Below, piece after piece: positions 1-64,000 of a stretch of 64,000 nucleotides of DNA. The stretch's first letter is position 1. The number at the start of each line of letters is the position of its first letter. Both the position numbers and the translations under genes were made by a program. The notes beneath the pieces were generated by a model. The model was not told where the DNA came from and ran no database searches. It worked only from the letters and a program-made list of their open reading frames with translations. The DNA comes from Pseudanabaena sp. BC1403 (GTDB lineage Bacteria; Cyanobacteriota; Cyanobacteriia; Pseudanabaenales; Pseudanabaenaceae), in NCBI RefSeq assembly GCF_002914585.1, contig NZ_PDDM01000011.1, positions 1-64,000 of the forward strand, written 5' to 3'.

Positions 1-56
1 TTCGCTGTAATAACCCAAAATTATTCCTTTTTTCTCTTTGTCTGAGCTTATCCTAA

Positions 57-284
57 TTTGCACAAGTTATTTATTTTTCATTCCTTAGTAGAACTGGGTT
101 TACAGATCCAGCCCGTACTCTTTCACGTTTTTTGTCGCCGCAAGCGATCTTACTATGGGATGGCAATGAGATAGAGTATGCGTTAGACAATGAAAAAATC
201 TGTGAACTATTAATTCTAAAATATCGTGTATGTATAGAAGATGGACTACCTGATTACAACATTACAACGAGGAATATTCCATGA
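57..284 (+). pseudogene. Open frame without a start, possible C-terminal remnant of a partner ATPase gene
   Basis: An open frame runs from just after a stop at 54-56 to a TGA at 282-284, and that TGA overlaps the ATG of the next gene (ATGA). No start codon with a ribosome site is visible and the frame closes upstream, so this looks like the tail of a broken gene. The end-to-start overlap suggests it was once translated together with the TOPRIM-like gene. TOPRIM proteins of this kind often follow an AAA ATPase, but no ATPase motif is left here. The partner idea is inference. Confidence 0.3.
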
Positions 285-832
285 TTGCATATATTATCTG
301 TGAAGGGATTGACGACAAACAACTACTTAAAGCTGTTCTACCAGAAATATCTCTAAATCAAGTAGAAATCGTTGTTGGTGGCGGAATGTCTTCTGTGAAA
401 TCGATTGCACGTTCTCTAGTTGTTCGTAGGCAAACACCTGTTGCCATAGTTGTTGATTCAGATTCAACCGTGCCAGAATTAGTCCAAATACGTATTAGAG
501 AGACGACAGAGATAATTGAGAGCGTTTCAGTCAACACTCCTGTAAAAGTGATACTTTTTGTACCTGAGATAGAAGCTATCTTTTTCCAAGATATTCAATT
601 GCTGTCAAAATTACTGGGGTATACTCCGTCTCAAGATGAGCTTAGTTTGGCGGCTTCGCAACCACGTAAGGTGTTAGAGCAATTGTTGGCTAAATCTGAG
701 AAAGTACGAAATCGCACTGAAATCATTAATCAATTAGCCGAAGAAAATATTAATAATCTTCGCGATTTTCCAACCATAAAAGAACTAATCAAGTTTCTTC
801 AGTCCGTCCGTGAGCCAGCCAATGCCCATTAA
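281..832 (+). CDS. TOPRIM-domain protein (OLD/DUF4435-like), orphan
   Basis: 183 residues. The N-terminus reads IICEGIDDKQLL, the usual Glu-rich first TOPRIM motif, and near residue 65 comes VVDSDS, the DxD metal motif. The fold is thus probably a TOPRIM nuclease or a nucleotide-processing domain. Proteins like this usually work with an AAA ATPase encoded next door as a defence or repair pair; here the upstream gene seems reduced to a fragment. The gene starts at an ATG overlapping that fragment's stop, and its 3' end overlaps the start of the membrane-protein gene. The exact family is not certain. Confidence 0.6.
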   Translation: MIAYIICEGIDDKQLLKAVLPEISLNQVEIVVGGGMSSVKSIARSLVVRRQTPVAIVVDSDSTVPELVQIRIRETTEIIESVSVNTPVKVILFVPEIEAIFFQDIQLLSKLLGYTPSQDELSLAASQPRKVLEQLLAKSEKVRNRTEIINQLAEENINNLRDFPTIKELIKFLQSVREPANAH

Positions 833-1235
833 AAATCTGCTGTTTAATTTAGGTTTAGCGACACTCTCCACCCATGAGCTAGATGCTGTAACCCAATCTG
901 AGTGGCATTTGCTTTATATATTGAACAGTTTGCCAGAGCAAATAGCTGCAACTTCTTTTGTTGCTATCCATGTTCCATTCTTCGCAATCATTTTCTGGTT
1001 AGGCTTTAACGAAAACACGAGGGTTAAAGAATGGTCAAGAATTGTATTTGCGATATTCTTGATTGTTCATGCTGGATTGCATAAGGCTCTAGAAAATCAT
1101 CCGCTATATACCTTTAACTCGCCATTGTCTCAAGGATTAATTTTTGGAGCTGGGTTATTAGGGCTTCTGTACTTAATAGTTACCTATATATCGAATAGCC
1201 GCAATTCTAATTATGACAATCGACCTCAAATGTAA
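822..1235 (+). CDS. Small integral membrane protein, DUF6713-like
   Basis: About 137 residues if the ATG at 822 is used. An in-frame GTG at 810 is possible, but the ATG gives MPIKNLLFNLGLA, a cleaner start. Three hydrophobic segments can be seen, around FVAIHVPFFAIIFWLGF, IVFAIFLIVHAGL and LIFGAGLLGLLYLIV. The N-terminal string THELDAV followed by EWHLLYIL is what I recall for the DUF6713 family of unknown function. It overlaps the TOPRIM-like gene by 11 bases. No enzymatic motif is visible. Confidence 0.6.
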   Translation: MPIKNLLFNLGLATLSTHELDAVTQSEWHLLYILNSLPEQIAATSFVAIHVPFFAIIFWLGFNENTRVKEWSRIVFAIFLIVHAGLHKALENHPLYTFNSPLSQGLIFGAGLLGLLYLIVTYISNSRNSNYDNRPQM

Positions 1236-1241
1236 AAAGCC

Positions 1242-1625
1242 GTGACAATAGTATTATCAGTTAGCAACTTTATTAATCGTGAAAAGCTTAAGGTAAAGAC
1301 CAACGATGTATTTTTGCTTTCGGGATTGTTATGGCTAGATGATGATGGGGCGAGACTTTATAATTGGGAGGATGACCAATCTATAATCCTCAATGATCCT
1401 GAAGCTTGCTCAATATTGCGATCGCATTTTTCTTATGAGTATCTTGGGGGCGTAATATTGCAAGCTTGGGTAAAAGATGGAAATGAAGGGTTAGAGATTT
1501 ATAATGTGTATTGGTTTGCTAGCTGTGAGCCAAACCATAATCCTTGCGCCCCAAGTAAATTAGGAGCAAAGATAATTATTCGACCTGTACCAGAGCAATA
1601 TCAATATTGCAGAGAGCCTTTTTAG
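1242..1625 (+). CDS. Hypothetical protein
   Basis: 127 residues from a GTG start six bases after the preceding stop. It is soluble, with no signal peptide or membrane segment, and has a cysteine pair in the C-terminal half (SCEPNHNPCAPS). I do not recognise a family. The close spacing after the membrane protein suggests co-transcription. A HIP1-like GCGATCGC lies inside the frame, consistent with a resident gene. Confidence 0.5.
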   Translation: MTIVLSVSNFINREKLKVKTNDVFLLSGLLWLDDDGARLYNWEDDQSIILNDPEACSILRSHFSYEYLGGVILQAWVKDGNEGLEIYNVYWFASCEPNHNPCAPSKLGAKIIIRPVPEQYQYCREPF

Positions 1626-1640
1626 CTTGGATTTCTAAAT

Positions 1641-1838
1641 ATGCCAAAAATTGCGCAAATAACAATGCAAATAAATACAGAAGGCGATCGCATTTTATCT
1701 ACTACTCAAACAACTAAATCTTGCCACCCCTGCGAAGGCAAAGGCTATATATCAATTCGTGATTGCTCTGGAGAAATTCAACGCGAAGAAAACTGCTCAT
1801 TTTGCAATGGCTCAGGCAAAATCGAAATAGAGATTTGA
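1641..1838 (+). CDS. Small DnaJ-type zinc-finger protein
   Basis: 65 residues containing two CxxCxGxG-type motifs, CHPCEGKG and CSFCNGSG, about 20 residues apart. That is half of the cysteine-rich domain of DnaJ/Hsp40, which has four. One Zn ion could be held by the four cysteines. There is no J domain, so this is a stand-alone zinc ribbon rather than a co-chaperone. It is short but the motif is unmistakable, so the gene is probably real. Such proteins are common and uncharacterised in cyanobacteria. Confidence 0.65.
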   Translation: MPKIAQITMQINTEGDRILSTTQTTKSCHPCEGKGYISIRDCSGEIQREENCSFCNGSGKIEIEI

Positions 1839-1930
1839 ATTTAAAAATCAATCAAGTGCTTACAAAGTAAAGATTTTGACATTAAGCATAAAATACACTT
1901 GCCTAGTTTTTGTGACTATGCAAACATCTA

Positions 1931-1948
1931 TTTAGAATTTATTCTAAA
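1931..1948. promoter_or_regulatory. Palindrome upstream of the FecR lipoprotein gene
   Basis: TTTAGAAT and ATTCTAAA form an 8-bp inverted repeat with a 2-base centre, 20 bases before the ATG of the FecR-domain gene. Its place and symmetry fit an operator. The regulator is unknown. Confidence 0.35.
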
Positions 1949-1967
1949 TTTTAGATGAGATGTTCTC

Positions 1968-2951
1968 ATGAAACGTTCTTTGTTAATGCCTGCTATAGCG
2001 ATCGCACTATTTAGTTGCGAATCTCAACCAACTCCTGCACCTACTGCTCCAGTAACTAATGCTACGCCTAAGCCCATAGTAGTTCAAGAACAAGCGATCG
2101 CGAAAGTATCACTAGTTGAAGCAAAGCCAGTATCAGTAATATCAAAGAAAGATACTAAAGAAATCGATGCTAAAGTTGGAATGGGTTTACATGTAGCGGA
2201 TACTGTCCGCACACAAGGAAAAGGGAAAACTCAAATTGAATTTAATAATGGGATAGGATTTCGGATTGGAGGAGATTCAATAGTACAGATTAAACCCAAC
2301 AATCAACTTAATCTGACTGAGGGCAAGATGATTACTTGGGTGAAACCAGGATTAACAGTGCCAATTGAAATATCTACAGCCTATGCCACAGCCGCAATTC
2401 GAGGGACAACAGTCTTTGTTGAAATTCCTAAAGATATTAGTAAGGGAATTAGGTTTTTTTCTTGGGAGGGGACAGTAGTAGTTAAGTTAGCTAATCAGTC
2501 CAAAGAAATTATTTTGTTAACAGGTGAAGAAATAATTGTTAAGCCTAACTCCACAACACCTCCTGTTGTTCGTCGTTTGACACTCAATGAGTGGAAAGAA
2601 ATTTCTAAAACCAGTGAATTATTGCGAAGCTTCGATGCTCCATTGCCTACCCAAACAGTTATTGACAAGCTCGTCCCAGGACAATCAAGTCTCAGTCAAA
2701 CTCCTCCAGCCAGTATTGACAAATCCGTTCCAATCCAACCAAGCCCTAGTCAAACTCCTCCAGCCAGTATTGACAAATCCGTTCCAAAGCAACCAAGTTC
2801 TAGTCAAACTCCAGCCAATATTGACAAATCCGTTCCAATCCAACCAAGTCCTAGTGAAACTCCTCCTGCCGAGCCAATTGATGAACAGGTTCGTGTTAAA
2901 CCTAATTTGGATAACCCAAAGAAGCAAGACGACGATGATGATGATGATTAA
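1968..2951 (+). CDS. FecR-domain lipoprotein with a proline-rich repeat tail
   Basis: 327 residues. The N-terminus (MKRSLLMPAIAIALFSC) is a lipoprotein signal with the lipid-accepting Cys near residue 17. Residues about 70-200 have the FecR pattern: VADTVRTQGKGKTQIEF, then IGGDSIVQI, then AAIRGTTVFVE. FecR domains typically sit in the periplasm and bind surfaces or transmit signals. Residues about 240-300 are a tandem repeat rich in Pro and Ser, and the protein ends in a run of Asp. The last Asp codons form part of the terminator stem that follows. No sigma factor or TonB receptor is next to it, so an iron role is not implied. Confidence 0.7.
   Translation: MKRSLLMPAIAIALFSCESQPTPAPTAPVTNATPKPIVVQEQAIAKVSLVEAKPVSVISKKDTKEIDAKVGMGLHVADTVRTQGKGKTQIEFNNGIGFRIGGDSIVQIKPNNQLNLTEGKMITWVKPGLTVPIEISTAYATAAIRGTTVFVEIPKDISKGIRFFSWEGTVVVKLANQSKEIILLTGEEIIVKPNSTTPPVVRRLTLNEWKEISKTSELLRSFDAPLPTQTVIDKLVPGQSSLSQTPPASIDKSVPIQPSPSQTPPASIDKSVPKQPSSSQTPANIDKSVPIQPSPSETPPAEPIDEQVRVKPNLDNPKKQDDDDDDD
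2680..2872 (+). repeat. In-frame tandem repeat of about 54 bp within the FecR lipoprotein gene
   Basis: Three and a half copies of an 18-residue unit with core ASIDKSVPIQPSPSQTPP. One copy is a codon shorter. Exact tandem DNA repeats of this kind change copy number easily, so the linker length is expected to vary between strains. Confidence 0.75.
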
Positions 2952-2995
2952 TTTTAGAGGTGCTTTGCACCTCTAAAATTAATCATCATCATCAT
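2935..2995. terminator. 29-bp perfect palindromic terminator shared by convergent genes
   Basis: Arms 2935-2963 and 2967-2995 pair perfectly around the loop TTT, with GTGC-TTT-GCAC at the tip. Rightward it runs into a T tract (2995-3000), as for an intrinsic terminator of the FecR gene. The left arm lies over the Asp codons of that gene and the right arm reaches the stop codon of the gene on the other strand. Confidence 0.85.
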
Positions 2996-3618
2996 TTTTT
3001 GATTTTAAATGATGAAATAAAGCGATCAGCATCGGCTTGCGAGAATTTGTCTGAAGGAGCTACTACAACTACCTGATAGAGACGAATATTATCTGCAATA
3101 CAAATTCGTCCTTTTGCAGTTGCATCAATCGATTGAATCTTCCCAGTACCATCGAAATCTAGGCATGGCGATTCGCCAAGTTTAGACTCTTTGGAAGAAT
3201 TGATTTTGCCTTTAATGCTCCCAGTAATAAAACCTTTCGCACCTAGATTGATCCTTTCTTGGAGCTCAGAGTCAGTAAATTTTGCTGGGTAGTCATTATA
3301 GCTAACCATATAGGCTGAAGTATTGGACTCAGATATTGCCATATTTATCTTGACTGCACCAACTTCAGTCTTCTTTTCTTGAGACTGTTCTTGTGGTTTA
3401 GTTGGCATTTGCACGCTGAATTTCCCAGACTCTGAATTGTAGTCTTGCCAACCATTTGTAGCTGAGGGTTCAGGTTTAGAATCTGTATTTTTAGCTTGAT
3501 CGGATGAATTGCTTGGAGTTGCTGATTTTGATGAACTTGCGGTTTCGGTTGTAGATGGGGTACAAGCACTTACAGCAAATAAAACCAAACTAACTGCAAA
3601 GGAAAGATATTTTTTCAT
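2992..3618 (-). CDS. Lipoprotein of unknown function
   Basis: 208 residues. The signal peptide ends in the lipobox VSAC, Cys near residue 19, followed by a Ser/Thr/Lys linker to about residue 55. The mature domain starts WQDYNSESGKFSVQMP, a motif seen in cyanobacterial lipoproteins with a PsbP/LppP-like flavour, but I cannot name the family. A disulfide is possible between two later cysteines (SPCLDFDG and GRICIA). It converges on the FecR gene through the shared terminator. Confidence 0.6.
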   Translation of the reverse strand: MKKYLSFAVSLVLFAVSACTPSTTETASSSKSATPSNSSDQAKNTDSKPEPSATNGWQDYNSESGKFSVQMPTKPQEQSQEKKTEVGAVKINMAISESNTSAYMVSYNDYPAKFTDSELQERINLGAKGFITGSIKGKINSSKESKLGESPCLDFDGTGKIQSIDATAKGRICIADNIRLYQVVVVAPSDKFSQADADRFISSFKIKK

Positions 3619-3808
3619 GTTTATTGAATGTTGTGTTTTTAGTTAGCAATGGGATGGGATGAGCATCCCTATAGAAACTACAGTTACGCTAATGCTTAAA
3701 GACTTAATTAGCAATAGTTTCAGTCGCCAAATTTTATCTTGATTCGGGATTACTCATGGGGGGCTGCTCATATCATATCTATCAGAAGTCCCTATCACTA
3801 ACTAAAAC
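3619..3808. other. Intergenic stretch before the left insertion site
   Basis: The 5' flank of the lipoprotein gene followed by AT-rich sequence. I see no gene. Together with the left recombination site and the operator that follow, this makes a gene-free stretch of about 360 bases. Confidence 0.5.
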
Positions 3809-3868
3809 TAGCTTACGAATTTAAGATTTATAGTTTAGCTTACGTAAATATCCAACGGTTGCCCGAAA
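3809..3868 (-). other. Left dif-like/att site (site L)
   Basis: The plus strand has an outer box TAGCTTACGAATTTA at 3809-3823, an inner arm TAGCTTACGTAAA from 3836, then the core TATCC at 3849-3853. Read on the minus strand the site is a degenerate arm GGGCAACCGT, centre TGGATAT and a full arm TTACGTAAGCT. The full arm matches the Bacillus XerD-type arm TTATGTAAACT at 9 of 11 positions. The element-side arm has lost the symmetry, as expected at the edge of an integrated element. Confidence 0.6.
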
Positions 3869-3916
3869 TGCTTGCTGCAAAAGGGTTTTAGTATTCTGAA
3901 CAGTAATCAAAAATAG

Positions 3917-3976
3917 ATGACAAGACTTAAAATAAGTCCTATAATGAGACTAGCAATCTCGTTATAGGACTTATTT
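3917..3976 (+). promoter_or_regulatory. Promoter with overlapping 21-bp operator palindrome (element A)
   Basis: ATGACA at 3917-3922, a 17-base spacer and TATAAT at 3940-3945 form a near-consensus sigma-70 promoter. The -10 lies inside an inverted repeat: arms AAAATAAGTCCTATAATGAGA and its partner ending 3976 differ at one position and are separated by 7 bases. Transcription would start near the centre, so the symmetry is probably read as DNA by a repressor. A close copy lies at the outer end of element B. Confidence 0.7.
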
Positions 3977-3978
3977 TA

Positions 3979-4257
3979 ATGGGGACAATCGCAAAAACTA
4001 GAAAACCAAATAAACAGCAAATTGCGTTAACTAAACCAGTGGCGAAAGCCATAGCGATCGAAGAACTAGATGAAGATGAAGTCGAGTACCTGTTGTTGTT
4101 GATGGCAAGTTTTAAAACCTACAGCGATAAAGCTCACAACTCTTATTTAAAACCTGCTCGGATTCCACCAATTTCTCTTGGCAAAGCCAACTTCTTCAAA
4201 CTTAGATACAAACTAGAAAATATCGTTGTCCCCAAGGATTTAATCGATTCTATCTGA
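3979..4257 (+). CDS. Small basic/acidic protein of element A, unknown
   Basis: 92 residues, first gene after the left site, served by the strong operator-covered promoter. The N-terminus is basic (TRKPNKQQ), then an acidic helix-like patch EELDEDEVEYLLLLM. I do not recognise a family. Its position at the element edge under tight control would suit an excision factor or a regulator, but that is only position-based inference. No relative is seen in element B. It overlaps the convergent coiled-coil gene by 18 bases. Confidence 0.5.
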   Translation: MGTIAKTRKPNKQQIALTKPVAKAIAIEELDEDEVEYLLLLMASFKTYSDKAHNSYLKPARIPPISLGKANFFKLRYKLENIVVPKDLIDSI

Positions 4258-4473
4258 GTATCTATGTTTACGATTCTCCTTTACTTCCGCTTTCAAATCC
4301 TTAGTATCGTCTTTCAAGGACTGGATATCTTTATGGATCACTTTGATTTCTCCCAATACTTCAGCCTGTGCTACCTTTTGGCTTTGTTGGATACTGCTGA
4401 TTGATACAGTTACCTTTACCGCACTGGCTATGATTGCTAAGGCTAGAGTGGCTTCGATTATAAGTGGGGGCAT
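4240..4473 (-). CDS. Single-pass membrane protein with coiled coil (element A)
   Basis: 77 residues. One hydrophobic helix (LIIEATLALAIIASAVKVTV, residues about 4-23) is followed by a charged coiled coil to the end (DIQSLKDDTKDLKAEVKE). The plan resembles small phage membrane proteins such as spanin-like or virion-anchoring proteins. It is last in a leftward operon of four genes. A coiled-coil protein of similar position lies in element B, though without the membrane helix. Function unknown. Confidence 0.55.
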   Translation of the reverse strand: MPPLIIEATLALAIIASAVKVTVSISSIQQSQKVAQAEVLGEIKVIHKDIQSLKDDTKDLKAEVKENRKHRYSDRID

Positions 4474-4476
4474 AGC

Positions 4477-4860
4477 TTATATACTTCCTATGAATAAATT
4501 GTCGTTTAGATTAGCAACTAGAACTCCTTCAGGTAATAGAATTTCGTGAATTACAACCTGACACTGAGTATTGATTTGCCTGTAAGGAATCAACTTTAAT
4601 CGATAGTTGACAGCCTGAGAACTATCAATTTTGACTAGGTTTTTTGTAAGTTTTAATTGTTGATTTTGACCATCAACAAAGCCAACTTCACGAATAAAAA
4701 ACAGTGGTTGAAAATTGCCGAAAAATACAGAATTACTTCTTAGTTTTGACAAAGAATTAATCTCTATAACCAAGTTTTGAGCAGTCATTTGCATCGGTAG
4801 AATTACTTCACGTTTAAGCGCGAAATTAATAGTTGATCGGTGCAAAAGTCTTGTGTTCAT
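4477..4860 (-). CDS. Putative structural or assembly protein of element A
   Basis: 127 residues rich in beta-type sequence (NSVFFGNFQPLFFIREVGFV), no catalytic motif, no signal. Third gene of the leftward block, three bases from the coiled-coil gene. Element B has a 124-residue protein in the matching slot, but I cannot show they are related. Minor structural protein is a context guess. Confidence 0.45.
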   Translation of the reverse strand: MNTRLLHRSTINFALKREVILPMQMTAQNLVIEINSLSKLRSNSVFFGNFQPLFFIREVGFVDGQNQQLKLTKNLVKIDSSQAVNYRLKLIPYRQINTQCQVVIHEILLPEGVLVANLNDNLFIGSI

Positions 4861-4885
4861 TGTTGTTTATAGAGATTAATTCGGG

Positions 4886-5335
4886 CTATTTCTTAGCTGT
4901 AGGGGATTTTTTAGCCGCAGGCTTGGCTTTTAATTTCTTGGAATCACCCAAAATTTGAGCCGATCCAGCGGGAGTTTTGAAAACGATCGCCTTAGAGTTT
5001 TTCGCCAAAACAGTTTTAGCTAGTCCATAGCTGCAATTCGTGGGAATCACAACTGAATACCACGCAACCCCATCAGCACTGCATTGCATGGATCTCTTGC
5101 CTGACCCTGTGCCGCCTGACCTAGGCAAGTACAAGCGCCCCTTCTTGTCTTTGACTAGTTTGGGTACTGTTTTCGCTTCAGTAGCAGGCTTGAGTTTGAT
5201 GTCAAGTGCCTTGATCGTCGATTCAGGAATCTTTGCAATTAATTGAATGGTGACATCTTTGCCAGCTCGCTTGATTTTCTTAGAACCAAACACAAGCGGT
5301 AACCGTCTACCAGTAGCAGGTCTTTTACCAGCCAT
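4886..5335 (-). CDS. Lys-rich protein with histone H1-like tail (element A)
   Basis: 149 residues, very basic. Starts MAGKRPATGRRLPLVFGSKK and ends in a Lys/Ala/Pro tail (KKLKAKPAAKKSPTAKK) like that of H1-type or phage core DNA-binding proteins. A middle part, GGTGSGKRSMQCSADGVAWY, looks beta-rich. Binding or condensing the element's DNA in a particle is plausible. It sits directly after the likely coat gene and its hairpin. Gly-Lys in GSGKRS is not a P-loop, because no Walker B follows. Confidence 0.5.
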   Translation of the reverse strand: MAGKRPATGRRLPLVFGSKKIKRAGKDVTIQLIAKIPESTIKALDIKLKPATEAKTVPKLVKDKKGRLYLPRSGGTGSGKRSMQCSADGVAWYSVVIPTNCSYGLAKTVLAKNSKAIVFKTPAGSAQILGDSKKLKAKPAAKKSPTAKK

Positions 5336-5367
5336 AGTTTTTATTTCCTATACAAATAGTTTTTGAT

Positions 5368-5410
5368 AATTCGATAGATAGGGTCAATTGGGGACTCTAT
5401 CTATCGAATT
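5368..5410 (-). terminator. Hairpin after the putative coat gene (element A)
   Basis: Perfect 14-bp arms AATTCGATAGATAG (5368-5381) and CTATCTATCGAATT (5397-5410). On the coding strand the loop carries AGAGTCCC, which is also in the loop of the hairpin after the matching gene of element B. It lacks a T tract, so it may stabilise or tune the upstream message rather than end it. Confidence 0.6.
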
Positions 5411-5415
5411 GGGTT

Positions 5416-5922
5416 CTAAACGTAGTCAAGAGCGGTCAAGGTGACCTCACCAGCATCACCAAACGCAGGGGTAAATGGAATCTGTGCGGCGATGGTTGCA
5501 ATGCGAGTCTCAAGGGAGATTTCAACAGTGATGTTTGTAGGCTGATCGCTTTCAGGTGTGACAGTCTTCTCAGCAGCACTTAGCTTTTGAGCGAGTTCCA
5601 AAACTACACCCATCTTGGTTGTAGATTTTGCGTCGCCTGTGCCAACTGTAAAGGCGGAATAGGTAGAGCCAAGGTAATCAGACGCAGTGATAACCGATGC
5701 GCCTGCCGTTGAGATTGTTTCGGCAATTGGAAGAGCTACGTTGATCGAATAGGAATTGCCGTCAAAGTCAGCCGACATGGTGACGTTGTTTTTAGGAGCT
5801 TGGCTAGAGTTAGCCGCGTTGCGAGTCTTTTCGGCTTCGTTCAATTTGCGGACAGCTTCTACAAAGGCACTTGATAAAGTTGTAGAGTCTAGATCCGAAC
5901 CAGTAGGGACATATGCAGTCAT
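5416..5922 (-). CDS. Putative major structural protein with internal duplication (element A)
   Basis: 168 residues with two similar halves. FVEAVRKLNEAEKTRN is echoed by VLELAQKLSAAEKTVT, and each is followed by Asn/Thr-rich beta sequence. It starts a leftward operon from a divergent promoter region and is followed by a strong hairpin, the layout expected of an abundantly made coat protein. Element B instead has two separate paralogous genes in this slot. There is no database-like hallmark; the structural role is inferred. Confidence 0.45.
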   Translation of the reverse strand: MTAYVPTGSDLDSTTLSSAFVEAVRKLNEAEKTRNAANSSQAPKNNVTMSADFDGNSYSINVALPIAETISTAGASVITASDYLGSTYSAFTVGTGDAKSTTKMGVVLELAQKLSAAEKTVTPESDQPTNITVEISLETRIATIAAQIPFTPAFGDAGEVTLTALDYV

Positions 5923-6028
5923 GGGTTTTTATCCGTTGATAATTGACTTAATGGATGTATCTAAATTAGAAGGATTTGAAATTGTTCGGCAAATCGTAAA
6001 CACAAACTGGGCAAGGCTTTTAAGCTTT

Positions 6029-6066
6029 AAGAGAAGCCTTTGACCCTAGGGTGCAAGGCTTCTCTT
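6029..6066. other. Hairpin in the divergent control region of element A
   Basis: AAGAGAAGCCTT and AAGGCTTCTCTT (12 bp) with an inner CCCTAGGG stem. It lies between the start of the leftward structural operon and the rightward block beginning at 6128. It could be a leader hairpin or a terminator for leftward read-through. Confidence 0.5.
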
Positions 6067-6127
6067 TCGAGTTGCCGAAAAAAATTTTAAAAGCCTAATA
6101 TTTAGGCAGTAAATTTAGGTAGTTTTC

Positions 6128-6454
6128 ATGACTGCAATCGTTCGCACAGGTGTGCCTAGTAGTACTCAGCATCGTTTACCAGACAATGTCGATACAGTGG
6201 AAAGAAATATTGCATGGGCTTTTGAGATTCTGTGGGATTTGTACGGAACTTCAGAGTTCTACCCTGTAAAGAATGCAGCCCCCGTAATGAGAGTGCAAAA
6301 GAATACTTTTAAAGCTGGCAATGGCAAGCGGACTAATCTTTACTCGGTTTACCTTACTGTTGACGACGATTTTGGGCGGGATGGTAATACGAAAGAATGG
6401 CTAGCTACTGAAGAAATCGGTGACGCTGTAGCAAGCAATGGATTTAATAGCTAA
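6128..6454 (+). CDS. Small late protein of element A, unknown
   Basis: 108 residues, soluble, with a tryptophan-rich N-terminal half (NIAWAFEILWDLYG) and an acidic middle (VDDDFGRDGNTKEW). First gene of the rightward late block, 32 bases before the fibre gene. Element B has a 118-residue protein next to its fibre gene, but on the other side of it. I do not recognise the family. Confidence 0.5.
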   Translation: MTAIVRTGVPSSTQHRLPDNVDTVERNIAWAFEILWDLYGTSEFYPVKNAAPVMRVQKNTFKAGNGKRTNLYSVYLTVDDDFGRDGNTKEWLATEEIGDAVASNGFNS

Positions 6455-6486
6455 CAGTAAAAATCGAACTATAAACACTAAAATCT

Positions 6487-7794
6487 ATGACTTTATTTAC
6501 AAACATTTGGAATGCTGATCACGAGTTTGCTGATGGCAATATTGAGATTGCAAACACTCTAAGCAGTCTCCGTAAAGCTTATATCGAAACACTCGTTACA
6601 GGGCTTTCTGACAGCTTGGCTTATCCAATCTTGCTAGGTTTCTTATACCAGATTGATGCTAGCGCAAAGCGCTCAAAACCTTATCCAATTGTGTCGCAAC
6701 GTCAAACGATCAATCTAGATTTGTCAGAGTGCGAGACATTCATTTTTATTCCATCAAATCGACTGATTGATGATTACACCTTGAAGTTGTATGTCTCCAC
6801 TGAGTCAGGCAGTGGTGAAATTGACTTATCTGCTTATGCTCTTAAAACCGAGCTGCCAGATTTATCGAATTATGTCAGTGCATCCCAACTAGCGACGGCA
6901 TTAAGTGATTATGCTTTAGTATCGCAACTTCCAGATTTATCGAATTATGTCACTGAATCTAGTCTAGCAACTGCCCTTGCCGACTATGTTCTGACAGCCG
7001 ATTTGCCGAGTAGCAGTGGCTCTCAAAACTTCATTGCTCTATCCGCGAATGCGATGCTTGAGAGCAATAAGAAGTATCTGGCGATTTTGCCCGACTTAGT
7101 TCATGTCTTACCTGTATCGCCAATTGTTGGCGATGATATCAAGATTGCAACGGGTAATTTTAGTACAAAGGTATTTCAAAACACTTCTCAAACCATTCTC
7201 AATCTTGCAACTCAAACGCCTTCAGGAAGCGATACAGGGCTAATCCTTAAGCCTTATTCTTCTATCCAATTAATCTATATTGGTGATGGACTATGGATTA
7301 CTGGGTTTAGATCCAGAACGGTTAATAATTGGCTGCCAGAATCCGTAGAAAGCACGGCAAGCATTAAATCGTATACACCAACAAATCTAGAATCGTATGG
7401 CTATCAAGGCTCTGATATAGTTTCTAAAATTAACGATGGAGATACATCTAGGGGTGTTACATGGAGTGGAGGATCTACTAATGGCAAATTTGGGCTGATT
7501 GCTACATTTGCTGATCTAGTAATCCTATCCAGTATTAATTACTGGCTTGGGCAATTTAATGGTGGATATAATACCCCTAGTACCGTAGATATTTATTTGG
7601 GTAATGCGATCGATAGCGCAAATCTCATTCAGTCGTTTACATTCCCAAATTTGCAAGGCAGTATCAATCTATCTAACAGTGCAAGTTCTAGCCAGTATTT
7701 ATTTGTTTTTAACAATGGAAGTATCTATGTATCTGTTAATGAAATACAGTTGCTAGGCAAGAGTGCCACAGGTGGCGAGATTGTGGCGGTTTAG
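6487..7794 (+). CDS. Tail-fibre-like receptor-binding protein (element A)
   Basis: 435 residues. The N-terminal 110 residues are unique. Residues about 118-172 are fibre-type repeats (LPDLSNYV occurs twice, with LATALSDYA and LATALADYV between). The C-terminal half has a beta domain and then a discoidin/F5-8-like region (NNWLPESVESTAS, YWLGQF), ending GKSATGGEIVAV. The whole C-terminal half matches the fibre of element B, including TGNFS, ILKPYS and FRSR. Such proteins bind a host surface for phages. No chaperone or baseplate gene accompanies it. Confidence 0.65.
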   Translation: MTLFTNIWNADHEFADGNIEIANTLSSLRKAYIETLVTGLSDSLAYPILLGFLYQIDASAKRSKPYPIVSQRQTINLDLSECETFIFIPSNRLIDDYTLKLYVSTESGSGEIDLSAYALKTELPDLSNYVSASQLATALSDYALVSQLPDLSNYVTESSLATALADYVLTADLPSSSGSQNFIALSANAMLESNKKYLAILPDLVHVLPVSPIVGDDIKIATGNFSTKVFQNTSQTILNLATQTPSGSDTGLILKPYSSIQLIYIGDGLWITGFRSRTVNNWLPESVESTASIKSYTPTNLESYGYQGSDIVSKINDGDTSRGVTWSGGSTNGKFGLIATFADLVILSSINYWLGQFNGGYNTPSTVDIYLGNAIDSANLIQSFTFPNLQGSINLSNSASSSQYLFVFNNGSIYVSVNEIQLLGKSATGGEIVAV

Positions 7795-7819
7795 ATATTG
7801 ATTTTATTGGAGAAAAAAG

Positions 7820-9874
7820 ATGGCAGAGACTGTACCAGCAACCCTATCAGCAGCACAGCTCAGAGCATTAGAGAGGTCGCTTAATGGTGGATCTGTACCA
7901 AATTCACCACAGCTCAGAGCGTTGGAGAGGGCGCTTAATGGCGGGTCTGTGCCATATTCACCGCCGCCAGTGCCGAGTGACAATGGATTATTGCGCCAAG
8001 CACCAAACATTCCGAATACTAAACCTAGTCCAGCGCAAGCTCAAAATCTGATTGATACTCTCAATAATCAGCGTATCCCCACCACTCAAACAGCACCAAT
8101 CCCTAACACACCCATCCCTCAAGTAAATACCCCACCAGTCCCCCTAACACAAAGGGTAAATAATGCATTAACCTCTCCCATCTCCTTCCCAAGTGCCGAC
8201 AAAGTAAATAATGCTCTCAATAAAGCTGGTGGAGCCGTGGCGGCTGCTTCTGTCGCCATCAGTGTAGGTGGTTCTTTAGCTAATGCAGTTCGCAATCCAG
8301 ATACCAATTCTTTAGCGCAAGCAGCAGTTGCGTCTGCTAGTGGAGCTTTGCTGTTAGCACCAAATCCTTATGCTAAAGCCGCTGGTCTAGCTCTATCCGT
8401 TCTAGGACAGCCATTAGTAAACCTTATATTTCCTAGCGCAAATAATCTAATACCAAGCCCGAATCTGCCTTTGTCGGGTGGACAAAGCATAGGGATACCA
8501 TACACTCTCTATCTTTCTTATGATGTCTACCAAAATGGAAATCCGATTTTCTCTGTAAGCAGAAATGGATTTGCTATTACAGCGCCGTTCAGGGGGATTT
8601 CCGCACCTTACGGCAGTGGCACGAACTGGAGTATCTCAGTACAGGATGGATCGGGAACAAGGCAGATTCAGTTAGCGGCTGGGACTGGTGGACTAACTAT
8701 AATTGGATTTTCCCCATCCATAGAGCGAACCGATGGACAGCCAGACACAGGCGACAATCCTAGCGGTAATACTTATATCAACATAGTAAATAATGACGGC
8801 AGACCATCAGCATTGCCTTTTGATTTCGACCCTGCTGCGATCGGTGATGCAATCGATAAACTCAACGCCTTGAAAGATAGTGTTAATGGGTTAAGCGACG
8901 ATAATAAAGAGATTCTCGATAGGCTTAAGAATCTTGCAAATCCATCGGTAGCGAATCCTTTGCAGAGTGCTCCAGTCGCTCCGAATTTAGTACCAATTCC
9001 ACCAATAAAGCCAGCCGAGCCAAAATTAGGAGCACCTCAAGGCAGCTCCAATGAAACCGTTAAGTTGCCTGATAATTCTAAAATCATGGTGACAGGGGTT
9101 AACACTGGCAAAGAAAATGATGTCAGCACACCCAATATTTTGGATAAATTGAAGGAGCAAATCAACCAAGCGAAAGCAGCCGAGCAAGCTCAAACTAAGG
9201 CTACTCCGCAAACTCAACAAGATAGGTTTAAAGATCCAAAAGATTGTCAATTCAGTTGTGAGAATTTGGCTAAGTGCTTTGTGGATTTGAAAGTAAGTAT
9301 TTTTGATGGGTGCAACCCTGACACAGGTGTTGCCAAAACTAAGGAAATTACGATCCAAGTTTTACCGAAGGACAAGGCGAAAACTGAGGCTAGCTTTAAG
9401 GAATTATTGGACATGCGTAGCCGCGAATGCGACCTGTCCGATCGGGTGCAAACTACGCCCGAATATTGGGCAACCAGACGCGGACAAATCCCACAGGCGA
9501 TCATTCTGTATAAGACTACTACCAAGGGGGAGAATGGGCAGCCTAGCTATTATCAGCTCCAGATACCTCATTACAATGGCGGAAAGAACGGTAAACCCTC
9601 TCTGCCTACTTATCAGAAAGGCGAACACATGGCTATTTATGAGTGTATTGATGGGTCTCAAATGCAGGTCTATGCGATTAGTGATGCTGAGGCATTGCGG
9701 GTGATTAATGCCTGTGAGAAATACATTAATCCTAGAATGAGAATGAAGGATAAGAAGAATATCAAAACGGGCAAAAGAGGAGGAATGGAAAAGGTTTCTG
9801 TTAAGCCTATTCGATTGGATTTTAGTTCCATCGGACAGGCTAAGAAGTCGCCAGACTGGAGCATACCGCTATGA
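7820..9874 (+). CDS. Large Ala/Gly-rich virion-like protein (element A)
   Basis: 684 residues. Residues 14-45 hold a duplicated unit, LRALERSLNGGSVP then LRALERALNGGSVP. A Pro/Asn-rich linker follows, then a hydrophobic Ala/Gly region around 140-215 (GGAVAAASVAISVGG) that could insert in a membrane. Residues 230-340 are beta-rich, and a C-terminal domain begins at SCENLAKCF with several Cys. It is made right after the fibre, and element B has a 776-residue protein of the same general plan. A role in membrane penetration or as a core protein is inference. The ribosome site GGAG precedes the ATG. Confidence 0.55.
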   Translation: MAETVPATLSAAQLRALERSLNGGSVPNSPQLRALERALNGGSVPYSPPPVPSDNGLLRQAPNIPNTKPSPAQAQNLIDTLNNQRIPTTQTAPIPNTPIPQVNTPPVPLTQRVNNALTSPISFPSADKVNNALNKAGGAVAAASVAISVGGSLANAVRNPDTNSLAQAAVASASGALLLAPNPYAKAAGLALSVLGQPLVNLIFPSANNLIPSPNLPLSGGQSIGIPYTLYLSYDVYQNGNPIFSVSRNGFAITAPFRGISAPYGSGTNWSISVQDGSGTRQIQLAAGTGGLTIIGFSPSIERTDGQPDTGDNPSGNTYINIVNNDGRPSALPFDFDPAAIGDAIDKLNALKDSVNGLSDDNKEILDRLKNLANPSVANPLQSAPVAPNLVPIPPIKPAEPKLGAPQGSSNETVKLPDNSKIMVTGVNTGKENDVSTPNILDKLKEQINQAKAAEQAQTKATPQTQQDRFKDPKDCQFSCENLAKCFVDLKVSIFDGCNPDTGVAKTKEITIQVLPKDKAKTEASFKELLDMRSRECDLSDRVQTTPEYWATRRGQIPQAIILYKTTTKGENGQPSYYQLQIPHYNGGKNGKPSLPTYQKGEHMAIYECIDGSQMQVYAISDAEALRVINACEKYINPRMRMKDKKNIKTGKRGGMEKVSVKPIRLDFSSIGQAKKSPDWSIPL

Positions 9875-10359
9875 CGCTGATTGATGACGCGATGCGAAAT
9901 CTATTCATTGAGACTTATAAACTCTATGAGTTGGAGAAGCAATTTAACTATCAGAATTATGGGAAGTATCCGTATAGAGATAGAAAGAATAGTGTTCAGA
10001 TAATTGCGGATTTTAATGTTGATGCTTATAGCGTAAACGGTTTGTTTGTGACGGAAGAGAGCTATTTGCAGTATTACCCACCTGAGATAATTGAGACTGT
10101 AGAGAGTGTTTTGGTTGAGTCTAGGTATGTATCTCAAGTTTTTGAGCAGTCTGTGGAGATTGTGCAAGGCGATCAGGGTCAAATAGATGAGATAACGCTT
10201 CAGACTGCCTATGGGTCGATACTTGCCTATGAACGTTATGAGAATATTGTTGTGCGTGAGTTTGTGGAGGTGGAGGCGGTTGAGGTGCAAACTATGAGGT
10301 ATCTTTTCCCGTTTAATTGTGTGCCTGATAGTTTGGGTAGGTTAGTTTTGAGTTTTTAG
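9871..10359 (+). CDS. Late protein of element A, unknown
   Basis: 162 residues, starting at an ATG that overlaps the stop of the large protein (ATGA), so translation is coupled. Tyr- and acid-rich, with a predicted N-terminal helix (NLFIETYKLYELEKQFNYQ) and then beta sequence. There is no signal or catalytic motif. The tight coupling to the large protein suggests they work together. Family unknown. Confidence 0.5.
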   Translation: MTLIDDAMRNLFIETYKLYELEKQFNYQNYGKYPYRDRKNSVQIIADFNVDAYSVNGLFVTEESYLQYYPPEIIETVESVLVESRYVSQVFEQSVEIVQGDQGQIDEITLQTAYGSILAYERYENIVVREFVEVEAVEVQTMRYLFPFNCVPDSLGRLVLSF

Positions 10360-10382
10360 CGATCGCATTTTATAATTTTGAG

Positions 10383-10652
10383 ATGAAATACATAATTAGA
10401 AAAACATCCCGATCCACGATGCAAGCTTATGCAGGTGTTAGCTGTAATGTAGCTGGTGTCCCAGAGGGAAAAATCTATGAGGATTATGACGATGCGGTTG
10501 CAGATGCTGCAAAATTATCTTCGGTTAACCCAGTGGGTTTTGAGGTCATCGAAGTTCCTAAGAAAAAGAGGTTTTGTTTTGTAAGAGCCACGGAGGACAC
10601 TCGATCTAGAGAGTGTAGATCGATGGGTCAATTACTTGGGTATGAAGACTAA
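10383..10652 (+). CDS. Small protein at the end of the late block (element A)
   Basis: 89 residues, starts MKYIIRKTSRSTMQAYAG; the middle (YEDYDDAVADAAKLSS) is like a small alpha/beta fold. A weak SH3- or DRBM-like flavour is possible, but I cannot assign it. Followed at once by a HIP1-containing bidirectional terminator. Confidence 0.45.
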   Translation: MKYIIRKTSRSTMQAYAGVSCNVAGVPEGKIYEDYDDAVADAAKLSSVNPVGFEVIEVPKKKRFCFVRATEDTRSRECRSMGQLLGYED

Positions 10653-10687
10653 GAAAGGCGATCGCAATATCTGCGATCGCCTTTCTT
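10651..10687. terminator. Bidirectional terminator built from two HIP1 sites
   Basis: Arms AAGAAAGGCGATCGCA (10651-10666) and its exact complement at 10672-10687, loop ATATC. It separates the convergent late block and the repressor operon of element A. Confidence 0.75.
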
Positions 10688-10688
10688 G

Positions 10689-11144
10689 TTATTGCCGATC
10701 TCTCAAAACATCCTCTATAGCCTTTTCGATTAACCATAGCCTAGACCTGTTCGGGTAATTTCTCCTTAGTCCTTCAAGAATGCGATCGCAAGTGGCTTGA
10801 TCTCTTATTAGGGATAGCAGGTATTGTTCTTTCTCTCTCTTGTTTTCACGTCTTGAAACCTTGTTGCTACTAGGCTTGACTTTATCTAACTCATACTTGA
10901 TTCCTAGCACTAATAAAATCAAAAATATTGACGAAGACACAACCACAAAAAGCCCTTGGGGTATCGTCAATCCGAAAAATACCAAGAAGTTTGCAAAAAG
11001 GAAAGCGATCCACCCTAACAAAAGTATGATCGCCGCCCAAACTAAATATTGAATAAGTTTTTCTAGTCGGTAACTACCCTGAAAAGCCCAAAATATCGTG
11101 CCTGCGGCGATCGCAAAACATACCAATCCTAGAAATAAACTCAT
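10689..11144 (-). CDS. Membrane protein with conserved C-terminal domain, partner of the repressor (element A)
   Basis: 151 residues. Three hydrophobic helices fill residues 1-85 (start MSLFLGLVCFAIAAGTIFWA), then a basic linker and a soluble C-terminal domain ending LIEKAIEDVLRDRQ. The matching gene of element B has only one short N-terminal helix but the same C-terminal domain (ACEKAILDIERDRRI). It begins directly after the repressor gene and is surely co-transcribed with it. Superinfection exclusion or sensing for the switch are possible roles, by position only. Confidence 0.6.
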   Translation of the reverse strand: MSLFLGLVCFAIAAGTIFWAFQGSYRLEKLIQYLVWAAIILLLGWIAFLFANFLVFFGLTIPQGLFVVVSSSIFLILLVLGIKYELDKVKPSSNKVSRRENKREKEQYLLSLIRDQATCDRILEGLRRNYPNRSRLWLIEKAIEDVLRDRQ

Positions 11145-11489
11145 CTACCTTCCTGCACTCTCCGCGATCGCAACTAACCTATCACTTACAGCCCTGTCGA
11201 TAAGCACGATTTGTTTAAATGAAAGCTTTTTAATTTGCTTTGTCATTTGCGTGACAACATCAGACTCTGGCAGATCGCCACACTCTAGATAGTTTTGAGC
11301 TTGTTCTAAGGTGTAACCAGCCCTAGCGGCGATACCTGATAGATGCTTTGTTTCTGGAATACTAACGCCATTCTCCCAATGCTGAACGGCTGTGGAAGAT
11401 ACACCCAGTTCAGCGCCAAAAGCTCTTTGGCTCATATCACCACGAGCCAACTTAACCAGAATCGAGACTCTTTCGCCTTGCGCGCTCAT
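11145..11489 (-). CDS. XRE-family repressor (element A)
   Basis: 114 residues from the ATG at 11489; a start five codons earlier is less likely. Residues about 10-60 form a Cro/CI-type helix-turn-helix (SQRAFGAELGVSSTAVQHWE). The C-terminal part ends DRLVAIAESAGR, identical over 12 residues in the element B repressor although the rest has diverged, which points to a conserved contact, perhaps dimerisation or the partner membrane protein. It faces the ribbon-helix-helix gene across a shared operator region, as in phage-type switches. Confidence 0.8.
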   Translation of the reverse strand: MSAQGERVSILVKLARGDMSQRAFGAELGVSSTAVQHWENGVSIPETKHLSGIAARAGYTLEQAQNYLECGDLPESDVVTQMTKQIKKLSFKQIVLIDRAVSDRLVAIAESAGR

Positions 11490-11629
11490 AAGCACACCTT
11501 GCAAGCAAACTTGTATAACTTTGCAATAGTCTACATTTATAAAACCCTAGTTGTCTAATATTGTAACTATTGACAATTAAAGTTTTATAGTCTTATAGTT
11601 GCAAGTGAAGTTGTTAAAAATTACAAGCT
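11490..11629. promoter_or_regulatory. Divergent control region of element A
   Basis: TTGACA (11570-11575) and TATAGT (11594-11599), 18 bases apart, form a good rightward promoter for the ribbon-helix-helix gene. The half-site TTGCAA occurs three times (11509, 11521 and about 11599), partly as inverted pairs with CTTGTATAA and CTTATAGTT. These are likely repressor operators. Confidence 0.65.
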
Positions 11630-11815
11630 ATGCAAACTACAGACAAGGCGCGGGTTACCGCAATGCTATCCCCAGACACTGACAAGAAGCTTCGGCTTTT
11701 TGTAGTCCACCAAGGCTCAAACCTAAGCGAGACGGTTGAGGCAATGATTCTCCATTGCATCGACAATCCCCATTTCATCAACGAACTCACCAAAAAAGAA
11801 GAGATCGATCGCTAG
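11630..11815 (+). CDS. Ribbon-helix-helix DNA-binding protein (element A)
   Basis: 61 residues with the pattern of a CopG/Arc-type ribbon-helix-helix: a beta strand ARVTAMLSPD, then helix KKLRLFVVHQG and helix SNLSETVEAMILHC. Strongly similar to the protein of element B in the same place; both end TKKEEID. First gene of the early block and opposite the XRE repressor. In small plasmids and phages such proteins control replication or the early promoter. The last codons form the left arm of the terminator. Confidence 0.75.
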   Translation: MQTTDKARVTAMLSPDTDKKLRLFVVHQGSNLSETVEAMILHCIDNPHFINELTKKEEIDR

Positions 11816-11846
11816 TTCCCGCTAGTCAATCAATCTCTTCTTTTTT
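11792..11846 (+). terminator. Terminator overlapping the end of the ribbon-helix-helix gene (element A)
   Basis: Arms AAAAAAGAAGAGAT (11792-11805) and ATCTCTTCTTTTTT (11833-11846) followed by more T. The left arm encodes the KKEEI end. The same stem, in the same place, occurs in element B. It may attenuate the early operon. Confidence 0.75.
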
Positions 11847-11881
11847 GTTTTTGCACAGCTATCCCAAACCAATTAGAGACT

Positions 11882-12073
11882 ATGCAACCAAACAATCTTA
11901 CAGCAACCATCTGGCTATCGCCTTACCGATTGACCTATCGGACAAGTGACCACGAACTCACAGGCGCAATCAACCGCCACGATCCAGACCTCCTACAGAA
12001 AACCCTAGAGCGTCTCTACGCCTATCTAATCAATGAAGGCTATTCACCCCTAATTTTGCACATGGAGCATTAA
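11882..12073 (+). CDS. Small early protein 1 of element A
   Basis: 63 residues: LTATIWLSPYRLTYRTSD, then a helix LLQKTLERLYAYLINEGYSPL. It corresponds to the 78-residue protein of element B (PTATIWVSRGRYTF and the helix before GYFVKIEQ), so the gene is real and conserved. Function unknown; the beta-then-helix form suits a small nucleic-acid-binding or adaptor protein. Confidence 0.6.
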   Translation: MQPNNLTATIWLSPYRLTYRTSDHELTGAINRHDPDLLQKTLERLYAYLINEGYSPLILHMEH

Positions 12074-12079
12074 TCAACT

Positions 12080-12367
12080 ATGACATTCCCACAACCCGCT
12101 TGCTATTACGGCTTGCAGCTATCAGAATCCGCAGAGAGTCTCATTACCAGCTTGGACTATAAACAAACCTTCAACTTGCTTTATGACGTTATTTACAATG
12201 TCTCTCAAACTGACGAACGCTTTTATGCACAGGGTTTCATGCTTGTTAAGTGGTTTGAAGATGAGATCGAAGCATTGACGACAGCAAACAAGATTGCTTT
12301 GGTTCGTTGGTTAGGCGATCGCCTTGCATTCCTGCACACCGTACCAGTGCAAGAGGTGAAGTCATGA
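12080..12367 (+). CDS. Small early protein 2 of element A
   Basis: 95 residues beginning MTFPQPACYYGLQLS. It matches the element B protein MQPLGYYGLSLD in the YYGL start, the central helix and the end motif (NKIALVRWLGDRL against EKIALIRGLCDRI). Mostly helical. The next gene starts inside its stop codon (ATGA). Function unknown. Confidence 0.6.
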   Translation: MTFPQPACYYGLQLSESAESLITSLDYKQTFNLLYDVIYNVSQTDERFYAQGFMLVKWFEDEIEALTTANKIALVRWLGDRLAFLHTVPVQEVKS

Positions 12368-12546
12368 AAACTCAACTAACAGAACAAGATAAAGCTTTAC
12401 TGAAAGGCTGCCAGAGCGTATGGCATTTAGGCTGGATACTCCAAAACGAACTTGACCATGGACGTATACCAGAAACCGAGCTTATAAAAGCTGTGCGCGA
12501 ATGTTGCGATCGCATCGAAAGCAAAATCACTGAGGTGAAGTCATGA
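12364..12546 (+). CDS. Small early protein 3 of element A
   Basis: 60 residues from the ATG at 12364, which overlaps the previous stop. Helical, ending AVRECCDRIESKITEVKS. The DRIE motif near the C-terminus recalls early protein 2, so it may be a shortened duplicate. The sequence GAGGTGAAGTCATGA is found at both its start and its end, a repeated ribosome-site and coupling signal. Confidence 0.55.
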   Translation: MKTQLTEQDKALLKGCQSVWHLGWILQNELDHGRIPETELIKAVRECCDRIESKITEVKS

Positions 12547-12938
12547 CTGACTATGCCTCTGACGAATTATGTCCAGATTGTCACGCTTACATCACCTATA
12601 CCGATGAGGGTAAGTCTTGCTGCGATTGCCCTGAGCCTTGCCCCTGTGGATGTGGAGATATTGCTATTAGGTGTGTGTACAGCACCAAGAAGCTAGACAC
12701 ACTCAAGATTGACTATCACTTGAGCAACTACAACGCCTCAGCAAATGCCTTAGTTAGAGGCATTGACGACCCCAAAGAGTTTGCAAGAGTTGACGCAAAT
12801 CGTAAGGCAAGCTTCGTAGCGATCGCCCTAGAGATAGGGGTAATAACTGCGATCGGTGATGCCGATCTATCCCGTGAAGAGTGGGAAAAAACTATTTCTT
12901 GGATTAGTGATTACGAGAATCAGGAGATCGCAGCATGA
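12543..12938 (+). CDS. Zinc-ribbon protein of element A
   Basis: 131 residues. Within the first 45 residues there are nine cysteines (CPDCHAY, CCDCPEPCPCGCGD), forming a zinc ribbon or a two-zinc cluster. The remainder is helical, with FVAIALEIGVITAIGDADLS. Coupled by ATGA overlaps to the genes on both sides. Element B has a different Cys-rich protein in its early block. Possibly DNA- or protein-binding; not assigned to a family. Confidence 0.55.
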   Translation: MTDYASDELCPDCHAYITYTDEGKSCCDCPEPCPCGCGDIAIRCVYSTKKLDTLKIDYHLSNYNASANALVRGIDDPKEFARVDANRKASFVAIALEIGVITAIGDADLSREEWEKTISWISDYENQEIAA

Positions 12939-13132
12939 ACCCCTATAACACTTACTACAGGCTAGACTCGCCAATTTTTGGCAATGTCAGAAATGGGCTT
13001 ATCCCCAAAGAAGTGTGGGTAGAGGAAATCATCCCCGATCCTAAAGAGTTTGGCGGCATCTTTTACACAGAGCGATATACAAAACTCCCAATAGCAATAC
13101 TTTTGGCGAATAGACGCATCAAAACCAACTAA
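12935..13132 (+). CDS. Small early protein of element A, unknown
   Basis: 65 residues, translationally coupled to the zinc-ribbon gene (ATGA). Aromatic N-terminus (NPYNTYYRLDSPIFG), no membrane helix, no known motif. Followed by the HIP1-bounded hairpin. Confidence 0.45.
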   Translation: MNPYNTYYRLDSPIFGNVRNGLIPKEVWVEEIIPDPKEFGGIFYTERYTKLPIAILLANRRIKTN

Positions 13133-13174
13133 CCAACGCGATCGCAAATTTACCGAGTGAAATTGCGATCGCCT
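13128..13174 (+). repeat. HIP1-bounded intergenic hairpin (element A copy)
   Basis: CCAACGCGATCGCAAA, an inner GAGTGAAATT, then GCGATCGCC. Three near-copies lie between early genes of element B in the same orientation relative to transcription. The module begins directly after a stop codon and ends before the next ribosome site. A worn copy (AACCAACGAGATCGCC) follows the next gene at about 13513. Confidence 0.7.
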
Positions 13175-13192
13175 AACTATTTTTTGAAATCC

Positions 13193-13513
13193 ATGAAAAA
13201 CATCAAAGGAAACGCGAATCAACTCAAAACCATGCTGAAGCTTTGCAGTACTCACGGCTGGGAGCTTAAGAAGGTCATCAGCTCACGACAAAAAGAAGGG
13301 AGCCATTTATTTGTTGGCGAGGTTAGAGCTGAGTTTTACTGTCATAGAAATAAGCCGTCATTTGCTAAAGGCAATGTTTATATCACCATCCGCAGTGATG
13401 GCACTGTAGACCAAGGCTATGAAAGCGATCTTCATTCTGAGCTTATTCGGTACTTCCAAAGAGCAGATATCACCACCGACCCCTCTAAAAATCTTGGCAA
13501 AGGACTCAGATAA
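13193..13513 (+). CDS. Hypothetical early protein of element A
   Basis: 106 residues from the ATG at 13193. An upstream in-frame start at 13157 only translates the hairpin repeat (MKLRSP...), which also gives the same false N-terminus in element B, so I reject it. The middle VGEVRAEFYCHRNKPSF and NVYITIRSDGTVDQGY look like a small alpha/beta fold. Family not recognised. Confidence 0.5.
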   Translation: MKNIKGNANQLKTMLKLCSTHGWELKKVISSRQKEGSHLFVGEVRAEFYCHRNKPSFAKGNVYITIRSDGTVDQGYESDLHSELIRYFQRADITTDPSKNLGKGLR

Positions 13514-13546
13514 CCAACGAGATCGCCTAATTACCAAATCAAAACT

Positions 13547-13948
13547 ATGGAACTAACAAAAAAAGCTCTATCAATCAGACAGCCTTGGGCGTGGTTGATT
13601 GCAAATGGCTACAAAGGCATTGAGAACCGATCATGGTCAACCACTTTCAGGGGTGAGTTTTTCATCCATGCATCCAAAGGCATGACGAGGAAAGAGTATC
13701 AGCAATGTCAAGAGTTTTTGGACTGGCTGGACAGAGAGTGTCATATGTTCCTGCCCCAAATTGTTTTGCCAGAAAAGAAAGATCTACAGTTCGGCGGCAT
13801 TATTGGCGAGGCAAAGCTTACAACGTGTGTAACCGATTCCGATAGTGGTTGGTTTACTGGGGAATTCGCCTTTGTATTAGAAGAACAAAAAACCGTGCCA
13901 TTCATTCCCTGCTCTGGAAAATTGGGCTTCTTTTATCCCGACATCTAA
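13547..13948 (+). CDS. ASCH-domain protein (element A)
   Basis: 133 residues with the ASCH pattern: LSIRQPWAWLIANGYKGIENR at the N-terminus (KxxExR-type pocket), then GEFFIHASKG, and GGIIGEAKLTTCV in the middle. ASCH domains have a PUA-like beta-barrel that binds RNA or modified nucleotides, and small phage and plasmid copies are common. Some family members act on modified cytidine. Not seen in element B, so it is accessory cargo. The ATG is preceded by a worn copy of the hairpin. Confidence 0.75.
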   Translation: MELTKKALSIRQPWAWLIANGYKGIENRSWSTTFRGEFFIHASKGMTRKEYQQCQEFLDWLDRECHMFLPQIVLPEKKDLQFGGIIGEAKLTTCVTDSDSGWFTGEFAFVLEEQKTVPFIPCSGKLGFFYPDI

Positions 13949-13970
13949 AAAGCATTTGGAGAACTTACTT

Positions 13971-14282
13971 ATGCCGATGAACCGCAAACTTTATCCACCT
14001 GACTGGGACATCATTGCTTTTGAAGTAAAGCAAGAGGCTGAGTGGATTTGCCAGAAATGTGGCAAGCAATGCCTTAGACCTAATGAAGTAGCTGAAGCCC
14101 ATAAAACAGATATTCGCGAGTGGGCTATTCATACACTCACAGTTCACCACATCGATCATGTGCCGATGAATTGCGATCGCGAAAATCTAATCGCACTTTG
14201 CAGCGTGTGCCACCGTCGCCAACACGCCCATGACAAGAAATTTGGAATCACCACCCATCAACCAAGTCTTTTTCAGCTATGA
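13971..14282 (+). CDS. HNH endonuclease (element A)
   Basis: 103 residues from the ATG at 13971; a TTG at 13956 would add five. A first zinc pair CQKCGKQC is followed by the HNH core VHHIDHVPMNCDRENLIALC and then CHRRQH, so four cysteines can hold the structural zinc and the HH pair is catalytic. In phages, HNH proteins act in packaging, homing or restriction. Its stop overlaps the primase-helicase start. No counterpart in element B, so packaging is not a shared need. Confidence 0.8.
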   Translation: MPMNRKLYPPDWDIIAFEVKQEAEWICQKCGKQCLRPNEVAEAHKTDIREWAIHTLTVHHIDHVPMNCDRENLIALCSVCHRRQHAHDKKFGITTHQPSLFQL

Positions 14283-17254
14283 AATTTTCCATCTTTGATC
14301 ACGTTCAATTCAACAAAACAGGTAGGGCAATATGTCCATCGTGCCTACTGACAAAGGGGGAAGGATACCGCAAATACAATTTATCGGTATCACTTCAACC
14401 AAAGGATCATGGGGCTTATATTTGTCATCGTGGCTGTACAACTGAGCAAATCAGAGAGGCAATCGGAGACGCAAAGCCTCTTGAGAAAACCTATATCCCT
14501 ACAGCCAAGCCGCCAAAGCCTATCGAGTACAAAACGATCGAGCATGTAGAAAGTAATAGTCGCTTATTATTCTCTCTATCAGAATCACAGTCAGCACTTC
14601 AATACTTGACAGAGAGGGGCTTAGAAGAGGCAACTATTAAGTTTTTCAAGATTGGATTTACTTATAAAAAATTTAAAAAAGGGGAAAAGTGGCTATGTTA
14701 CCCGTGCATTTTTATCCCCTACGAAATCGAAGAGGGCAAATGGCTCGGCAAATATTTCCCTACCAAATGGTTACCAGAGGCAGATCGCCCCGATGTGCCG
14801 ATGGTTCAACCATCAGTTACCGCACGCTGGTACTTTACCCTCAAGACTGAGGCAAAAGAATTATGGATTTGTGAAGGTGAATGGGATGCCCTTTTGTTAG
14901 GGCAAAAACTGTATGACAAACAATATTTTGACAACCAAATCAATGTAGCTTCAGCAACCTGTGGAGCTGGTGGCATTCCCAAAGATTTATCTCCCCTGGA
15001 CCAATACGATCGCATCGTGATTTTTTATGATTTGGATTACCCCGATCACAAAGGGCGACGGGCTGGACAGGATGGAGCCAAGAAACTTGCTGAGGCAATT
15101 GGCGATCGCGCATTCATCGGCACAGTACCAGCGCTCGCAAGCCACAAAAACGGGTTTGATATCACCGATGGCTTTAAGGAATTTGGCGATGAATACCTTG
15201 CAATGCTTATCCAAGCATCAGTTTCAGAAAATACTATTGATGTTGTTTCAGAGGAAATTCCACAAACTGCTGCGGATAATCCACAAACTGCTGCGGATAA
15301 TCCACAGGCGGCGCAAAGCGCCACAGAGGAACCAGAGCAAGAAGTTATCCATCTAGACCGATACGACCCCGATGAACCGCCAATTTCTGAGCATTTCAAC
15401 CAAATTGCACAGAAAAAACTATTTAGTGATAAGCACTGGGTTTGCATCAATGACACCTTGCATTATTGGACAGGCACACATTACGAAGCCAGTCCCGATC
15501 CAGTAGAGAAGCGTCGCATCAGTGAATTTTGTAATAAATTTCTGGTCTACGATGACCGCACCAACAAGAGGACATACAAATATGCCAACGAGCAAAGCGT
15601 CAACGCTGTAATGAAATGGGTCAAAGTTGGCTTTGGTGTTGACCCTACAACCGTTAATCCCACAGGGTTAAATCTTGCCAATGGTGTTTTGACTATTGAA
15701 TGGGAAGGTAAAAAACCATCTTGGAAACTCAGAAACCATCACCCAAATTTGGTTTATACCTATTGCTCCAAAGTCAAACATGACCCCAAAGCCGATCATG
15801 AAACTTGCGATCGCTTATTAGTTGCGCTTGATGATGCACAGCGAGACGTATTTCTTAAAACCATAGCCGCCTGTTTCGACTTGGCAAATGTGCGTAAAGT
15901 CATGCCAGATCGTCTGCGTGGTTTACTTTTGCAAGGTGACGGCTCAAACGGTAAAGACACACTCAGAGAAGCGATCGCTGAAATATTTTCTCGTGGTATC
16001 ACTGGTTGTTCCCTGCGAGATTTCCAACAATATGACGAGGGAAAAAAGTTTCCACTTGCCAAGCTGGAATACAGTCGCATCAATTGGGCATCAGAAAACC
16101 ACTCACGCTTAAGCCTTGACAGTCTGCAATCTCTTAAAAATGTGCTTACTGGTGATCCGATTGACATCGAACGTAAAAACGTAGATGACTATGACATCAA
16201 ACCCGCCTGTATCGTGCTTTTGAACTGCAACGAAGCACCGTCAATCGTTGGCGCACAAAAAGCCATTGAATCAAGATATGCGATCGTCAAATTTGCCAAA
16301 ACATTTACCAGTGACCCGCAATCACCAGACGAACTACCCGCCGATCCGCGATTCAAAAACGACCCCGAATTTCTTCAAAATCAAGTCTGTCCATCATTGC
16401 TCAATCGCTTACTAGATGCACTGGTCAGACTTATGCAAGATGGTATCGATTACAAACCTTTGGCGGGCGCAATTCAAGAAGCGAAAGAAGCAAGCTGTCA
16501 TCTAATTAGATGGGCGGCTGATATCAAATTAGAACAGGGTGATGGATGTATCAAAATTGGTGATCTTTATGAAAGCCTTAAATCTTGGTATGTCGATCAA
16601 GGCATTTTGGATGTTGAAACAACTGACAAAGGTAAAGAGCGATTTGATTGGCTTGACGATGGCAATCGTTTCGACCCTTGGATAAAAGCACCAAGACTGA
16701 TGAAGCAAGGGTTAACCAAAATCTTTCCAAGAGCGCGTTTCAGCCAAAGGACAAAGCACGGTTTTCTAGTCTATGGTATTCAATCTATAAATTTTGCAAT
16801 TTCTTATGAATTTGATTCATTTGGTTCACCTGAAGAAAGAAATCAAGACATAGAAAGGCTTTTACCCGATGAACCAAACGGTGAACCAAATTTATTTGAT
16901 TCATTTTTGGTGAACCAAATTAATAACACTGCAAATAATTTAGCTGGTGAACCAAAATCGACTGGTGAACCAAATTATTTTGGTGGTGAAGCAAAAAAAG
17001 CTGACAACCACGCCATTGGTGAACCAATGAACCAAGGTGAACCAAATTTGGGTGTCACTAATAATTACTCGCAGAAAAAATCAAAAAATCTTAGAGCTGG
17101 CGATCGCGTTCGCGTAAAATCACCGCATTTTCTAGCAGGTAAGGTTGGAGATTTACTATCTTGCGATCGCGACAAAACACCTGAAGCCATTGTTGGTGGA
17201 GATGGATGGGCTGTAACCCAGTATTTCAGTATCGATCAGTTGGAGGCTTGCTAA
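14279..17254 (+). CDS. Primase-SF3 helicase, replication protein of element A
   Basis: 991 residues. A zinc finger comes first (CPSC near residue 16, then CHRGC near 48), followed by a TOPRIM primase core (LWICEGEWDALLLGQ near 200; VIFYDLDYPD near 250). After a spacer with repeated QTAADN lies a D5-type linker, then an SF3 helicase: Walker A GDGSNGKDT near 550, motif B region INWASENH, motif C VLLNCNEAP and an Arg (SRYAIV). The C-terminus has GEPN repeats (residues about 860-925) and an SH3-like GDRVRVKSPHFLAGKVGDLL. It should start and unwind replication of the element. The N-terminal half matches element B; the helicase does not. Confidence 0.85.
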   Translation: MKFSIFDHVQFNKTGRAICPSCLLTKGEGYRKYNLSVSLQPKDHGAYICHRGCTTEQIREAIGDAKPLEKTYIPTAKPPKPIEYKTIEHVESNSRLLFSLSESQSALQYLTERGLEEATIKFFKIGFTYKKFKKGEKWLCYPCIFIPYEIEEGKWLGKYFPTKWLPEADRPDVPMVQPSVTARWYFTLKTEAKELWICEGEWDALLLGQKLYDKQYFDNQINVASATCGAGGIPKDLSPLDQYDRIVIFYDLDYPDHKGRRAGQDGAKKLAEAIGDRAFIGTVPALASHKNGFDITDGFKEFGDEYLAMLIQASVSENTIDVVSEEIPQTAADNPQTAADNPQAAQSATEEPEQEVIHLDRYDPDEPPISEHFNQIAQKKLFSDKHWVCINDTLHYWTGTHYEASPDPVEKRRISEFCNKFLVYDDRTNKRTYKYANEQSVNAVMKWVKVGFGVDPTTVNPTGLNLANGVLTIEWEGKKPSWKLRNHHPNLVYTYCSKVKHDPKADHETCDRLLVALDDAQRDVFLKTIAACFDLANVRKVMPDRLRGLLLQGDGSNGKDTLREAIAEIFSRGITGCSLRDFQQYDEGKKFPLAKLEYSRINWASENHSRLSLDSLQSLKNVLTGDPIDIERKNVDDYDIKPACIVLLNCNEAPSIVGAQKAIESRYAIVKFAKTFTSDPQSPDELPADPRFKNDPEFLQNQVCPSLLNRLLDALVRLMQDGIDYKPLAGAIQEAKEASCHLIRWAADIKLEQGDGCIKIGDLYESLKSWYVDQGILDVETTDKGKERFDWLDDGNRFDPWIKAPRLMKQGLTKIFPRARFSQRTKHGFLVYGIQSINFAISYEFDSFGSPEERNQDIERLLPDEPNGEPNLFDSFLVNQINNTANNLAGEPKSTGEPNYFGGEAKKADNHAIGEPMNQGEPNLGVTNNYSQKKSKNLRAGDRVRVKSPHFLAGKVGDLLSCDRDKTPEAIVGGDGWAVTQYFSIDQLEAC

Positions 17255-17563
17255 ATGTCTGAGCTTACGGAAATCGCCGCCATAATTCTTAAGCATCTCT
17301 CAGATGCTATGCTCAGTGCAGCTTCTGAGCTGTCCAAAGGCAAAAATAGCAATCCCATTATCGAAAGCTCAAAACCTGAAACAGCTATCTTAAATGTCGG
17401 CTCTCATGTCATTTTTGAGCTAAAAAACGGTAAACGGTATGGCGCTATTGTCAACAAGCTCGATGGCGATCGCCTTGAGGTCGAGAACAAGGAACTAGGT
17501 AAAATCTGGACTATATCTACATCTGAGATAGTTCAAATTAGCAAAGGAGACTTTTATTATTGA
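17255..17563 (+). CDS. Small SH3-tailed protein, paired with the replicase (element A)
   Basis: 102 residues, starting one base after the replicase stop. The N-terminus MSELTEIAAIILKHLSDAML is shared with the element B protein (MSELTKIASILFKNLSDALL), and the C-terminal half is an SH3- or KOW-like barrel (GSHVIFELKNGKRYGAIVNKL). The N-terminal helix could dock on a partner, the barrel on the DNA or on the replicase tail, which has a similar barrel. Function is not known. Confidence 0.65.
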   Translation: MSELTEIAAIILKHLSDAMLSAASELSKGKNSNPIIESSKPETAILNVGSHVIFELKNGKRYGAIVNKLDGDRLEVENKELGKIWTISTSEIVQISKGDFYY

Positions 17564-17567
17564 TAAT

Positions 17568-17633
17568 TAGCTTACGAAATTAGCTAGCTTGCGTAAATAT
17601 CCATTATCGATAGCTGGGTAATTTCGTAAGCTA
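17568..17633 (-). other. Central dif-like/att site between the elements (site M)
   Basis: A 66-bp dyad. Outer boxes TAGCTTACGAAATTA (17568-17582) and TAATTTCGTAAGCTA (17619-17633) are exact inverted copies. Inside are TAGCTTGCGTAAA, core TATCC (17598-17602) and ATTATCGATAGCT. On the minus strand: arm AGCTATCGATAA, centre TGGATAT, arm TTACGCAAGCT. Both arms are intact, as expected of the site rebuilt when two elements are stacked. The stop codon of the next gene lies in the right outer box. Confidence 0.6.
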
Positions 17634-17978
17634 CCTCTCTGGATCAAGCCCTAAGATTTGCTCGTGAGTAATCTCCCTCGCTGAAGATTTTAGCTCTCTA
17701 GGGAAATAAGCTAGATATAGTGAGCCTTGTAGTACTTCCGATACTCTCATTTTTACGGGTCGCGTAGCGCCGATTAGCTCCACCATAACGATGTCGCCTA
17801 TTTTGTAGTTGTCCCTTTTGGTAAACGTACGAGGCTCTAGGCTTACTAATTCGGTTTTTTCTTCAGCTTGCGATAATGGCGGCGCGGAATCTAGGCGCGA
17901 AACCTCTGAAGCTGATAGCAGCAGGGCATCAGAGAGATTTTTGAATAGAATCGAGGCGATTTTAGTAAGCTCGCTCAT
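17631..17978 (-). CDS. Small SH3-tailed protein, paired with the replicase (element B)
   Basis: 115 residues. N-terminus MSELTKIASILFKNLSDALL matches element A; C-terminal half again SH3-like (YKIGDIVMVELIGATRPVKM). Its ATG overlaps the stop of the replicase (ATGA), so the two are made together. The conserved pairing in both elements implies a shared task in replication or maintenance. The last codon lies in the outer box of site M. Confidence 0.65.
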   Translation of the reverse strand: MSELTKIASILFKNLSDALLLSASEVSRLDSAPPLSQAEEKTELVSLEPRTFTKRDNYKIGDIVMVELIGATRPVKMRVSEVLQGSLYLAYFPRELKSSAREITHEQILGLDPER

Positions 17979-20479
17979 TTGGCTGCAACCTCAACTTTGA
18001 AAATTAAACCAATTGGTACTTGGTAAACCTTGTTATTTGCCTCGATTCTTGCCTCGTTCGCACCGCCGATCGCCTGAACTTTGAAGTGATTTGGGACTTT
18101 TTTGATTCTTGGGAATTTTTTCTGGAATTCTGGCAAGCTTGCGATCGCAACTACATCACCCACCCCGATCGCCTTGGATTCAAGGAAAACGATCTCATCC
18201 TGATTAATCCAAGTCGTATCGGTTGTGGTTGCAACTTGATACAAAATACCGATTCTAGATGGTGGATCAACAGCAAGAATTGTCGCGCTCGTATCGTCTC
18301 GTAAAGTTACACGATCACCTACCTCATATTTGGCTTTTAATTCAACAAAATCGGGTTTGTTGAATTCTGTTGAATTGCTTGTTGAATTCGGAATCGGTTG
18401 CTGTGTAAGCGTTTGAGCCTCCGATTCAACAGATTGAGGCATGGAGCTTATTTCTTGGGTAGCATGTGCAATATTTTGTACCTGTGTATCTGTAGAAATA
18501 AAAATATTGTTTTTTGTTGAATTGGTGGCTGTATCGCTTACAGGATTCGGATTTGGTGAATTCAACAAACAATTCAACTGTTGAATCTGTTGAATTGCAC
18601 GTATATACACAGCATTTTGCCGAGCGCCTTGTTTGACAAGCATTCCACGCTGTACGAGACGGGTCACAACGGTATAGGCAGATTTAGCAGGTATGCTCGT
18701 GTTTTCAGTGACTTGTTGAATTGATGCAGCTCCAACTTTGTCCATGAACGCTAATACTTGCGCCTCTTGGCTTTCAGAGCAGTTTGGTGTCCAATTGCTT
18801 AGGCATTTCCAACTTAAAGTATTTGCATCTAGGACTACTAATAAGTCCTGTTTTCCGTAGCTGCCATTTTCGGCAATCAGTCGCCACTCATTACGGCGGG
18901 TTTCTGTGTTGGCGACTTCGGCAAGAACGATCGCACCTCGTGACTCGGATCGAATCACTCCAGAGCCGCGCATCGTATCGAATACATCAACCTCAGACAG
19001 TGATTGCACATTGAGTTTTTTGGTGTGATGCACCAAGATCACCGCCATATTTAGTCGCTTGGCTGCTTGTTTTAATGGCTTGAGTAGATTGGCTACTTTG
19101 CTAGAGTTTTCGTCGGTGTCGTCGGATCGGACGCTGGTCAATGTGTCTATTACCAACAATTTGGGCTTGATTTCTTCGCAGACCTCTAGCAATTTGTCCC
19201 ATTCACCGAGGTTGAATTCGGTAAGCCAGTGGACTGGTATATTTGCATCCCATCCTTGAGCTAATACACGCTCTTTGAGCTTGCTGTCGCCATCTTCGCA
19301 GTTGACGTAAATTACATCGCCTTGCTGTGTTGGTCTGCCTAGAAATTCTTTCCCACTTGCTACCGACTCGACTAAGCCAAGCGAGAGCAGTGACTTACCA
19401 GCTCGTGGAGGTGCGGCAATAATTTGTAATTCGTTGCTGGTGATTAGGTCATGTACCAAGAACTCCACAAAATCGGGTGCTCGGTCTAGTAGTTCTTGGG
19501 TACTAATTAGGCGATCGCGTACATCGTTTTTGGTTTTATTCGGGGCGATCGCCTCGGTTGATGCTTGGATAAATTGCTCTAAGGAGTAACCGTCGTTGAT
19601 TGCGTCGCTTACGTCATAGCCAGATTTATAATTTTCTGGGTGTGGTACGGTGCAAATCTTGGCTCGATCGCCTAACTTTGCCTGTAGTTTGATCGCACCA
19701 TCTAGTCCTGGTCGTTTGCCCTTGGAATCGGGGTGATCTAGGTCGTACCAAATATAGATTTTCTCGTACTGGTCAAGCTCGGATAAATCGGTTGGTATGT
19801 TGCCAGCTCCTGTGGTGGATGTGCAGATATCAAATTTTAAATCTGTCAGTTTGGCAAGTGCGATCGCATCCCATTCACCTTCACAAATCCAAAGCTCTTT
19901 GCTTTCTGATTTGAGGGTAAACCACCATCTAGCGCTGATTCCATAGTCTTGAATCATCCGACTTGCGCAGCGCTCTGCACTGGTGAGCCATGGTGCTACG
20001 AAATATTTTTGTAGATATCCATGCTCGTAGGAATAGGGCACAGTGATGCAGGGTAGAAGTTTTTTCTCGGCAATGTTTTGACCGTCGTACCTAGTGATTA
20101 TTTTTTTGACGATGCCTAGATGATGTCGCATGATTTCAGCTTCACCAATGCCGCGATCTGCTAGCCATTGTTTAGCTAGTTTGCTCTCGTTGATTAGTCT
20201 TGAGGTGTTTTCCTCGATGCTTGTTTCGGTGTGGTATTTGGGCTGTTTTTTGGGCTGTGCCAATGCTGTTGGCACGATGCGATCGCCTGTATGTTCGCCT
20301 TTCGGTTGTCCAATGGCATGGCGAATATCATCTGTGCTGCAACCTCGATGGCATTTGTAAGCGCCATCTGTGCCAGAAACTAGCGACAAATTCTTTCCTG
20401 TTTTGCCATCGGCTAGGCATGTTGGGCATTGTGCCCGCCCTTTGTGGTCAAATTCGATGTGGTCTGTAATTTTAAACAT
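17975..20479 (-). CDS. Primase-RecA-type helicase, replication protein of element B
   Basis: 834 residues. Zinc finger CPTCLADGKTGKN and CHRGCSTDDIRHAIG, TOPRIM LWICEGEWDAIAL and IYIWYDLDHPD, all close to element A. From residue about 320 it has a RepA/AAA_25-type RecA fold: Walker A APPRAGKS, Walker B LLVIDTLTS, VILVHHTKK and an Arg/Ser motif SGVIRSESRG. A winged helix (IQQVTENTSIPAKSAYTVV) and a long Gln/Thr linker lead to a C-terminal region with two GDxV-type SH3-like segments. It should prime and unwind the element's DNA. Confidence 0.85.
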   Translation of the reverse strand: MFKITDHIEFDHKGRAQCPTCLADGKTGKNLSLVSGTDGAYKCHRGCSTDDIRHAIGQPKGEHTGDRIVPTALAQPKKQPKYHTETSIEENTSRLINESKLAKQWLADRGIGEAEIMRHHLGIVKKIITRYDGQNIAEKKLLPCITVPYSYEHGYLQKYFVAPWLTSAERCASRMIQDYGISARWWFTLKSESKELWICEGEWDAIALAKLTDLKFDICTSTTGAGNIPTDLSELDQYEKIYIWYDLDHPDSKGKRPGLDGAIKLQAKLGDRAKICTVPHPENYKSGYDVSDAINDGYSLEQFIQASTEAIAPNKTKNDVRDRLISTQELLDRAPDFVEFLVHDLITSNELQIIAAPPRAGKSLLSLGLVESVASGKEFLGRPTQQGDVIYVNCEDGDSKLKERVLAQGWDANIPVHWLTEFNLGEWDKLLEVCEEIKPKLLVIDTLTSVRSDDTDENSSKVANLLKPLKQAAKRLNMAVILVHHTKKLNVQSLSEVDVFDTMRGSGVIRSESRGAIVLAEVANTETRRNEWRLIAENGSYGKQDLLVVLDANTLSWKCLSNWTPNCSESQEAQVLAFMDKVGAASIQQVTENTSIPAKSAYTVVTRLVQRGMLVKQGARQNAVYIRAIQQIQQLNCLLNSPNPNPVSDTATNSTKNNIFISTDTQVQNIAHATQEISSMPQSVESEAQTLTQQPIPNSTSNSTEFNKPDFVELKAKYEVGDRVTLRDDTSATILAVDPPSRIGILYQVATTTDTTWINQDEIVFLESKAIGVGDVVAIASLPEFQKKFPRIKKVPNHFKVQAIGGANEARIEANNKVYQVPIGLIFKVEVAAK

Positions 20480-20657
20480 TGCTTTCGATCCTCTCTACCA
20501 GTTTGTTATCGGCAAAGGCTAGCCAGTTATAGCCTTTGTGTGAAACTCTCATCCCTCCAATTGATGTACCAGTAAGAGGGTCTGAGCATTTCACAAAGAT
20601 TGATTTCCCGTGTTTGAATTTCTCGCCTTTCTTCAAGTCGCCGAATTTTGTTTTCAT
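20472..20657 (-). CDS. Small early protein before the replicase (element B)
   Basis: 61 residues from MKTKFGDLKKGEKFKHGK. An in-frame start 13 codons upstream merely reads the hairpin repeat and gives the same false MKLRSP prefix as in element A. The sequence looks like a small SH3/Tudor-like barrel (GEKFKHGKSIFVKCSD). Its stop overlaps the replicase start. Function unknown. Confidence 0.5.
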   Translation of the reverse strand: MKTKFGDLKKGEKFKHGKSIFVKCSDPLTGTSIGGMRVSHKGYNWLAFADNKLVERIESNV

Positions 20658-20677
20658 GGTGTTTCTCTCAAAAAAAA

Positions 20678-20718
20678 TAGGCGATCGCAATTTCACTCAG
20701 AGCAATTTTGCGATCGCG
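20678..20718 (-). repeat. HIP1-bounded intergenic hairpin, copy 1 of element B
   Basis: GGCGATCGCAATTTCACTCA then GAGCAATTTTGCGATCGCG. The outer HIP1 octamers pair, with ATTT/AAAT inside. Lies between the 61- and 97-residue genes. Confidence 0.75.
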
Positions 20719-20728
20719 TGATTGGTAG

Positions 20729-21022
20729 TTATAAGGTTTCGCGCAAGCATCCAAAGCGGTTGCAGTCGTACTTACTGATGTTTTCGCTGCATCCACAAGG
20801 GATCATTTTTGGATCTCTTTCTGTACCCAACTCTGCGATTTGCTCATCAGATAGCTCTTTCGCCTCTTCCTGCGCCCAAGAGGTAGTTTCTTCTTCCCAT
20901 TCAGACCCGCAATTCTTGCAAGTCTGGCGAGATATATCCCTAAAAGGCTCGTGAAACTCGCTGATATCAATCGATCTGCAACAAGGGCAAGCCCCTTCTA
21001 CTTCTTCAGTTTGGCTAGTCAT
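20729..21022 (-). CDS. Zinc-ribbon protein (element B)
   Basis: 97 residues with CPCC and CKNCGSEW about 20 apart, a classic zinc ribbon, then an acidic helix and a C-terminal cysteine cluster (PCGCSENISKYDCNRFGC). The C-terminal cluster resembles a second zinc site. Functionally it may match the Cys-rich protein of element A, but the sequences are not alignable by eye. Confidence 0.6.
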   Translation of the reverse strand: MTSQTEEVEGACPCCRSIDISEFHEPFRDISRQTCKNCGSEWEEETTSWAQEEAKELSDEQIAELGTERDPKMIPCGCSENISKYDCNRFGCLRETL

Positions 21023-21037
21023 AATTTTTTAAATTGG

Positions 21038-21080
21038 TAAGGCGATCGCAATTTCACTCAGAGCAATTTTGCGATCGCGT
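21038..21080 (-). repeat. HIP1-bounded intergenic hairpin, copy 2 of element B
   Basis: Identical to copy 1 over GGCGATCGCAATTTCACTCA and GAGCAATTTTGCGATCGCG, followed by TTGGTTAG, which also flanks the element A copy. Confidence 0.75.
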
Positions 21081-21087
21081 TGGTTAG

Positions 21088-21342
21088 TTAGCTAATAACT
21101 TTGGCTTTGTCTGCGTAAAACCTGTTGTCAGTGATATAAATGCAGTAGAAATTACCCTCAAATGAATAAATGACAGGGGTTTGGTGTTCAAGGGCTTTAA
21201 TCTCAGGCAATCTTTGAGCCGCATCGAATTTAGATCTAGCCCTGTCAACACGCTGTTTCGCTTCAGCAACAAGATTCTCGGCGGCAAATTTTTCGGTAAG
21301 AGCTTGGTTTAGCTCATTGCAGGTAAGTATTAGTTCTTCCAT
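21088..21342 (-). CDS. Small early protein with helical N-terminus (element B)
   Basis: 84 residues. Residues 1-50 form a charged helix (AAENLVAEAKQRVDRARSKF), perhaps a coiled coil, and the rest is a small beta part (PVIYSFEGNFYCIYITDN). Flanked on both sides by HIP1 hairpins. No family recognised. Confidence 0.5.
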   Translation of the reverse strand: MEELILTCNELNQALTEKFAAENLVAEAKQRVDRARSKFDAAQRLPEIKALEHQTPVIYSFEGNFYCIYITDNRFYADKAKVIS

Positions 21343-21369
21343 AGGTTTAGGTTTTGATTAGTTTTTAGT

Positions 21370-21412
21370 AAGGCGATCGCAATTTCACTCAGAGCAAATT
21401 TGCGATCGCGTT
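21370..21412 (-). repeat. HIP1-bounded intergenic hairpin, copy 3 of element B
   Basis: As copies 1 and 2 with one change, AATTTG in place of ATTTTG. Followed by TTGGTTAG. Confidence 0.75.
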
Positions 21413-21414
21413 GG

Positions 21415-21606
21415 TTAGCAGGGGAATGATTGCCAGTGAGTTGGATCGATACCTAGAGAGAGCAGTTTTTTCTCTAGTCTTTCGACTTGGCATTTGTAGA
21501 TAGTGTTGGCGATCCGCAATTGGTCAATCTCGGCAGCCATCCGTCCGTAATGCCTGACTGTGCGCTCGATATACTCATCGGAATATTTGCATTTCATCAC
21601 TGTCAT
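21415..21606 (-). CDS. Small coiled-coil protein (element B)
   Basis: 63 residues, a helical protein (EIDQLRIANTIYKCQVERLE looks like a short coiled coil). Its ATG overlaps the stop of the gene before it (ATGA). Function unknown. Confidence 0.5.
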   Translation of the reverse strand: MTVMKCKYSDEYIERTVRHYGRMAAEIDQLRIANTIYKCQVERLEKKLLSLGIDPTHWQSFPC

Positions 21607-21845
21607 GCTGCAATCTCCGCTATTTCATATCGGGCAATCAGGTCGTGAGTAGCGCGAAGCGCCGCCCCTTTAAGTCTGCCGTCGTGTGGAATTGTGTCGA
21701 TAATTCCAGCTCCAAGCGCGATCGCAGTTCGTGCAGCCTCGCGAATGTCATCCCATCGCTTAAAGTCTTGTGGGTCAAGCTCTTCGGAGAGTTTGCGCCC
21801 TGCTTCTTTGAGTCGGCGATAGTGAAAGTCGAAGTGCGTTGTCAT
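21603..21845 (-). CDS. Small helical early protein (element B)
   Basis: 80 residues, helical, with AARTAIALGAGIIDTIPHDG in the middle. Linked by ATGA overlaps on both sides, so part of a run of four coupled genes. No recognisable family. Confidence 0.5.
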   Translation of the reverse strand: MTTHFDFHYRRLKEAGRKLSEELDPQDFKRWDDIREAARTAIALGAGIIDTIPHDGRLKGAALRATHDLIARYEIAEIAA

Positions 21846-22078
21846 TGGCTGGCTTCCTCCAAGCGGTTTATGGATTGTTCAAATCGGACTAAGATTGACA
21901 GCCTTTCTGCGTTACTACGCTTCATAGCAAAACTTGCTCCAGCGACATACGCGCACGAAACAGCAAATTTTGTGTCTTCTGAATAAAAGCTAGTAGACAT
22001 ATTTGCTGCGAGCCATGCCTCGAAGGACGGTTTTAAATCCGACGGAAAGTGGCTCTCGTAAAATTGTTTGAAATTCAA
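21842..22078 (-). CDS. Small early protein with TTG start (element B)
   Basis: About 78 residues. The best start is a TTG at 22078 that overlaps the preceding stop (TTGA) and gives MNFKQFYESHFP; a longer reading into the previous gene is less likely. Central AVSCAYVAGASFAMKR may be an amphipathic helix. Function unknown. Confidence 0.5.
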   Translation of the reverse strand: MNFKQFYESHFPSDLKPSFEAWLAANMSTSFYSEDTKFAVSCAYVAGASFAMKRSNAERLSILVRFEQSINRLEEASQ

Positions 22079-22341
22079 TTTGCAGCCTCCATCAACTTGA
22101 TTTCGATGCGATCGCAAAGTCCACGAATCAATGCAATTTTCTCTGTGTCTGAAAGACCGTCTGGGTCTATGGGGCTAGCTTCCATAATTGCTGGCACATC
22201 ATCGTTGTCGATATAGTGCTTGGTGTTTAGTGCGGTGCTCATGTTGTTGAGAGTGTCAACAAGTTCATGCAATCGCAGGTTGTCGATCGCAATGTCGGTA
22301 GACGGATCTAAACTCAATCCGTAGTAGCCAAGTGGTTGCAT
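22075..22341 (-). CDS. Small early protein 2 (element B)
   Basis: 88 residues, MQPLGYYGLSLD at the N-terminus and EKIALIRGLCDRI near the C-terminus, the counterpart of the 95-residue protein at 12080-12367. The conserved ends suggest a compact helical domain. Unknown function. Confidence 0.6.
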   Translation of the reverse strand: MQPLGYYGLSLDPSTDIAIDNLRLHELVDTLNNMSTALNTKHYIDNDDVPAIMEASPIDPDGLSDTEKIALIRGLCDRIEIKLMEAAN

Positions 22342-22344
22342 GGT

Positions 22345-22581
22345 TTATCCCTCAATGGTGGTTTGCTCGATTTTTACGAAATAGCCCCGTTGGCACAGGG
22401 TGCGGACTTCTAGGGAAAGTTGTCTGCGAAATTTACGCTCGTGTGGTTCGGTGAAATGTCCTGATGCTTTTAGATCGCTGGTGGCGAAGGTATATCTCCC
22501 TCGCGAAACCCAGATTGTCGCGGTAGGATGGTATCTGCCGATCGCATCGTCTAACTGTCGTTCGGTTGCTTGCATGGTCAT
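22345..22581 (-). CDS. Small early protein 1 (element B)
   Basis: 78 residues; PTATIWVSRGRYTFATSD and the C-terminal helix to GYFVKIEQ match the 63-residue protein at 11882-12073. The N-terminus is about 15 residues longer. First gene after the early terminator, as in element A. Confidence 0.6.
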   Translation of the reverse strand: MTMQATERQLDDAIGRYHPTATIWVSRGRYTFATSDLKASGHFTEPHERKFRRQLSLEVRTLCQRGYFVKIEQTTIEG

Positions 22582-22603
22582 TACTCCTAGTGGTTTTGCA
22601 AAA

Positions 22604-22659
22604 AAAAAAGAAGAGATTGATTGCCTAGCTGTGAACTAGTAATCGATCTCTTCTTTTTT
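22604..22659 (-). terminator. Terminator overlapping the end of the ribbon-helix-helix gene (element B)
   Basis: Arms AAAAAAGAAGAGAT (22604-22617) and ATCTCTTCTTTTTT (22646-22659), identical to the element A stem. On the minus strand it ends in a long T tract. The right arm on the plus strand lies within the KKEEI codons. Confidence 0.75.
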
Positions 22660-22821
22660 GGTGAGTTTTTCAATGAAATGGCGATTGTCCAAGCAATGCA
22701 AGAGCGCTGCCTCAACAATTTCGCTAAGGTTCTTGCGATGCTTAACACCGAAAATACGAACCTTTTCGTCAACGTTTGGATCTAAATGCACGGTCAGCCG
22801 TGACTTGTCAGTTGCAAGCAT
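22636..22821 (-). CDS. Ribbon-helix-helix DNA-binding protein (element B)
   Basis: 61 residues from the ATG at 22821, chosen because MLATDKSRLTVHLDP then lines up with element A; an ATG three codons earlier is possible. Strand SRLTVHLD, helices DEKVRIFGVKH and NLSEIVEAALLHCLD. Ends TKKEEIDY. As the first gene after the operator it probably regulates early transcription or replication. Confidence 0.75.
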   Translation of the reverse strand: MLATDKSRLTVHLDPNVDEKVRIFGVKHRKNLSEIVEAALLHCLDNRHFIEKLTKKEEIDY

Positions 22822-22941
22822 ATTTACCATGTGATAACTACGCTTGCTAGTGTACTAAGTGATAAGTGTACTTGTCAACTAGTAAACAGACTGGCCAAGT
22901 ATACTTGTATACTTATTGACAAGTTGACTTATCAACTAGTT
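22822..22941. promoter_or_regulatory. Divergent control region of element B
   Basis: On the minus strand TTGACA and TACACT, 18 bases apart (about 22848-22877), form a promoter for the ribbon-helix-helix gene. The region is packed with related inverted and direct repeats: CTTGTCAACTAGT, CTTATCAACTAGTT, AAGTATACTT and GTGTACT. TTGACA also occurs on the plus strand at 22916. Several operators of the XRE repressor are likely. Confidence 0.65.
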
Positions 22942-23295
22942 ATGAACTTAACAAGCAGACAAAAACTATCGAAATTGCTTCTAGACCTGCGTGGTACGAA
23001 GAGTCGCAGGGCTTTTGCCCGTGAGATTGGAGTTACAGCCACGGCTGTTATTGCATGGGAAAATACTGACAGCGAACCAGATATGCAGCATTTGACAACA
23101 ATCGCAAAGCTTGCTGGCTATACTCTCGACGAATTAAGAGTGTTTCTGGGAGACTCCGAACAGAAAAAGACTAGCAAGATACCATTTGCTCGGATGCTCA
23201 CAGAGACATCGCAGCTAAGCATCAAAGAAGCGGCTGAACTCTACAGGGCTGTTGGTGATAGATTGGTTGCGATCGCGGAGAGTGCAGGAAGGTAG
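22942..23295 (+). CDS. XRE-family repressor (element B)
   Basis: 117 residues from the ATG at 22942; an open frame upstream is just operator DNA. The helix-turn-helix is at residues about 18-45 (SRRAFAREIGVTATAVIAWE). The last 12 residues DRLVAIAESAGR are the same as in element A. Acts opposite the ribbon-helix-helix gene and is followed at once by a gene starting at GTG two bases after its stop. Confidence 0.8.
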   Translation: MNLTSRQKLSKLLLDLRGTKSRRAFAREIGVTATAVIAWENTDSEPDMQHLTTIAKLAGYTLDELRVFLGDSEQKKTSKIPFARMLTETSQLSIKEAAELYRAVGDRLVAIAESAGR

Positions 23296-23296
23296 A

Positions 23297-23713
23297 GTGG
23301 AAATATTTTTTGCGTGTCTGATGATAGTAGCTCTGTATTTTTGGTTGAAACCGAAGCCACAGAAAAAAGTCCCAACACTCGAAGATATCAGGCGCAAATA
23401 TCCACCACGTAAATCGCAAGAACAAATCAAGGCTGAAGGACTGAAAGAACGAAAAGCTGCATATGATCGCGAATTGGCTAACAGGATGAAGGCTAAGGGC
23501 ATGACTCGCGCCACACATCACAGCCCAACTCAATCAGTCCCTAAGCGCGATATATCGATCTCCAATTTCAGGATGTTGATCAAAATGGTTAATGGGCAAG
23601 AGGATGTTGCTCGCAGGTTGATCGAGGGGAATTTGAAGTTATTTCCAGACAAATCACCTGACTGGGCTTGCGAGAAAGCTATTTTAGATATTGAGCGAGA
23701 CAGACGAATTTAG
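23297..23713 (+). CDS. Membrane-anchored partner of the repressor (element B)
   Basis: About 138 residues from the GTG at 23297. One N-terminal helix (FFACLMIVALYFWLK), a charged basic linker and a C-terminal domain (FRMLIKMVNGQEDVARRL and ACEKAILDIERDRRI) matching element A, where three helices precede it. The common soluble domain, changeable membrane part and fixed position behind the repressor suggest a signal into the switch or an exclusion function. This is inference. Confidence 0.55.
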   Translation: MEIFFACLMIVALYFWLKPKPQKKVPTLEDIRRKYPPRKSQEQIKAEGLKERKAAYDRELANRMKAKGMTRATHHSPTQSVPKRDISISNFRMLIKMVNGQEDVARRLIEGNLKLFPDKSPDWACEKAILDIERDRRI

Positions 23714-24028
23714 CCACAAAAAAAGCCCCTCTAGGATCGTCTCCAAGGTGCTTGAAATTAGCTCTAGGTATGTTTCCACCTTCATATTTTGGGTAAAAGC
23801 AAAGGCGATCGCAGATTTTGCGATGTGAAATAAATCTACTGATGATCTTTGGTTTTCCTGTAGATCCACACCAACAATAAAGGCGATCGCAGATTTTGCG
23901 ATCGCCCTTATTGTTTGATATTTGTGATGGGTTTTTACCCATGTCTCCCTTGTGAGGGCAATCCTAGCTATCTAGACGACACAAAAAAGTAATTACTTAG
24001 CTCTAATTATAGCGGCGCATCGCGCCGC
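23714..24028. other. Convergent intergenic region of element B with HIP1 hairpins
   Basis: About 315 bases. Two copies of AAAGGCGATCGCAGATTTTG lie at about 23800 and 23880, the second completing a hairpin GGCGATCGCA/TGCGATCGCC. An open frame on the minus strand here only reads these repeats (ICDRL appears twice) and is not a gene. A short repeat GCGGCGCATCGCGCCGCC lies near 24011. Confidence 0.5.
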
Positions 24029-24334
24029 CTAAGTTCTGTGATCACGAATCAAAGCCTTTAAATCATCAAAAGCCTTGTCCACATAGGCAAATCTCAACTC
24101 AATTGTTGACTTAATGGTTTCTTGAGTGACCTTGGATAGGTTGAGTTTCTGTTCAAGCGACTCATTATTTGCCATATTGACCTCATGCATGGAGGTTAGC
24201 TTAGTGTTAATCTCCCTGTCTTCAGCCTCAAGCGAATACAGTCGCCCGTTGAACTCCCCCAACTTTTCCTCAATCATGTCTCGCTCAGATCTAGCGATCA
24301 TCCTGCGAATTGCACCAAATATTTTGTCAATCAT
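24029..24334 (-). CDS. Coiled-coil protein (element B)
   Basis: 101 residues from the ATG at 24334 (a TTG four codons earlier is weaker). Nearly all helical with heptads (YSLEAEDREINTKLTSMHEV, LEQKLNLSKVTQETI). Last gene of the late block, like the membrane coiled-coil protein of element A, but without a membrane helix. Unknown function. Confidence 0.55.
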   Translation of the reverse strand: MIDKIFGAIRRMIARSERDMIEEKLGEFNGRLYSLEAEDREINTKLTSMHEVNMANNESLEQKLNLSKVTQETIKSTIELRFAYVDKAFDDLKALIRDHRT

Positions 24335-24358
24335 AATGACCCGCAAAACTAAAAAAAA

Positions 24359-24733
24359 CTATTCCACATATTCATGAATGAGTATGTCTATGTCGGTCAA
24401 CCAAGTAGGGAAGCTCAACTTCAATTTATAGCCGTCTGGAAACTGGAGCATGTCGAATATCTCAGGCTTACCGAGATCTACAGAGGTCTCTTTGATTACA
24501 TCCTCAAAACCTAGCTGAGTAGCAATAGTCTGATAAATCTTAGCGCCATATCTCCAGTTAGACTGCTTGCTAGGGGAATCCAAACTTATTCGCACATATT
24601 GTTTGGTGAACAGGTAGGGAATGATTAGCGGTGGGATAGGAGCTTTCCCGAAATATCCAACAGTCTCAGCCACAAAACCCTGATGATACCTCTGCAACCA
24701 ACTCCCTTGTAAGAAATCTGGTAATACTGCCAT
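24359..24733 (-). CDS. Late protein of element B, unknown
   Basis: 124 residues starting MAVLPDFLQGSWLQRYHQGF. Aromatic and mostly beta, no signal peptide and no catalytic motif. It follows the hairpin after the paralogous pair. Takes the place of the 127-residue protein of element A. Minor structural protein is a guess from place. Confidence 0.45.
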   Translation of the reverse strand: MAVLPDFLQGSWLQRYHQGFVAETVGYFGKAPIPPLIIPYLFTKQYVRISLDSPSKQSNWRYGAKIYQTIATQLGFEDVIKETSVDLGKPEIFDMLQFPDGYKLKLSFPTWLTDIDILIHEYVE

Positions 24734-24755
24734 GTAGGTTTCCTTCTATAAATAG

Positions 24756-24802
24756 TTAGCCCTGTATTTGGGACTCTAACGTCCGACTAAATACAGGGCT
24801 AA
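24756..24802 (-). terminator. Hairpin after the putative coat genes (element B)
   Basis: Perfect 14-bp arms TTAGCCCTGTATTT (24756-24769) and AAATACAGGGCTAA (24789-24802). The loop has AGAGTCCC on the coding strand, as in element A, although the stems differ completely. Conserved loop with changed stem suggests selection on the loop. Confidence 0.6.
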
Positions 24803-24805
24803 ATA

Positions 24806-25192
24806 CTAGCGAACCTTGCCAATTTTCCAAGACTTTGCGGTCGCACCAATGCCAAGCGTTACAGTCTTGTCGATCAAACCCGCGGCTGCTGTGTCCATTT
24901 TTGACATCTCGCACAGGATCTCGATATTACGAGTTTCGGTTGCAGTGTCGTAAGTTGCGCCCTGATAGCAGGTCAGCTTTAGTAATGAGGCTCGATTGCT
25001 ATTCGCAGCTTGCTTTACAGTTACTCCGACGATTCCTACCGTACTAGCTGGAGCCACATCGGTAAGACCAACCTGAGACAAGATATCCGTATCGTAAATA
25101 TCAGGATCGAGACCAAGTTCCATAGCAGCCTCGGTAGCTGCGCCGCTTGTGCCCATCCCAATATAGAAAAGTTTCTTTTTGCTAGTAGCCAT
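24806..25192 (-). CDS. Putative structural protein, paralogue 2 (element B)
   Basis: 128 residues. C-terminal half ILCEMSKMDTAAAGLIDKTV then LGIGATAKSWKIGKVR repeats the pattern of the gene upstream (CDRDKADTASGELIGKTV, GIGTGVSYEITRV). Cys, Asp-Thr-Ala, the Leu-Ile-x-Lys-Thr-Val strand and Gly-Ile-Gly are kept. A tandem duplication followed by a strong hairpin is the expected pattern for abundant particle proteins. Not a recognised family. Confidence 0.5.
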   Translation of the reverse strand: MATSKKKLFYIGMGTSGAATEAAMELGLDPDIYDTDILSQVGLTDVAPASTVGIVGVTVKQAANSNRASLLKLTCYQGATYDTATETRNIEILCEMSKMDTAAAGLIDKTVTLGIGATAKSWKIGKVR

Positions 25193-25249
25193 TATTTTTT
25201 AATTCCCAAAATTAGACAGATGATAGAAAGATAGGATCGATTTAAAGGT

Positions 25250-25603
25250 CTATCCAGAAACGACGCGAGTAATCTCGTAGGAGACCCCAGTCCCGATGCC
25301 AACCTTCACGGTTTTGCCGATCAGTTCACCAGAGGCAGTATCAGCTTTGTCGCGATCGCAGACAAAATAGACGGTTCTCTTCTTCTTGCCTGTAGGATCT
25401 TTACACTTTGCCTTTAGTCTTAAAATAGCTCCAGTCTCCATAGCCGCCTTGATAGAGCGATAGGGATATTTCTGGGAACCTACGGCAGTTGTAGATTGAA
25501 TCCCAAGGATGGTTCGAAGCGTAGATGTGTACTTAACGTCATCAAGGTTTAACCCGATAACCTGATCCGGTCCACTTGGGATGAAAAATTCTTTAATAGC
25601 CAT
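25250..25603 (-). CDS. Putative structural protein, paralogue 1 (element B)
   Basis: 117 residues, MAIKEFFIPSGPDQVIGLNL at the start, basic middle (KCKDPTGKKKRTVYFV), C-terminal pattern shared with the next gene. Spacing of 57 bases to that gene. The pair may correspond to the internally duplicated 168-residue protein of element A. Confidence 0.5.
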   Translation of the reverse strand: MAIKEFFIPSGPDQVIGLNLDDVKYTSTLRTILGIQSTTAVGSQKYPYRSIKAAMETGAILRLKAKCKDPTGKKKRTVYFVCDRDKADTASGELIGKTVKVGIGTGVSYEITRVVSG

Positions 25604-25733
25604 TCAATCAAAATGAACTCGATAGCCATAGACGCTAGCACGGCTGAAACCTATATAGCAAGCGGAAAACAGGGCTAGAGTGTATGCGCCAAACCTTAAG
25701 GTTTCTGCGTTTAGTGTTCATTCAGTGTGCAAA
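25604..25733. other. Short intergenic hairpin region of element B
   Basis: Holds CGCCAAACCTTAAGGTTTCTGCG, whose AAACCTTAAGGTTT core is a perfect 14-base palindrome. It lies between the 266-residue gene and the structural pair and may be a terminator or a processing site. Confidence 0.45.
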
Positions 25734-26534
25734 TTAGTAAACCAGCGTCGAACCTCGAACCAAGAGGATCGGTTTTGAGGGGTAGCACTTATAATCGGCG
25801 TGAGTAAAGTACATGGGTACAGACTGGTTACGGTTCGGCAAATTAACAAGCCTTGATACAACCCGCGTTTTTCTTGGCACAGCCGTAGCACTTGCCGAGC
25901 CTAATTTACTCTCACTTATTTTTAAATCGCGATCATCATACTCATCGCGATCATTCAAAAGTCCCATCACATTTTTGATTAAATTTTCCCCGTCGATTAC
26001 ATCACGACAGCTAACAATAAATTCATAGCCCAAAGCTTTATTTTTGTAAGAAACTTTTCGATAACCAGTCCTAAATTTATAAAGTGGCGTGCCGAATTGC
26101 TGCCTGATATCTGTAGCGATCGCCCTAAGCGCCGCCGTCGATGTTGGTATTTTTGATTCACGAACTCTCAAACTAATTTGCATAGTTCTCGCTCTTTCCC
26201 TAGTTTCCGTACTCGCGCTAGCTGTGTACTCTTGACGAAAATAGAGCGTAATTTGAGGGAGATATCCGACGGCAATATTGTAAGTAGAGACAGGCACAGA
26301 GAAGTATAAATCATTCACTCCATTTGCATCTTCGCAATACTGCTTAAAGAAGTTCATCGCTTGGATACAGTAAACCAAAGAGTCGTTATCTTCCAATATC
26401 AAAAGCCGCTTAGTGCTTGCCCTTGGAGTATCCGATAAATCACCATCAGGAATATCTTTGAAGTATTCTCGAACCTGTCGATTATGCATCAAAATAATCG
26501 CTCTTTGTAGTCCTTCCGTTCTCTCTTTACTCAT
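25734..26534 (-). CDS. 266-residue late protein of element B, unknown
   Basis: Mixed alpha/beta with start MSKERTEGLQRAIILMHNRQ. Contains no P-loop, no HxxR-Tyr integrase pattern and no nuclease motif that I can see. Rich in Arg and Tyr (YGLPQITLYFRQEY-like strands), with a C-terminal Arg/Lys cluster. The largest candidate for a shell or connector protein in the element, by elimination only. Element A lacks it. Confidence 0.45.
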   Translation of the reverse strand: MSKERTEGLQRAIILMHNRQVREYFKDIPDGDLSDTPRASTKRLLILEDNDSLVYCIQAMNFFKQYCEDANGVNDLYFSVPVSTYNIAVGYLPQITLYFRQEYTASASTETRERARTMQISLRVRESKIPTSTAALRAIATDIRQQFGTPLYKFRTGYRKVSYKNKALGYEFIVSCRDVIDGENLIKNVMGLLNDRDEYDDRDLKISESKLGSASATAVPRKTRVVSRLVNLPNRNQSVPMYFTHADYKCYPSKPILLVRGSTLVY

Positions 26535-26536
26535 AA

Positions 26537-28867
26537 TTATGGAGCCTCATCTTCCGCAGGGGCAGGGGCTAAAGTGATAGGTGTTATCTCCGTAGGAAGT
26601 TCAGCTTTAAGCGCCGCTCTTGCTTCCGAATCCGCAGTATTAAAGGCAGTCGCCTTATCCTTCAAGTCCTTAGTATCTTCTCTTAATTGTTTGTAGTCTT
26701 CCTTGATCGATACCGCGCTACTAGTGACGGAAGATAGATTGCTTGCGATATTTTCAGCGCCTTCCAAAGTATCATTCAACCTCTCAAATCTATTCACTCT
26801 CCTCGCTCTAATTGTCTCGTCCATTGCAGGATAAGCATTCTCCGAAACCACCCCATCTTCCCTTAGTGCATTAAATCCTTTTGACACATTCTCCATGCCA
26901 TATTCGACAGCACTAGAGATAGGATCTAACATAGATTGAGTGGTATTTAGAACCTGTGCAGCGCTGTTAAGAATCATTGATGCTTTCTGCCAATTGAGGG
27001 TAAGTTCAACATATCTTTCAGCACCTAAAACTTGAATCAAGAAGCCCCTAAAATTGCTTCCAATAACATCAGTAAAACCAACTTGAGAACCTTCGGAGTT
27101 AGTAAATCTCAGTCCCGTAAGACCGATGACGTTATCCACCACGCTACCCAATGTCTCGCCAATATCACGAGTCAGCAAGGCGGCATTATGGATATTCGTA
27201 ACCAAATTCATTACCCCTAAAGTGCGATCGATGACAGTATTATTCAAGATTTGCAGTACTTTCCCAATCCGATTTTGTAGGAATTCCCAGATAGTAGCTA
27301 ACAAATTTGCGATCGCAGATATTGCACCTGCATTTGCAACGGTCTGATCCTTTACAGCATCAACATTACCCATGATGGGATCTTTAATCCTATCTTCCAT
27401 CCCTTTAGTACAGCTAGGGCTTTGCATCATTTCGCAACTGCCAGCCTTAGCAGCATCTTTTAGACTGTCTGCTGATGTCTGTTGATTTACCTGATTCAAT
27501 AGATTTTGAGTAGTATTACCCGCAACTAAAATAGAACCTAAAATCAAGGCTGTAGCAGGATCTACCGATGGAATGTTAAATACACCTGTAGTGCTACCTG
27601 TACCTACTGTGCTCGATGGACTAGCACTGTTTATGGGTACAGCATTAGGTGTTGGATAGGGCTTCCTTCTCTTTTCGTCATCATCTTCAGGTTTCTTTTT
27701 ACCAGTAGGATCTCGTGATGGTGGAATATTAGGGCTAGTTTTAGGTGTAGAACTAGGTATAGGTGTGACATTTAATTTCGGTGGTGGTTCAGGGAAAGCT
27801 AGCCTGTCAGCATTACTCCCCCTTAAATCAACATTAGGCAACCAAGGCAAAGAGTTAGTAGGTTGAGGTAAAGGAATAGGACTAGCAGCACCATTTACAT
27901 AGGGTGGCGCACCATTATCAATTACATCAACTGGTTCTATTCGATCTAATTGCCAATTGTTATAAAAATTTCTATTTAAGTTTGCATAGGCTACTCCATC
28001 CCTATGAGTAACTGCAATACCTGATGAATTTGGCTCACTAGGTATTGGATCTAAGGGTTCAGTAGAAATAGGCAAGGGGAATACGCCTACCTGTAGAGGT
28101 GCGCTACGTTCTCCTGTTGCAATCGTGACAAAGGTAACAAAAACAGCAGCAGTGGCGACAGTTACATTTTTTTTGCCTGCGTTTTCACCTCTGGTTAGTG
28201 GCGTGAAAGGATTACGCCGCCTTTCTTCTAAAGCTTTCTGATATCTCTCTTCAGACTTAGCCAGATTAGCCTTAGCTTTCTCCAACCCTTTACCTGCACT
28301 AATAGCTTTATCTAAAGCATCTAAAGCACTGTTGGCTAGAGCGGCAGATGTGGTTAATCCGCCTACCACAGCAGCAGCAGCAGGGTTACCAGTAGCGATC
28401 GCTGTAGTGGTTGCAGCAGCCAAACCAGCTCCTAAAGCTTCGCCATAACCCGCACCTAAATCACCACCTACAGCTCTACCAGCTTTCTCACTAATTACTG
28501 AACCTGCTGCGCCTGCAACTATACCTATAGCACTAGTAGTCATACTGGAGGTAGGTTTTGCTGTAATAGGACTAGTTGTAGTAAGGGCAGAAGTAGGCGC
28601 TACAGGGTTTGTAGGGTAAGGATTAGGGGTGTTTTTAGGAGCATTACCAAGTGATATACCTAGATCTCTAGCTTTAGTTTCTAGGTATACAGGGTTTTTT
28701 AAGCCATTGGTCGCATTAAAATCTAACTGCCTTTGAGCAGTTTCAACAGCTAAGGCGTTACCACGAGCATTACCTTCTGCTCTAATTTGCCTTTGGCTCT
28801 CATTGAAAGCTTCCTGAGCATTCCATTGCTCAAGCCATAAAGGCTGACTGCCTGTAGGGGAACTCAT
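26537..28867 (-). CDS. Large Ala/Gly-rich virion-like protein (element B)
   Basis: 776 residues. Residues about 110-200 are Ala/Gly-rich with glycine-zipper character (IGIVAGAAGSVISEKAGRAV, GEALGAGLAAATTTAIATG), able to enter a membrane. Residues 330-440 are a Pro/Ser linker with an acidic-basic patch (KKKPEDDDEKRRK). From 520 on it is helical with long heptads and coiled coil (DYKQLREDTKDLKDKA). It resembles a phage ejection or tape-measure protein in texture. The element A protein has the same order but little identity. Confidence 0.55.
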   Translation of the reverse strand: MSSPTGSQPLWLEQWNAQEAFNESQRQIRAEGNARGNALAVETAQRQLDFNATNGLKNPVYLETKARDLGISLGNAPKNTPNPYPTNPVAPTSALTTTSPITAKPTSSMTTSAIGIVAGAAGSVISEKAGRAVGGDLGAGYGEALGAGLAAATTTAIATGNPAAAAVVGGLTTSAALANSALDALDKAISAGKGLEKAKANLAKSEERYQKALEERRRNPFTPLTRGENAGKKNVTVATAAVFVTFVTIATGERSAPLQVGVFPLPISTEPLDPIPSEPNSSGIAVTHRDGVAYANLNRNFYNNWQLDRIEPVDVIDNGAPPYVNGAASPIPLPQPTNSLPWLPNVDLRGSNADRLAFPEPPPKLNVTPIPSSTPKTSPNIPPSRDPTGKKKPEDDDEKRRKPYPTPNAVPINSASPSSTVGTGSTTGVFNIPSVDPATALILGSILVAGNTTQNLLNQVNQQTSADSLKDAAKAGSCEMMQSPSCTKGMEDRIKDPIMGNVDAVKDQTVANAGAISAIANLLATIWEFLQNRIGKVLQILNNTVIDRTLGVMNLVTNIHNAALLTRDIGETLGSVVDNVIGLTGLRFTNSEGSQVGFTDVIGSNFRGFLIQVLGAERYVELTLNWQKASMILNSAAQVLNTTQSMLDPISSAVEYGMENVSKGFNALREDGVVSENAYPAMDETIRARRVNRFERLNDTLEGAENIASNLSSVTSSAVSIKEDYKQLREDTKDLKDKATAFNTADSEARAALKAELPTEITPITLAPAPAEDEAP

Positions 28868-28892
28868 AACCCTTACTCCAAATATTTATTAA

Positions 28893-29249
28893 TTAAGCGT
28901 TCCAAGCGACATCATGAGGCTGATTAGGTAACCTCTCAATGGTTTGTTTGTGAAGCTTGCCGCCATTTGGATATGCTGCCCAATTGTTGTTTAAACGAAT
29001 AAACTGTCTTGTTTCCATATAAGCCAATCCTTTAGCATAGGTGATGAAAACTGAACTCATGTTAATTGCAGTAGTATCATCGCTGAACAGAACCTTCTCT
29101 GATGCATTGATATCGTGGTAAGTCTGAGCAAAATAAGCTAATGCTTCACTGTGATTAGTGAGAGCTTGCGTCCCAAATAGGGGGACACTACTGCTATTCT
29201 CTGGAACAGAAACAGGTGTAGAGCTAGGAACCCAAACTAAATTAGACAT
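28893..29249 (-). CDS. Small late protein of element B, unknown
   Basis: 118 residues, MSNLVWVPSSTPVSVPENSS start, helical middle (EALAYFAQTYHDINASEK), beta end. Lies between the fibre and the large protein. The small gene next to the fibre in element A (6128) is not clearly related. Confidence 0.5.
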   Translation of the reverse strand: MSNLVWVPSSTPVSVPENSSSVPLFGTQALTNHSEALAYFAQTYHDINASEKVLFSDDTTAINMSSVFITYAKGLAYMETRQFIRLNNNWAAYPNGGKLHKQTIERLPNQPHDVAWNA

Positions 29250-29285
29250 TGATGTTCTCCTTTTAAGAATGAATGAAAGAGAGGT

Positions 29286-30731
29286 TTATATAGCGATTAC
29301 TTCACCGCCTGATGCGGCTTTACCGTAAAGTTCTAGTTCCAGAATCCCAAGAGAGTTAGGGCTAGAGACAGCTAAGAAGAATACATTTGAAGGTGATGTA
29401 TTTGGGGTAAGCGTTTTCGCTTGTTCAGTTCCAGTGCTATTAGTGAAGGTTAGGTCGCCTAGATTTTCACCGCTAGTGTTAGTACCTGCATATACCGTCA
29501 TATCTCTAGTCCAGTAGCCAGAGGCAGATCCAAGGCTATTATTTCCTTGTCCGTTCCATAGGCTTAACGAGTCTAGAATTACTGGTTCAGCAAAAGTGAT
29601 TAAAATACCGCCCGAGGTATTACTAGACAGAAAACCATCAGTAGAAAAAGCGCCTGTAGGTAATTTCACACCGTTGTACATGCATGAAAGCGCCGCCCCA
29701 TAATCGATCGACAAATTTGCACTTGAAGCTGTATAGCTTTTTTTGCTTGATGTGCTTTCGATTGTTTGTGGCGTAAAGTTATTGATGACTCTAGATCTGA
29801 AGCTAGAAACCCATAGATTAGACTGGCAATACCTCAACCTGATTGCAGAGTAGGGTTTAAGCATAATCCCCTTGTCTAAGCCTGCAACGGTGTAGGTATT
29901 GTTGTTTAGAACTTGATGAGATGCATCGCCATGATTGACCTGTAGGCTGAAGTTGCCAGTTGCCAGATCGACTACATCACCAATAGCAGGTGAAGCAGGA
30001 AGAGTAAAAGCCAGGTCTGCAACAGTAGCTAAATAAGACTTGCCTGATTCTAAATCCGTATTTACAGCGACAGGAAGAAAATTAGGGCTAGCCGATCCTG
30101 TCGGTGCGCTTGATTCTAAATCATCCACTCTTGAAGATAGAGATGTTATCTCAGAGAGAGCACTAGATAAACCCGTAATGTCGCCAATCGAGTGACTGTG
30201 AGCAGATGGCGAAAAAGTGTCGGGTTTATCTGCGATCGCTTCCCAAGATGGCGCGGAAATAGTCCCCTCTAAAGCTGTAAGGCGATTACTTTGCTCCAGA
30301 TCTATTCCTATTTGAGCTTCCAGTGCTAACCCAATGCCCTCAACGCTAGATTCAAGCGTTGAGACCTTGCTAGGTAACCCCAAAATCTGATCTGGGATAG
30401 GCGCGGTATTTGATTCAAGAATATTACCTACAGAGGTATAGGCAATATTCAGCGTATAAGAATCACTGAGATAGCTGGTAGGGAAGAAAACCAAGCCATC
30501 GGTTTGAGGGACGGCTAATAGCAAAATATCTTTCCCAGAGTACAGAGCATAGCCCTTACGAGCGCCGCCTGAGTCCTGAAAAAGATATCCGATTATTTGT
30601 TTGCTTTGGGCGTATTCGGGTTTTGTGGTGGCAGTGATTGCGAGCACATTCCCAGTAAACGGCGAAGCGATCGCGATCGCGCCTTCGTTAAACCCGTGAG
30701 TTTGTGAATATAACTGAGTCCAATCAAGCAT
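29286..30731 (-). CDS. Tail-fibre-like receptor-binding protein (element B)
   Basis: About 481 residues from the ATG at 30731 (MLDWTQLYSQTHGF); an in-frame start at 30797 would read through the operator and is unlikely. Contains tail-fibre signatures IADKPDTFSPSAHSHSIGDI and a coiled coil SLSSRVDDLESS. The C-terminal 230 residues match the element A fibre (FTLPASPAIGD, ATGNFS, LKPYSAIRL, FRSRVINNF) and end GKAASGGEVIAI. The conserved C-terminal tail suggests a common attachment or folding element. Surface binding is inferred. Confidence 0.7.
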   Translation of the reverse strand: MLDWTQLYSQTHGFNEGAIAIASPFTGNVLAITATTKPEYAQSKQIIGYLFQDSGGARKGYALYSGKDILLLAVPQTDGLVFFPTSYLSDSYTLNIAYTSVGNILESNTAPIPDQILGLPSKVSTLESSVEGIGLALEAQIGIDLEQSNRLTALEGTISAPSWEAIADKPDTFSPSAHSHSIGDITGLSSALSEITSLSSRVDDLESSAPTGSASPNFLPVAVNTDLESGKSYLATVADLAFTLPASPAIGDVVDLATGNFSLQVNHGDASHQVLNNNTYTVAGLDKGIMLKPYSAIRLRYCQSNLWVSSFRSRVINNFTPQTIESTSSKKSYTASSANLSIDYGAALSCMYNGVKLPTGAFSTDGFLSSNTSGGILITFAEPVILDSLSLWNGQGNNSLGSASGYWTRDMTVYAGTNTSGENLGDLTFTNSTGTEQAKTLTPNTSPSNVFFLAVSSPNSLGILELELYGKAASGGEVIAI

Positions 30732-30780
30732 GAACTGTCCTATTACGAGATTGATAGTCTCATTATAGGACTTATTTAGA
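30732..30780 (-). promoter_or_regulatory. Promoter with operator palindrome (element B)
   Basis: On the minus strand AAATAAGTCCTATAATGAGA followed by CTATCAA and TCTCGTAATAGGAC. TATAAT is the -10. It copies the left half of the element A operator exactly and most of the right half, placed 14 bases upstream of the fibre ATG. No good -35 is seen, so this copy may need an activator or be weaker. Confidence 0.7.
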
Positions 30781-30814
30781 CTGCGAAATGTACCCATTTA
30801 CGCAGCCTGAAAGG

Positions 30815-30878
30815 GCTGCCATCTTCGAGATGTATCCATTATCGTAAGCTTAGAGCTTTTATATAAATTCGTAAGCTA
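30815..30878 (-). other. Right dif-like/att site (site R)
   Basis: Plus strand: GAGATG, core TATCC (30833-30837), ATTATCGTAAGCT, then outer box TAAATTCGTAAGCTA (30864-30878), the exact inverse of the outer box at site L. On the minus strand: full arm AGCTTACGATAA, centre TGGATA, degenerate arm CATCTCGAAG. The outer boxes lie 42 (L) and 43 (R) bases from their cores. Confidence 0.6.
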
Positions 30879-31015
30879 ACTATATTTATAGTTGACTTAC
30901 GAGCTGGTAATCGTTACAAAATAGCGATAGTGATTGAGTTGTAATGGATTGCAGATTTTAGATTCATGTTTGAATAGTTCTAGCGGAAAATAGAAAAAAC
31001 TTAAGGCAAAAGTAT

Positions 31016-31468
31016 ATGGCAATGGGTCTGTATGAGTCAGATTTTTATCGTTGGACACTAGAGCAATCTGAAAAATTACGAGCATGTGAAGTTGATGGGC
31101 TTGACTCAAAAAATCTAGCTAAAGAGATTGAATCTTTGGGGAGACAAGAAAGTAGAGAGTTAAGGGCTCACTTTAATGTTTTGCTAGGTCATTTGCTAAA
31201 GTGGCATTTACTGCCAAAAGAGCATAGTAAAATTTGGCAAGTGACAATTGACAGCGAACGTCGAGAAGTTCACTGGATCTTGAGGGATAGCCCTAGCCTC
31301 AAAAATAAGCTTAGAGAAATAATTAAAGATAGTTATGAGGCGGCTTTGTATATAGTGGTGCTTGAAACTCCTCTGGATGCTAAAAGTTTGCCTCAAGAAT
31401 GTCCTTATACGATTGAACAAATTTTGGATTTAAATTTTCCCGAGGATATTGCTAAAGAGTTGGACTAA
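31016..31468 (+). CDS. DUF29 family protein
   Basis: 150 residues. DUF29 pattern: YESDFYRWTLEQSEKLR near the start, LAKEIESLGRQESRELR in the middle, then HLLKWHL. Small helical cyanobacterial family present in many copies, no known activity. First host gene right of the elements. Followed by a 27-bp perfect terminator stem. Confidence 0.8.
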   Translation: MAMGLYESDFYRWTLEQSEKLRACEVDGLDSKNLAKEIESLGRQESRELRAHFNVLLGHLLKWHLLPKEHSKIWQVTIDSERREVHWILRDSPSLKNKLREIIKDSYEAALYIVVLETPLDAKSLPQECPYTIEQILDLNFPEDIAKELD

Positions 31469-31537
31469 AGTAAATGTTATTCGGCCGATGTGGTTAGCTT
31501 TTGATTACGATCGCTCTATAAGCTTAAATTTTCCTGA

Positions 31538-31594
31538 TAGCAATAAAGATAAAAGTTGCCGTGCTTTGCACGGCAACTTTTATCTTTATTGCTA
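31538..31594. terminator. 27-bp perfect palindromic terminator
   Basis: Arms 31538-31564 and 31568-31594 pair without mismatch; tip GTGC-TTT-GCAC, the same tip as at 2961-2970 and 35240-35250. Confidence 0.8.
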
Positions 31595-31647
31595 TAGAGT
31601 AGATAAATCGTCTTAATCTATTAGTAAACCTAGCTAGAACTAATTTT

Positions 31648-32118
31648 ATGTCGTCAAATAGTTCAACTACGCTATCTATGCAAACGGCGATCGCAAATGG
31701 AGCTTTACGACGAGTGCATCACATTGCTCTGAATGTGCGTGACATGCAGGTTTCTTGTAATTTTTATGGCAATATTTTGGGACTGCATCAACTTGTTGAT
31801 GATGAGGTTCCTAGTACTTTAGTTAATTTAGTAGCAGCAGGCAAAGTTGCGAATTTTAGAATTCCCGATGGTACTGTTCTCGATTTGTTTTGGGAACCTG
31901 AACTTACGCCGCCCGATCCCGATCCGCAGCAGCAATTTACTCGTGCTAATCATCTAGCCTTTGATATTGCTCCAGAACTTTTTGAGCAAGCGGTGGCGGT
32001 ATTGCGATCGCAGCAAGTCCAAATTGAGGGTGAGCCTGTTACTCGTCCTACTGGCAGAGGTATTTATTTTTATGACCCCGATGGATTTCTAATTGAAATA
32101 CGCTGCGATCCTAGTTGA
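31648..32118 (+). CDS. VOC/glyoxalase-fold protein
   Basis: 156 residues with two beta-alpha-beta-beta-beta modules: VHHIALNVRDMQVSCNFYG and later ANHLAFDIAPELFEQAV, ending YFYDPDGFLIEIR. Candidate metal ligands are His in HHIAL, Asp/Glu in the first module, His in NHLAF and Glu in LIEIR. Members include glyoxalases, dioxygenases and resistance proteins; the exact substrate cannot be named. Confidence 0.75.
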   Translation: MSSNSSTTLSMQTAIANGALRRVHHIALNVRDMQVSCNFYGNILGLHQLVDDEVPSTLVNLVAAGKVANFRIPDGTVLDLFWEPELTPPDPDPQQQFTRANHLAFDIAPELFEQAVAVLRSQQVQIEGEPVTRPTGRGIYFYDPDGFLIEIRCDPS

Positions 32119-32179
32119 CACAAAAGTTACGACATTTAAAAAACTAATGCTCGCGAAGTGGACAGCATCAGCTTTAGAT

Positions 32180-32731
32180 TTAAGTTAGTTTTGCATCAAT
32201 AAATTTTTGCCAAGTCTCGTTGGGCTGCCAAATTTTATGTAAATCCGCGATCGCTTGTTCGCGATCGCAATTGAGATGCAAGCGACGATAGAGATAGACA
32301 AAGGCAGAAACGCGCATATTCTTAGCACAATGGACAAAGATTTTTTGCCGTTGGCGTTGTTCCATTGCTTGTAGAAATCCGTCTAAATCCGCCATTGTCG
32401 GACTTTCCCAATTTACAGGAATGGCAATATATTCCATTCCGAAAGATTGAACTAGCTGTGCTTCATTAGCGATCGCTCCGTCAGAAGTAGGTAAAGCCAA
32501 ATTAATTACTGTTTCATAACCAGCATCAGCAATTGATCGAAACTGCTTGATAGTTGGCTGTCCTGCTGTGGCTAGTTTGTCTGAAATTTGCAGAAAGTTA
32601 ATAATTTCTGCTAGGCGATCGCTATTTTGGTTCATAAATAACTTAGTTCCCATTTCTGTCTTGGCTGAGAAAAATAGATACAGAATCAAAAATGCGATTC
32701 CTCCCAAAAGTTGAAGCCAACGATTATCCAT
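32180..32731 (-). CDS. Membrane-anchored phosphatase-like protein (DUF442-type)
   Basis: 183 residues. An N-terminal helix (LLGGIAFLILYLFF) anchors a tyrosine-phosphatase fold. Motifs: DKLATAGQPTIKQFRSIADA (the family's SGQP-type start), YETVINLAL, and the P-loop VHCAKNMRVSAF, with the Cys near residue 137. The spacing is Cys-x4-Arg as in beta-lactamase-hydrolase-like phosphatases, not x5. Membrane attachment by a non-cleaved helix is notable. Substrate unknown. Confidence 0.65.
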   Translation of the reverse strand: MDNRWLQLLGGIAFLILYLFFSAKTEMGTKLFMNQNSDRLAEIINFLQISDKLATAGQPTIKQFRSIADAGYETVINLALPTSDGAIANEAQLVQSFGMEYIAIPVNWESPTMADLDGFLQAMEQRQRQKIFVHCAKNMRVSAFVYLYRRLHLNCDREQAIADLHKIWQPNETWQKFIDAKLT

Positions 32732-32963
32732 AGTTTTTATGGTATTTGATTTGACAATTGATAGGTGTTTATCAAGTCTTAAAATAAGAAATATAGTCTA
32801 TTTGTAAGTCTATTCACATGTCTCACTATCTTGAAATTAAACAAAAAAGTCGTGACCGTAATTAGCTTAAAACTAACAATGTCAAGGTGTCGGAACTGCA
32901 GGAGTTAAAATCCTAGTAAAATTCGCTAATATAAATAGGAATAATTGTAAATAGTTAGAGTTA
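32732..32963. promoter_or_regulatory. Control region between divergent genes
   Basis: 232 bases between the phosphatase-like gene and the ferroxidase gene. AT-rich with possible -10 elements (TAATAT near 32928). I looked for a Fur box and could not define one. Confidence 0.3.
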
Positions 32964-33980
32964 ATGGATCGGCAACGTAGAAAAATATTAGAGTTGGGTC
33001 TTGGGGGGATGGGATTAATAGGCGGCGCGATCGCTTGTAGTCCAATCATCTCAAATCGCAATAGCGAACAGGATAAATCTTCGAGTAATCCGCCGAAAAA
33101 AATTGCAATTCCGCCGATGAACCTGAGTGCTGTCTCACAAGAACGGATTAAGACCAGTGGACTCGACCCGATCGCTACTTTACGAGAATTTGATTATGGA
33201 AAAGTTACCCAAGAAAATGGTCGCACAGTAAGAGAGTTTCAGCTAACAGCGCAAAGTAAGACCGTAAAGTTGGATGCGGCGACTGACTTTATTACTTGGA
33301 ATGTGAACGATCGCGTGCCTGGTCCAACGCTCAGAGCAACAGAAGGCGATCGGGTGCGGATTGCTTTTGCGAATAGAGGAGGGCATTCTCATTCACTACA
33401 CTTTCATGGCGAACATCCTTCGGAAATGGATGGAGTTAAGCCAATCCGTAATGGTGCTGCAACTATCTATGAATTTGATGCGATGCCCTATGGCGTTCAT
33501 CTCTATCACTGTCATATCGAACCAGTGGCTCGCCATATCAGTAAAGGTCTATATGGCATGTTCATTATCGATCCGCCTACGCCTCGCCCACCTGCGGATG
33601 AGATTGTTTTAATTATGGCTGGCTATGACACGAATGGAGATGGGCGTAATGAGATGTATGCCTTTAATGGGCTTCCCCACTTTTATATGCAGCAACCGAT
33701 CGCAGTCCAGCAAAACCAGTTACTGCGTTTATATGTCCTTAATATGATTGAGTACGACCCAGTAGCTACCTTTCATATCCATGCCAACATGTTTCAGGTT
33801 TATCGTACTGGGCGCAGCATGTCTTCAAATGAGGAAAGTGATGTGATCACAATGGGTACTGCTGAGCGGCATATTCTGGAGTTGACATATCGATTTACAG
33901 GTAAATATATGTTTCATCCGCACCAAGATACTATCGCTGATGCTGGCTGTATGGGGTTATTTGATGTGGTTGCTAGTTAA
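32964..33980 (+). CDS. Two-domain multicopper oxidase, probable ferroxidase
   Basis: 338 residues. N-terminus is an export signal with a lipobox-like Cys (GGAIACSP). Copper ligands: HSHSLHFHGEHP in the first cupredoxin domain, HLYHCHIEPVARHISKGLYG with the His-Cys-His, then HIHANMFQVY and MFHPHQD in the second. The same set is used by short laccases and nitrite-reductase-like oxidases. Followed by a lipoprotein and the FTR1 permease gene, so Fe(II) oxidation for import is the likely role, with copper-dependent activity in the periplasm. Confidence 0.75.
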   Translation: MDRQRRKILELGLGGMGLIGGAIACSPIISNRNSEQDKSSSNPPKKIAIPPMNLSAVSQERIKTSGLDPIATLREFDYGKVTQENGRTVREFQLTAQSKTVKLDAATDFITWNVNDRVPGPTLRATEGDRVRIAFANRGGHSHSLHFHGEHPSEMDGVKPIRNGAATIYEFDAMPYGVHLYHCHIEPVARHISKGLYGMFIIDPPTPRPPADEIVLIMAGYDTNGDGRNEMYAFNGLPHFYMQQPIAVQQNQLLRLYVLNMIEYDPVATFHIHANMFQVYRTGRSMSSNEESDVITMGTAERHILELTYRFTGKYMFHPHQDTIADAGCMGLFDVVAS

Positions 33981-34122
33981 AGATAATCACCATTTTTATT
34001 TGTAAAAATACTTATTGATAATTACTTTCAATTTATATGTTCTAATATTTATAGATCACTTATTGCATATTAATAGCATTACGCAGTTTTCAAGTTCCCT
34101 TTTTCCCCATTTAGTTATCTCA

Positions 34123-35214
34123 ATGTCTTACATCTTTTCTTTCGTTAAAAAATTATTTCAAGCTGCAATTAAAACAAAAGCGTTTTTGATACTGTTTTTG
34201 CTCTCACTAGTAGGTGCGATCGCAATCTCGGCATGTACTAACGAGCCTAAGGTTTCAACTGCTCCAACAACAAGCGTTACTAGTGCGACAACTGAGTCCA
34301 AAACCGAGTCCAAAACTGAGACTCCTAAAGACTCAAAAATGGCTGGTCATAATAGCAAAGTCAAAATCAATATTAACGAAGCAATTTTATCTTCCCTAGA
34401 TAAAATTGAAGCGGAGTTAGGAATTGCTGGCTTGTCCAACAAAATTCAAGCAGCACGACCCTACGCGAAGGTTGAAGACTTAGTTTCAAAAAAGGTGGTA
34501 ACTGCCGAACAATTTGAAAAAATTAAAGACATGGTTAGTATCGAAACTATTGTCTTGACAGGTGAAGCGAAGGATGTGGATTATTTGACCAAACTAGGTT
34601 TGATGAAAGGTCATATGATTGTGGCAAAAGAATTATTGGATCTTCAGAAGCCAGATCAAGCTTTTCCTCACATCGAGCATCCTGTAGAAGAAATTTATGC
34701 TGATGTAGAAGCTCAGCTTAAAGAGCGCAACGTCAAAGAATTTAAGCAATCGCTAATGGATCTACAACAGTTGGTCAAGTCTAAACCTACTGATCCAAGT
34801 ATCACAGCTAAGTATCAAGAGGCAATGAGTAGCATTGATACTGCGATCGCGGCAATTCCAGAAGCTCAACGTCAATCACCAAAGTTAGCGCTACAAGTAA
34901 TCAATGCAATTCTTGATACTGCTGGCACTGAATATATGGCAGCGATCGCCAATGACAAGATCAAAGAGATTATTGAATATCAAGATTCTCGCGGCTTCAC
35001 AATCTATGTTGAGCAATTGTATAAGAGCATTGCTACAACAATGGAAAAAGATCATCCTGATACCCACAAACAATTCATTGCAAGTTTAGAAAAGCTCAAA
35101 TCAGCTTATCCAAGTCCACTTGCTCCAGAAAAGCCTGTTTTATCTGTTGCTGAGATGTCAACACTGATAAAAGCAAATGAGCAAGCCGCTACTAAAGTTT
35201 ATGCGAAATCATAA
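34123..35214 (+). CDS. Helix-hairpin-helix lipoprotein of the iron-uptake cluster
   Basis: 363 residues from the ATG at 34123, giving a lipoprotein signal with Cys in IAISAC. After a Thr/Ser linker comes a ComEA-type helix-hairpin-helix (KININEAILSSLDKIEAEL then ARPYAKVEDLV). The rest is helical with GHMIVAKELLDLQ, a pattern of metal-binding four-helix proteins such as EfeO/imelysin relatives, which I suggest but cannot prove. It probably hands iron from the oxidase to FTR1. Confidence 0.6.
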   Translation: MSYIFSFVKKLFQAAIKTKAFLILFLLSLVGAIAISACTNEPKVSTAPTTSVTSATTESKTESKTETPKDSKMAGHNSKVKININEAILSSLDKIEAELGIAGLSNKIQAARPYAKVEDLVSKKVVTAEQFEKIKDMVSIETIVLTGEAKDVDYLTKLGLMKGHMIVAKELLDLQKPDQAFPHIEHPVEEIYADVEAQLKERNVKEFKQSLMDLQQLVKSKPTDPSITAKYQEAMSSIDTAIAAIPEAQRQSPKLALQVINAILDTAGTEYMAAIANDKIKEIIEYQDSRGFTIYVEQLYKSIATTMEKDHPDTHKQFIASLEKLKSAYPSPLAPEKPVLSVAEMSTLIKANEQAATKVYAKS

Positions 35215-35222
35215 ATAATACC

Positions 35223-35267
35223 TAAATATTGGATAAGAAGTGCTTTGCACTTCTTATCCAATATTTA
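35223..35267. other. 21-bp palindrome between the lipoprotein and FTR1 genes
   Basis: Arms 35223-35243 and 35247-35267, tip GTGC-TTT-GCAC. It ends four bases before the FTR1 ATG, so it lies in an intercistronic leader; it may set the relative level of FTR1. Confidence 0.6.
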
Positions 35268-35270
35268 TAA

Positions 35271-36218
35271 ATGAACCCTACTAAACACAATCTAGACATG
35301 GACTTCAGCTTAACTCTTCCAACCTTTGTCATTACCTTACGAGAAGGCGTTGAAGCCGCCTTAGTAATTGGCATTGTCATGGCATATCTCAAACGTGCCA
35401 ACCGATCGCATCTTAATCGATGGGTATTTGCTGGTATTGGTGCTGGACTGATAATTAGCGGCATAGTCGGCGTAATATTTAATTGGTTTATGCAGAGCGT
35501 CGGTAGTAGCAATCCATCTATATCACCGATTTTGGAGCCATTACTCGAAGGTGTGTTTAGTGTTGCCGCGATCGTCATGTTGACTTGGATGTTGATCTGG
35601 ATGACAAAACAGAGTCGGGCGATTAAAGGAGAAATCGAAGACTCTTTGTCGAATGTGTTAGGCAAAGGTAGAAAAGCTGGCTTAGGAATTTTTGGACTAA
35701 TCTTATTTGCAATTTTGCGAGAAGGTTTTGAAGTCGTTTTATTTATTTCAGCAAAATTCCAAGAAGGATTTATGCCTGCAATCGGAGCCATAAGTGGAAT
35801 TGCTGCCGCCACAGCGATCGCGTTCGCTTTATTTAAATTTGGTGTTCAGATTAATATCCGCGCCTTTTTTAAAATCATGGGATTTATGCTGCTATCGATT
35901 GTTTCGGGGTTAGTAATCTCTGCTCTTGGACATTTCGACAATGCTTTACGGATTTTGTCTCAAAGCGATCGCAAATCCGAATCAATTTGTTTCTACTACG
36001 AGCATTTTGTCCGAGAGCATTCTTGTGTCCTTGGCAATATGGTTTGGAATAGCAGCAAAGTATTACCTGCTGAGAAATTTCCTGGAGCGATCCTCAGTTC
36101 ACTATTTGGCTATACTGACAAACTTTATCTAGTTCAAGCGATCGCCTATGTCGTATTTTTTGCGATCGTTGGCACAATTTATTATCGAAGTTTAGGCGAT
36201 CGTCTAAAAACAAAATAA
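35271..36218 (+). CDS. FTR1-family high-affinity iron permease
   Basis: 315 residues (ATG at 35271; MDFSLTLPTF at 35298 is another start). Six to seven membrane helices and two REGxE iron motifs: LREGVEAALVIG in helix 1 and LREGFEVVLFI in helix 4, as in FTR1 and EfeU. A periplasmic insertion with two cysteines (ESICFYYEHF and HSCVLGN) follows helix 6. Takes Fe(III) delivered by the oxidase. Followed by a 15-bp terminator stem. Confidence 0.85.
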   Translation: MNPTKHNLDMDFSLTLPTFVITLREGVEAALVIGIVMAYLKRANRSHLNRWVFAGIGAGLIISGIVGVIFNWFMQSVGSSNPSISPILEPLLEGVFSVAAIVMLTWMLIWMTKQSRAIKGEIEDSLSNVLGKGRKAGLGIFGLILFAILREGFEVVLFISAKFQEGFMPAIGAISGIAAATAIAFALFKFGVQINIRAFFKIMGFMLLSIVSGLVISALGHFDNALRILSQSDRKSESICFYYEHFVREHSCVLGNMVWNSSKVLPAEKFPGAILSSLFGYTDKLYLVQAIAYVVFFAIVGTIYYRSLGDRLKTK

Positions 36219-36229
36219 AAAACAAAACA

Positions 36230-36262
36230 AAAAAGGGTTTCGCAAAGCGAAACCCTTTTTTT
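36230..36262 (+). terminator. Terminator of the iron-uptake cluster
   Basis: Arms AAAAAAGGGTTTCGC and GCGAAACCCTTTTTT around AAA, with a T run. Confidence 0.8.
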
Positions 36263-36354
36263 GTCTTGAAAGGTTAAGTTTTAACTGTTGCTTCCTACAG
36301 TAAGCAAAACCTATGATGAAATCTAGATTAACTCTATTTTTTGAGGAAATTTCT

Positions 36355-36693
36355 ATGACTACTATCCGTGAAGTAACTGGCGATCCTAACGAATTTTGGG
36401 CTGAGCTGAGCTGGTCTGATATGACTAGTGCGGAACAAGCTCTTTGGACAAAATTAGGCTGGAGTGAAGAAAGCTGGGACGAGGAAGAAGATTTTCCTGA
36501 ATGGGATGATTTATCCGATGAAGATAAAAAGCTTTGGGGCATCCTTGGCTGGACTCAATCTAGCTGGGAGGGAGAAGATGACATCCCTGAATCCGCAGAA
36601 AAACTCTGGGAAGACCTCACCAGTGAAGAGCAATCAGCAGCAACTCAGCTTGGTTATACCCAAGAGAAATGGGACGACGACGAGGAAGTCTAA
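36355..36693 (+). CDS. Acidic Trp-repeat protein
   Basis: 112 residues from the ATG at 36355 (an in-frame ATG at 36313 would add 14). Three repeats of the form LTSAEQALWTKLGWSEESWD, with the pattern W-x-x-LGW/YT-x-x-SW/KW-D and very acidic ends. The repeats look helical, with exposed Trp. The protein is not exported. Its neighbours are the iron cluster and tRNA-Leu, so the context tells little. Unknown function. Confidence 0.55.
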   Translation: MTTIREVTGDPNEFWAELSWSDMTSAEQALWTKLGWSEESWDEEEDFPEWDDLSDEDKKLWGILGWTQSSWEGEDDIPESAEKLWEDLTSEEQSAATQLGYTQEKWDDDEEV

Positions 36694-36714
36694 AAATAAT
36701 ATCTCGGCATAATT

Positions 36715-36757
36715 CCCAAAAATTTACCGCCAGCTGCGCTGGCGGTAAATTTTTGGG
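36715..36757. terminator. 20-bp perfect terminator palindrome
   Basis: Arms 36715-36734 and 36738-36757, loop TGC, centred on CAGC-TGC-GCTG. Confidence 0.75.
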
Positions 36758-36868
36758 CTTTTAATTCATAAATGTGACAACATTTCAGTGAATTAAAAGC
36801 CAAACCCTGTAAGGGTTTTAAAAACACAAAATGCCTGCGCCACTTTGTGTTTTGGTATTATTGGCTAT
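36757..36868 (-). repeat. Dispersed composite-palindrome repeat, copy 1
   Basis: A unit of about 112 bp made of several small palindromes: TAATACCAAAACACAAAGTG, then TTTTTAAAACCCTTAC, then AATTCACTG...GTTGTCACA. The same sequence, inverted relative to this copy, is at 47031-47145. Probably a non-autonomous REP/MITE-like sequence. Confidence 0.65.
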
Positions 36869-36947
36869 GCTTTTTGAGCGATCTCTATAATTTTTAAATT
36901 TATGATCATAAATTTACCCATTTCGCGTTAGAATAACAAAGCCTTTC

Positions 36948-37030
36948 GGGGGTATGGCGGAATGGTAGACGCTACGGACTTAAAATCCGTTGATCGTAAG
37001 GTCGTAAGGGTTCAAGTCCCTTTACCCCCA
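36948..37030 (+). tRNA. trnL-UAA: tRNA-Leu (anticodon UAA), no intron
   Basis: Acceptor GGGGGTA pairs with TACCCCC, discriminator A at 37030. The anticodon stem ACGGA/TCCGT encloses CTTAAAA, giving TAA. A long variable arm (TGATCGTAAGGTCG) and the T arm GGGTTCAAGTCCC are typical of tRNA-Leu. Many cyanobacteria carry a group I intron in this gene, within the anticodon; here the loop is uninterrupted. No CCA is encoded. Confidence 0.9.
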
Positions 37031-37032
37031 TC

Positions 37033-37075
37033 AAAAAAAGAGACTTCGATGCTTTGCATCGAAGTCTCTTTTTTT
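37033..37075. terminator. 20-bp terminator after tRNA-Leu
   Basis: Arms 37033-37052 and 37056-37075 around TTT, T-rich on the right; serves the tRNA and possibly also the convergent ParB-like gene. Confidence 0.8.
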
Positions 37076-37084
37076 TACTTACAC

Positions 37085-38011
37085 TTACCATGCATCAATT
37101 ATCTTCTGCATAGTTGTTTCCTTAATACCAGACACTGTACTTATTACATCTTCAATAGATTGAAATTTTTGATCATGGTGCTGCAATCTTTGCTCATGAA
37201 TAGGTTTAGCAAGGCTGCGCTTACTTGGTTTCAATTGTGATAGCTTACGTTCTAAATCAGCAAAATTCATCGTATTCAAACCATTGAGAACCTGTAAGGC
37301 TTTAGGATCATCATTATGAATAGATATATCTTTAGCTTTTGATTTAGAACTCGTTGTTTTAGTCTTAGTGGTAGCAGCTTTCGTGGTTTTAGATTTAGGG
37401 GTTTTCTCAGGAGATGGTTCTGGTGCTGAAGCGATCGGTTGTGTTGGCGAAAGAACTTGACTAATAGGAACAAAAGATAATGACTGTTTAAAATCTAGTA
37501 AATGTGAGTTTAATTGCTGAGTAATTTGATTAGCAAATACTTGCAAACTAGAGTGGAGCCTTTCCTCAACTATGCGATCTATGATGGCTGATAGTTTTTG
37601 CTCTAATCGATTTGCGATCGCATCTTCCATTTGAGCTAAGTCTTGTTGTTCAGCTTTACTAGTCGGGGAAGAAGTGATTTCAGTTGATGAGGATGAATCC
37701 AGCGATCGCAAAAAATTATATTGCTCAAGAATTGTTGACTCTATCTCAGTAGGTACAACATAGGCGCGGATTGCCGTAAATTGATCATCGATTTCCTGAG
37801 CTTTGAGCGCGGCATAATATTCAAAATATCCTTCCAGTATTTCAAATGAAATTGGCGAGACTCTGCGTAACAGAATTGGCTTTACTGTGCCGCCTGCCTG
37901 CAAAAACAAATTAGCAAGCTGCTCAATTTGACTCGATTGAAACTGAGATATCTCTTGTGATACTGGCGATACGATCATGTCAAGATCAATCGAAGAAGTG
38001 AGTAAACTCAT
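37085..38011 (-). CDS. ParB-like partner protein
   Basis: 308 residues. N-terminal part resembles a ParB N domain: QIEQLANLFLQAGGTVKPIL then RRVSPISFEILEGYFEYYAA, where ParB has the GERRxRA box. A long helical and Lys/Thr-rich linker (residues about 135-240) follows, and the C-terminus has a helix-hairpin-helix-like SIEDVISTVSGIKETT. The ParB arginine box is not conserved, so CTP or DNA sliding is uncertain. Starts inside the stop of the ParA-like gene. Confidence 0.55.
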   Translation of the reverse strand: MSLLTSSIDLDMIVSPVSQEISQFQSSQIEQLANLFLQAGGTVKPILLRRVSPISFEILEGYFEYYAALKAQEIDDQFTAIRAYVVPTEIESTILEQYNFLRSLDSSSSTEITSSPTSKAEQQDLAQMEDAIANRLEQKLSAIIDRIVEERLHSSLQVFANQITQQLNSHLLDFKQSLSFVPISQVLSPTQPIASAPEPSPEKTPKSKTTKAATTKTKTTSSKSKAKDISIHNDDPKALQVLNGLNTMNFADLERKLSQLKPSKRSLAKPIHEQRLQHHDQKFQSIEDVISTVSGIKETTMQKIIDAW

Positions 38012-39426
38012 GAGCGTAGTCCTATTTTCTCAAGCACTTCATTGGCTAACTCTTCAAACTCAGCGGCTGACATCGAATCTGGCTTAAAGTCAAAGATCGA
38101 TTTAGGATCGGGGATTTGGCGATCGCCTTCCATCACAAAGTTATCGATGGCGCGGGATAAATCTTCGCGTTGAAAAATTCGGGTTTCTAATACGGAAAAT
38201 CCATATCGCTCTTCGACAATCTTCTCTTGCTTAGGTAAAGTGGCTTTGATATAATTCGCATTTGTCAATATTTTAGAAGGTAAAACTCCCAGAATATTGA
38301 TTGAGGATCGATTGGTAAAACTGCGAAAATCATCAATCTGTTCAACAAAGTTTTTGACATTGCGTAAACCTTCATTGGCAAATGGTTTCAGGTCGGAGGG
38401 AATGATGAGGTAATCACAGGCAATCAGGGCGATTCTTGCATAGAGATTGAGTGAGGGTGGAGTATCGATTAAGACTACATCGTAGTCATTTTTCACAAGC
38501 TCTAACTTTTTAACTAGCTGAAATTTAGAACTTTCTTGGTCAATTAAAGCATTTTCTTGCCAGATCAAATTAATATGTGCAGGAATAACATCTACTTCAG
38601 GATAGGTAAAACTTCCCTTTAACGCGACATCATGAATATAGTTGGATTTAGGATAGAAGATAATATTGTAGACATTACAGTCTTTAAGATTGTCTTCTTC
38701 TTCAGTGTCAAACTTCATTAAACCTGCGGCATAGGTTGTGTTTGCCTGACTATCAAGATCAATAATTAATACTTTAAAACCCTTACGACTAATAGCGGCG
38801 GCAAGATTAATTGTGGTTGTGGTTTTGCCCACACCGCCTTTGTTGTGATAGATGGCGATCGTTTTCATGATTCTTGCTTGTAGAGATTCTAGAAATGGGA
38901 GCGTATTACTCTCAGGAAATGGAAGTTTAATATCAATTGGAACAGGTAGAGCAGTCAAAGGGATAGGTTTATTTATAGATTTATTTGTAGCAAGTCCCGC
39001 TAACTTATCCCAGCCAATAATATCGCTAATTTTCTCAATTTTGTCAGCAATTTCTAAGCCTTCGCATTGGAAGATTAGCTCTATTTGATCGTCAACAAGT
39101 TCATAAATCCGAAAATCTTTTCCGTTAGTTAATACCCCATATATAACTTGCAACTTAGCTAAATATCGCCTCAGCCGTCGCACATGGAAATTGAGATTTT
39201 GTTTGGGATGTTTTGCTTCCATCACCACACAAGGCTTCGGTGATGGGTCGTTAATACTTGGAAAAACTGGGGAAAGCAATGCTAAAAAATCTAAACGAAT
39301 ACCACCCAATGCTACCTCTTGATGCCATTTGCTTGGATCGTAGCCAAGGGCAGGTAAAAGATACTGGACGATTAATTTGCTTTCGACTTCACTTTCATTA
39401 CGACAAAGTTTTGGATTAAAACTCAT
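38008..39426 (-). CDS. Nuclease-fold/ParA ATPase fusion
   Basis: 472 residues from the ATG at 39426, which overlaps the stop of the kinase gene. Residues 1-150 have a type I restriction R-subunit-like PD-(D/E)XK fold: LGYDPSKWHQE, GIRLDFLAL and CVVMEAKHP (Asp, then Glu-x-Lys). From about 190 it is a ParA/Soj ATPase: deviant Walker A KGGVGKTTTTINLA, Walker A' LIIDLDSQANT, Walker B VVLIDTPPS. Active ParA moves DNA or protein; the nuclease part may bind DNA. A fusion of this type is unusual. Confidence 0.75.
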   Translation of the reverse strand: MSFNPKLCRNESEVESKLIVQYLLPALGYDPSKWHQEVALGGIRLDFLALLSPVFPSINDPSPKPCVVMEAKHPKQNLNFHVRRLRRYLAKLQVIYGVLTNGKDFRIYELVDDQIELIFQCEGLEIADKIEKISDIIGWDKLAGLATNKSINKPIPLTALPVPIDIKLPFPESNTLPFLESLQARIMKTIAIYHNKGGVGKTTTTINLAAAISRKGFKVLIIDLDSQANTTYAAGLMKFDTEEEDNLKDCNVYNIIFYPKSNYIHDVALKGSFTYPEVDVIPAHINLIWQENALIDQESSKFQLVKKLELVKNDYDVVLIDTPPSLNLYARIALIACDYLIIPSDLKPFANEGLRNVKNFVEQIDDFRSFTNRSSINILGVLPSKILTNANYIKATLPKQEKIVEERYGFSVLETRIFQREDLSRAIDNFVMEGDRQIPDPKSIFDFKPDSMSAAEFEELANEVLEKIGLRS

Positions 39427-40127
39427 GTCAATGCCATAATCCCCAAAAAAACTAGATTCTTTTCCATCATATCCACTTTTAAGCCCCATTTCATTAAATA
39501 ATCGCTATCGCCTCCAGTAATAATCACTTGGCTCTGAGGAAACTCCGATCGCCAATCATCTATATAAGCTTGTAAGCCCGCGATGAATATATGCGCTATC
39601 CCTGCCTGAATCGCGCTATTTGTATCTGTCGCCCAGCGCTGTGGCAAAGTCTCAGGAATTGGTAGATCTGGCAAAGCCGCTGTATTTTGATGCAAACAGG
39701 CAAACTGCGATCGCAATCCAGCCACGATCGCTCCACCAAATAAATTCTTTTGCGCATCAATTCCAGTGATAGTGATTGCCGTCCCCGCATCAATCACCAA
39801 TACAGGGTAGCCATAGGTTTCTCCCGCGCCATAGGCAGCCAAAGCGCGATCGCATCCCATTGTCGGGTACAAGCCTTGCAATGGCACATCGGCAGTTCTG
39901 ATCATCTGAGTCTGTGGCAAACGATGCCAACTGGTGATCATATCGGGAACGACTGAGGCGATCGCAATGCGTTCAAAATTTCTAGGTGCAAGTTTTGCTT
40001 CCAGCTTTGGTAATTGCTCGTGGGTATAGGCATATTCTTCAAGAATTTGGCGATCGCGATCAAAAACAAATGCCTTAATTCTGGTGTTACCGATCGCGAT
40101 CGCTAGTTGGATTTGGGACTTGCTCAC
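39423..40127 (-). CDS. coaX: Type III pantothenate kinase
   Basis: 234 residues from the GTG at 40127. First step of coenzyme A synthesis. Motifs: GNTRIKAF (P-loop equivalent), GCDRALAAYGA, VLVIDAGTAITIT and a C-terminal VIITGGDSDYL. The first motif in most family members is Asp-x-Gly-Asn-Thr; here Ala replaces the Asp (AIAIGNT). I recall other cyanobacterial enzymes with a changed motif, so it may still work. Coupled to the ParA-like gene by ATGA. Confidence 0.8.
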   Translation of the reverse strand: MSKSQIQLAIAIGNTRIKAFVFDRDRQILEEYAYTHEQLPKLEAKLAPRNFERIAIASVVPDMITSWHRLPQTQMIRTADVPLQGLYPTMGCDRALAAYGAGETYGYPVLVIDAGTAITITGIDAQKNLFGGAIVAGLRSQFACLHQNTAALPDLPIPETLPQRWATDTNSAIQAGIAHIFIAGLQAYIDDWRSEFPQSQVIITGGDSDYLMKWGLKVDMMEKNLVFLGIMALT

Positions 40128-40302
40128 AATATGCTTTTTTTCTAGAAAGATTAAGGCGGCGCATCGCGCCGTAGCTTGAGTTATTGGTTTATTTGCGTAA
40201 GTACTAATATATAAGATTAAAATAAGACGAGCGATCGCGAAATACTCTCGCATTGTCGCCATATTTGCCAATTCATCACGTCTCTTCATAAAATTCCCCA
40301 AA

Positions 40303-41175
40303 ATGGACTTCGAGCCAGCTTACAGCCGCTATCCTCTTGCCTCAGTCAACCAAAGACTCGGAGCGCTAATCATAGACTTTTTAAGTTGTTGGTTTATATC
40401 GGAGCTAACTTTGTCTCTGCTATCAGTCACCTCATCTAGTCCTTTACGCTTCATCACATTTTTGGTGACTTGGTTTGTCTTTCGCGTATTTATCGCGGCA
40501 CGCGCTCAAGGTCAAAGCTTTGGTAGATGGCTGATGAGTATTCGGGTCATTGATGCTGAATATGGGAAAACGGCTGGATTTGGAGCGTTTTTTAAGCGTG
40601 AGATTTTTGTATTTGTTTGCTCGCTATTTCTCATCGAGACAATCACTTCTACGCTGATCGTATTTGCATGGATTCCTTTTGTTGCTGATGCAGCCTTTGC
40701 GATCGTTGATAACGAGAAACGCCAAGCCTTTCACGATCGCATTAGTAGTACCATCTCCATTCAAAGTCGTAAAGGATTTGCGATCGATCAAAAATTAGGC
40801 AAACTTTTTAATCAAGCAGGACAACAAGCCACCAAGATTTATCAAAGTCGTCAAGATCGCGATCTTTATGAAGATGACTATAGCGCTCCTCGTTCTAAAC
40901 CAACCCCAAAACAAAAGCGTCGTCCTCGGACAAAATCTCGTCCACCACAAGATTTTGATTTTGGCTCTAATTATGAAAGTGAATATGATCGCCCCTACAC
41001 AGATCCCTATGCTGAACCGTTAGATCCGCCCAGAAGTGCTTATAAAGGCGATGTTAACAATTTTGATGATTGGAATAATGATGATGATTATGGCGATCGT
41101 CCAGATACATATCAAGAGCCTTATCAAGATGAACCACCAATTAAGCGATCGGCTCGTCGTCCTCGAAGGAAATGA
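40303..41175 (+). CDS. RDD-family membrane protein
   Basis: 290 residues. RDD pattern: RLGALIIDFLSCWFISEL with Arg-Asp and the later Asp in AFAIVDNEKRQAFHD; three to four membrane helices within residues 20-145. The C-terminal half (residues 165-290) is soluble, basic-acidic and Pro/Tyr/Asp-rich, probably disordered. RDD proteins include sodium/proton exchangers, but the role here is unknown. The 5' end faces the coaX operon. Confidence 0.7.
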   Translation: MDFEPAYSRYPLASVNQRLGALIIDFLSCWFISELTLSLLSVTSSSPLRFITFLVTWFVFRVFIAARAQGQSFGRWLMSIRVIDAEYGKTAGFGAFFKREIFVFVCSLFLIETITSTLIVFAWIPFVADAAFAIVDNEKRQAFHDRISSTISIQSRKGFAIDQKLGKLFNQAGQQATKIYQSRQDRDLYEDDYSAPRSKPTPKQKRRPRTKSRPPQDFDFGSNYESEYDRPYTDPYAEPLDPPRSAYKGDVNNFDDWNNDDDYGDRPDTYQEPYQDEPPIKRSARRPRRK

Positions 41176-41206
41176 TTTTGTGGCGCGGCTTTGCCGCGCC
41201 ACAAAA
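41176..41206. terminator. 14-bp terminator
   Basis: Arms TTTTGTGGCGCGGC and GCCGCGCCACAAAA around TTT, directly after the RDD gene. Confidence 0.75.
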
Positions 41207-41277
41207 CACTGGTAATACTTGCTGGTGATTTAAAACTAACGGTAGAAACCATTTTTAGTTGGCTAAGTGAATGAACT

Positions 41278-41790
41278 ACCCCGCCGCGAGCGGACGGGGT
41301 ATCAGACTCAAAAAAGACTCAGTTGCTCATCCCTCTGTGCAACTTGAGATATTCCTTTCCTTGATTCTTTACGTAACTAGCTATCATATCTTCATCTCCC
41401 TGCCTTCCTACCGTACTTGCAAAATATCCATCACTCCAAAACTCTCCTCCCCATAACTTTTGTTTTACTTGAGGACATCTCTTAAAAACTTCCCTTGCTG
41501 TCAGACTCTTTATCATCGTTACTAGTTTGGTCACACTATACGTTGGTACTGACTGCACTAAAAAATGTACATGATCTTTATCCACACCTATTTCTACAAA
41601 TTTAATCTCATATCGTTTCTCTATGTCTAAACACACTTCCCGCTAAATTTCATCGACTTGCTCATCGAATACGGCTTTTCTATACTTTGCTGGAAATACT
41701 AGGTGGTATAGCAATATCGTTACGTTATGACTTTTGTGTATGTACTCACTCATTCTTTTATCTTACGCCGCAGAGCGGCGGGGTATTTAC
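41278..41790 (-). mobile_element. IS200/IS605-like element, degraded
   Basis: Both ends carry subterminal hairpins of the type recognised by Y1 transposases: CCCCGCCGCGAGCGGACGGGG on the left (41278-41298) and GCCGCAGAGCGGCGGGG on the right. No inverted repeats and no target duplication are expected for this family. Only tnpA is present, no tnpB. The element is a remnant because of the stop in tnpA. Confidence 0.7.
41319..41753 (-). pseudogene. tnpA: IS200-type Y1 transposase with an in-frame amber stop
   Basis: The reading from ATG at 41753 (MSEYIHKSHNVTILLYHLVF) continues in one frame but has TAG at codon 37 (41643-41645). Downstream sequence is intact: the HUH motif DKDHVHFLVQ and the tyrosine region GYFASTVGRQGDEDMIASYV. 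A shorter reading from GTG at 41636 would lack the N-terminal strand. Recent inactivation is likely because nothing else is damaged. Confidence 0.8.
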
Positions 41791-41810
41791 CCTCGTTGTT
41801 TAAATAAATT

Positions 41811-41849
41811 CTTACGAATAGGCGGCGCGACGCGCCGTCTATTCGTAAG
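41811..41849. repeat. GC-centred palindrome with CTTACGAATAG arms
   Basis: CTTACGAATAGGCGGCGCG and CGCGCCGTCTATTCGTAAG pair with one mismatch. The CTTACGAAT end resembles the outer boxes of the dif-like sites, a warning that this string also occurs in ordinary intergenic palindromes. Confidence 0.6.
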
Positions 41850-41968
41850 CTTTGCGATCTTAAGAAAACAGGTTGCTTTCTGGCTAAAGTTATAAACTTT
41901 CACTATTATCAACATTCATAAGTATTTATGGATGTATCCAAGGAAAAGACTTGGCATAAGGATATTAG

Positions 41969-44290
41969 TTGATGAACCAGATTCCGATAAAAATTGCCAA
42001 GGATAAGATTAATGAGCTCGACACAGTTAATCTGACCAACTGCGATCGCGAACCTATTCATATTCCCAACTATATTCAACCACAAGGCTTACTACTAACT
42101 CTGGCTGAAACAGATTTGAGAATTACTCGAGTGAGTGAAAATGCTCCCGAGATTTTGGGAATGCCAGTGACAGAATTGCTCGATCGCCCCTTAGCTAATT
42201 TTATTGGAAGCGATCACGGTGGACTGATCGAATCGATTAGAGGCTGTCTGGATCATAGCTTTGAGCATATTAATCCATTGAATCTTTCGATTGCTAATGC
42301 TGATGGTATCGTATGTCCCTTTAATGGAGTTGTCCATCGTGCTCCTAGTGGTGAGATTGTACTCGAATTAGAACCAGTAGAATCAATATCTAAGAGTGAT
42401 TTCTTTCAATTTTACCGCCATATCAAAGTTACTTTGGCAAAAATGCAGACGACGCAAAATCTGTCTGCATTATGTGACTTAGTAGTTAAGGAAATGCGCG
42501 AACTGACAGGATTTGATCGGGTAATGATCTATCGCTTTAATGAAGGCGGCGATGGTACAGTGATTGCCGAATCTAAACAGGATGATTTAGAATCCTTTTT
42601 AGGAATGCATTATCCTGACTCTGACATTCCTAAGCAGGCTAAGTATCTTTATACCCTTAATTGGCTACGTTTGATTCCAGATGTAAATTATCGGCAGATA
42701 GGGCTAGTCGCAACCGATAAAACCTCTTCAGATCCCCTTGACATGAGCTATTGCGGCTTGCGAGCAGTATCACCACTACATATTGAATATCTCAAAAATA
42801 TGGGCGTTGTTGCCTCAATGTCAGTTTCCCTCATTCAGCAGCAGAAGCTTTGGGGATTGATTGCCTGTCACCACCTCACTCCTAAACTTGTGCCCTATGA
42901 AATTCGCACCGTCTGTGAATTTTTGGGACAATTAATGTCAACAGAGTTAGTTACTAAAGAAAGTAACGAAGACCTCGACTACAAATTGCATCTAAAGGAA
43001 ATCCAAGGTCAATTTGTAGAACGTCTGACCAAAGTAACCAGCACCAATTTTGTGGAAGAGATCGTCTCAGACCACGAAGCTTTGTTAAATTTGACAGGTG
43101 CTTCTGGCGTGGCGGTATGTGATGGCGACGACATCATCTTGATTGGTCAAACCCCTAATCAAGAAGCGATGAGGACTTTGCTTCCTTGGCTACGTCATCT
43201 ATTTAAGCAAGATATTTTTGTTACTGATAGTTTGTCTAGTGTCTATCCGATCGCAGAAGAATACAAAAATGTCGCTAGTGGTCTCCTTGCGGTGGCAATT
43301 TCAGAAACCCAGAGTCAATATATCCTTTGGTTCCGCCCTGAGATATTGCAGACAGTGACTTGGGCTGGCAATCCTGATAAACCCAATCAAATAGAATCGG
43401 ATGGCAGCTTGACAATATTTCCGCGTAAGTCTTTTGAGGCTTGGCAACAGATAGTCAGTGGAAAGTCTAACCATTGGCTCCACTGTGAAATAGAAGCAGT
43501 AATCGAATTGCGACGAGCCATCATCGATATCGTGTTACGTCAATCAGGTGAACTTACCAACATCAACTTGGAACTAGAACGGATCAATAACGAACTAGAT
43601 GCTTTTGCTTACATCGCTTCCCATGATTTGAAAGAACCCCTGCGCGGTATTCACAACTACGCTACTTTTTTGTTAGATGACTATGGCGAAATCTTGCAGG
43701 GTGAAGGCGCTGAAAAGCTGCACACGCTGGTACGGCTGACAACTCGCATGGAATTACTGATCGAATCATTGTTGAAATTCTCCCGCTTAGGCAGACAAGA
43801 GTTGCAAATGAACTCGATCGATCTCAATCTATTATTGCGGAATGTGACCGAATTATTTAGCATGAATCCCCAATGGGTCAACTGCAAGATTCGCATTCCC
43901 CGATCGCTACCAACTGTATTTGGCGATCGCGTTTTGATCGAAGAAGTATTTACTAATTTAATTTCTAATGCCTTTAAGTACAATAATCAGCCTGAAAAAT
44001 GGGCGGAAATTAGCTGGATTGAATCCGATGGACAGCCCTATAACATTTTTACTTTTTATGTGCGCGACAATGGCATCGGCATTCGTGAAAAGCATCTAGA
44101 ATCTGTGTTTCGCATCTTCAAGAGATTACATGCATCTACTAAATATGGAGGTGGCACTGGCGCAGGGTTAACCATTGTTAAAAAGATCGTCGAGCGTCAT
44201 GGCGGTCAAATCCAAGTAGAATCCACCTTTGGCAAAGGAACTACATTTTCCTTTGCGTTACCAATTCAAAACAGAGAGGTCACCCAATGA
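41969..44290 (+). CDS. Bacteriophytochrome histidine kinase
   Basis: 773 residues, PAS-GAF-PHY-HisKA-HATPase. Chromophore Cys is the N-terminal one (NCDREPIHIPNYIQPQG, Cys 25), as in biliverdin-binding BphP. The Cph1-type Cys position in the GAF domain is Leu (AVSPLHIEYLKNMGV). The GAF Asp motif is YPDSDIP. Kinase: HisKA SHDLKEPLR near 551, N box NLISNAFKYN, G1 VRDNGIGI, G2 GGTGAGLTI. Red/far-red sensor that passes phosphate to the regulator encoded next, overlapped by ATGA. Confidence 0.9.
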   Translation: MMNQIPIKIAKDKINELDTVNLTNCDREPIHIPNYIQPQGLLLTLAETDLRITRVSENAPEILGMPVTELLDRPLANFIGSDHGGLIESIRGCLDHSFEHINPLNLSIANADGIVCPFNGVVHRAPSGEIVLELEPVESISKSDFFQFYRHIKVTLAKMQTTQNLSALCDLVVKEMRELTGFDRVMIYRFNEGGDGTVIAESKQDDLESFLGMHYPDSDIPKQAKYLYTLNWLRLIPDVNYRQIGLVATDKTSSDPLDMSYCGLRAVSPLHIEYLKNMGVVASMSVSLIQQQKLWGLIACHHLTPKLVPYEIRTVCEFLGQLMSTELVTKESNEDLDYKLHLKEIQGQFVERLTKVTSTNFVEEIVSDHEALLNLTGASGVAVCDGDDIILIGQTPNQEAMRTLLPWLRHLFKQDIFVTDSLSSVYPIAEEYKNVASGLLAVAISETQSQYILWFRPEILQTVTWAGNPDKPNQIESDGSLTIFPRKSFEAWQQIVSGKSNHWLHCEIEAVIELRRAIIDIVLRQSGELTNINLELERINNELDAFAYIASHDLKEPLRGIHNYATFLLDDYGEILQGEGAEKLHTLVRLTTRMELLIESLLKFSRLGRQELQMNSIDLNLLLRNVTELFSMNPQWVNCKIRIPRSLPTVFGDRVLIEEVFTNLISNAFKYNNQPEKWAEISWIESDGQPYNIFTFYVRDNGIGIREKHLESVFRIFKRLHASTKYGGGTGAGLTIVKKIVERHGGQIQVESTFGKGTTFSFALPIQNREVTQ

Positions 44291-44793
44291 AGACTGAACC
44301 GTCAAGGCTATTGACTTCAGCTTGGGATGACCTCACTCATCCTGTAATCATGATTGTTGAAGATAGTGATGAAGATTTCTATACTTTTTTACGGGTCACT
44401 CAAAATCTCGATTCACTTCTGCGATCGCAATATAAGTTTTTACGATTTGAAGATGGGGATGAAGCGTTAGATTATCTATTTCGTCAAGGAGATTATCAAA
44501 ACCTAAATGCACCTCTGCCCGTTGGCATCCTACTCGATCTAAACCTTCCTGGTACTGACGGACGCGACATCATCAGAAAGGCTAAGCAAACTTCCCATCT
44601 ACAAATGATTCCAATTATTGTGTTGACTACTTCTAGTAGCGCTCACGATATTCAAACTTGTTACCGATATGGCGCAAATTCTTACATGCTCAAGCCGATG
44701 GGCGTTTTAGCAATGCAGCAGACTGTGCAAACTATATTTCAAACTTGGTTCCAACTCACGATTTTACCTAGTTATGGACAATTCATCACCTGA
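44287..44793 (+). CDS. Response regulator, Rcp1 type
   Basis: 168 residues, single receiver domain: VEDSDEDFYTF acidic pocket, phosphate acceptor Asp in LLDLNLPGTDG near residue 84, Thr in VLTTSSS and Lys in MLKPMGV. The C-terminal extension after AMQQTVQTIFQTWF is typical of phytochrome-linked Rcp1, which lacks a DNA-binding domain. Translationally coupled to the phytochrome. Confidence 0.85.
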   Translation: MKTEPSRLLTSAWDDLTHPVIMIVEDSDEDFYTFLRVTQNLDSLLRSQYKFLRFEDGDEALDYLFRQGDYQNLNAPLPVGILLDLNLPGTDGRDIIRKAKQTSHLQMIPIIVLTTSSSAHDIQTCYRYGANSYMLKPMGVLAMQQTVQTIFQTWFQLTILPSYGQFIT

Positions 44794-46987
44794 GCCTATG
44801 ACTGCTTTGCGTAATCCTACATGCACACCTCCATTGTTAAAGAAAAGCGATGTCGAGGAGCTACCTGTCCAAATTTCGCCCTCAACTTCGATCAAAACTT
44901 TAACCAGAATTTTGATTGTGGACGATTCCGATATCGATCGCGATACCTATATCCGCTATCTACAATCGGATACAGACTATACCTATGAAATCATTGAGGC
45001 GGAAAACCTAGAAGATGGGCTAGAAATGTGGCGATCGCAAAGCCCTGAGATGGTACTGCTAGACGTGAAATTGCCTGATGGAGATGGACTAGAGTTTCTG
45101 GAAGCTTTTAGTGAAGGGAGCAATGAACAACGATTACCTGTGATTGTTTTGACAGGTCAAGGTGACGAACAGACCGCCGTAAGAGCAATGAAACTAGGGG
45201 CGACTGACTATCTCGAAAAAAGAGACATCACCGCAGTTTCTCTCTGTATCAGCGTCAGTCAAGTCCGCGATCGCATCGCTATCAACCAGCAACTAGCGCG
45301 ATCGCAACAACAACAACAAGAACTCCTGCAAAACCTCCAGAAACATACAAGTCAACTTCAAAACCGCGAAGCAGAACTTGCAAGACTATCAGAGCGCCTC
45401 ACCTTGTCGCTAAAATCTGGAGAGATCGGTTGTTGGGAATGGGACATTGCCGAGAACATCATCCATTGGGATGAACGAATGCACGAACTATATGCGGTCA
45501 CAGAAAGTTCTGACCTTGATCTCTACAATGTTTGGGCAAGCGCTCTACATCCTGAAGATCGTGTTGCTGCCGAATCATCTCTCCAGCAAGCCATCCTCAA
45601 ACAGGGAAAATATGAGTCTGAGTTTCGGATCATCCGTCCCGATCAAAGTATCCATTTTATTCACTCCTATGGAACTGTATTGCGAGATGCGGAAGGCGAA
45701 GCTCAAAGGATCATCGGGGTTAATTTTAATATTAGCGATCGCAAAGAAGTCGAAGAACAACTACTCCAAACCAATGAACAACTAATTAAAGCGACAAGAC
45801 TCAAGGATGAATTTCTCGCCAACATGAGCCATGAACTCCGCACCCCACTCACTGCGGTTTTAGGCATGTCAGAAATATTGCAAAAGGAAATGTTAGGCTC
45901 AATAAATGAACGTCAACAGAAAGCGCTGACCGCCATTAGAAAAGGAGGACGACATCTACTAGAACTGATTAATGACATTCTTGACCTATCAAAAATTTCG
46001 TCAGGCAAAGTGGAACTTGACCTTGAATCTGTCTCAGTCCAAAATGTCTGTGATTCTAGTTTGGTATACGTCAAGCAGCAAGCATTTCAAAATCGTGTAG
46101 AAGTTTATAGCAATATCGCCCCGAGTATCAGCAATATTTTGGTCGATGAGCGCCGCCTCAGACAGATTTTAATTAACCTCTTGGTCAATGCTGTAAAATT
46201 CACACCCAAAAATGGGAAAGTCAGTCTTCTGGTTTCCGTTGGCTGTGGTGAAACATGGGAAGGTGAAGCCACTGTTCCCAGTCAATTAAAGGATCAAGAT
46301 TTGCCCATGATTCTTTTTCAAGTTACTGATACAGGGATTGGCATTGCTAGTAGAGATTTACACCGACTATTTCAACCCTTTGTCCAGCTTGACAGTGGAC
46401 TAAATCGTCAATATGAAGGGACTGGATTGGGGCTAGCAATGGTTAAGCAGATTGCTGAACTCCATGATGGTCAGGTTATGGTCACAAGTGCGATCGATCA
46501 AGGGAGTACATTTACCGTGGCTCTACCCTATCAAATGTCCATATCTACTACGCGATCGCCTGAGCTAATCACGCCATTCTCACTACCCACCGCCAAGTCA
46601 AAAAATGCGATCGCGCCGCTCATCCTACTTGTCGAAGACAATGAAGCTAATATTCAGACTTTCACATCTTATTTAAGCGCTTATGAATATCGAGTAGTTT
46701 TAGCCAAAAATGGTAAAGAAGGCGTTTCTATGGCAAAAACTCACCAGCCAGACATTATCCTGATGGATATTCAAATGCCTGTAATGGATGGGCTACAAGC
46801 AACTCGACTGATTCGCGCTGAACCGAAACTTGCCACAGTACCGATCATTGCTCTAACAGCAAGAGCTATGCAAGGCGATCAAGAGCTTTGCCTCGAAGCG
46901 GGTGCGAATCAATATCTCAGTAAACCCATAGAACTAGAACAACTTGTCGGCGTAATTGGACAGTTTTTTTTAGAAGCCAAAGAGTGA
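44774..46987 (+). CDS. Hybrid histidine kinase, REC-PAS-HisKA-HATPase-REC
   Basis: 737 residues, overlapping the end of the Rcp1-like gene by 20 bases. N-terminal receiver (LIVDDSDIDRD, Asp in VLLDVKLPDG about 97), coiled coil, PAS (SLKSGEIGCWEWDIAEN and ISDRKEVEEQ), HisKA NMSHELRTPLTAVLG (His about 353), G1 VTDTGIGIA, G2 GTGLGLAM, C-terminal receiver with Asp in ILMDIQMPVMDG about 664. Probably relays the phytochrome signal. Confidence 0.85.
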   Translation: MDNSSPEPMTALRNPTCTPPLLKKSDVEELPVQISPSTSIKTLTRILIVDDSDIDRDTYIRYLQSDTDYTYEIIEAENLEDGLEMWRSQSPEMVLLDVKLPDGDGLEFLEAFSEGSNEQRLPVIVLTGQGDEQTAVRAMKLGATDYLEKRDITAVSLCISVSQVRDRIAINQQLARSQQQQQELLQNLQKHTSQLQNREAELARLSERLTLSLKSGEIGCWEWDIAENIIHWDERMHELYAVTESSDLDLYNVWASALHPEDRVAAESSLQQAILKQGKYESEFRIIRPDQSIHFIHSYGTVLRDAEGEAQRIIGVNFNISDRKEVEEQLLQTNEQLIKATRLKDEFLANMSHELRTPLTAVLGMSEILQKEMLGSINERQQKALTAIRKGGRHLLELINDILDLSKISSGKVELDLESVSVQNVCDSSLVYVKQQAFQNRVEVYSNIAPSISNILVDERRLRQILINLLVNAVKFTPKNGKVSLLVSVGCGETWEGEATVPSQLKDQDLPMILFQVTDTGIGIASRDLHRLFQPFVQLDSGLNRQYEGTGLGLAMVKQIAELHDGQVMVTSAIDQGSTFTVALPYQMSISTTRSPELITPFSLPTAKSKNAIAPLILLVEDNEANIQTFTSYLSAYEYRVVLAKNGKEGVSMAKTHQPDIILMDIQMPVMDGLQATRLIRAEPKLATVPIIALTARAMQGDQELCLEAGANQYLSKPIELEQLVGVIGQFFLEAKE

Positions 46988-47030
46988 GAGGCGGCGATTC
47001 ATTCCAGCTCTGACACTCTTTGGCTGGCGA

Positions 47031-47145
47031 TAGCTATAATACCAAAACACAAAGTGGCTACGCCACTTTGTGTTTTTAAAACCCTTACGGGGTCTGCTAT
47101 ACCAATTCACAGAAGTGTTGTCACACTTTTGTGAATTGGTATAGC
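47031..47145 (+). repeat. Dispersed composite-palindrome repeat, copy 2
   Basis: Matches the inverted copy at 36757-36868. It contains AATACCAAAACACAAAGTGG, ACCCTTACGGGGT and the palindrome TATACCAATTCACAGAAGTG to its end GTGAATTGGTATA. Confidence 0.65.
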
Positions 47146-47248
47146 ATCACGACAAATGATCATCATCGAAAAGAATAATGCTTAAAAATTTATAAAGTTT
47201 AGTACAATACTTAACATTCTCCTTGGTAAGTATTTAGACTCATTAGAC

Positions 47249-48952
47249 ATGACATTAGCCCAATTTCCTTGGCTTACCGCGATCGTCCTGCTGCCCCTCG
47301 TAGCTTCCTTACTCATACCCATACTGCCCGATAAAGAAGGCAAAACAGTACGTTGGTATGCATTAGGCGTAGGCATCGCTGACTTTATATTGATGTGCTA
47401 TGCCTTCTGGAAGAACTACGATCCGAGCAACGCGACATTTCAACTCGCGGAAAAGTACACTTGGATACCCCAATTAGGTCTTAGTTGGGCAGTTTCAGTC
47501 GATGGCATCTCCGCACCTCTAGTGCTGCTTGCAGGATTTGTCACCACGCTCTCCATCTTTGCCGCATGGCAAGTTAATATCAAACCGCGTCTGTTTTACT
47601 TTCTCATGTTGGTGCTGTACTCCGCGCAAATCGGTGTATTTGTATCCCAAGATTTACTGCTGTTCTTCATCATGTGGGAAGTTGAGCTAATTCCTGTCTA
47701 TCTGCTCGTTTCGATCTGGGGAGGTCAGAAACGTCAGTATGCAGCCACAAAATTTTTGCTTTATACTGCCGCCGCATCCATCTTTATCTTAGTTGCTGGC
47801 TTAGCAATGGCGCTATATGGCAACAACTTGACTTTTGACATGGCTGAGCTAGCCCTAAAGGATTTCCCACTGGCTCTAGAGCTTCCACTTTATGCAGGTT
47901 TGCTAATTGCTTTTGGTGTCAAGCTGGCTATTTTCCCTCTCCATACTTGGCTTCCAGATGCTCATGGTGAAGCTTCTTCACCTGTATCGATGATTTTGGC
48001 AGGTGTATTGCTAAAGATGGGTGGTTATGGATTAATCCGCCTAAATATGGGATTACTCGATCATGCCCATGTTTATTTCGCTCCAGTTTTAGCAATGCTA
48101 GGTGTGATTAATATTGTTTATGGTGCGGTGAATTCGTTTGCTCAAACTAATATGAAGCGTCGCCTCGCTTTTTCGTCGGTTTCGCATATGGGATTTGTGT
48201 TGATCGGCATCGCATCTTTCACTGATTTAGGAATCAGTGGTGCGATGTTACAAATGCTTTCTCACGGTCTGATTGCTTCCGTCTTGTTCTTCCTCGCTGG
48301 TGTTACCTACGATCGCACCCACACGATGTTAATGAATGAGATGGGCTATATCGGCAAAGTAATGCCTAAGGTGTTCGCTTTATTTACCGTTGGGGCTTTA
48401 GCATCTCTTGCTCTACCTGGAATGAGTGGTTTTGCTAGTGAAATTGCTATCTTTGTGGGTATGACTTCCAGTGATGTCTATAGCTCCACTTTCCGAACTG
48501 CAACTGTATTTTTAGCCGCAGTTGGCGTGATCCTGACACCGATCTATCTGCTCTCAATGTTGCGTCAGATTTTCTACGCCTCCGATGCCAATCCGACCTG
48601 TGATATCAATCCTACCTGTGATATCTCTGATATCAGTCTCAAGGCACAAGGTAATCAGGAAGTAGTTTGTTTTGGTACGAGTTGCGTTTTGCCTAGCGAA
48701 GCCGATTTTAGTGATGCTAGACCTCGCGAAGTATTTATTGCGGTTTGCTTCTTAGTACCAGTCATTGCGATCGGTGCTTATCCCAAAATGGCAACCAATC
48801 TATACGATGCAACGACAACAGCCATCAATTCGCAAATGCGTCTCGCTCATGAGCAAGTTGCGATCGCAAAAAATGTAGAAACTTTCGCGGTGAAATCTAA
48901 TTTCCCCTCGCTTTCCGAAGTTAAAGTTAATGCGGTTGTAGCGAATAATTAG
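47249..48952 (+). CDS. ndhD: NAD(P)H dehydrogenase subunit D (NDH-1 chain 4)
   Basis: 567 residues, about 14 membrane helices; proton-pumping subunit of thylakoid NDH-1. Motifs: [18 protein letters not shown] with the conserved Glu and [18 protein letters not shown], both in the antiporter core. An extra segment after [10 protein letters not shown] has two copies of NPTCDI and two more Cys, not normal in NdhD. C-terminal part longer than usual. Which paralogue (D1-type for respiratory and cyclic flow) is only suggested by likeness. Confidence 0.85.
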
Positions 48953-48968
48953 AAATTCTGTCCAATCC

Positions 48969-49009
48969 AAAAAATAAAACAGCGCACAAAGTGCGCTGTT
49001 TTATTTTTT
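48969..49009. terminator. 19-bp terminator between ndhD and the TPR gene
   Basis: Arms 48969-48987 and 48991-49009 around AAA; A-rich left and T-rich right, so active in both directions. Confidence 0.8.
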
Positions 49010-49031
49010 ATAGCGCTTTGCGCTGGAGGCT

Positions 49032-49925
49032 TTAATTGCGACGAACTTTAGGAACTTGACGTGTAGAGAGGTCACTCTCATCTAAAATTTGCTTGACTTG
49101 AGGTTGCGACAAGACTATTTTCACATCAGCAATTAAGCGATCGCCCCAGAGATTTTCCACTAGATAGGGGATTTTGCCATAGCGAGGATCGATTTTCATC
49201 GCTTCAACGCCTAGCTGAATTGCTTTATCGCGATCGCCTTTGCGATAAAAGGCACTAGCAAGAGCGAGGGTTGGCTCAGCGGCGAGAAATTCGACTTTTT
49301 CAGCTTGCTTGAGAGAGCTTTGCCATTTTGCGATCGCCTGATCGACATTGCCGCGCTCATACTCAACTAGACCGATGTTATTGGTCGCTGCCCAAAATTT
49401 GGTGTCAATAACTAGAACATCGTTATAGATCGTAACTGCTTCGTCGTAACGTTTAGTCAAAAAGTAAGCGTTACCAAGATCAAACATTGCCGTAGCAGCT
49501 TTTGGCTCAAGGGTTAAGCCCTGTTTGAGATTACTAATTGCTTCAGGATAATTTTTATTACGGAGATAGGCTGCCCCCAAACTAAATAAGATCGTTGGCT
49601 CGTCTTTTTTGAGTTGATGAGCCAAAGTTAAAGAGGCGATCGCTTCGGCATATCGCTCTTTACGGAGATAAATACTGCCGAGAATACCTTGAGTTTGAAA
49701 AGCTTTAGGTGCTAGTTGTGCAGCTAGACGAGCACGAGGTAAAGCTAATTCGTACTGCTCAAATTGAGCAAGTTGTGCAGCTTCCCTTGCCAAATTGAGC
49801 GCTTGCTCTTCTAAATTACCAAAATTAATCCTTGTTGTATGGGGCAGAAGAGCTTGAGCGCGTACTGGAGAGGCTCCAACGCTAACTGATGCAAGTATTG
49901 CCAGCAACCAAATTCGATAACGCAC
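49032..49925 (-). CDS. Exported TPR-repeat protein
   Basis: 297 residues from the GTG at 49925 (a TTG at 49943 is possible), which places the signal peptide MRYRIWLLAILASVSVGASPVRAQA at the N-terminus. Then six to seven tetratricopeptide repeats (PTILFSLGAAYLRNKNYPEA, ATAMFDLGNAYFLTKRYDEA). Such proteins scaffold assembly in the periplasm or lumen. Longer frames upstream run into a palindrome and are rejected. Confidence 0.7.
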   Translation of the reverse strand: MRYRIWLLAILASVSVGASPVRAQALLPHTTRINFGNLEEQALNLAREAAQLAQFEQYELALPRARLAAQLAPKAFQTQGILGSIYLRKERYAEAIASLTLAHQLKKDEPTILFSLGAAYLRNKNYPEAISNLKQGLTLEPKAATAMFDLGNAYFLTKRYDEAVTIYNDVLVIDTKFWAATNNIGLVEYERGNVDQAIAKWQSSLKQAEKVEFLAAEPTLALASAFYRKGDRDKAIQLGVEAMKIDPRYGKIPYLVENLWGDRLIADVKIVLSQPQVKQILDESDLSTRQVPKVRRN

Positions 49926-50010
49926 AGGTATAACTCTTACCAATTGTGAATATTGTGAATATACTTCAAATGATAGCGCTTCTTTATCAAAACCGATTTT
50001 TGGTTTGCCC

Positions 50011-50067
50011 AAAACCCAGAAAATTAGAGAGAGGCGCAAAGTACCTCTCTCTAATTTTCTGGGTTTT
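50011..50067. other. 24-bp palindrome upstream of the TPR gene
   Basis: Arms 50011-50034 and 50044-50067. Lies between the TPR gene and psb30, so it is in a divergent promoter region, not a gene end. Confidence 0.6.
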
Positions 50068-50148
50068 AAAGATTTTTTGAGTAGCGATGCTTGCTAGAAT
50101 ATCCCTAGAATTTTGTTTGATTAATAAATCATATTTAAGAAAACTGCC

Positions 50149-50280
50149 ATGGACTTCGTAACCTCCCTATTTTCCAGCATTAATTTTCAGCTGATTTTTC
50201 AATTGACCTGCTTGGCTCTGATTGTCATTTCTGGTCCCGTCATCATCTTTTTGTTATCAGCGAACAGTGGCGATTTGTAA
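50149..50280 (+). CDS. psb30: Photosystem II protein Psb30 (Ycf12)
   Basis: 43 residues, too short for many gene finders. One membrane helix with the conserved end pattern: LALIVISGPVIIFLLSANSG then Asp-Leu. The SGPxxIFLL core and C-terminal GDL are diagnostic of Psb30/Ycf12, a small subunit near PsbJ and PsbK at the edge of photosystem II. ATG at 50149, stop at 50278. Followed directly by a 24-bp terminator stem. Confidence 0.85.
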   Translation: MDFVTSLFSSINFQLIFQLTCLALIVISGPVIIFLLSANSGDL

Positions 50281-50333
50281 TTAAGCACAAAAAAGAGGAC
50301 GGTGTAACGCACCGTCCTCTTTTTTGTGCTTAA
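50281..50333 (+). terminator. 24-bp perfect terminator of psb30
   Basis: Arms 50281-50304 and 50310-50333, loop TAACG. Starts right after the stop codon. Confidence 0.8.
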
Positions 50334-50368
50334 TTCACAGAGTTGCGCCGCAACTCTGTAACTGTTTT

Positions 50369-51952
50369 TTACTTAGCGATAGCCATAACAGACATACGGC
50401 TAGAAATACTAGTTATAAAATCAACAAAAAAGCGATCGCCTTGTAACGCTGTAAAAGTCTTTTGACTTATTTGTTGCAGTTTTTTGATCATCGCAGGATT
50501 AGAGCTAATTGCAGATTGAGTTTCAGGTTGCTGCTCTAGATATTCCACAAAGCTCATACCACCTATATGGGTTAGATATGCGGCGGTAACTGCTTGCATA
50601 GAGCCACCGATCGCATAGGTGATCGCATTAACTTTAAAGAAAGAGGCGATCGCGGAAGTCGTTATTTCAATACAACCAAGTTGTATTAATTGCTGCGCTA
50701 TGGTTAGACCAAATTGCTGTGCTTGTTTAAAATTTAGGGGGCGATCGTAGATTTTGGCGAGATCGATCAACATCTGCGTATTAATTGCGGCTCCAGCCAG
50801 TAAATCGATCGCGGGGATGGGGTTAGCAAAGACTGTAGTAGCAGTAATTAATTGATAGCGACTGATGATTGTGGCGGCATCTTGGCGGCGTTCGTGATGA
50901 ATTGTGCCATTGATTTCTTGCAGCAAAGTTTTGATTTGCAGGTGGGTATTGTGAATTAGTAAATCTTCCCACTCGTTAGAAAGAATTTCTTCGATACGTT
51001 CTTTCAATGGCTTCACATCGGGTGGTACATCTTCCCACCATTCTTGGCTTGCTTCATGACGATCAGAAGCTTCAGCATTGGCATATTGACGCACCTTAAT
51101 CGGGCTAGGTTGAGCGGAGATCGCCACAATATCCATAGATGCTAAAAAATGCTGGGTGCGTTCTTGCAGTTTAGCTAAAACATGTTTGCGATCGCTTGGC
51201 AAATATAAGTCTGTCTTATTAAGCGCCAGAATTACACGCTTACCCAATCCTGCAAGACGATCTAGTTCGTGATATTCACTATTTGTTAAATCTCCGACCG
51301 TCACAAAAATCATTAGATCGGCATTCTGGGCTATTTGCAATGCTTCTAGTTCTCTCTGTTGCCCCATAGCGCCCATTTCTTGCGTTCCAGATGTATCCAG
51401 CAAAGAAATTTGACGCTTTACTTTGTTTTCAGTATGAATCGGCGTAATGCCAACGGGCGAAAAGTCGATCCCTTGATAAGCATATTCTTGACGGGCGATC
51501 GTCGTGCCAATTACTGCACCAGTTTTACCTGCCTTGCGTCCCAACAAAGCATTGATTACTGAAGTTTTACCTGCGGAGCCTGTACCAAAAACAACGATCC
51601 GAAAATGATTTTTTTGTAAATTACTGGTAATTTGTTGTGCTTGTTCTTCTAAATTTGTGCGTTTACTAGGATTAGCAATTTTAGCGATCGCCTTTTGCGC
51701 TTGCTGCAATTCTTTAAATAAATAACTGCGATCAATGACTACTGGCTGCTCTATTCCTGAAGCAAAGCTTCTTCGCACATTCACAAACAAAAGTGTGCTA
51801 CCGATCATTAGCGTGGTTATGCTCAGTAAATGCCAGTCATGTTCTAGCGCAAATAAACTATTTGCGATCGCGGCAACACTAACAATTCCTAAACCTAACA
51901 ACAAGTTTTTTGGCAAACTTTTGCTAGACAAGACTGTGCGATAGTTCAGCAT
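50369..51952 (-). CDS. Membrane-bound GTPase with DUF697-type C-terminus
   Basis: 527 residues. Two N-terminal helices, then a GTPase domain: G1 GTGSAGKTSVINALLG near 126, G3 LLDTSGTQEM near 190 (Ser replaces the usual Pro), G4 LALNKTDLYL near 245. The C-terminal half has hydrophobic helices (PIPAIDLLAGAAINTQ; ITTSAIASFFKVNAITYAIG). The family in cyanobacteria is linked to membrane stress or dynamin-like work; not experimentally clear. Confidence 0.75.
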   Translation of the reverse strand: MLNYRTVLSSKSLPKNLLLGLGIVSVAAIANSLFALEHDWHLLSITTLMIGSTLLFVNVRRSFASGIEQPVVIDRSYLFKELQQAQKAIAKIANPSKRTNLEEQAQQITSNLQKNHFRIVVFGTGSAGKTSVINALLGRKAGKTGAVIGTTIARQEYAYQGIDFSPVGITPIHTENKVKRQISLLDTSGTQEMGAMGQQRELEALQIAQNADLMIFVTVGDLTNSEYHELDRLAGLGKRVILALNKTDLYLPSDRKHVLAKLQERTQHFLASMDIVAISAQPSPIKVRQYANAEASDRHEASQEWWEDVPPDVKPLKERIEEILSNEWEDLLIHNTHLQIKTLLQEINGTIHHERRQDAATIISRYQLITATTVFANPIPAIDLLAGAAINTQMLIDLAKIYDRPLNFKQAQQFGLTIAQQLIQLGCIEITTSAIASFFKVNAITYAIGGSMQAVTAAYLTHIGGMSFVEYLEQQPETQSAISSNPAMIKKLQQISQKTFTALQGDRFFVDFITSISSRMSVMAIAK

Positions 51953-52135
51953 TCACAACGTACTCTCAAAAATCTAATCTTAAAGTATCTTAAGCGTACA
52001 GTTTTACCATAAGCGTCAAGACAGCAATAAAAATTTTATAGCAATCTCTGGTTGAAAAAGCATAAGTGCTAATTACAAACCCTGCTGCTGTGAGAATATT
52101 GCTTTAGGAGATTTTCAAAAGAAAATATACCCATT

Positions 52136-52202
52136 TGTAGGGGCAGGTTTTGGAAGAAATCTATGGTTTACCCATAGATTTCTTCCAAAACCTGCCCCTA
52201 CA
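52136..52202. repeat. 31-bp perfect palindrome, TAGGGGCAGG type
   Basis: Arms 52136-52166 and 52172-52202, starting TGTAGGGGCAGG. It lies before shikimate kinase with no gene ending nearby, so a mobile or regulatory palindrome rather than a terminator. Confidence 0.7.
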
Positions 52203-52255
52203 GGGATTTTCTTCACTTTGTGTCAATACCCATCACAAATTCTAGATATAGGCAA

Positions 52256-52795
52256 ATGCTCAACGGAACGAATATTTTTTTGATTGGAATGATGGGTGCA
52301 GGTAAAAGCACTGTCGGCAAACACTTAGCCAAAAAATTTGGTTACAACTTCTTAGATACAGATCCACTGATTGAACAATGTGCAGGGAAACCAATCCCTG
52401 AAATTTTTGCCAATGATGGTGAAAATACTTTTCGCGATCTTGAACAGCAGGTACTTTCTCAAGTTTCCGCCCATACCCGCCTAGTCGTAGCCACAGGTGG
52501 TGGCATTGTCATGAGATCGCTTAATTGGTCACATCTCCACGATGGTATTGTTATTTGGATTGATGTACCGATTGAAACTTTGCACAAGCGTCTCAAAACT
52601 GCATCTGAACAACGCCCTCTTTTGCAGACTGCCGATCCATTACAAACCCTCAATGATATCTATCGTCAACGACGCGATCGCTATGCTCAAGCTGACATTT
52701 CAATCATGGTTACTGCTGATGAATCAAGCGAAACTGTCTGCGATCGCTTATTTGAAATGATCCAAACTCGAATCAACCCTGATCGTCTCAGGTAA
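52256..52795 (+). CDS. aroK: Shikimate kinase
   Basis: 179 residues from the ATG at 52256 (a GTG 12 codons earlier is possible). Walker A GMMGAGKSTVGKHLA, shikimate-binding DTDPLIE and RDLE (Arg), GGGIVMR, lid EQRPLLQT. Phosphorylates shikimate in the chorismate route to aromatic amino acids and quinones. Normal length. Confidence 0.9.
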   Translation: MLNGTNIFLIGMMGAGKSTVGKHLAKKFGYNFLDTDPLIEQCAGKPIPEIFANDGENTFRDLEQQVLSQVSAHTRLVVATGGGIVMRSLNWSHLHDGIVIWIDVPIETLHKRLKTASEQRPLLQTADPLQTLNDIYRQRRDRYAQADISIMVTADESSETVCDRLFEMIQTRINPDRLR

Positions 52796-52798
52796 ATC

Positions 52799-52855
52799 AC
52801 CAAAATCAGCAAGGTTACGCCCCGCAGGGGCGCAACCTTGCTGATTTTGGTTTAT
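52799..52855. terminator. Terminator of aroK
   Basis: Arms from ACCAAAATCAGCAAGGTT and the complement, centre CCCC-GCA-GGGG, one mismatch in 27 pairs. Confidence 0.7.
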
Positions 52856-53047
52856 AGGCGGTAATTCCCACTATCTATAGTTTCTAGGTTTGCGATCGCA
52901 ATCTTAGGGGTGCTAAGATAATTTTTTCAATTTGACAAAAATTGGCTTTGCATAAACTCAAGAATAACTTTGCAAGTGGAACAAGAGTGATTCGATAAGC
53001 ATCAACACTCTTAAAAAGTTAGGACTAACCGAAATTTTAGTGCTGAT

Positions 53048-55705
53048 ATGACACCATCATCCCCTTCTCGCATACCATCCATGGATACTATCGCTACGAT
53101 TGATGTAATTGCAGAGAGCGAATCCTCAAGCGAATTTCCGTCTGCTAAGCACAACAGTACAGTCCCAGCTTTATCTAGTTTCCCAGATAGTTCTGACAGG
53201 AGTTCTAGTGCTTTAGCGGTAACCAGTGGAGGTAATTTCGCCTCGGTTCTTGCTCCGCTTACACCCGAAAAATTCAGTCAAGTTGTTAGTGATGTTGAGC
53301 AAAGATTGCGGATCGTTAATCAAACCCTCGGAATGCTTAACACCGACTTCGATGTCATTCTTGATGAAATGCTGCAAGCGATTCGCGGCAAAATTGGTGA
53401 GCTACTTTCAGCCGATCGCACCACAATTTTTTTATTAGATGCCGATAAAAACCAATTATGGACAAATGTGGCTGGTGAAGATGGCAAAAATATTGAAATT
53501 CGGATTTCAACCGAACCGACCAGCATTGCAGGTGAAGTTGCTACCTATGGTCACATCGTAAATATTCCCTTTGATTTTTTTGATGATCCGCGATCAACTC
53601 AAGCTAAAAAGCAATTTGAGCGGACAGGTTATCGCACCTACTCTATGCTTTCCATGCCACTTTTGAACGATGACGATCAACTAGTTGCTGTGGTGCAGTT
53701 AATCAATAAATTACGGATTAATGATCCCAAGGGTTCTCTTGAAGATGGCGTAGATAGAATTGGTTTTACTGAAGAAGATCAAGCATTATTTGCTCAGTTC
53801 GCCCCATCAATGCGCCTAATTTTAGAAAGCTCTCAAGCTTTTTATTCGGCTGCCCAAAAACAACGCGCCGCCGATGCTCTAATGAAAGCTGCGATGTCTT
53901 TAGGGCAAAGTTTGGATCTTGAAGCAACCCTTAAAAAGGTTATGGACGAAGCCAAATTATTGATGAATGCCGATCGCAGTACACTGTGGCTAATTGATCG
54001 CGATCGCAATGATCTCTGGACACAAATTGTTGATCAATATGGACTAACTAAGGAATTGCGCGTCCCCATGGGCGTAGGATTTGCAGGACGAGTTGCAACT
54101 ACTGGTGAAGTCTTAAATATTCCCTTTGACCTTTACGAACATCCCGATGCTGCTAACTCCAAAAAATTTGATCAAGCAAATGGCTATCGTACCTGTAGCC
54201 TTCTTTGTATGCCAATTTTTAACTCTAATAAAGACCTAATCGGGGTTACGCAATTAGTTAACAAAGTCCAGCGTGGCGATTTTCCTGAATACGATCCCAC
54301 CACATGGCCAGCGTCTCCTCAACGGTTTAAGGCAAGCTTTAATAGCAATGATGAAGAATTCATGAAAGTCTTCAATGTCCAAGCAGGTGTTGCGCTGGAA
54401 AATGCCAAGTTATTTGCTAAGGTCAAGCAAGAACAGCAAATGCAAAAAGATATCTTGCGTAGTCTTTCAGATGGTGTGATCTCTACCGACAAACATGGCA
54501 AGATTATTGCTGCTAATGAACGCGCCTATGCTTTGCTTGGTGTCGGAGAGTCCTTGCTAGAAGGCAAATCTGTATATGAACTAATCAACATCGAGAAAGC
54601 TAACTTCACTAGATGGTTTGACAATAGTCTAGAAGGTAGTGACGAAAAAAGTCGCAAGCAATATTATCCCGATCAGACTCTGCGCTCTACCGATGGTGAA
54701 CAGCACAGCATCAATATTTCGATCAATACCATGTCCGAAGGTAACGAAGGCGAAGGCGTGCATGGCGCACTAGTAGTGATGGAAGACATCAGTCAAGAAA
54801 AGCGCCTCAAGAGCACGATGTATCGCTACATGACCCAAGAACTAGCCGAACAGCTTTTAGCTGGTGGTGATGCCAAGATGGGTGGCGATCGCAAAGAAGT
54901 TTCAGTTTTATTCTCGGATATTCGCAGCTATACCACGATTACAGAATCTCTCGCCGCCGAAGATGTAGTAATGATGCTGAATGAATATTTTGAAACAATG
55001 GTAGAGGCAGTATTTAACTACAAAGGCACGCTGGATAAATATATCGGTGATGCAATTATGGCGGTGTTTGGTTCGCCTTTGCCTATTCCCGATCATGCAT
55101 GGATGGCTGTCCAAACTGCGATCGATATGCGCCATCGTTTAAAAGAGTTTAATATCAAGCGCATCGAGCAATTGAAGCCTCAAAATCAAAAAGAACTCGA
55201 TATGGCAACGATCCGCATCGGTATTGGGATTAACTCCGATACGGTGATTAGCGGCAATATTGGCTCTACGCGACGGATGGAATTTACGGCGATCGGTGAT
55301 GGCGTTAATTTGGGTTCACGTCTGGAGGGTGCAAGTAAGCAATATGGAACAGATGCGATCATTAGCGAGACTACTTACAAATTTTGTAGCGATCGCATCT
55401 GGGTACGTGAACTGGATTGCATTCAAGTCAAGGGAAAAAATCAGCCCGTTAGTGTCTATGAATTAATCGGTTTAAAATCTGATCCCCTCAGTCCAATCCA
55501 AACTCAAATAATTGAGCATTACCATACAGCTCGCGAGCATTACCTCGCTCGTAAGTTTAGTAAAGCTGTAGCTGAGTTTGCAGAAGTCTTAGAGTTAGAC
55601 AATCACAATAAAGCTGCAAATATCCATATCACTCGTTGTCAGCACTTCTTGCTCAATCCTCCTGAAGATAGTTGGGACGGAGTATGGAGAATGACTGAAA
55701 AATAA
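53048..55705 (+). CDS. Adenylate cyclase, GAF-GAF-PAS-class III
   Basis: 885 residues. Two GAF domains (about 90-270 and 285-460; shared NIPFDFFDDP and NIPFDLYEHP), PAS (DGVISTDKHGKIIAANERAY), and a class III catalytic domain from 615: metal Asp in VLFSDIRSYTTI, LDKYIGDAIMAVFG (Lys and the second Asp) and MEFTAIGDGVNLGSRLE (Thr and Asn). Lys and Thr in the purine site favour ATP. The end has a TPR-like helix pair (HYHTAREHYLARKFSKAV). cAMP signalling. Confidence 0.85.
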   Translation: MTPSSPSRIPSMDTIATIDVIAESESSSEFPSAKHNSTVPALSSFPDSSDRSSSALAVTSGGNFASVLAPLTPEKFSQVVSDVEQRLRIVNQTLGMLNTDFDVILDEMLQAIRGKIGELLSADRTTIFLLDADKNQLWTNVAGEDGKNIEIRISTEPTSIAGEVATYGHIVNIPFDFFDDPRSTQAKKQFERTGYRTYSMLSMPLLNDDDQLVAVVQLINKLRINDPKGSLEDGVDRIGFTEEDQALFAQFAPSMRLILESSQAFYSAAQKQRAADALMKAAMSLGQSLDLEATLKKVMDEAKLLMNADRSTLWLIDRDRNDLWTQIVDQYGLTKELRVPMGVGFAGRVATTGEVLNIPFDLYEHPDAANSKKFDQANGYRTCSLLCMPIFNSNKDLIGVTQLVNKVQRGDFPEYDPTTWPASPQRFKASFNSNDEEFMKVFNVQAGVALENAKLFAKVKQEQQMQKDILRSLSDGVISTDKHGKIIAANERAYALLGVGESLLEGKSVYELINIEKANFTRWFDNSLEGSDEKSRKQYYPDQTLRSTDGEQHSINISINTMSEGNEGEGVHGALVVMEDISQEKRLKSTMYRYMTQELAEQLLAGGDAKMGGDRKEVSVLFSDIRSYTTITESLAAEDVVMMLNEYFETMVEAVFNYKGTLDKYIGDAIMAVFGSPLPIPDHAWMAVQTAIDMRHRLKEFNIKRIEQLKPQNQKELDMATIRIGIGINSDTVISGNIGSTRRMEFTAIGDGVNLGSRLEGASKQYGTDAIISETTYKFCSDRIWVRELDCIQVKGKNQPVSVYELIGLKSDPLSPIQTQIIEHYHTAREHYLARKFSKAVAEFAEVLELDNHNKAANIHITRCQHFLLNPPEDSWDGVWRMTEK

Positions 55706-55744
55706 AAAAAGATAGGAGGTGCAAAGCACCTCCTATCTTTTTTT
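55704..55744 (+). terminator. 19-bp terminator of the cyclase gene
   Basis: Arms 55704-55722 and 55726-55744, tip GTGC-AAA-GCAC. Confidence 0.8.
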
Positions 55745-55978
55745 TGTAATTTATAGCTGTTGCCATTCTTATAGTGTGAGGCGGCGCTTCGCGCCACCTC
55801 ACACTATTTGTCCTGATACAAGTGGCTAAGGCTATAAAACCAAAAAACAGTCAGGTTTTTCAAAGCTAAAAATGGCGTAGCCATTTTTAGCTTTGGGATA
55901 AATTCACTACAGGACTTGGTTTTGCTGTTACATTGTTTTCAAGTATCGTGATTATCTTGTACAGCGTTCGTAGATTTT

Positions 55979-58741
55979 ATGGCAAAGCAAGGGCAGCAAC
56001 AGCTAGATTTCGGGTTGGAGTCTAACGGGGGAAATATCATAACGACCTCATTGCATACAGAAATGCAGCGATCGTACCTAGAGTATGCGATGAGCGTCAT
56101 TGTCGGTCGTGCTTTGCCCGATGCCCGTGATGGACTTAAACCTGTGCATCGCAGGATTATCTATGCTATGCATGAGCTTGGACTCGTACCAGAGCGTCCA
56201 TTTCGTAAATGTGCTCGTGTTGTCGGGGATGTATTGGGCAAATATCACCCTCACGGGGATCAATCGGTTTACGATGCTCTAGTGCGTTTGGTACAAGACT
56301 TTTCGAGTCGATATCCGTTACTAGCAGGACATGGTAACTTTGGCTCGGTCGATAATGACCCTGCGGCTGCCATGCGCTATACCGAATGTCGATTGGCTGC
56401 GATCGGCAATGAGGCATTGCTGGGCGAGATCGAAGAAGATGTTGTTGATTTTGTCGATAACTTTGATGGCTCTGAGCAGGAACCTGCGGTTTTGCCTGCC
56501 CAGTTACCGATGCTATTGCTCAATGGCTCCACGGGGATCGCCGTTGGCATGGCGACAAATATTCCGCCGCATAATTTGAGTGAAGTGGTCGATGGCGCGA
56601 TCGCCTTAATCGATAACCCTAATCTGTCTGATGAACAGTTACTGAGCTTAATCCCCGCACCTGATTTTCCTACAGGTGGGATCATTATGAATCAGGATGG
56701 TGTGCGTGAGGCATACTTAACTGGGCGCGGTAGCGTCACGATACGTGGGGTGGCGGCAGTTGAGCAGTTTGGCGGCAAAGGTACAGGTAAACGGCAAAAA
56801 CAAGCAATTATTGTTACTGAGTTGCCTTACCAAGTAAATAAATCAGCATGGATCGAGAAAATTGCTGAATTGGTGAACAATGGCAAAATCGAGGGAATCT
56901 CGGATATTCGTGATGAGAGCGATCGCGCAGGAATGCGAGTTGTCATTGAACTAAAAAAAGATGTTTCGCCTGAAGTAATTATCGAGCAGCTATATCGCCA
57001 AACCGCACTGCAATCAAATTTTGGCGTAATTCTCTTAGCGCTCAAAGGTTCGCTACCAAAGCAGATGTGCTTGCGTGAGCTGTTGCAAGAATTTCTATCT
57101 TTTCGGGAAGAAACTCTTTCTAAGCGCTTCCGATATGAACTGAAGAAAGCACAGGAGAAATCGCATCTATTAGAAGGACTAGTAATCGTTCTCCAAGATA
57201 TCGATCGCCTAATCAGGATTTTACGATTTGCAAATAATAGTGCTCTAGCTAAAACTGATCTACAAACAGAATTTTCACTGTCAGAAACCCAAGCCGAAGC
57301 CATACTCTCTATGCCTTTGCGTCGGATCACTGCCATTGAGCAACAAAAGATCCGCGAAGAGTTAGAAACTTTGCAGCAACAAGTTGCTCGGTTAGAGAGA
57401 TTGCTAGGCGATCGCCGCGAATTGATGAAATATCTCAAAAAAGAATTGCGTGATCACAAAAAAAGGCATAGCGATCAACGACGAACTCGTCTCGTATGGG
57501 ATTTATTAGGCAATCAACAAAGCCTCAATTCGCCAAGCAATAACTCTCCAAGTCCTGATATAGAGGCTTCAGAGACACCAAAAGCAACCTCTAAAAGTGC
57601 TAACTCTAAAAGTGCCAAGTCCAAAAAATCTGAGGATGCTCTTCAGATTCAACAAACCCTTGAGACTGGGCACGTAGCTGAGAAAACTACTGAGAAAACA
57701 AGCGATCGCAAATCCCCTAAAGCAACAAATAAGCAGCCTAAACTCGTAGAAGTCCCTCTCATCTCACTGACAACTGAGTTAAACATTCCCATTGCAGAAC
57801 CGCAGGATATGACGGTTCAACTCACTCACAAGGGCTATATCAAAGGCTTTGAGAGTAATTCCAGAGCCTCACAATCTGCGGATTTGGGAGATGATGTCAC
57901 GATCGCATCCTATGACACCCGTAGCGATCGTGAAATGGTCGTCATGACTAGCTCAGGTAGAGCATTTCCCCTTGCCCTTGCGAATGTGCCAATTGTCAAA
58001 GGTAAAGGACGGGCTACTCCTCTAATCACGCTATTGCCTGATAGCACTGATCGCATCGTGTCGCAGTTTGTATGGGAAAAGAATGCCGAATCGACGGAAG
58101 GTTTAGTCCTGCTGTCTAATCAAGGCAAAATCAAGCGATCGCCGCTTTCAGAATTTGCCGACATGACTGCAAGGGGATTAATTGCCGCCAAATTCAAAGA
58201 TGACGACTCACTTTTCTGGGCAGATATCGTCGGTTTAGAGCAAGACCTCGCGATCGCGACCTCAGCAGGTCGGATTTTACGCCTCAAAGCCGATGAGACT
58301 CAAATCCCTACCGTAGGGCGATCTGCCGCAGGAAATATAGCTTTGCGTTTGGGCAGCTCGGAAACGCAAATTGGTGTATCGGTTTTGGATTTGCAAGCTA
58401 ATCCTAATTCAGAACTGATTTTAATTACTGCTGAAGGTTTCGCTAAACGAATATCGGCAGCAAATATTCGATCTGCAATTAGAGGTGCGATCGGTTCGCA
58501 ATGCTTCAAGTTTCAATCGCGAGCCGATAGATTAGTGAGCATGACTGCGATCGCCAAGCCTCGTCTAGATTTACCAGTCACGTTTTTGATCGGTCAAGAT
58601 GGTGACATTGGTCTAAGAACGGTTCAAATGCCTTTGGGTGCGATTCCTTTAGAATCGCCCAATAGTCAAGGACGTTCGATTTTTGCGGGTGAAAGTGATT
58701 TAGTGCGATCGGAAAAAGTAATTCGGGTAGTTGCAAAATAA
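55979..58741 (+). CDS. DNA gyrase/topoisomerase IV subunit A
   Basis: 920 residues. [20 protein letters not shown] and the active-site Tyr in [11 protein letters not shown] near 133; [12 protein letters not shown] in the quinolone-binding region, with Gln where E. coli GyrA has Ser83. A low-complexity insert rich in Ser/Lys lies at about 515-590 before the beta-pinwheel. I do not see the canonical GyrA box (QRRGGKG); KGKGRATPL is the nearest. It may be a ParC-like paralogue; cuts and rejoins DNA with the B subunit. Ends inside the terminator stem. Confidence 0.8.
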
Positions 58742-58783
58742 TAAAAAAAGCCTCGTTGCACGAGGCTTTTTTTATTATTTTGC
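58733..58783. terminator. 23-bp terminator reaching into the topoisomerase coding end
   Basis: Arms 58733-58755 and 58761-58783 pair fully and cover the last three codons and stop. T tract on the right. Confidence 0.8.
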
Positions 58784-58810
58784 TTAAAGAGAGATCTCTC
58801 TTTAAACTAA

Positions 58811-59068
58811 CTATGCTAGCAGCGCATCAAGCTTGCCCTTAGAGTCCAGAGCATGAATGGCATCACAGCCGCCGATATGCTGATCATTTATAAAAATCTG
58901 TGGGACAGAACGCTTGCCATCAGAACCTCTAGATACCATTGCAGATCGCGCAGCATCGTCTCCATCGATCACGTATTCTGTATATTCGACGTTTTTCTTA
59001 TCGAGCAAATGCTTTGCCCTTATACAGAATGGACACATGCGCCATGTATAAATCTCAACCTTTGCCAT
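58811..59068 (-). CDS. grxC: Glutaredoxin, dithiol type
   Basis: 85 residues, thioredoxin fold, active site CPFC near residue 12 (TWRMCPFCIRAKHLL), glutathione-binding SVPQIFINDQHIGGCDAI with cis-Pro and Gly-Gly. Normal length for bacterial Grx3. The shared terminator lies between it and the topoisomerase gene. Confidence 0.9.
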   Translation of the reverse strand: MAKVEIYTWRMCPFCIRAKHLLDKKNVEYTEYVIDGDDAARSAMVSRGSDGKRSVPQIFINDQHIGGCDAIHALDSKGKLDALLA

Positions 59069-59223
59069 TACAATTTCCTAAATTTGTTTAACCTACGACA
59101 TTTTAACAAATCTTAAAACCCAAAAGGGATTTGCGGCGCAAAGCGCCGCTTTAGGTGGCTTGACAAAACCTACCCGTTTCAATGGGTTTTAGCTCTCAGC
59201 CCGCACTTGAGTGCAGGGCTTTC

Positions 59224-61092
59224 TTATGTGCGATCGCGAGGTGGTGTAGGTACAGCGCTAGGAGAAGCGGTTGGCGAAGGCTTTACATCTTGAGTCGATG
59301 GCGATGGTGTGGCTGTTGGCTCAGGCAGAATTGGTATTTTAGAGATAACCTCTTCAGGATGACTTGGCGGAATGCCTTCGCTGACAATAATGTCCTCGAT
59401 TACGGCCTTGACAATGGGAGCCGCAACAGTAGAGCCAAAGGCATCTGCCCCAACAGGTTCATCAATTACCGCCAACACCACATAACGTGGCTCCTTCGAG
59501 GGGAAAATACCAACAAAGCTGGTGATTTTAGCATTGATATACCCCCCACCAGTAGTTGAAGCCTTTTGAGCAGTACCCGTTTTGCCAGCAATCCGATAAC
59601 CAGGAATACGTGCAGGTAAACCCGTACCTTTCTCGACAACATTAGTCATCATTTCCACAACTCTCTGAGCAGTGGCTGATGAAATGACTTGTCGAGGCGT
59701 TGGTAATTTCGGTTGAAAATATTCTTCGCCTTCATCATTAATTAAACCTTTGACCACATGAGGTGTGAGTAACTTCCCACCACTAGCGAGTATGCCCTGC
59801 AATTGCACCATCTGAATTGGGGTGAGTGAGAAACCTTGACCAAAAGAAGCCGTTGCTGGCTCGATCACATATTCAATGAACTGCTCTTGCGGCTTGAGAG
59901 TACTGGAGGTTTCCGCAGGGAGATCAATACCAGACATATCGCCCAGACCAATCCGCTCTAGCCAACCGTAATAAACCGAAGGCTTCATGCGTTGGATGAT
60001 ATGCACCATACCCACATTGCTCGATCGCTCAAGGATTTGGCTAATGCTGAGCGGACCAACCGCACCGACTTGTTCGTAGTCAAAGTTAGCCACAGGCCAG
60101 CCGCCAATAGTCAGAGCGCCTTCATCATTAAATACAGTGTCTGGCTGAATCGCTCCTGCTTCGAGAGCGATCGCGACATTCAGTGGTTTAAATGTGGAGC
60201 CTGGTTCATACAGGTCTGAAACTGCCCAATTTTTGAACAGTTTGACATCGGATTCGTAATAACGATTTGGATCATACGTTGGCTCAGTCACCAGTGATAG
60301 CAGCCCACCATCCCTAGCATCCATGACAATCACCGAACCCCGCTTTGCGCCAAACTTGACCATCTGTTGCTTGAGGATCTGCCGAGCTGTGCGTTGAATG
60401 CGCGAATCAATCGTCATTTGCAAGCTAGTGCGATCGCTTTGCAGCATTCCCGCAGGAATACGGTTAGGAATTAACTTGCCATTGCCATCTTGGGCAACTG
60501 ATGGCGCTTGGTCGGTGCGCTCTAATAATTTTTCTTGACTAAGTTCGATTCCAGCTTGACCTCGATGATCGACATTCACATAGCCAAGTAGTTCAGCCGC
60601 TAAATCCTGCTGTGGATAGAGTCGATGCCGCTGTTGAATAAGATCTAAACCATCTAAACGCAAGTTAAAAATGCGATCGGCATTTTCCTCAGATAGCCAA
60701 TATTCCACTTGAGTAGAAGTAGTATCACGAGTGAGGATACTGAGCAATTTATCTGCGGGTCGTCTGAGGATCGGCGCGAGTTTTTCGGCGATCACTTCAG
60801 GTTTTTCTTTGTAAAGATGAGGATGCGCAAATAATGTGTAGACAGGGCGATCTAGAGCTAAAACTGCACCTTTGCGATCGGTTATGGTGCGACGAGGAAT
60901 AAATGGTCGCAAAGTAAACATTTGCTGCCGTCGAGCCTTGTCGAGTAAATCAGGTGATGTGATCACCTGTAAGTACACTAAGCGCACAATTAAACCAATC
61001 ATCGACAGAGCCAGAATCATCCAGATCAGCACTGTTCGACGTTTGAATAGATTAATAGTGGCAAGATCTCTGGGCTGAAGCGATGGGGTCAT
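59224..61092 (-). CDS. ftsI: Class B penicillin-binding protein, FtsI type
   Basis: 622 residues, one N-terminal membrane anchor (LIWMILALSMIGLIVRLVYL), pedestal domain, transpeptidase with SxxK in EPGSTFKPLN, SxN in RSSNVGMVH and KTG in IAGKTGTAQK. Septal or lateral wall cross-linking. The C-terminus is a Pro/Ser/Thr tail. Lies next to murD, as in a wall-synthesis cluster. Confidence 0.85.
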   Translation of the reverse strand: MTPSLQPRDLATINLFKRRTVLIWMILALSMIGLIVRLVYLQVITSPDLLDKARRQQMFTLRPFIPRRTITDRKGAVLALDRPVYTLFAHPHLYKEKPEVIAEKLAPILRRPADKLLSILTRDTTSTQVEYWLSEENADRIFNLRLDGLDLIQQRHRLYPQQDLAAELLGYVNVDHRGQAGIELSQEKLLERTDQAPSVAQDGNGKLIPNRIPAGMLQSDRTSLQMTIDSRIQRTARQILKQQMVKFGAKRGSVIVMDARDGGLLSLVTEPTYDPNRYYESDVKLFKNWAVSDLYEPGSTFKPLNVAIALEAGAIQPDTVFNDEGALTIGGWPVANFDYEQVGAVGPLSISQILERSSNVGMVHIIQRMKPSVYYGWLERIGLGDMSGIDLPAETSSTLKPQEQFIEYVIEPATASFGQGFSLTPIQMVQLQGILASGGKLLTPHVVKGLINDEGEEYFQPKLPTPRQVISSATAQRVVEMMTNVVEKGTGLPARIPGYRIAGKTGTAQKASTTGGGYINAKITSFVGIFPSKEPRYVVLAVIDEPVGADAFGSTVAAPIVKAVIEDIIVSEGIPPSHPEEVISKIPILPEPTATPSPSTQDVKPSPTASPSAVPTPPRDRT

Positions 61093-61113
61093 GAGTGTAT
61101 TTTGGCGAAATTC

Positions 61114-62517
61114 TTAGCGAAATTCTTGACAAAGCTCTTGGCAAAGTTGACGGAAGCGATCGCCGCGCTGCTCGAAGTTAGCAAACTGGTCAAAGCTAGC
61201 ACATGCAGGCGAGAATAGCACAGTTGGCAAAGGCTGGCTAGGGTGATTATGGGCGCGACTGTGGGCAATATGGGCTGCCTGTTTGACCGCATTTTCGAGA
61301 GTTTCTACGATTTGATAGTTTTTAAACCCTGTGTCTTTGAGCATTTCGGCAAATAAGTTCGCAGCCTCACCTATCAATAGTACGCTGATCGCTCTTTGAT
61401 GAATTTGCTCTAGCCATGCACTCGCATCACCTTGCTTCGGCTGACCTCCAGCAATTAATACGACAGGAGGTTTTACAGCTCTTAACCCCACTTCTGCTGC
61501 ATCATAATTGGTAGCTTTGCTGTCATTAATAAAGGCAATGCCTTCATAAAAGCAAATATGTTCAAGGCGATGTGGGACACCTTGGAAACTAGAGATGGCA
61601 AGATCAATATGTTTAGAGTCAATCCCTGCTAGCTTTGCCGCCGCTACCGCCATCAATAAATTTTGGCGATTGTGCTTACCCAAAAGCTGCCAATGGGAGA
61701 TCGGAAAAACAGACTCACCTCTAAATCTCACCCATCCTTCATGAATACAAGCGCCATCGGCGATCGCTTCGACGACCTGTTCATCAAGCCCTGTCCAAAT
61801 CGCTTTCGGCCACATTGCTGCACCAAAATTCACCAAATATGGATCATTACCATTGAGGATTATGTTGGCAGATTGATCGATTAAACTAGCCTTGATATTG
61901 CGATAGGCATCAAGGGTATAGTGGCGGTTGAGGTGATCTGGAGTAAAAGTAGTCCAGATACCAATTTGGGGCTTGACAGTTTTTGCTGATTCGATCTGAT
62001 AGCTGCTTAGTTCGGCAATAATCCAATCAGGATTAAGTTTTTGCTGTAATACCTGTAAAGCTATTTCGCAAGCGGGAAAGCCAATATTGCCGCAGGCGAT
62101 CGCCTTTAACCCCGCCTCCTGAAAAATCGCCGTTGTCAGCGATGTGACAGTAGTCTTTCCGTTAGTTCCTGTGATACCTACCCAAGGAATATGCTTAAGA
62201 TATCGCCATGCAAGTTCGATCTCACCGATTGTATCAATACCAAGAGATCGCGCCTGTTCAACTTCTTGCCGATCCCAAGGCACACCTGGGCTAACAGCCA
62301 CGAGGTCTACATTTTGCCCCGATTCAATTAATCTGGCAAAGTCAGGAAATCCTCCAAGCTCAACCGCAATTCCTTCCGACTCTAAAACTTGCTTACGCTG
62401 CTCTAAGCTAGGACTAACACTGCTATCACTAACTGTCACTTGCCAGCCATCAGCTTTAAGCAATTTTGCCGCAGAAATTCCAGACTGTCCCAGTCCCAGT
62501 ACATACGCTTGATGCAT
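61114..62517 (-). CDS. murD: UDP-N-acetylmuramoylalanine-D-glutamate ligase
   Basis: 467 residues. Mur ligase: N-terminal Rossmann AYVLGLGQSGISAAKLL, ATP loop GITGTNGKTTVTSL, ELSSYQIE, FTPDHLNRH, FINDSKATNYDAAEVGL and a C-terminal LFSPACASFDQF. Adds D-Glu to UDP-MurNAc-Ala in the cytoplasm. Its stop is 21 bases from the start of the PBP, so one operon. Ordinary length. Confidence 0.95.
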   Translation of the reverse strand: MHQAYVLGLGQSGISAAKLLKADGWQVTVSDSSVSPSLEQRKQVLESEGIAVELGGFPDFARLIESGQNVDLVAVSPGVPWDRQEVEQARSLGIDTIGEIELAWRYLKHIPWVGITGTNGKTTVTSLTTAIFQEAGLKAIACGNIGFPACEIALQVLQQKLNPDWIIAELSSYQIESAKTVKPQIGIWTTFTPDHLNRHYTLDAYRNIKASLIDQSANIILNGNDPYLVNFGAAMWPKAIWTGLDEQVVEAIADGACIHEGWVRFRGESVFPISHWQLLGKHNRQNLLMAVAAAKLAGIDSKHIDLAISSFQGVPHRLEHICFYEGIAFINDSKATNYDAAEVGLRAVKPPVVLIAGGQPKQGDASAWLEQIHQRAISVLLIGEAANLFAEMLKDTGFKNYQIVETLENAVKQAAHIAHSRAHNHPSQPLPTVLFSPACASFDQFANFEQRGDRFRQLCQELCQEFR

Positions 62518-62922
62518 GGCGATCGCTTGATTGATAAATTTATTAAATTAAAAAGTTAATATCCAAGGATACAGGAACTTGCGTAAGTAATTTAGGCAAA
62601 ACCTTAAAACCCATGTTGCCCGCTGCGCGGGCAACATGGGTTTTGAATCTGAGGTTTATTTATATCGAAATGTCAGAATTATTGAGTCGGGCTTTATGTT
62701 ACGCAATAATTTGAGCCTTAAAGTTTGAGCCTTAAAGTCATTGGGCAAGTAGTAAGCTTTCTGAGTATTATTTTTGACATTGTTGCGAAGCATACTCAAG
62801 AGTCACAACAGGAAGCTGTATGTTGGTAATATCATAAAGTCAAGCTAATTTACGGGGTACTGATAAGCTAACCGCAAATTATCCTACTTTTGACATTTCC
62901 CAACTTTTGTATATGTTTATAT
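62518..62922. other. Long intergenic region with palindrome and direct repeat
   Basis: 405 bases. Palindrome arms 62606-62623 and 62627-62644 (AAAACCCATGTTGCCCGC), a tandem TTTGAGCCTTAAAG at about 62711-62739, and a likely promoter for the chemoreceptor gene. No open frame is convincing. Confidence 0.5.
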
Positions 62923-64000
62923 ATGGCGAATAAACCTCCCTTTTCAAGCAAAAAAGCGAATGCAAAAAGAAAGAGGAAGGCTGCCGTTGCTGCTGCCCCT
63001 ATATCCAGACAAGCTTCAAACAAGAGTAGTTGGTTAAATAATTTACCAATCAGCTTCAAGATCCTCTTCGCAATCGTTTCAACTAGCTTTTTTTCATTAG
63101 TTAGTTTTGTGATTGCCTCTTTGTATCTCAACAGCCATCTTTCGGCGATCGTTAACCAAGATGCTCAAAGGCAACTATCCGATGCCACATTATTTGTGTT
63201 TGGCTTAGGGACTATTTTGATTGTGATTAGTTCATTGCTTGGTCTATTTATTGGTAATACCCTTAGCAAGAGGATTCGTGGTCTAGAAGCGATCGCTAGA
63301 CAATATGCCGCAGGGGATTTCGGCTCAACTGTAGAGCTTGGTGCACAGGATGAAGTTGGTAAGTTAGCAGATGTTTTTAACCTGATGACTTTTAACCTTG
63401 CGCAAAACAAGCAAGATCAATCTACTGCCCAGATTGAAGCCGAAGCTCAAAATGATATTTTCCAAGATGAGATTTCGCATTTGCTGGATGTGGTCTCGGA
63501 GTTAGAGCTTGGAGATCTAACAGTTAAGGCAGAAGTCAGCCCCCATGCAACGGGATTAATTGCAGATACGCTCAATCGTTTGTCAGAGCAGCTATCTGAA
63601 GTGCTTGCCGCAGTTTTGCAGACCGCTCAACAAGTAACGATTCGCACCGATCGCCTTGAGAAATTAGCGATCGCTGTGTCTCAAAACGCTGAACAGCAGG
63701 AAGCATTAGTGGTGCAAGCCCGTTTAGGAATTGAAGATGTAAACCAATTGGCGCAAGATGCGGCACAACTTGCGATCGCGGCAAACAAAGCTGTGCAGAG
63801 AGTGCGATCGGCTGTGCGACAAGGTGAGGAGCAAATTATTTACTTGACTGCTTCGATTGAGTCTCTGCAAGCTGCCACCGTGCAGATGGTGCAAAGGATT
63901 AAAAATCTAGGCGAATTCGTTGCTCTTGCCAAACAATTTGTGTTGGATCAAAAACGTCTTGCCTCTTTAACTCAGGTTTTGGCGACTAATGCCTCAATGG
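62923..64000 (+). CDS. Methyl-accepting chemotaxis/PilJ-like protein, cut by window edge
   Basis: 359 codons present, the end is outside. N-terminal basic segment, a membrane helix (FKILFAIVSTSFFSLVSFVI), a short outer part, a second helix (LFVFGLGTILIVISSLLGLF), HAMP (RIRGLEAIARQYAAGDFGS) and a helical signalling rod with heptads. The periplasmic part is very short (about 30 residues), so ligand sensing outside is unlikely. In cyanobacteria such proteins drive pilus-based phototaxis. Confidence 0.7.
   Translation, partial: MANKPPFSSKKANAKRKRKAAVAAAPISRQASNKSSWLNNLPISFKILFAIVSTSFFSLVSFVIASLYLNSHLSAIVNQDAQRQLSDATLFVFGLGTILIVISSLLGLFIGNTLSKRIRGLEAIARQYAAGDFGSTVELGAQDEVGKLADVFNLMTFNLAQNKQDQSTAQIEAEAQNDIFQDEISHLLDVVSELELGDLTVKAEVSPHATGLIADTLNRLSEQLSEVLAAVLQTAQQVTIRTDRLEKLAIAVSQNAEQQEALVVQARLGIEDVNQLAQDAAQLAIAANKAVQRVRSAVRQGEEQIIYLTASIESLQAATVQMVQRIKNLGEFVALAKQFVLDQKRLASLTQVLATNASM

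What the first reader, a model, noticed from the sequence alone, without database searches (positions are those of the whole stretch)
38008..39426. PD-(D/E)XK-like domain fused to a ParA ATPase, in an operon with a ParB-like protein
The N-terminal fold looks like a type I restriction subunit N domain, followed by a complete ParA. Restriction-like domains in partition proteins are not standard. It could position a cargo, guide DNA cleavage or be a defence system disguised as a partition locus.
Basis: partly seen in the sequence, partly recalled or inferred. Interest (0 to 1): 0.6.

Follow-up and report, generated by a model that had tools for sequence, protein, structure and literature searches.

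The report
Nuclease-fused ParA with ParB-like partner
Some cyanobacteria carry a DNA-partition motor (ParA) with a restriction-enzyme-type cutting domain built onto its front and a ParB-like gene beside it, and because the cutting site is kept in nearly every relative examined, the pair probably brings a nuclease to DNA rather than only moving DNA.

Summary
Window 38008-39426 (minus strand) encodes a 472-residue protein: a PD-(D/E)XK domain of HsdR-N type (1-145), a disordered linker and a complete ParA (187-472). A ParB-fold protein follows directly (37085-38011); coaX precedes it. The pair is a cyanobacterial cassette: at least 58 of 386 sampled genomes hold a one-frame fusion of these subfamilies, and more divergent fusions exist. 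No full-length copy was seen on plasmids, phages or viral contigs. The partner lacks a ParB-type HTH; general DNA-binding motifs (HhH, Rho_N/SAP-like) stand at its end in part of the family. The nuclease part is sometimes missing while ParA and partner persist. The codon at the ParA junction is a start codon in 120 of 120 subfamily-1 sequences (ATG 118, GTG 2) but in none of 7 more distant fusions; a Shine-Dalgarno match is often present in Nostocales, not in the window. This suggests a nested second product, free ParA. Best reading: a ParA/ParB-type module carrying a leashed, probably active nuclease. Whether it serves DNA conflict or chromosome upkeep is open.

The parts
38008..39426 (-). 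PD-(D/E)XK-ParA fusion gene, 472 aa plus stop
38992..39426 (-). N-terminal PD-(D/E)XK (HsdR-N type) domain, residues 1-145; E11 39394-39396, E15 39382-39384, D46 39289-39291, E70 39217-39219, K72 39211-39213
38869..38991 (-). variable, disordered linker, residues 146-186
   Evidence: pLDDT under 50 at 150-183; 20% mean identity to the window over the 31 relatives with enough aligned letters there
38011..38868 (-). ParA ATPase domain, residues 187-472
38818..38841 (-). deviant Walker A KGGVGKTT, residues 196-203; each residue in 100 of 100 sequences that have the columns
38866..38868 (-). ATG at the ParA junction (M187), candidate internal start of a free ParA; no Shine-Dalgarno match in the window itself
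37085..38011 (-). ParB-like partner, 308 aa: ParB fold (1-106), coiled coil (122-179), disordered 185-227, C-terminal helical HhH-like part (236-307)
39423..40301 (-). coaX (type III pantothenate kinase), upstream gene in the same orientation in the window's Pseudanabaena group; its stop overlaps the fusion start by 4 bases
37040..37077 (.). inverted repeat followed by T runs, terminator-like, after the ParB-like gene
   Evidence: read directly; the terminator scan was not run

Best explanation
A two-gene ParA/ParB-type module that carries a nuclease. ParA dimerises on ATP and binds nucleoid DNA without sequence preference. A PD-(D/E)XK nuclease domain hangs from it on a flexible linker. The partner, a ParB-fold coiled-coil protein without HTH and, in part of the family, with HhH or Rho_N/SAP-type ends, marks or bundles certain DNA and turns over ParA. 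Cycling on and off DNA would thus deliver or hold the nuclease at DNA that the partner recognises by state (structure, ends, condensation) rather than by a parS sequence. In many lineages a start codon at the ParA junction, often with its own ribosome-binding site, probably also makes free ParA, which would set how many nuclease domains a ParA dimer carries. Shown by sequence and model: domains, kept active site, conserved pairing, the constant start codon, loss of the nuclease part in some genomes. Inferred: ParA cycling, DNA cleavage, partner-ParA contact, the second product, and the role, which I lean slightly to place in DNA conflict or removal of wayward DNA rather than bulk chromosome partition.
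For: Active site: among 104 distinct subfamily-1 fusions, where the column is present, E11 97/97, E15 96/97, D46 97/97, E70 99/99, K72 99/99; five of the seven rows with gaps were cut short by my start picking and are intact in the full frames. Second subfamily 14/14 at each; 16/16 in lower-scoring loci chosen by whole-protein match. Ten of 145 N-domain columns hold across both subfamilies, and E11, E15, D46, E70 and K72 are among them. Eight more distant fusions keep the D and E-x-K by eye. The N-domain is as conserved as ParA (mean identity to the window 63% and 59%) while the linker is not. Of 11 plasmid records with a relative of the N-domain, 10 are annotated as restriction enzyme, HsdR-N protein or N-6 DNA methylase. 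Walker A is constant; nearest structures are Soj/ParA, Z 35.5 to 32.3 in the first eight rows. Partner downstream in 108 of 109 and 15 of 16 loci; ParB fold; HHH_6 in 8 and HHH_3 in 1 of 45 members; of 10 subfamily-2 partners, Rho_N in 4 (two over the cut-off), HeH/LEM in 1, HhH in 1. Junction codon: ATG 102 and GTG 2 of 104, ATG 16 of 16, but no Met in 7 distant fusions, so the fold does not demand it. Shine-Dalgarno matches of 4 bases or more in 72 of 104 against a mean of 25 (most 38) in 300 synonymous shuffles. No full-length fusion on plasmids, phages or viral contigs.
Against: No biochemical data; a conserved PD-(D/E)XK site could be kept for binding or regulation, and one fusion (L115) has R at E15. 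Eight of 386 genomes have the subfamily-1 ParA without the N-domain; in three with an intact partner (G111, G123, G213) no N-domain gene was found anywhere, so cutting is not essential to the core. Shine-Dalgarno support for the internal start is absent in the window and most Pseudanabaena and in 12 of 16 further loci; in subfamily 2 it is not above shuffles (8 of 17 against 5.6, most 10), and strong matches (5 bases or more) are rarer than at the gene's own start, 17 against 60 of 104. The canonical ParA-binding motif LG-R/K-GL (passage of PMC12704722) is in 0 of 137 partner frames, so the ParA contact is unproven. General DNA-binding motifs were matched in a minority of partners. In Pseudanabaena the pair follows coaX, not defence genes. 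The Foldseek and VIA lists are filled by ParA, so the N-domain fold was tested only by Pfam, motif and strand order.
Confidence: 0.5

Rival explanations
1. Anti-phage or anti-plasmid defence: ParA and the ParB-like adaptor survey the cell for foreign DNA and the nuclease destroys it.
For: Plasmid relatives of the nuclease domain are mostly annotated restriction enzymes (10 of 11 records). Patchy presence (58 of 386 genomes with a one-frame fusion of subfamilies 1 and 2); alternative alleles, and in other genomes an unrelated nuclease/FtsK cassette, at the same sites; fast-changing partner (25% mean column identity) with different ends.
Against: PADLOC gave only weak ParA-type matches; no methyltransferase motif in the flanks; no plasmid or viral copy seen; coaX neighbourhood in the window's group; versions without the nuclease persist.
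Confidence: 0.35
2. Chromosome or nucleoid housekeeping: a ParAB substitute whose nuclease resolves entangled or broken DNA during segregation of chromosomes.
For: ParA and partner persist without the nuclease. ParB_N matches at E 1e-10 or better occur in 68 of 386 genomes, one of which (G247) is the cassette partner itself; the window genome has one, on a 32-kb contig, with a weak HTH_ParB match, and no canonical parS within 2 mismatches. Often beside another conserved ParA.
Against: Most sampled genomes show no subfamily-1 or -2 match at the limits used; no HTH or known centromere; the quick tree does not track taxonomy closely, although one Pseudanabaena clade is not rejected (p-AU 0.07).
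Confidence: 0.3
3. Binding-only or relict N-domain: it helps ParA hold DNA or a protein and does not cut.
For: Absence of the domain in some genomes with ParA kept.
Against: The catalytic pattern is among the best conserved columns of the domain across two subfamilies; a binding role would not obviously require D46 and E70-x-K72 together (inference).
Confidence: 0.2
4. Positioning of a protein cargo, as in the carboxysome system McdAB.
For: McdA structures are among the ParA matches (Z 29.6).
Against: Soj-type ParAs match better; the partner is ParB-fold; the nuclease domain has no place in it.
Confidence: 0.05

Closest known systems
ParABS (Soj/Spo0J) DNA partition
   Same: Deviant Walker A ParA, adjacent ParB-fold partner on the same strand
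   Different: N-terminal nuclease domain; partner without HTH match, with GERR in 0 of 137 frames (motif recalled); no canonical parS within 2 mismatches
PadC (ParB-like adaptor of Myxococcus)
   Same: ParB fold (6ryk is among the matches)
   Different: Here tied to one ParA gene and, in part of the family, with DNA-binding C-termini; a bactofilin link is not indicated
HsdR N-domain, type I and methylase-linked restriction enzymes
   Same: HSDR_N and HSDR_N_2 Pfam matches in 17 of 17; 30-35% identity to Thermus and Borreliella proteins
   Different: No translocase, methylase or specificity part; ParA instead
ParB-CTPase fold survey (PMC12704722; abstract, section 7 and search passages read)
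   Same: Reports many ParB-fold fusions, including HNH nuclease fusions
   Different: There the nuclease is fused to ParB; the text has no hit for HhH and one for cyanobacter-, about sulfiredoxin. It used curated Pfam cut-offs, which the window's partner fails
McrB-L/McrB-S and Cas10d/Cas11d internal starts (recalled, no call)
   Same: A large protein and its C-terminal part from one gene
   Different: Here inferred from codons only, and for a ParA

Membership tests
ParABS partition system | ParA-type ATPase with deviant Walker A (KGGVGKT) | tested here: met
   K196 to T203 each 100/100; Soj Z 35.5
ParABS partition system | ParB with ParB_N fold beside parA | tested here: met
ParABS partition system | ParB central HTH that binds parS | tested here: not met
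   No HTH family among the 17 families listed for 45 members; the model passes from ParB fold to coiled coil
ParABS partition system | parS sites | tested here: inconclusive
   Canonical 16-mer absent within 2 mismatches in the own genome; another site cannot be excluded
ParABS partition system | ParA-binding motif LG-R/K-GL at the ParB N-terminus | tested here: not met
   0 of 137 partner frames, 119 distinct; motif from PMC12704722
PD-(D/E)XK nuclease superfamily | D...(D/E)xK active site plus helix-1 acid | tested here: met
   one exception at E15 (L115)
PD-(D/E)XK nuclease superfamily | core fold alpha-beta-beta-beta-alpha-beta | tested here: met
   DSSP order H11-26 E34-40 E43-49 E64-71 H78-92 E94-100; the domain was not folded or searched alone
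PD-(D/E)XK nuclease superfamily | metal-dependent cleavage | not testable with these tools
   needs an assay
Type I restriction HsdR | SF2 translocase domain after the nuclease | tested here: not met
   ParA follows instead
Type I restriction HsdR | adjacent HsdM/HsdS | tested here: not met
   No [NDS]PP[YFW] motif in the 566 frames of 250 aa or more in L009-L117; the rest of the flanks was not scanned by family
Known anti-phage systems (PADLOC) | match to a system's signature proteins | tested here: not met
   Only two PDC-M28B models over the ParA P-loop region, 30 and 19 bits; none for the partner
McdAB carboxysome positioning | McdB-type partner | tested here: not met
   The partner is ParB-fold; no McdB model was searched

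The most novel reading that the evidence does not exclude
A nested gene makes two proteins, a nuclease-ParA and a free ParA, that mix in ATP-dependent dimers. A ParB-like adaptor without a centromere-reading domain gathers them on DNA of a certain state, so that ParA works as a guidance system for a DNA-cutting domain, a use of ParA that no listed title or abstract described.
Probability: 0.3. Interest if true: 0.82.

Novelty: new variant of a known kind. Interest (0 to 1): 0.62.

Why it matters
ParA/ParB pairs are thought of as positioning machines for DNA or protein cargo. A family in which the motor itself carries a kept restriction-type active site would link positioning with DNA cutting. 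It offers a clean test: the nuclease can be removed with ParA left whole, and some genomes already lack it. It also bears on how cyanobacteria handle chromosomes or foreign DNA: a strong ParB_N match was found in only 68 of 386 sampled genomes.

Tried and rejected
Restriction-modification locus: unlikely, no methylase motif nearby (control: the looser PP[YFW] is in 24 of 566 frames). Plasmid or phage gene: no full-length fusion in plasmids (the 5000-record limit was reached; one record has a single place covering 80% or more of the query, at 25.6% identity), phages or, by peptide patterns, viral contigs; the partner has no plasmid match. Canonical parS: not found. Split nuclease and ParA genes: dropped as evidence; in L132 and L133 the frame breaks inside the 5' part of ParA, which may be mutation or sequencing error. 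Horizontal transfer of the window's allele: the quick tree scatters Pseudanabaena and Nostoc, but one Pseudanabaena clade is not rejected (p-AU 0.0708). A combined alignment placed some columns wrongly (one N at D46 came from a cut-short row, L035, whose full frame has D); its probability is not used, one search replaces it, and that one ignores relatedness. Fold search of the whole model lists ParA only, which says nothing about the N-domain. PDB sequence search with the N-domain gave only chance-level hits. The SspH likeness of the exonuclease/FtsK protein covers its FtsK part only.

Rows and sampling: one search used peptide patterns, one of which holds the E-x-K motif, and kept the best 80 of 130 relatives, so the named loci lean towards intact sites; the 16 loci were chosen by whole-protein match. 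Searches list matches at E 1e-20 and 1e-30 and score at most 4 candidates per genome, so counts are lower bounds. In one search, seven of 104 rows lack E11/E15/D46 and five lack E70/K72: five rows (L035, L040, L041, L044, L063) were cut short by my script and are intact in full, L023 is cut by the contig end, and L020 has a broken frame. Some loci are the same genome fetched twice (for instance L138 and L146). Of 12 genomes searched for the divergent ParA, 8 were fetched at that site; G002 and G008 had it but were not fetched, G051 and G060 had no match. Of the weaker long-frame matches only ten regions were examined, one of them (G101) for another purpose.
Full report
What is there. The window is part of contig 11 of a 5.5-Mb draft genome; of the 12 full-length relatives at 77-97% identity, 11 are named Pseudanabaena and one is an uncultured cyanobacterium. 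On the minus strand, coaX (39423-40301), the fusion gene (38008-39426) and the ParB-like gene (37085-38011) overlap by 4 bases each. An inverted repeat with T runs follows, next to tRNA-Leu on the other strand (36948-37030). The fusion is single in its genome; the nine other matched stretches cover ParA only.

The N-domain. Pfam places it in HSDR_N/HSDR_N_2 (17 of 17 members). The model shows helix 11-26, strands 34-40, 43-49 and 64-71, helix 78-92, strand 94-100, with E11/E15 in the helix, D46 in the second strand and E70-A-K72 at the end of the third. Among 104 distinct subfamily-1 fusions the residues are E11 97/97, E15 96/97, D46 97/97, E70 99/99, K72 99/99 where the column is present; five of the seven gapped rows are intact in the full frames, one is cut by a contig end and one has a broken frame. 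A second subfamily, 29-34% identical to the window protein, has 14/14 at each. Sixteen further loci picked by whole-protein match have 16/16. Across both subfamilies ten of 145 columns hold: E11, E15, L24, Y29, D46, E70, K72, Y88, G97, N101. This is the pattern of an active site under selection, not of a relict. Of 11 plasmid records with a relative of this domain, 10 are annotated as restriction enzyme, HsdR-N protein or N-6 DNA methylase.

The ParA domain and partner. ParA has the deviant Walker A in 100 of 100 sequences and resembles Soj/ParA best. The partner has a ParB fold, a long coiled coil, a disordered stretch and a C-terminal helical part; HhH families are hit in 8 (HHH_6) and 1 (HHH_3) of 45 members. 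Of 10 second-subfamily partners, 6 show a Rho_N/SAP, HeH/LEM or HhH match, two of these over the curated cut-off. No HTH match was found. So the centromere-reading part of ParB is missing, and where an end domain can be named it is a general nucleic-acid binder that differs between lineages. The partner has neither the LG-R/K-GL motif nor GERR in any of 137 frames, so nucleotide binding and ParA contact cannot be assumed.

Distribution. In 386 genomes drawn from the phylum, I count, with frames checked: 44 with a one-frame subfamily-1 fusion, one cut by a contig end (G080), three with a broken frame (G013, G300, G286), 14 with a one-frame subfamily-2 fusion and one broken (G121). Eight have the subfamily-1 ParA without N-domain (G011, G111, G121, G123, G151, G213, G247, G360). 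A partner was found beside six of these; in G151 it lies in two frames and in G360 none was found. No genome listed has fused copies of both subfamilies. Four of the eight N-less genomes have a subfamily-2 gene (broken in G121), none of the 48 others do; the other four N-less genomes (G111, G123, G213, G360) have no N-domain match at E 0.001. These are counts over related genomes, not independent events. On the quick tree the N-less state needs 9 changes among 12 rows, at least 4 forced by well-supported branches; this includes L132 and L133, whose frames are broken, and two long branches.

More distant fusions. Checking weaker matches showed that 7 of them (G014, G042, G074, G091, G143, G177, G308) are ParAs of 450-496 aa whose front part has a VD[YFIL] and an E-x-K like the PD-(D/E)XK motif, and that G030 has another such form (N-model matches in G308, G091, G042, G030 and G177, E 9e-8 to 6e-5; the other three by eye). 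Partner-model matches stand downstream in 5 of the 7 (E 3e-6 to 2e-4). G042, G074 and G091 carry these besides a subfamily-1 or -2 fusion. So 58 genomes is a lower bound, and a genome can hold more than one nuclease-ParA.

Removal of the nuclease in nature. In Phormidium tenue FACHB-1050 (L024), at the same coaX site, most of the N-domain is missing, while the ParA frame with its ATG and the partner frame are open (ParA 87% identical to the window). In Pseudanabaena SR411 (L020) the frame breaks at the E-x-K motif while ParA is whole. Either may be an assembly error.

A nested start. The codon at the junction with ParA is ATG in 102 and GTG in 2 of 104 subfamily-1 coding sequences, ATG in 16 of 16 more and in 15 of 17 subfamily-2 sequences, although the linker before it is not conserved. 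In the 7 more distant fusions no Met stands there, so the ParA fold does not demand it. In subfamily 1 a Shine-Dalgarno match of 4 or more bases stands in front of it in 72 of 104, against a mean of 25 and a maximum of 38 in 300 synonymous shuffles; thinned to 75% identity, 16 of 27 against 6.1 (max 12). The gene's own start also has 72 of 104, but with more strong matches (60 against 17 of 5 bases or more). In subfamily 2 the count is within the shuffles (8 of 17 against 5.6, max 10). In the window and most Pseudanabaena there is no such match, and of the 16 extra loci only 4 have it. I therefore propose a second product, free ParA, with good support in Nostocales and weak support in the window.

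Genomic setting. The cassette occupies a few recurrent sites: after coaX in the window's Pseudanabaena group, beside a conserved divergent ParA in Nostocales, others in Nostoc and in genomes where a fatty-acid desaturase precedes it. Fusions of the second subfamily stand beside the divergent ParA in G074 (L138/L146) and G289 (L147), and at the desaturase site in G157 (L148). In 8 genomes without a subfamily-1 or -2 gene at the divergent-ParA site, 6 carry three other genes there: a 3'-5' exonuclease/PD-(D/E)XK/FtsK protein, an AAA ATPase and a third protein; one (G101, L180) shows pieces of the first only, and one (G078, L182) none (a further 11 kb of G101 gave no more). In 18 fusion loci, some possibly the same genome twice, parts of that cassette lie nearby (my count). 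This looks like a site that collects DNA-handling modules, which fits defence but also chromosome upkeep.

Partition, defence or both? Against plain partition: no HTH, no known centromere, patchy presence. Against plain defence: PADLOC gave only weak ParA-type matches, no methylase motif, no copy seen on plasmids or viruses, a coaX neighbourhood, and persistence without the nuclease. The parts-level reading, a ParA-type module that carries a probably active nuclease, is better supported than either role.

Literature. PMC12704722 (abstract, section 7 and search passages read) surveys ParB-fold proteins and reports HNH nuclease fusions to ParB; it says that of all domain fusions only ParB-DUF3850 was consistently beside parA, and it used curated cut-offs, which the window's partner fails (19.2 against 26.3 bits). 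Passages of PMC6328274 (McdA) were seen. Searches for ParA with HsdR-N, PD-(D/E)XK or defence terms (listings only) listed no paper on this fusion. Supplementary files were not open to me, and most subscription papers are not held.

Verdict. Function remains inferred.

Noticed in passing
L181, L183-L187; pieces in L180; also near fusions in L039, L051, L070, L077, L132: Three-gene cassette: about 890-aa protein with 3'-5' exonuclease, PDDEXK_1 and FtsK domains (FtsK part like SspH), a roughly 700-aa AAA_16 ATPase and a roughly 290-aa protein without Pfam match, at the Nostocales site beside the divergent ParA. Function unknown.
   Followed up: partly
L214-L221: Divergent ParAs of 450-496 aa with a PD-(D/E)XK-like front and no Met at the junction, in seven genomes, plus another form in G030.
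   Followed up: partly
L130:5777-9004 (minus): In G121 the N-less ParA frame continues without a stop from the end of an SF1 helicase (AAA_11/AAA_12) whose front shows a weak MTES_1575/DUF559 nuclease match; a stop separates the two helicase halves.
   Followed up: partly
window 14279-30797: Two primase/helicase-type genes (14279-17254, 17975-20479) and a weakly tail-like gene (29286-30797), suggesting a prophage or other mobile island.
   Followed up: no
L137 (G000 contig 41): A separate ParA plus ParB pair (ParB_N 55 bits, weak HTH_ParB) on a 32-kb contig, perhaps a plasmid.
   Followed up: partly
window 36313-36693: Acidic, tryptophan-rich 126-aa frame with repeated W-acidic stretches and no Pfam family above cut-off.
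   Followed up: no
window 41319-41636 (minus): 105-aa frame that looks like a short IS200-type transposase (recalled resemblance, not searched).
   Followed up: no
L067; G019 contig 9: An N-less paralogous ParA stands beside the fused gene.
   Followed up: no
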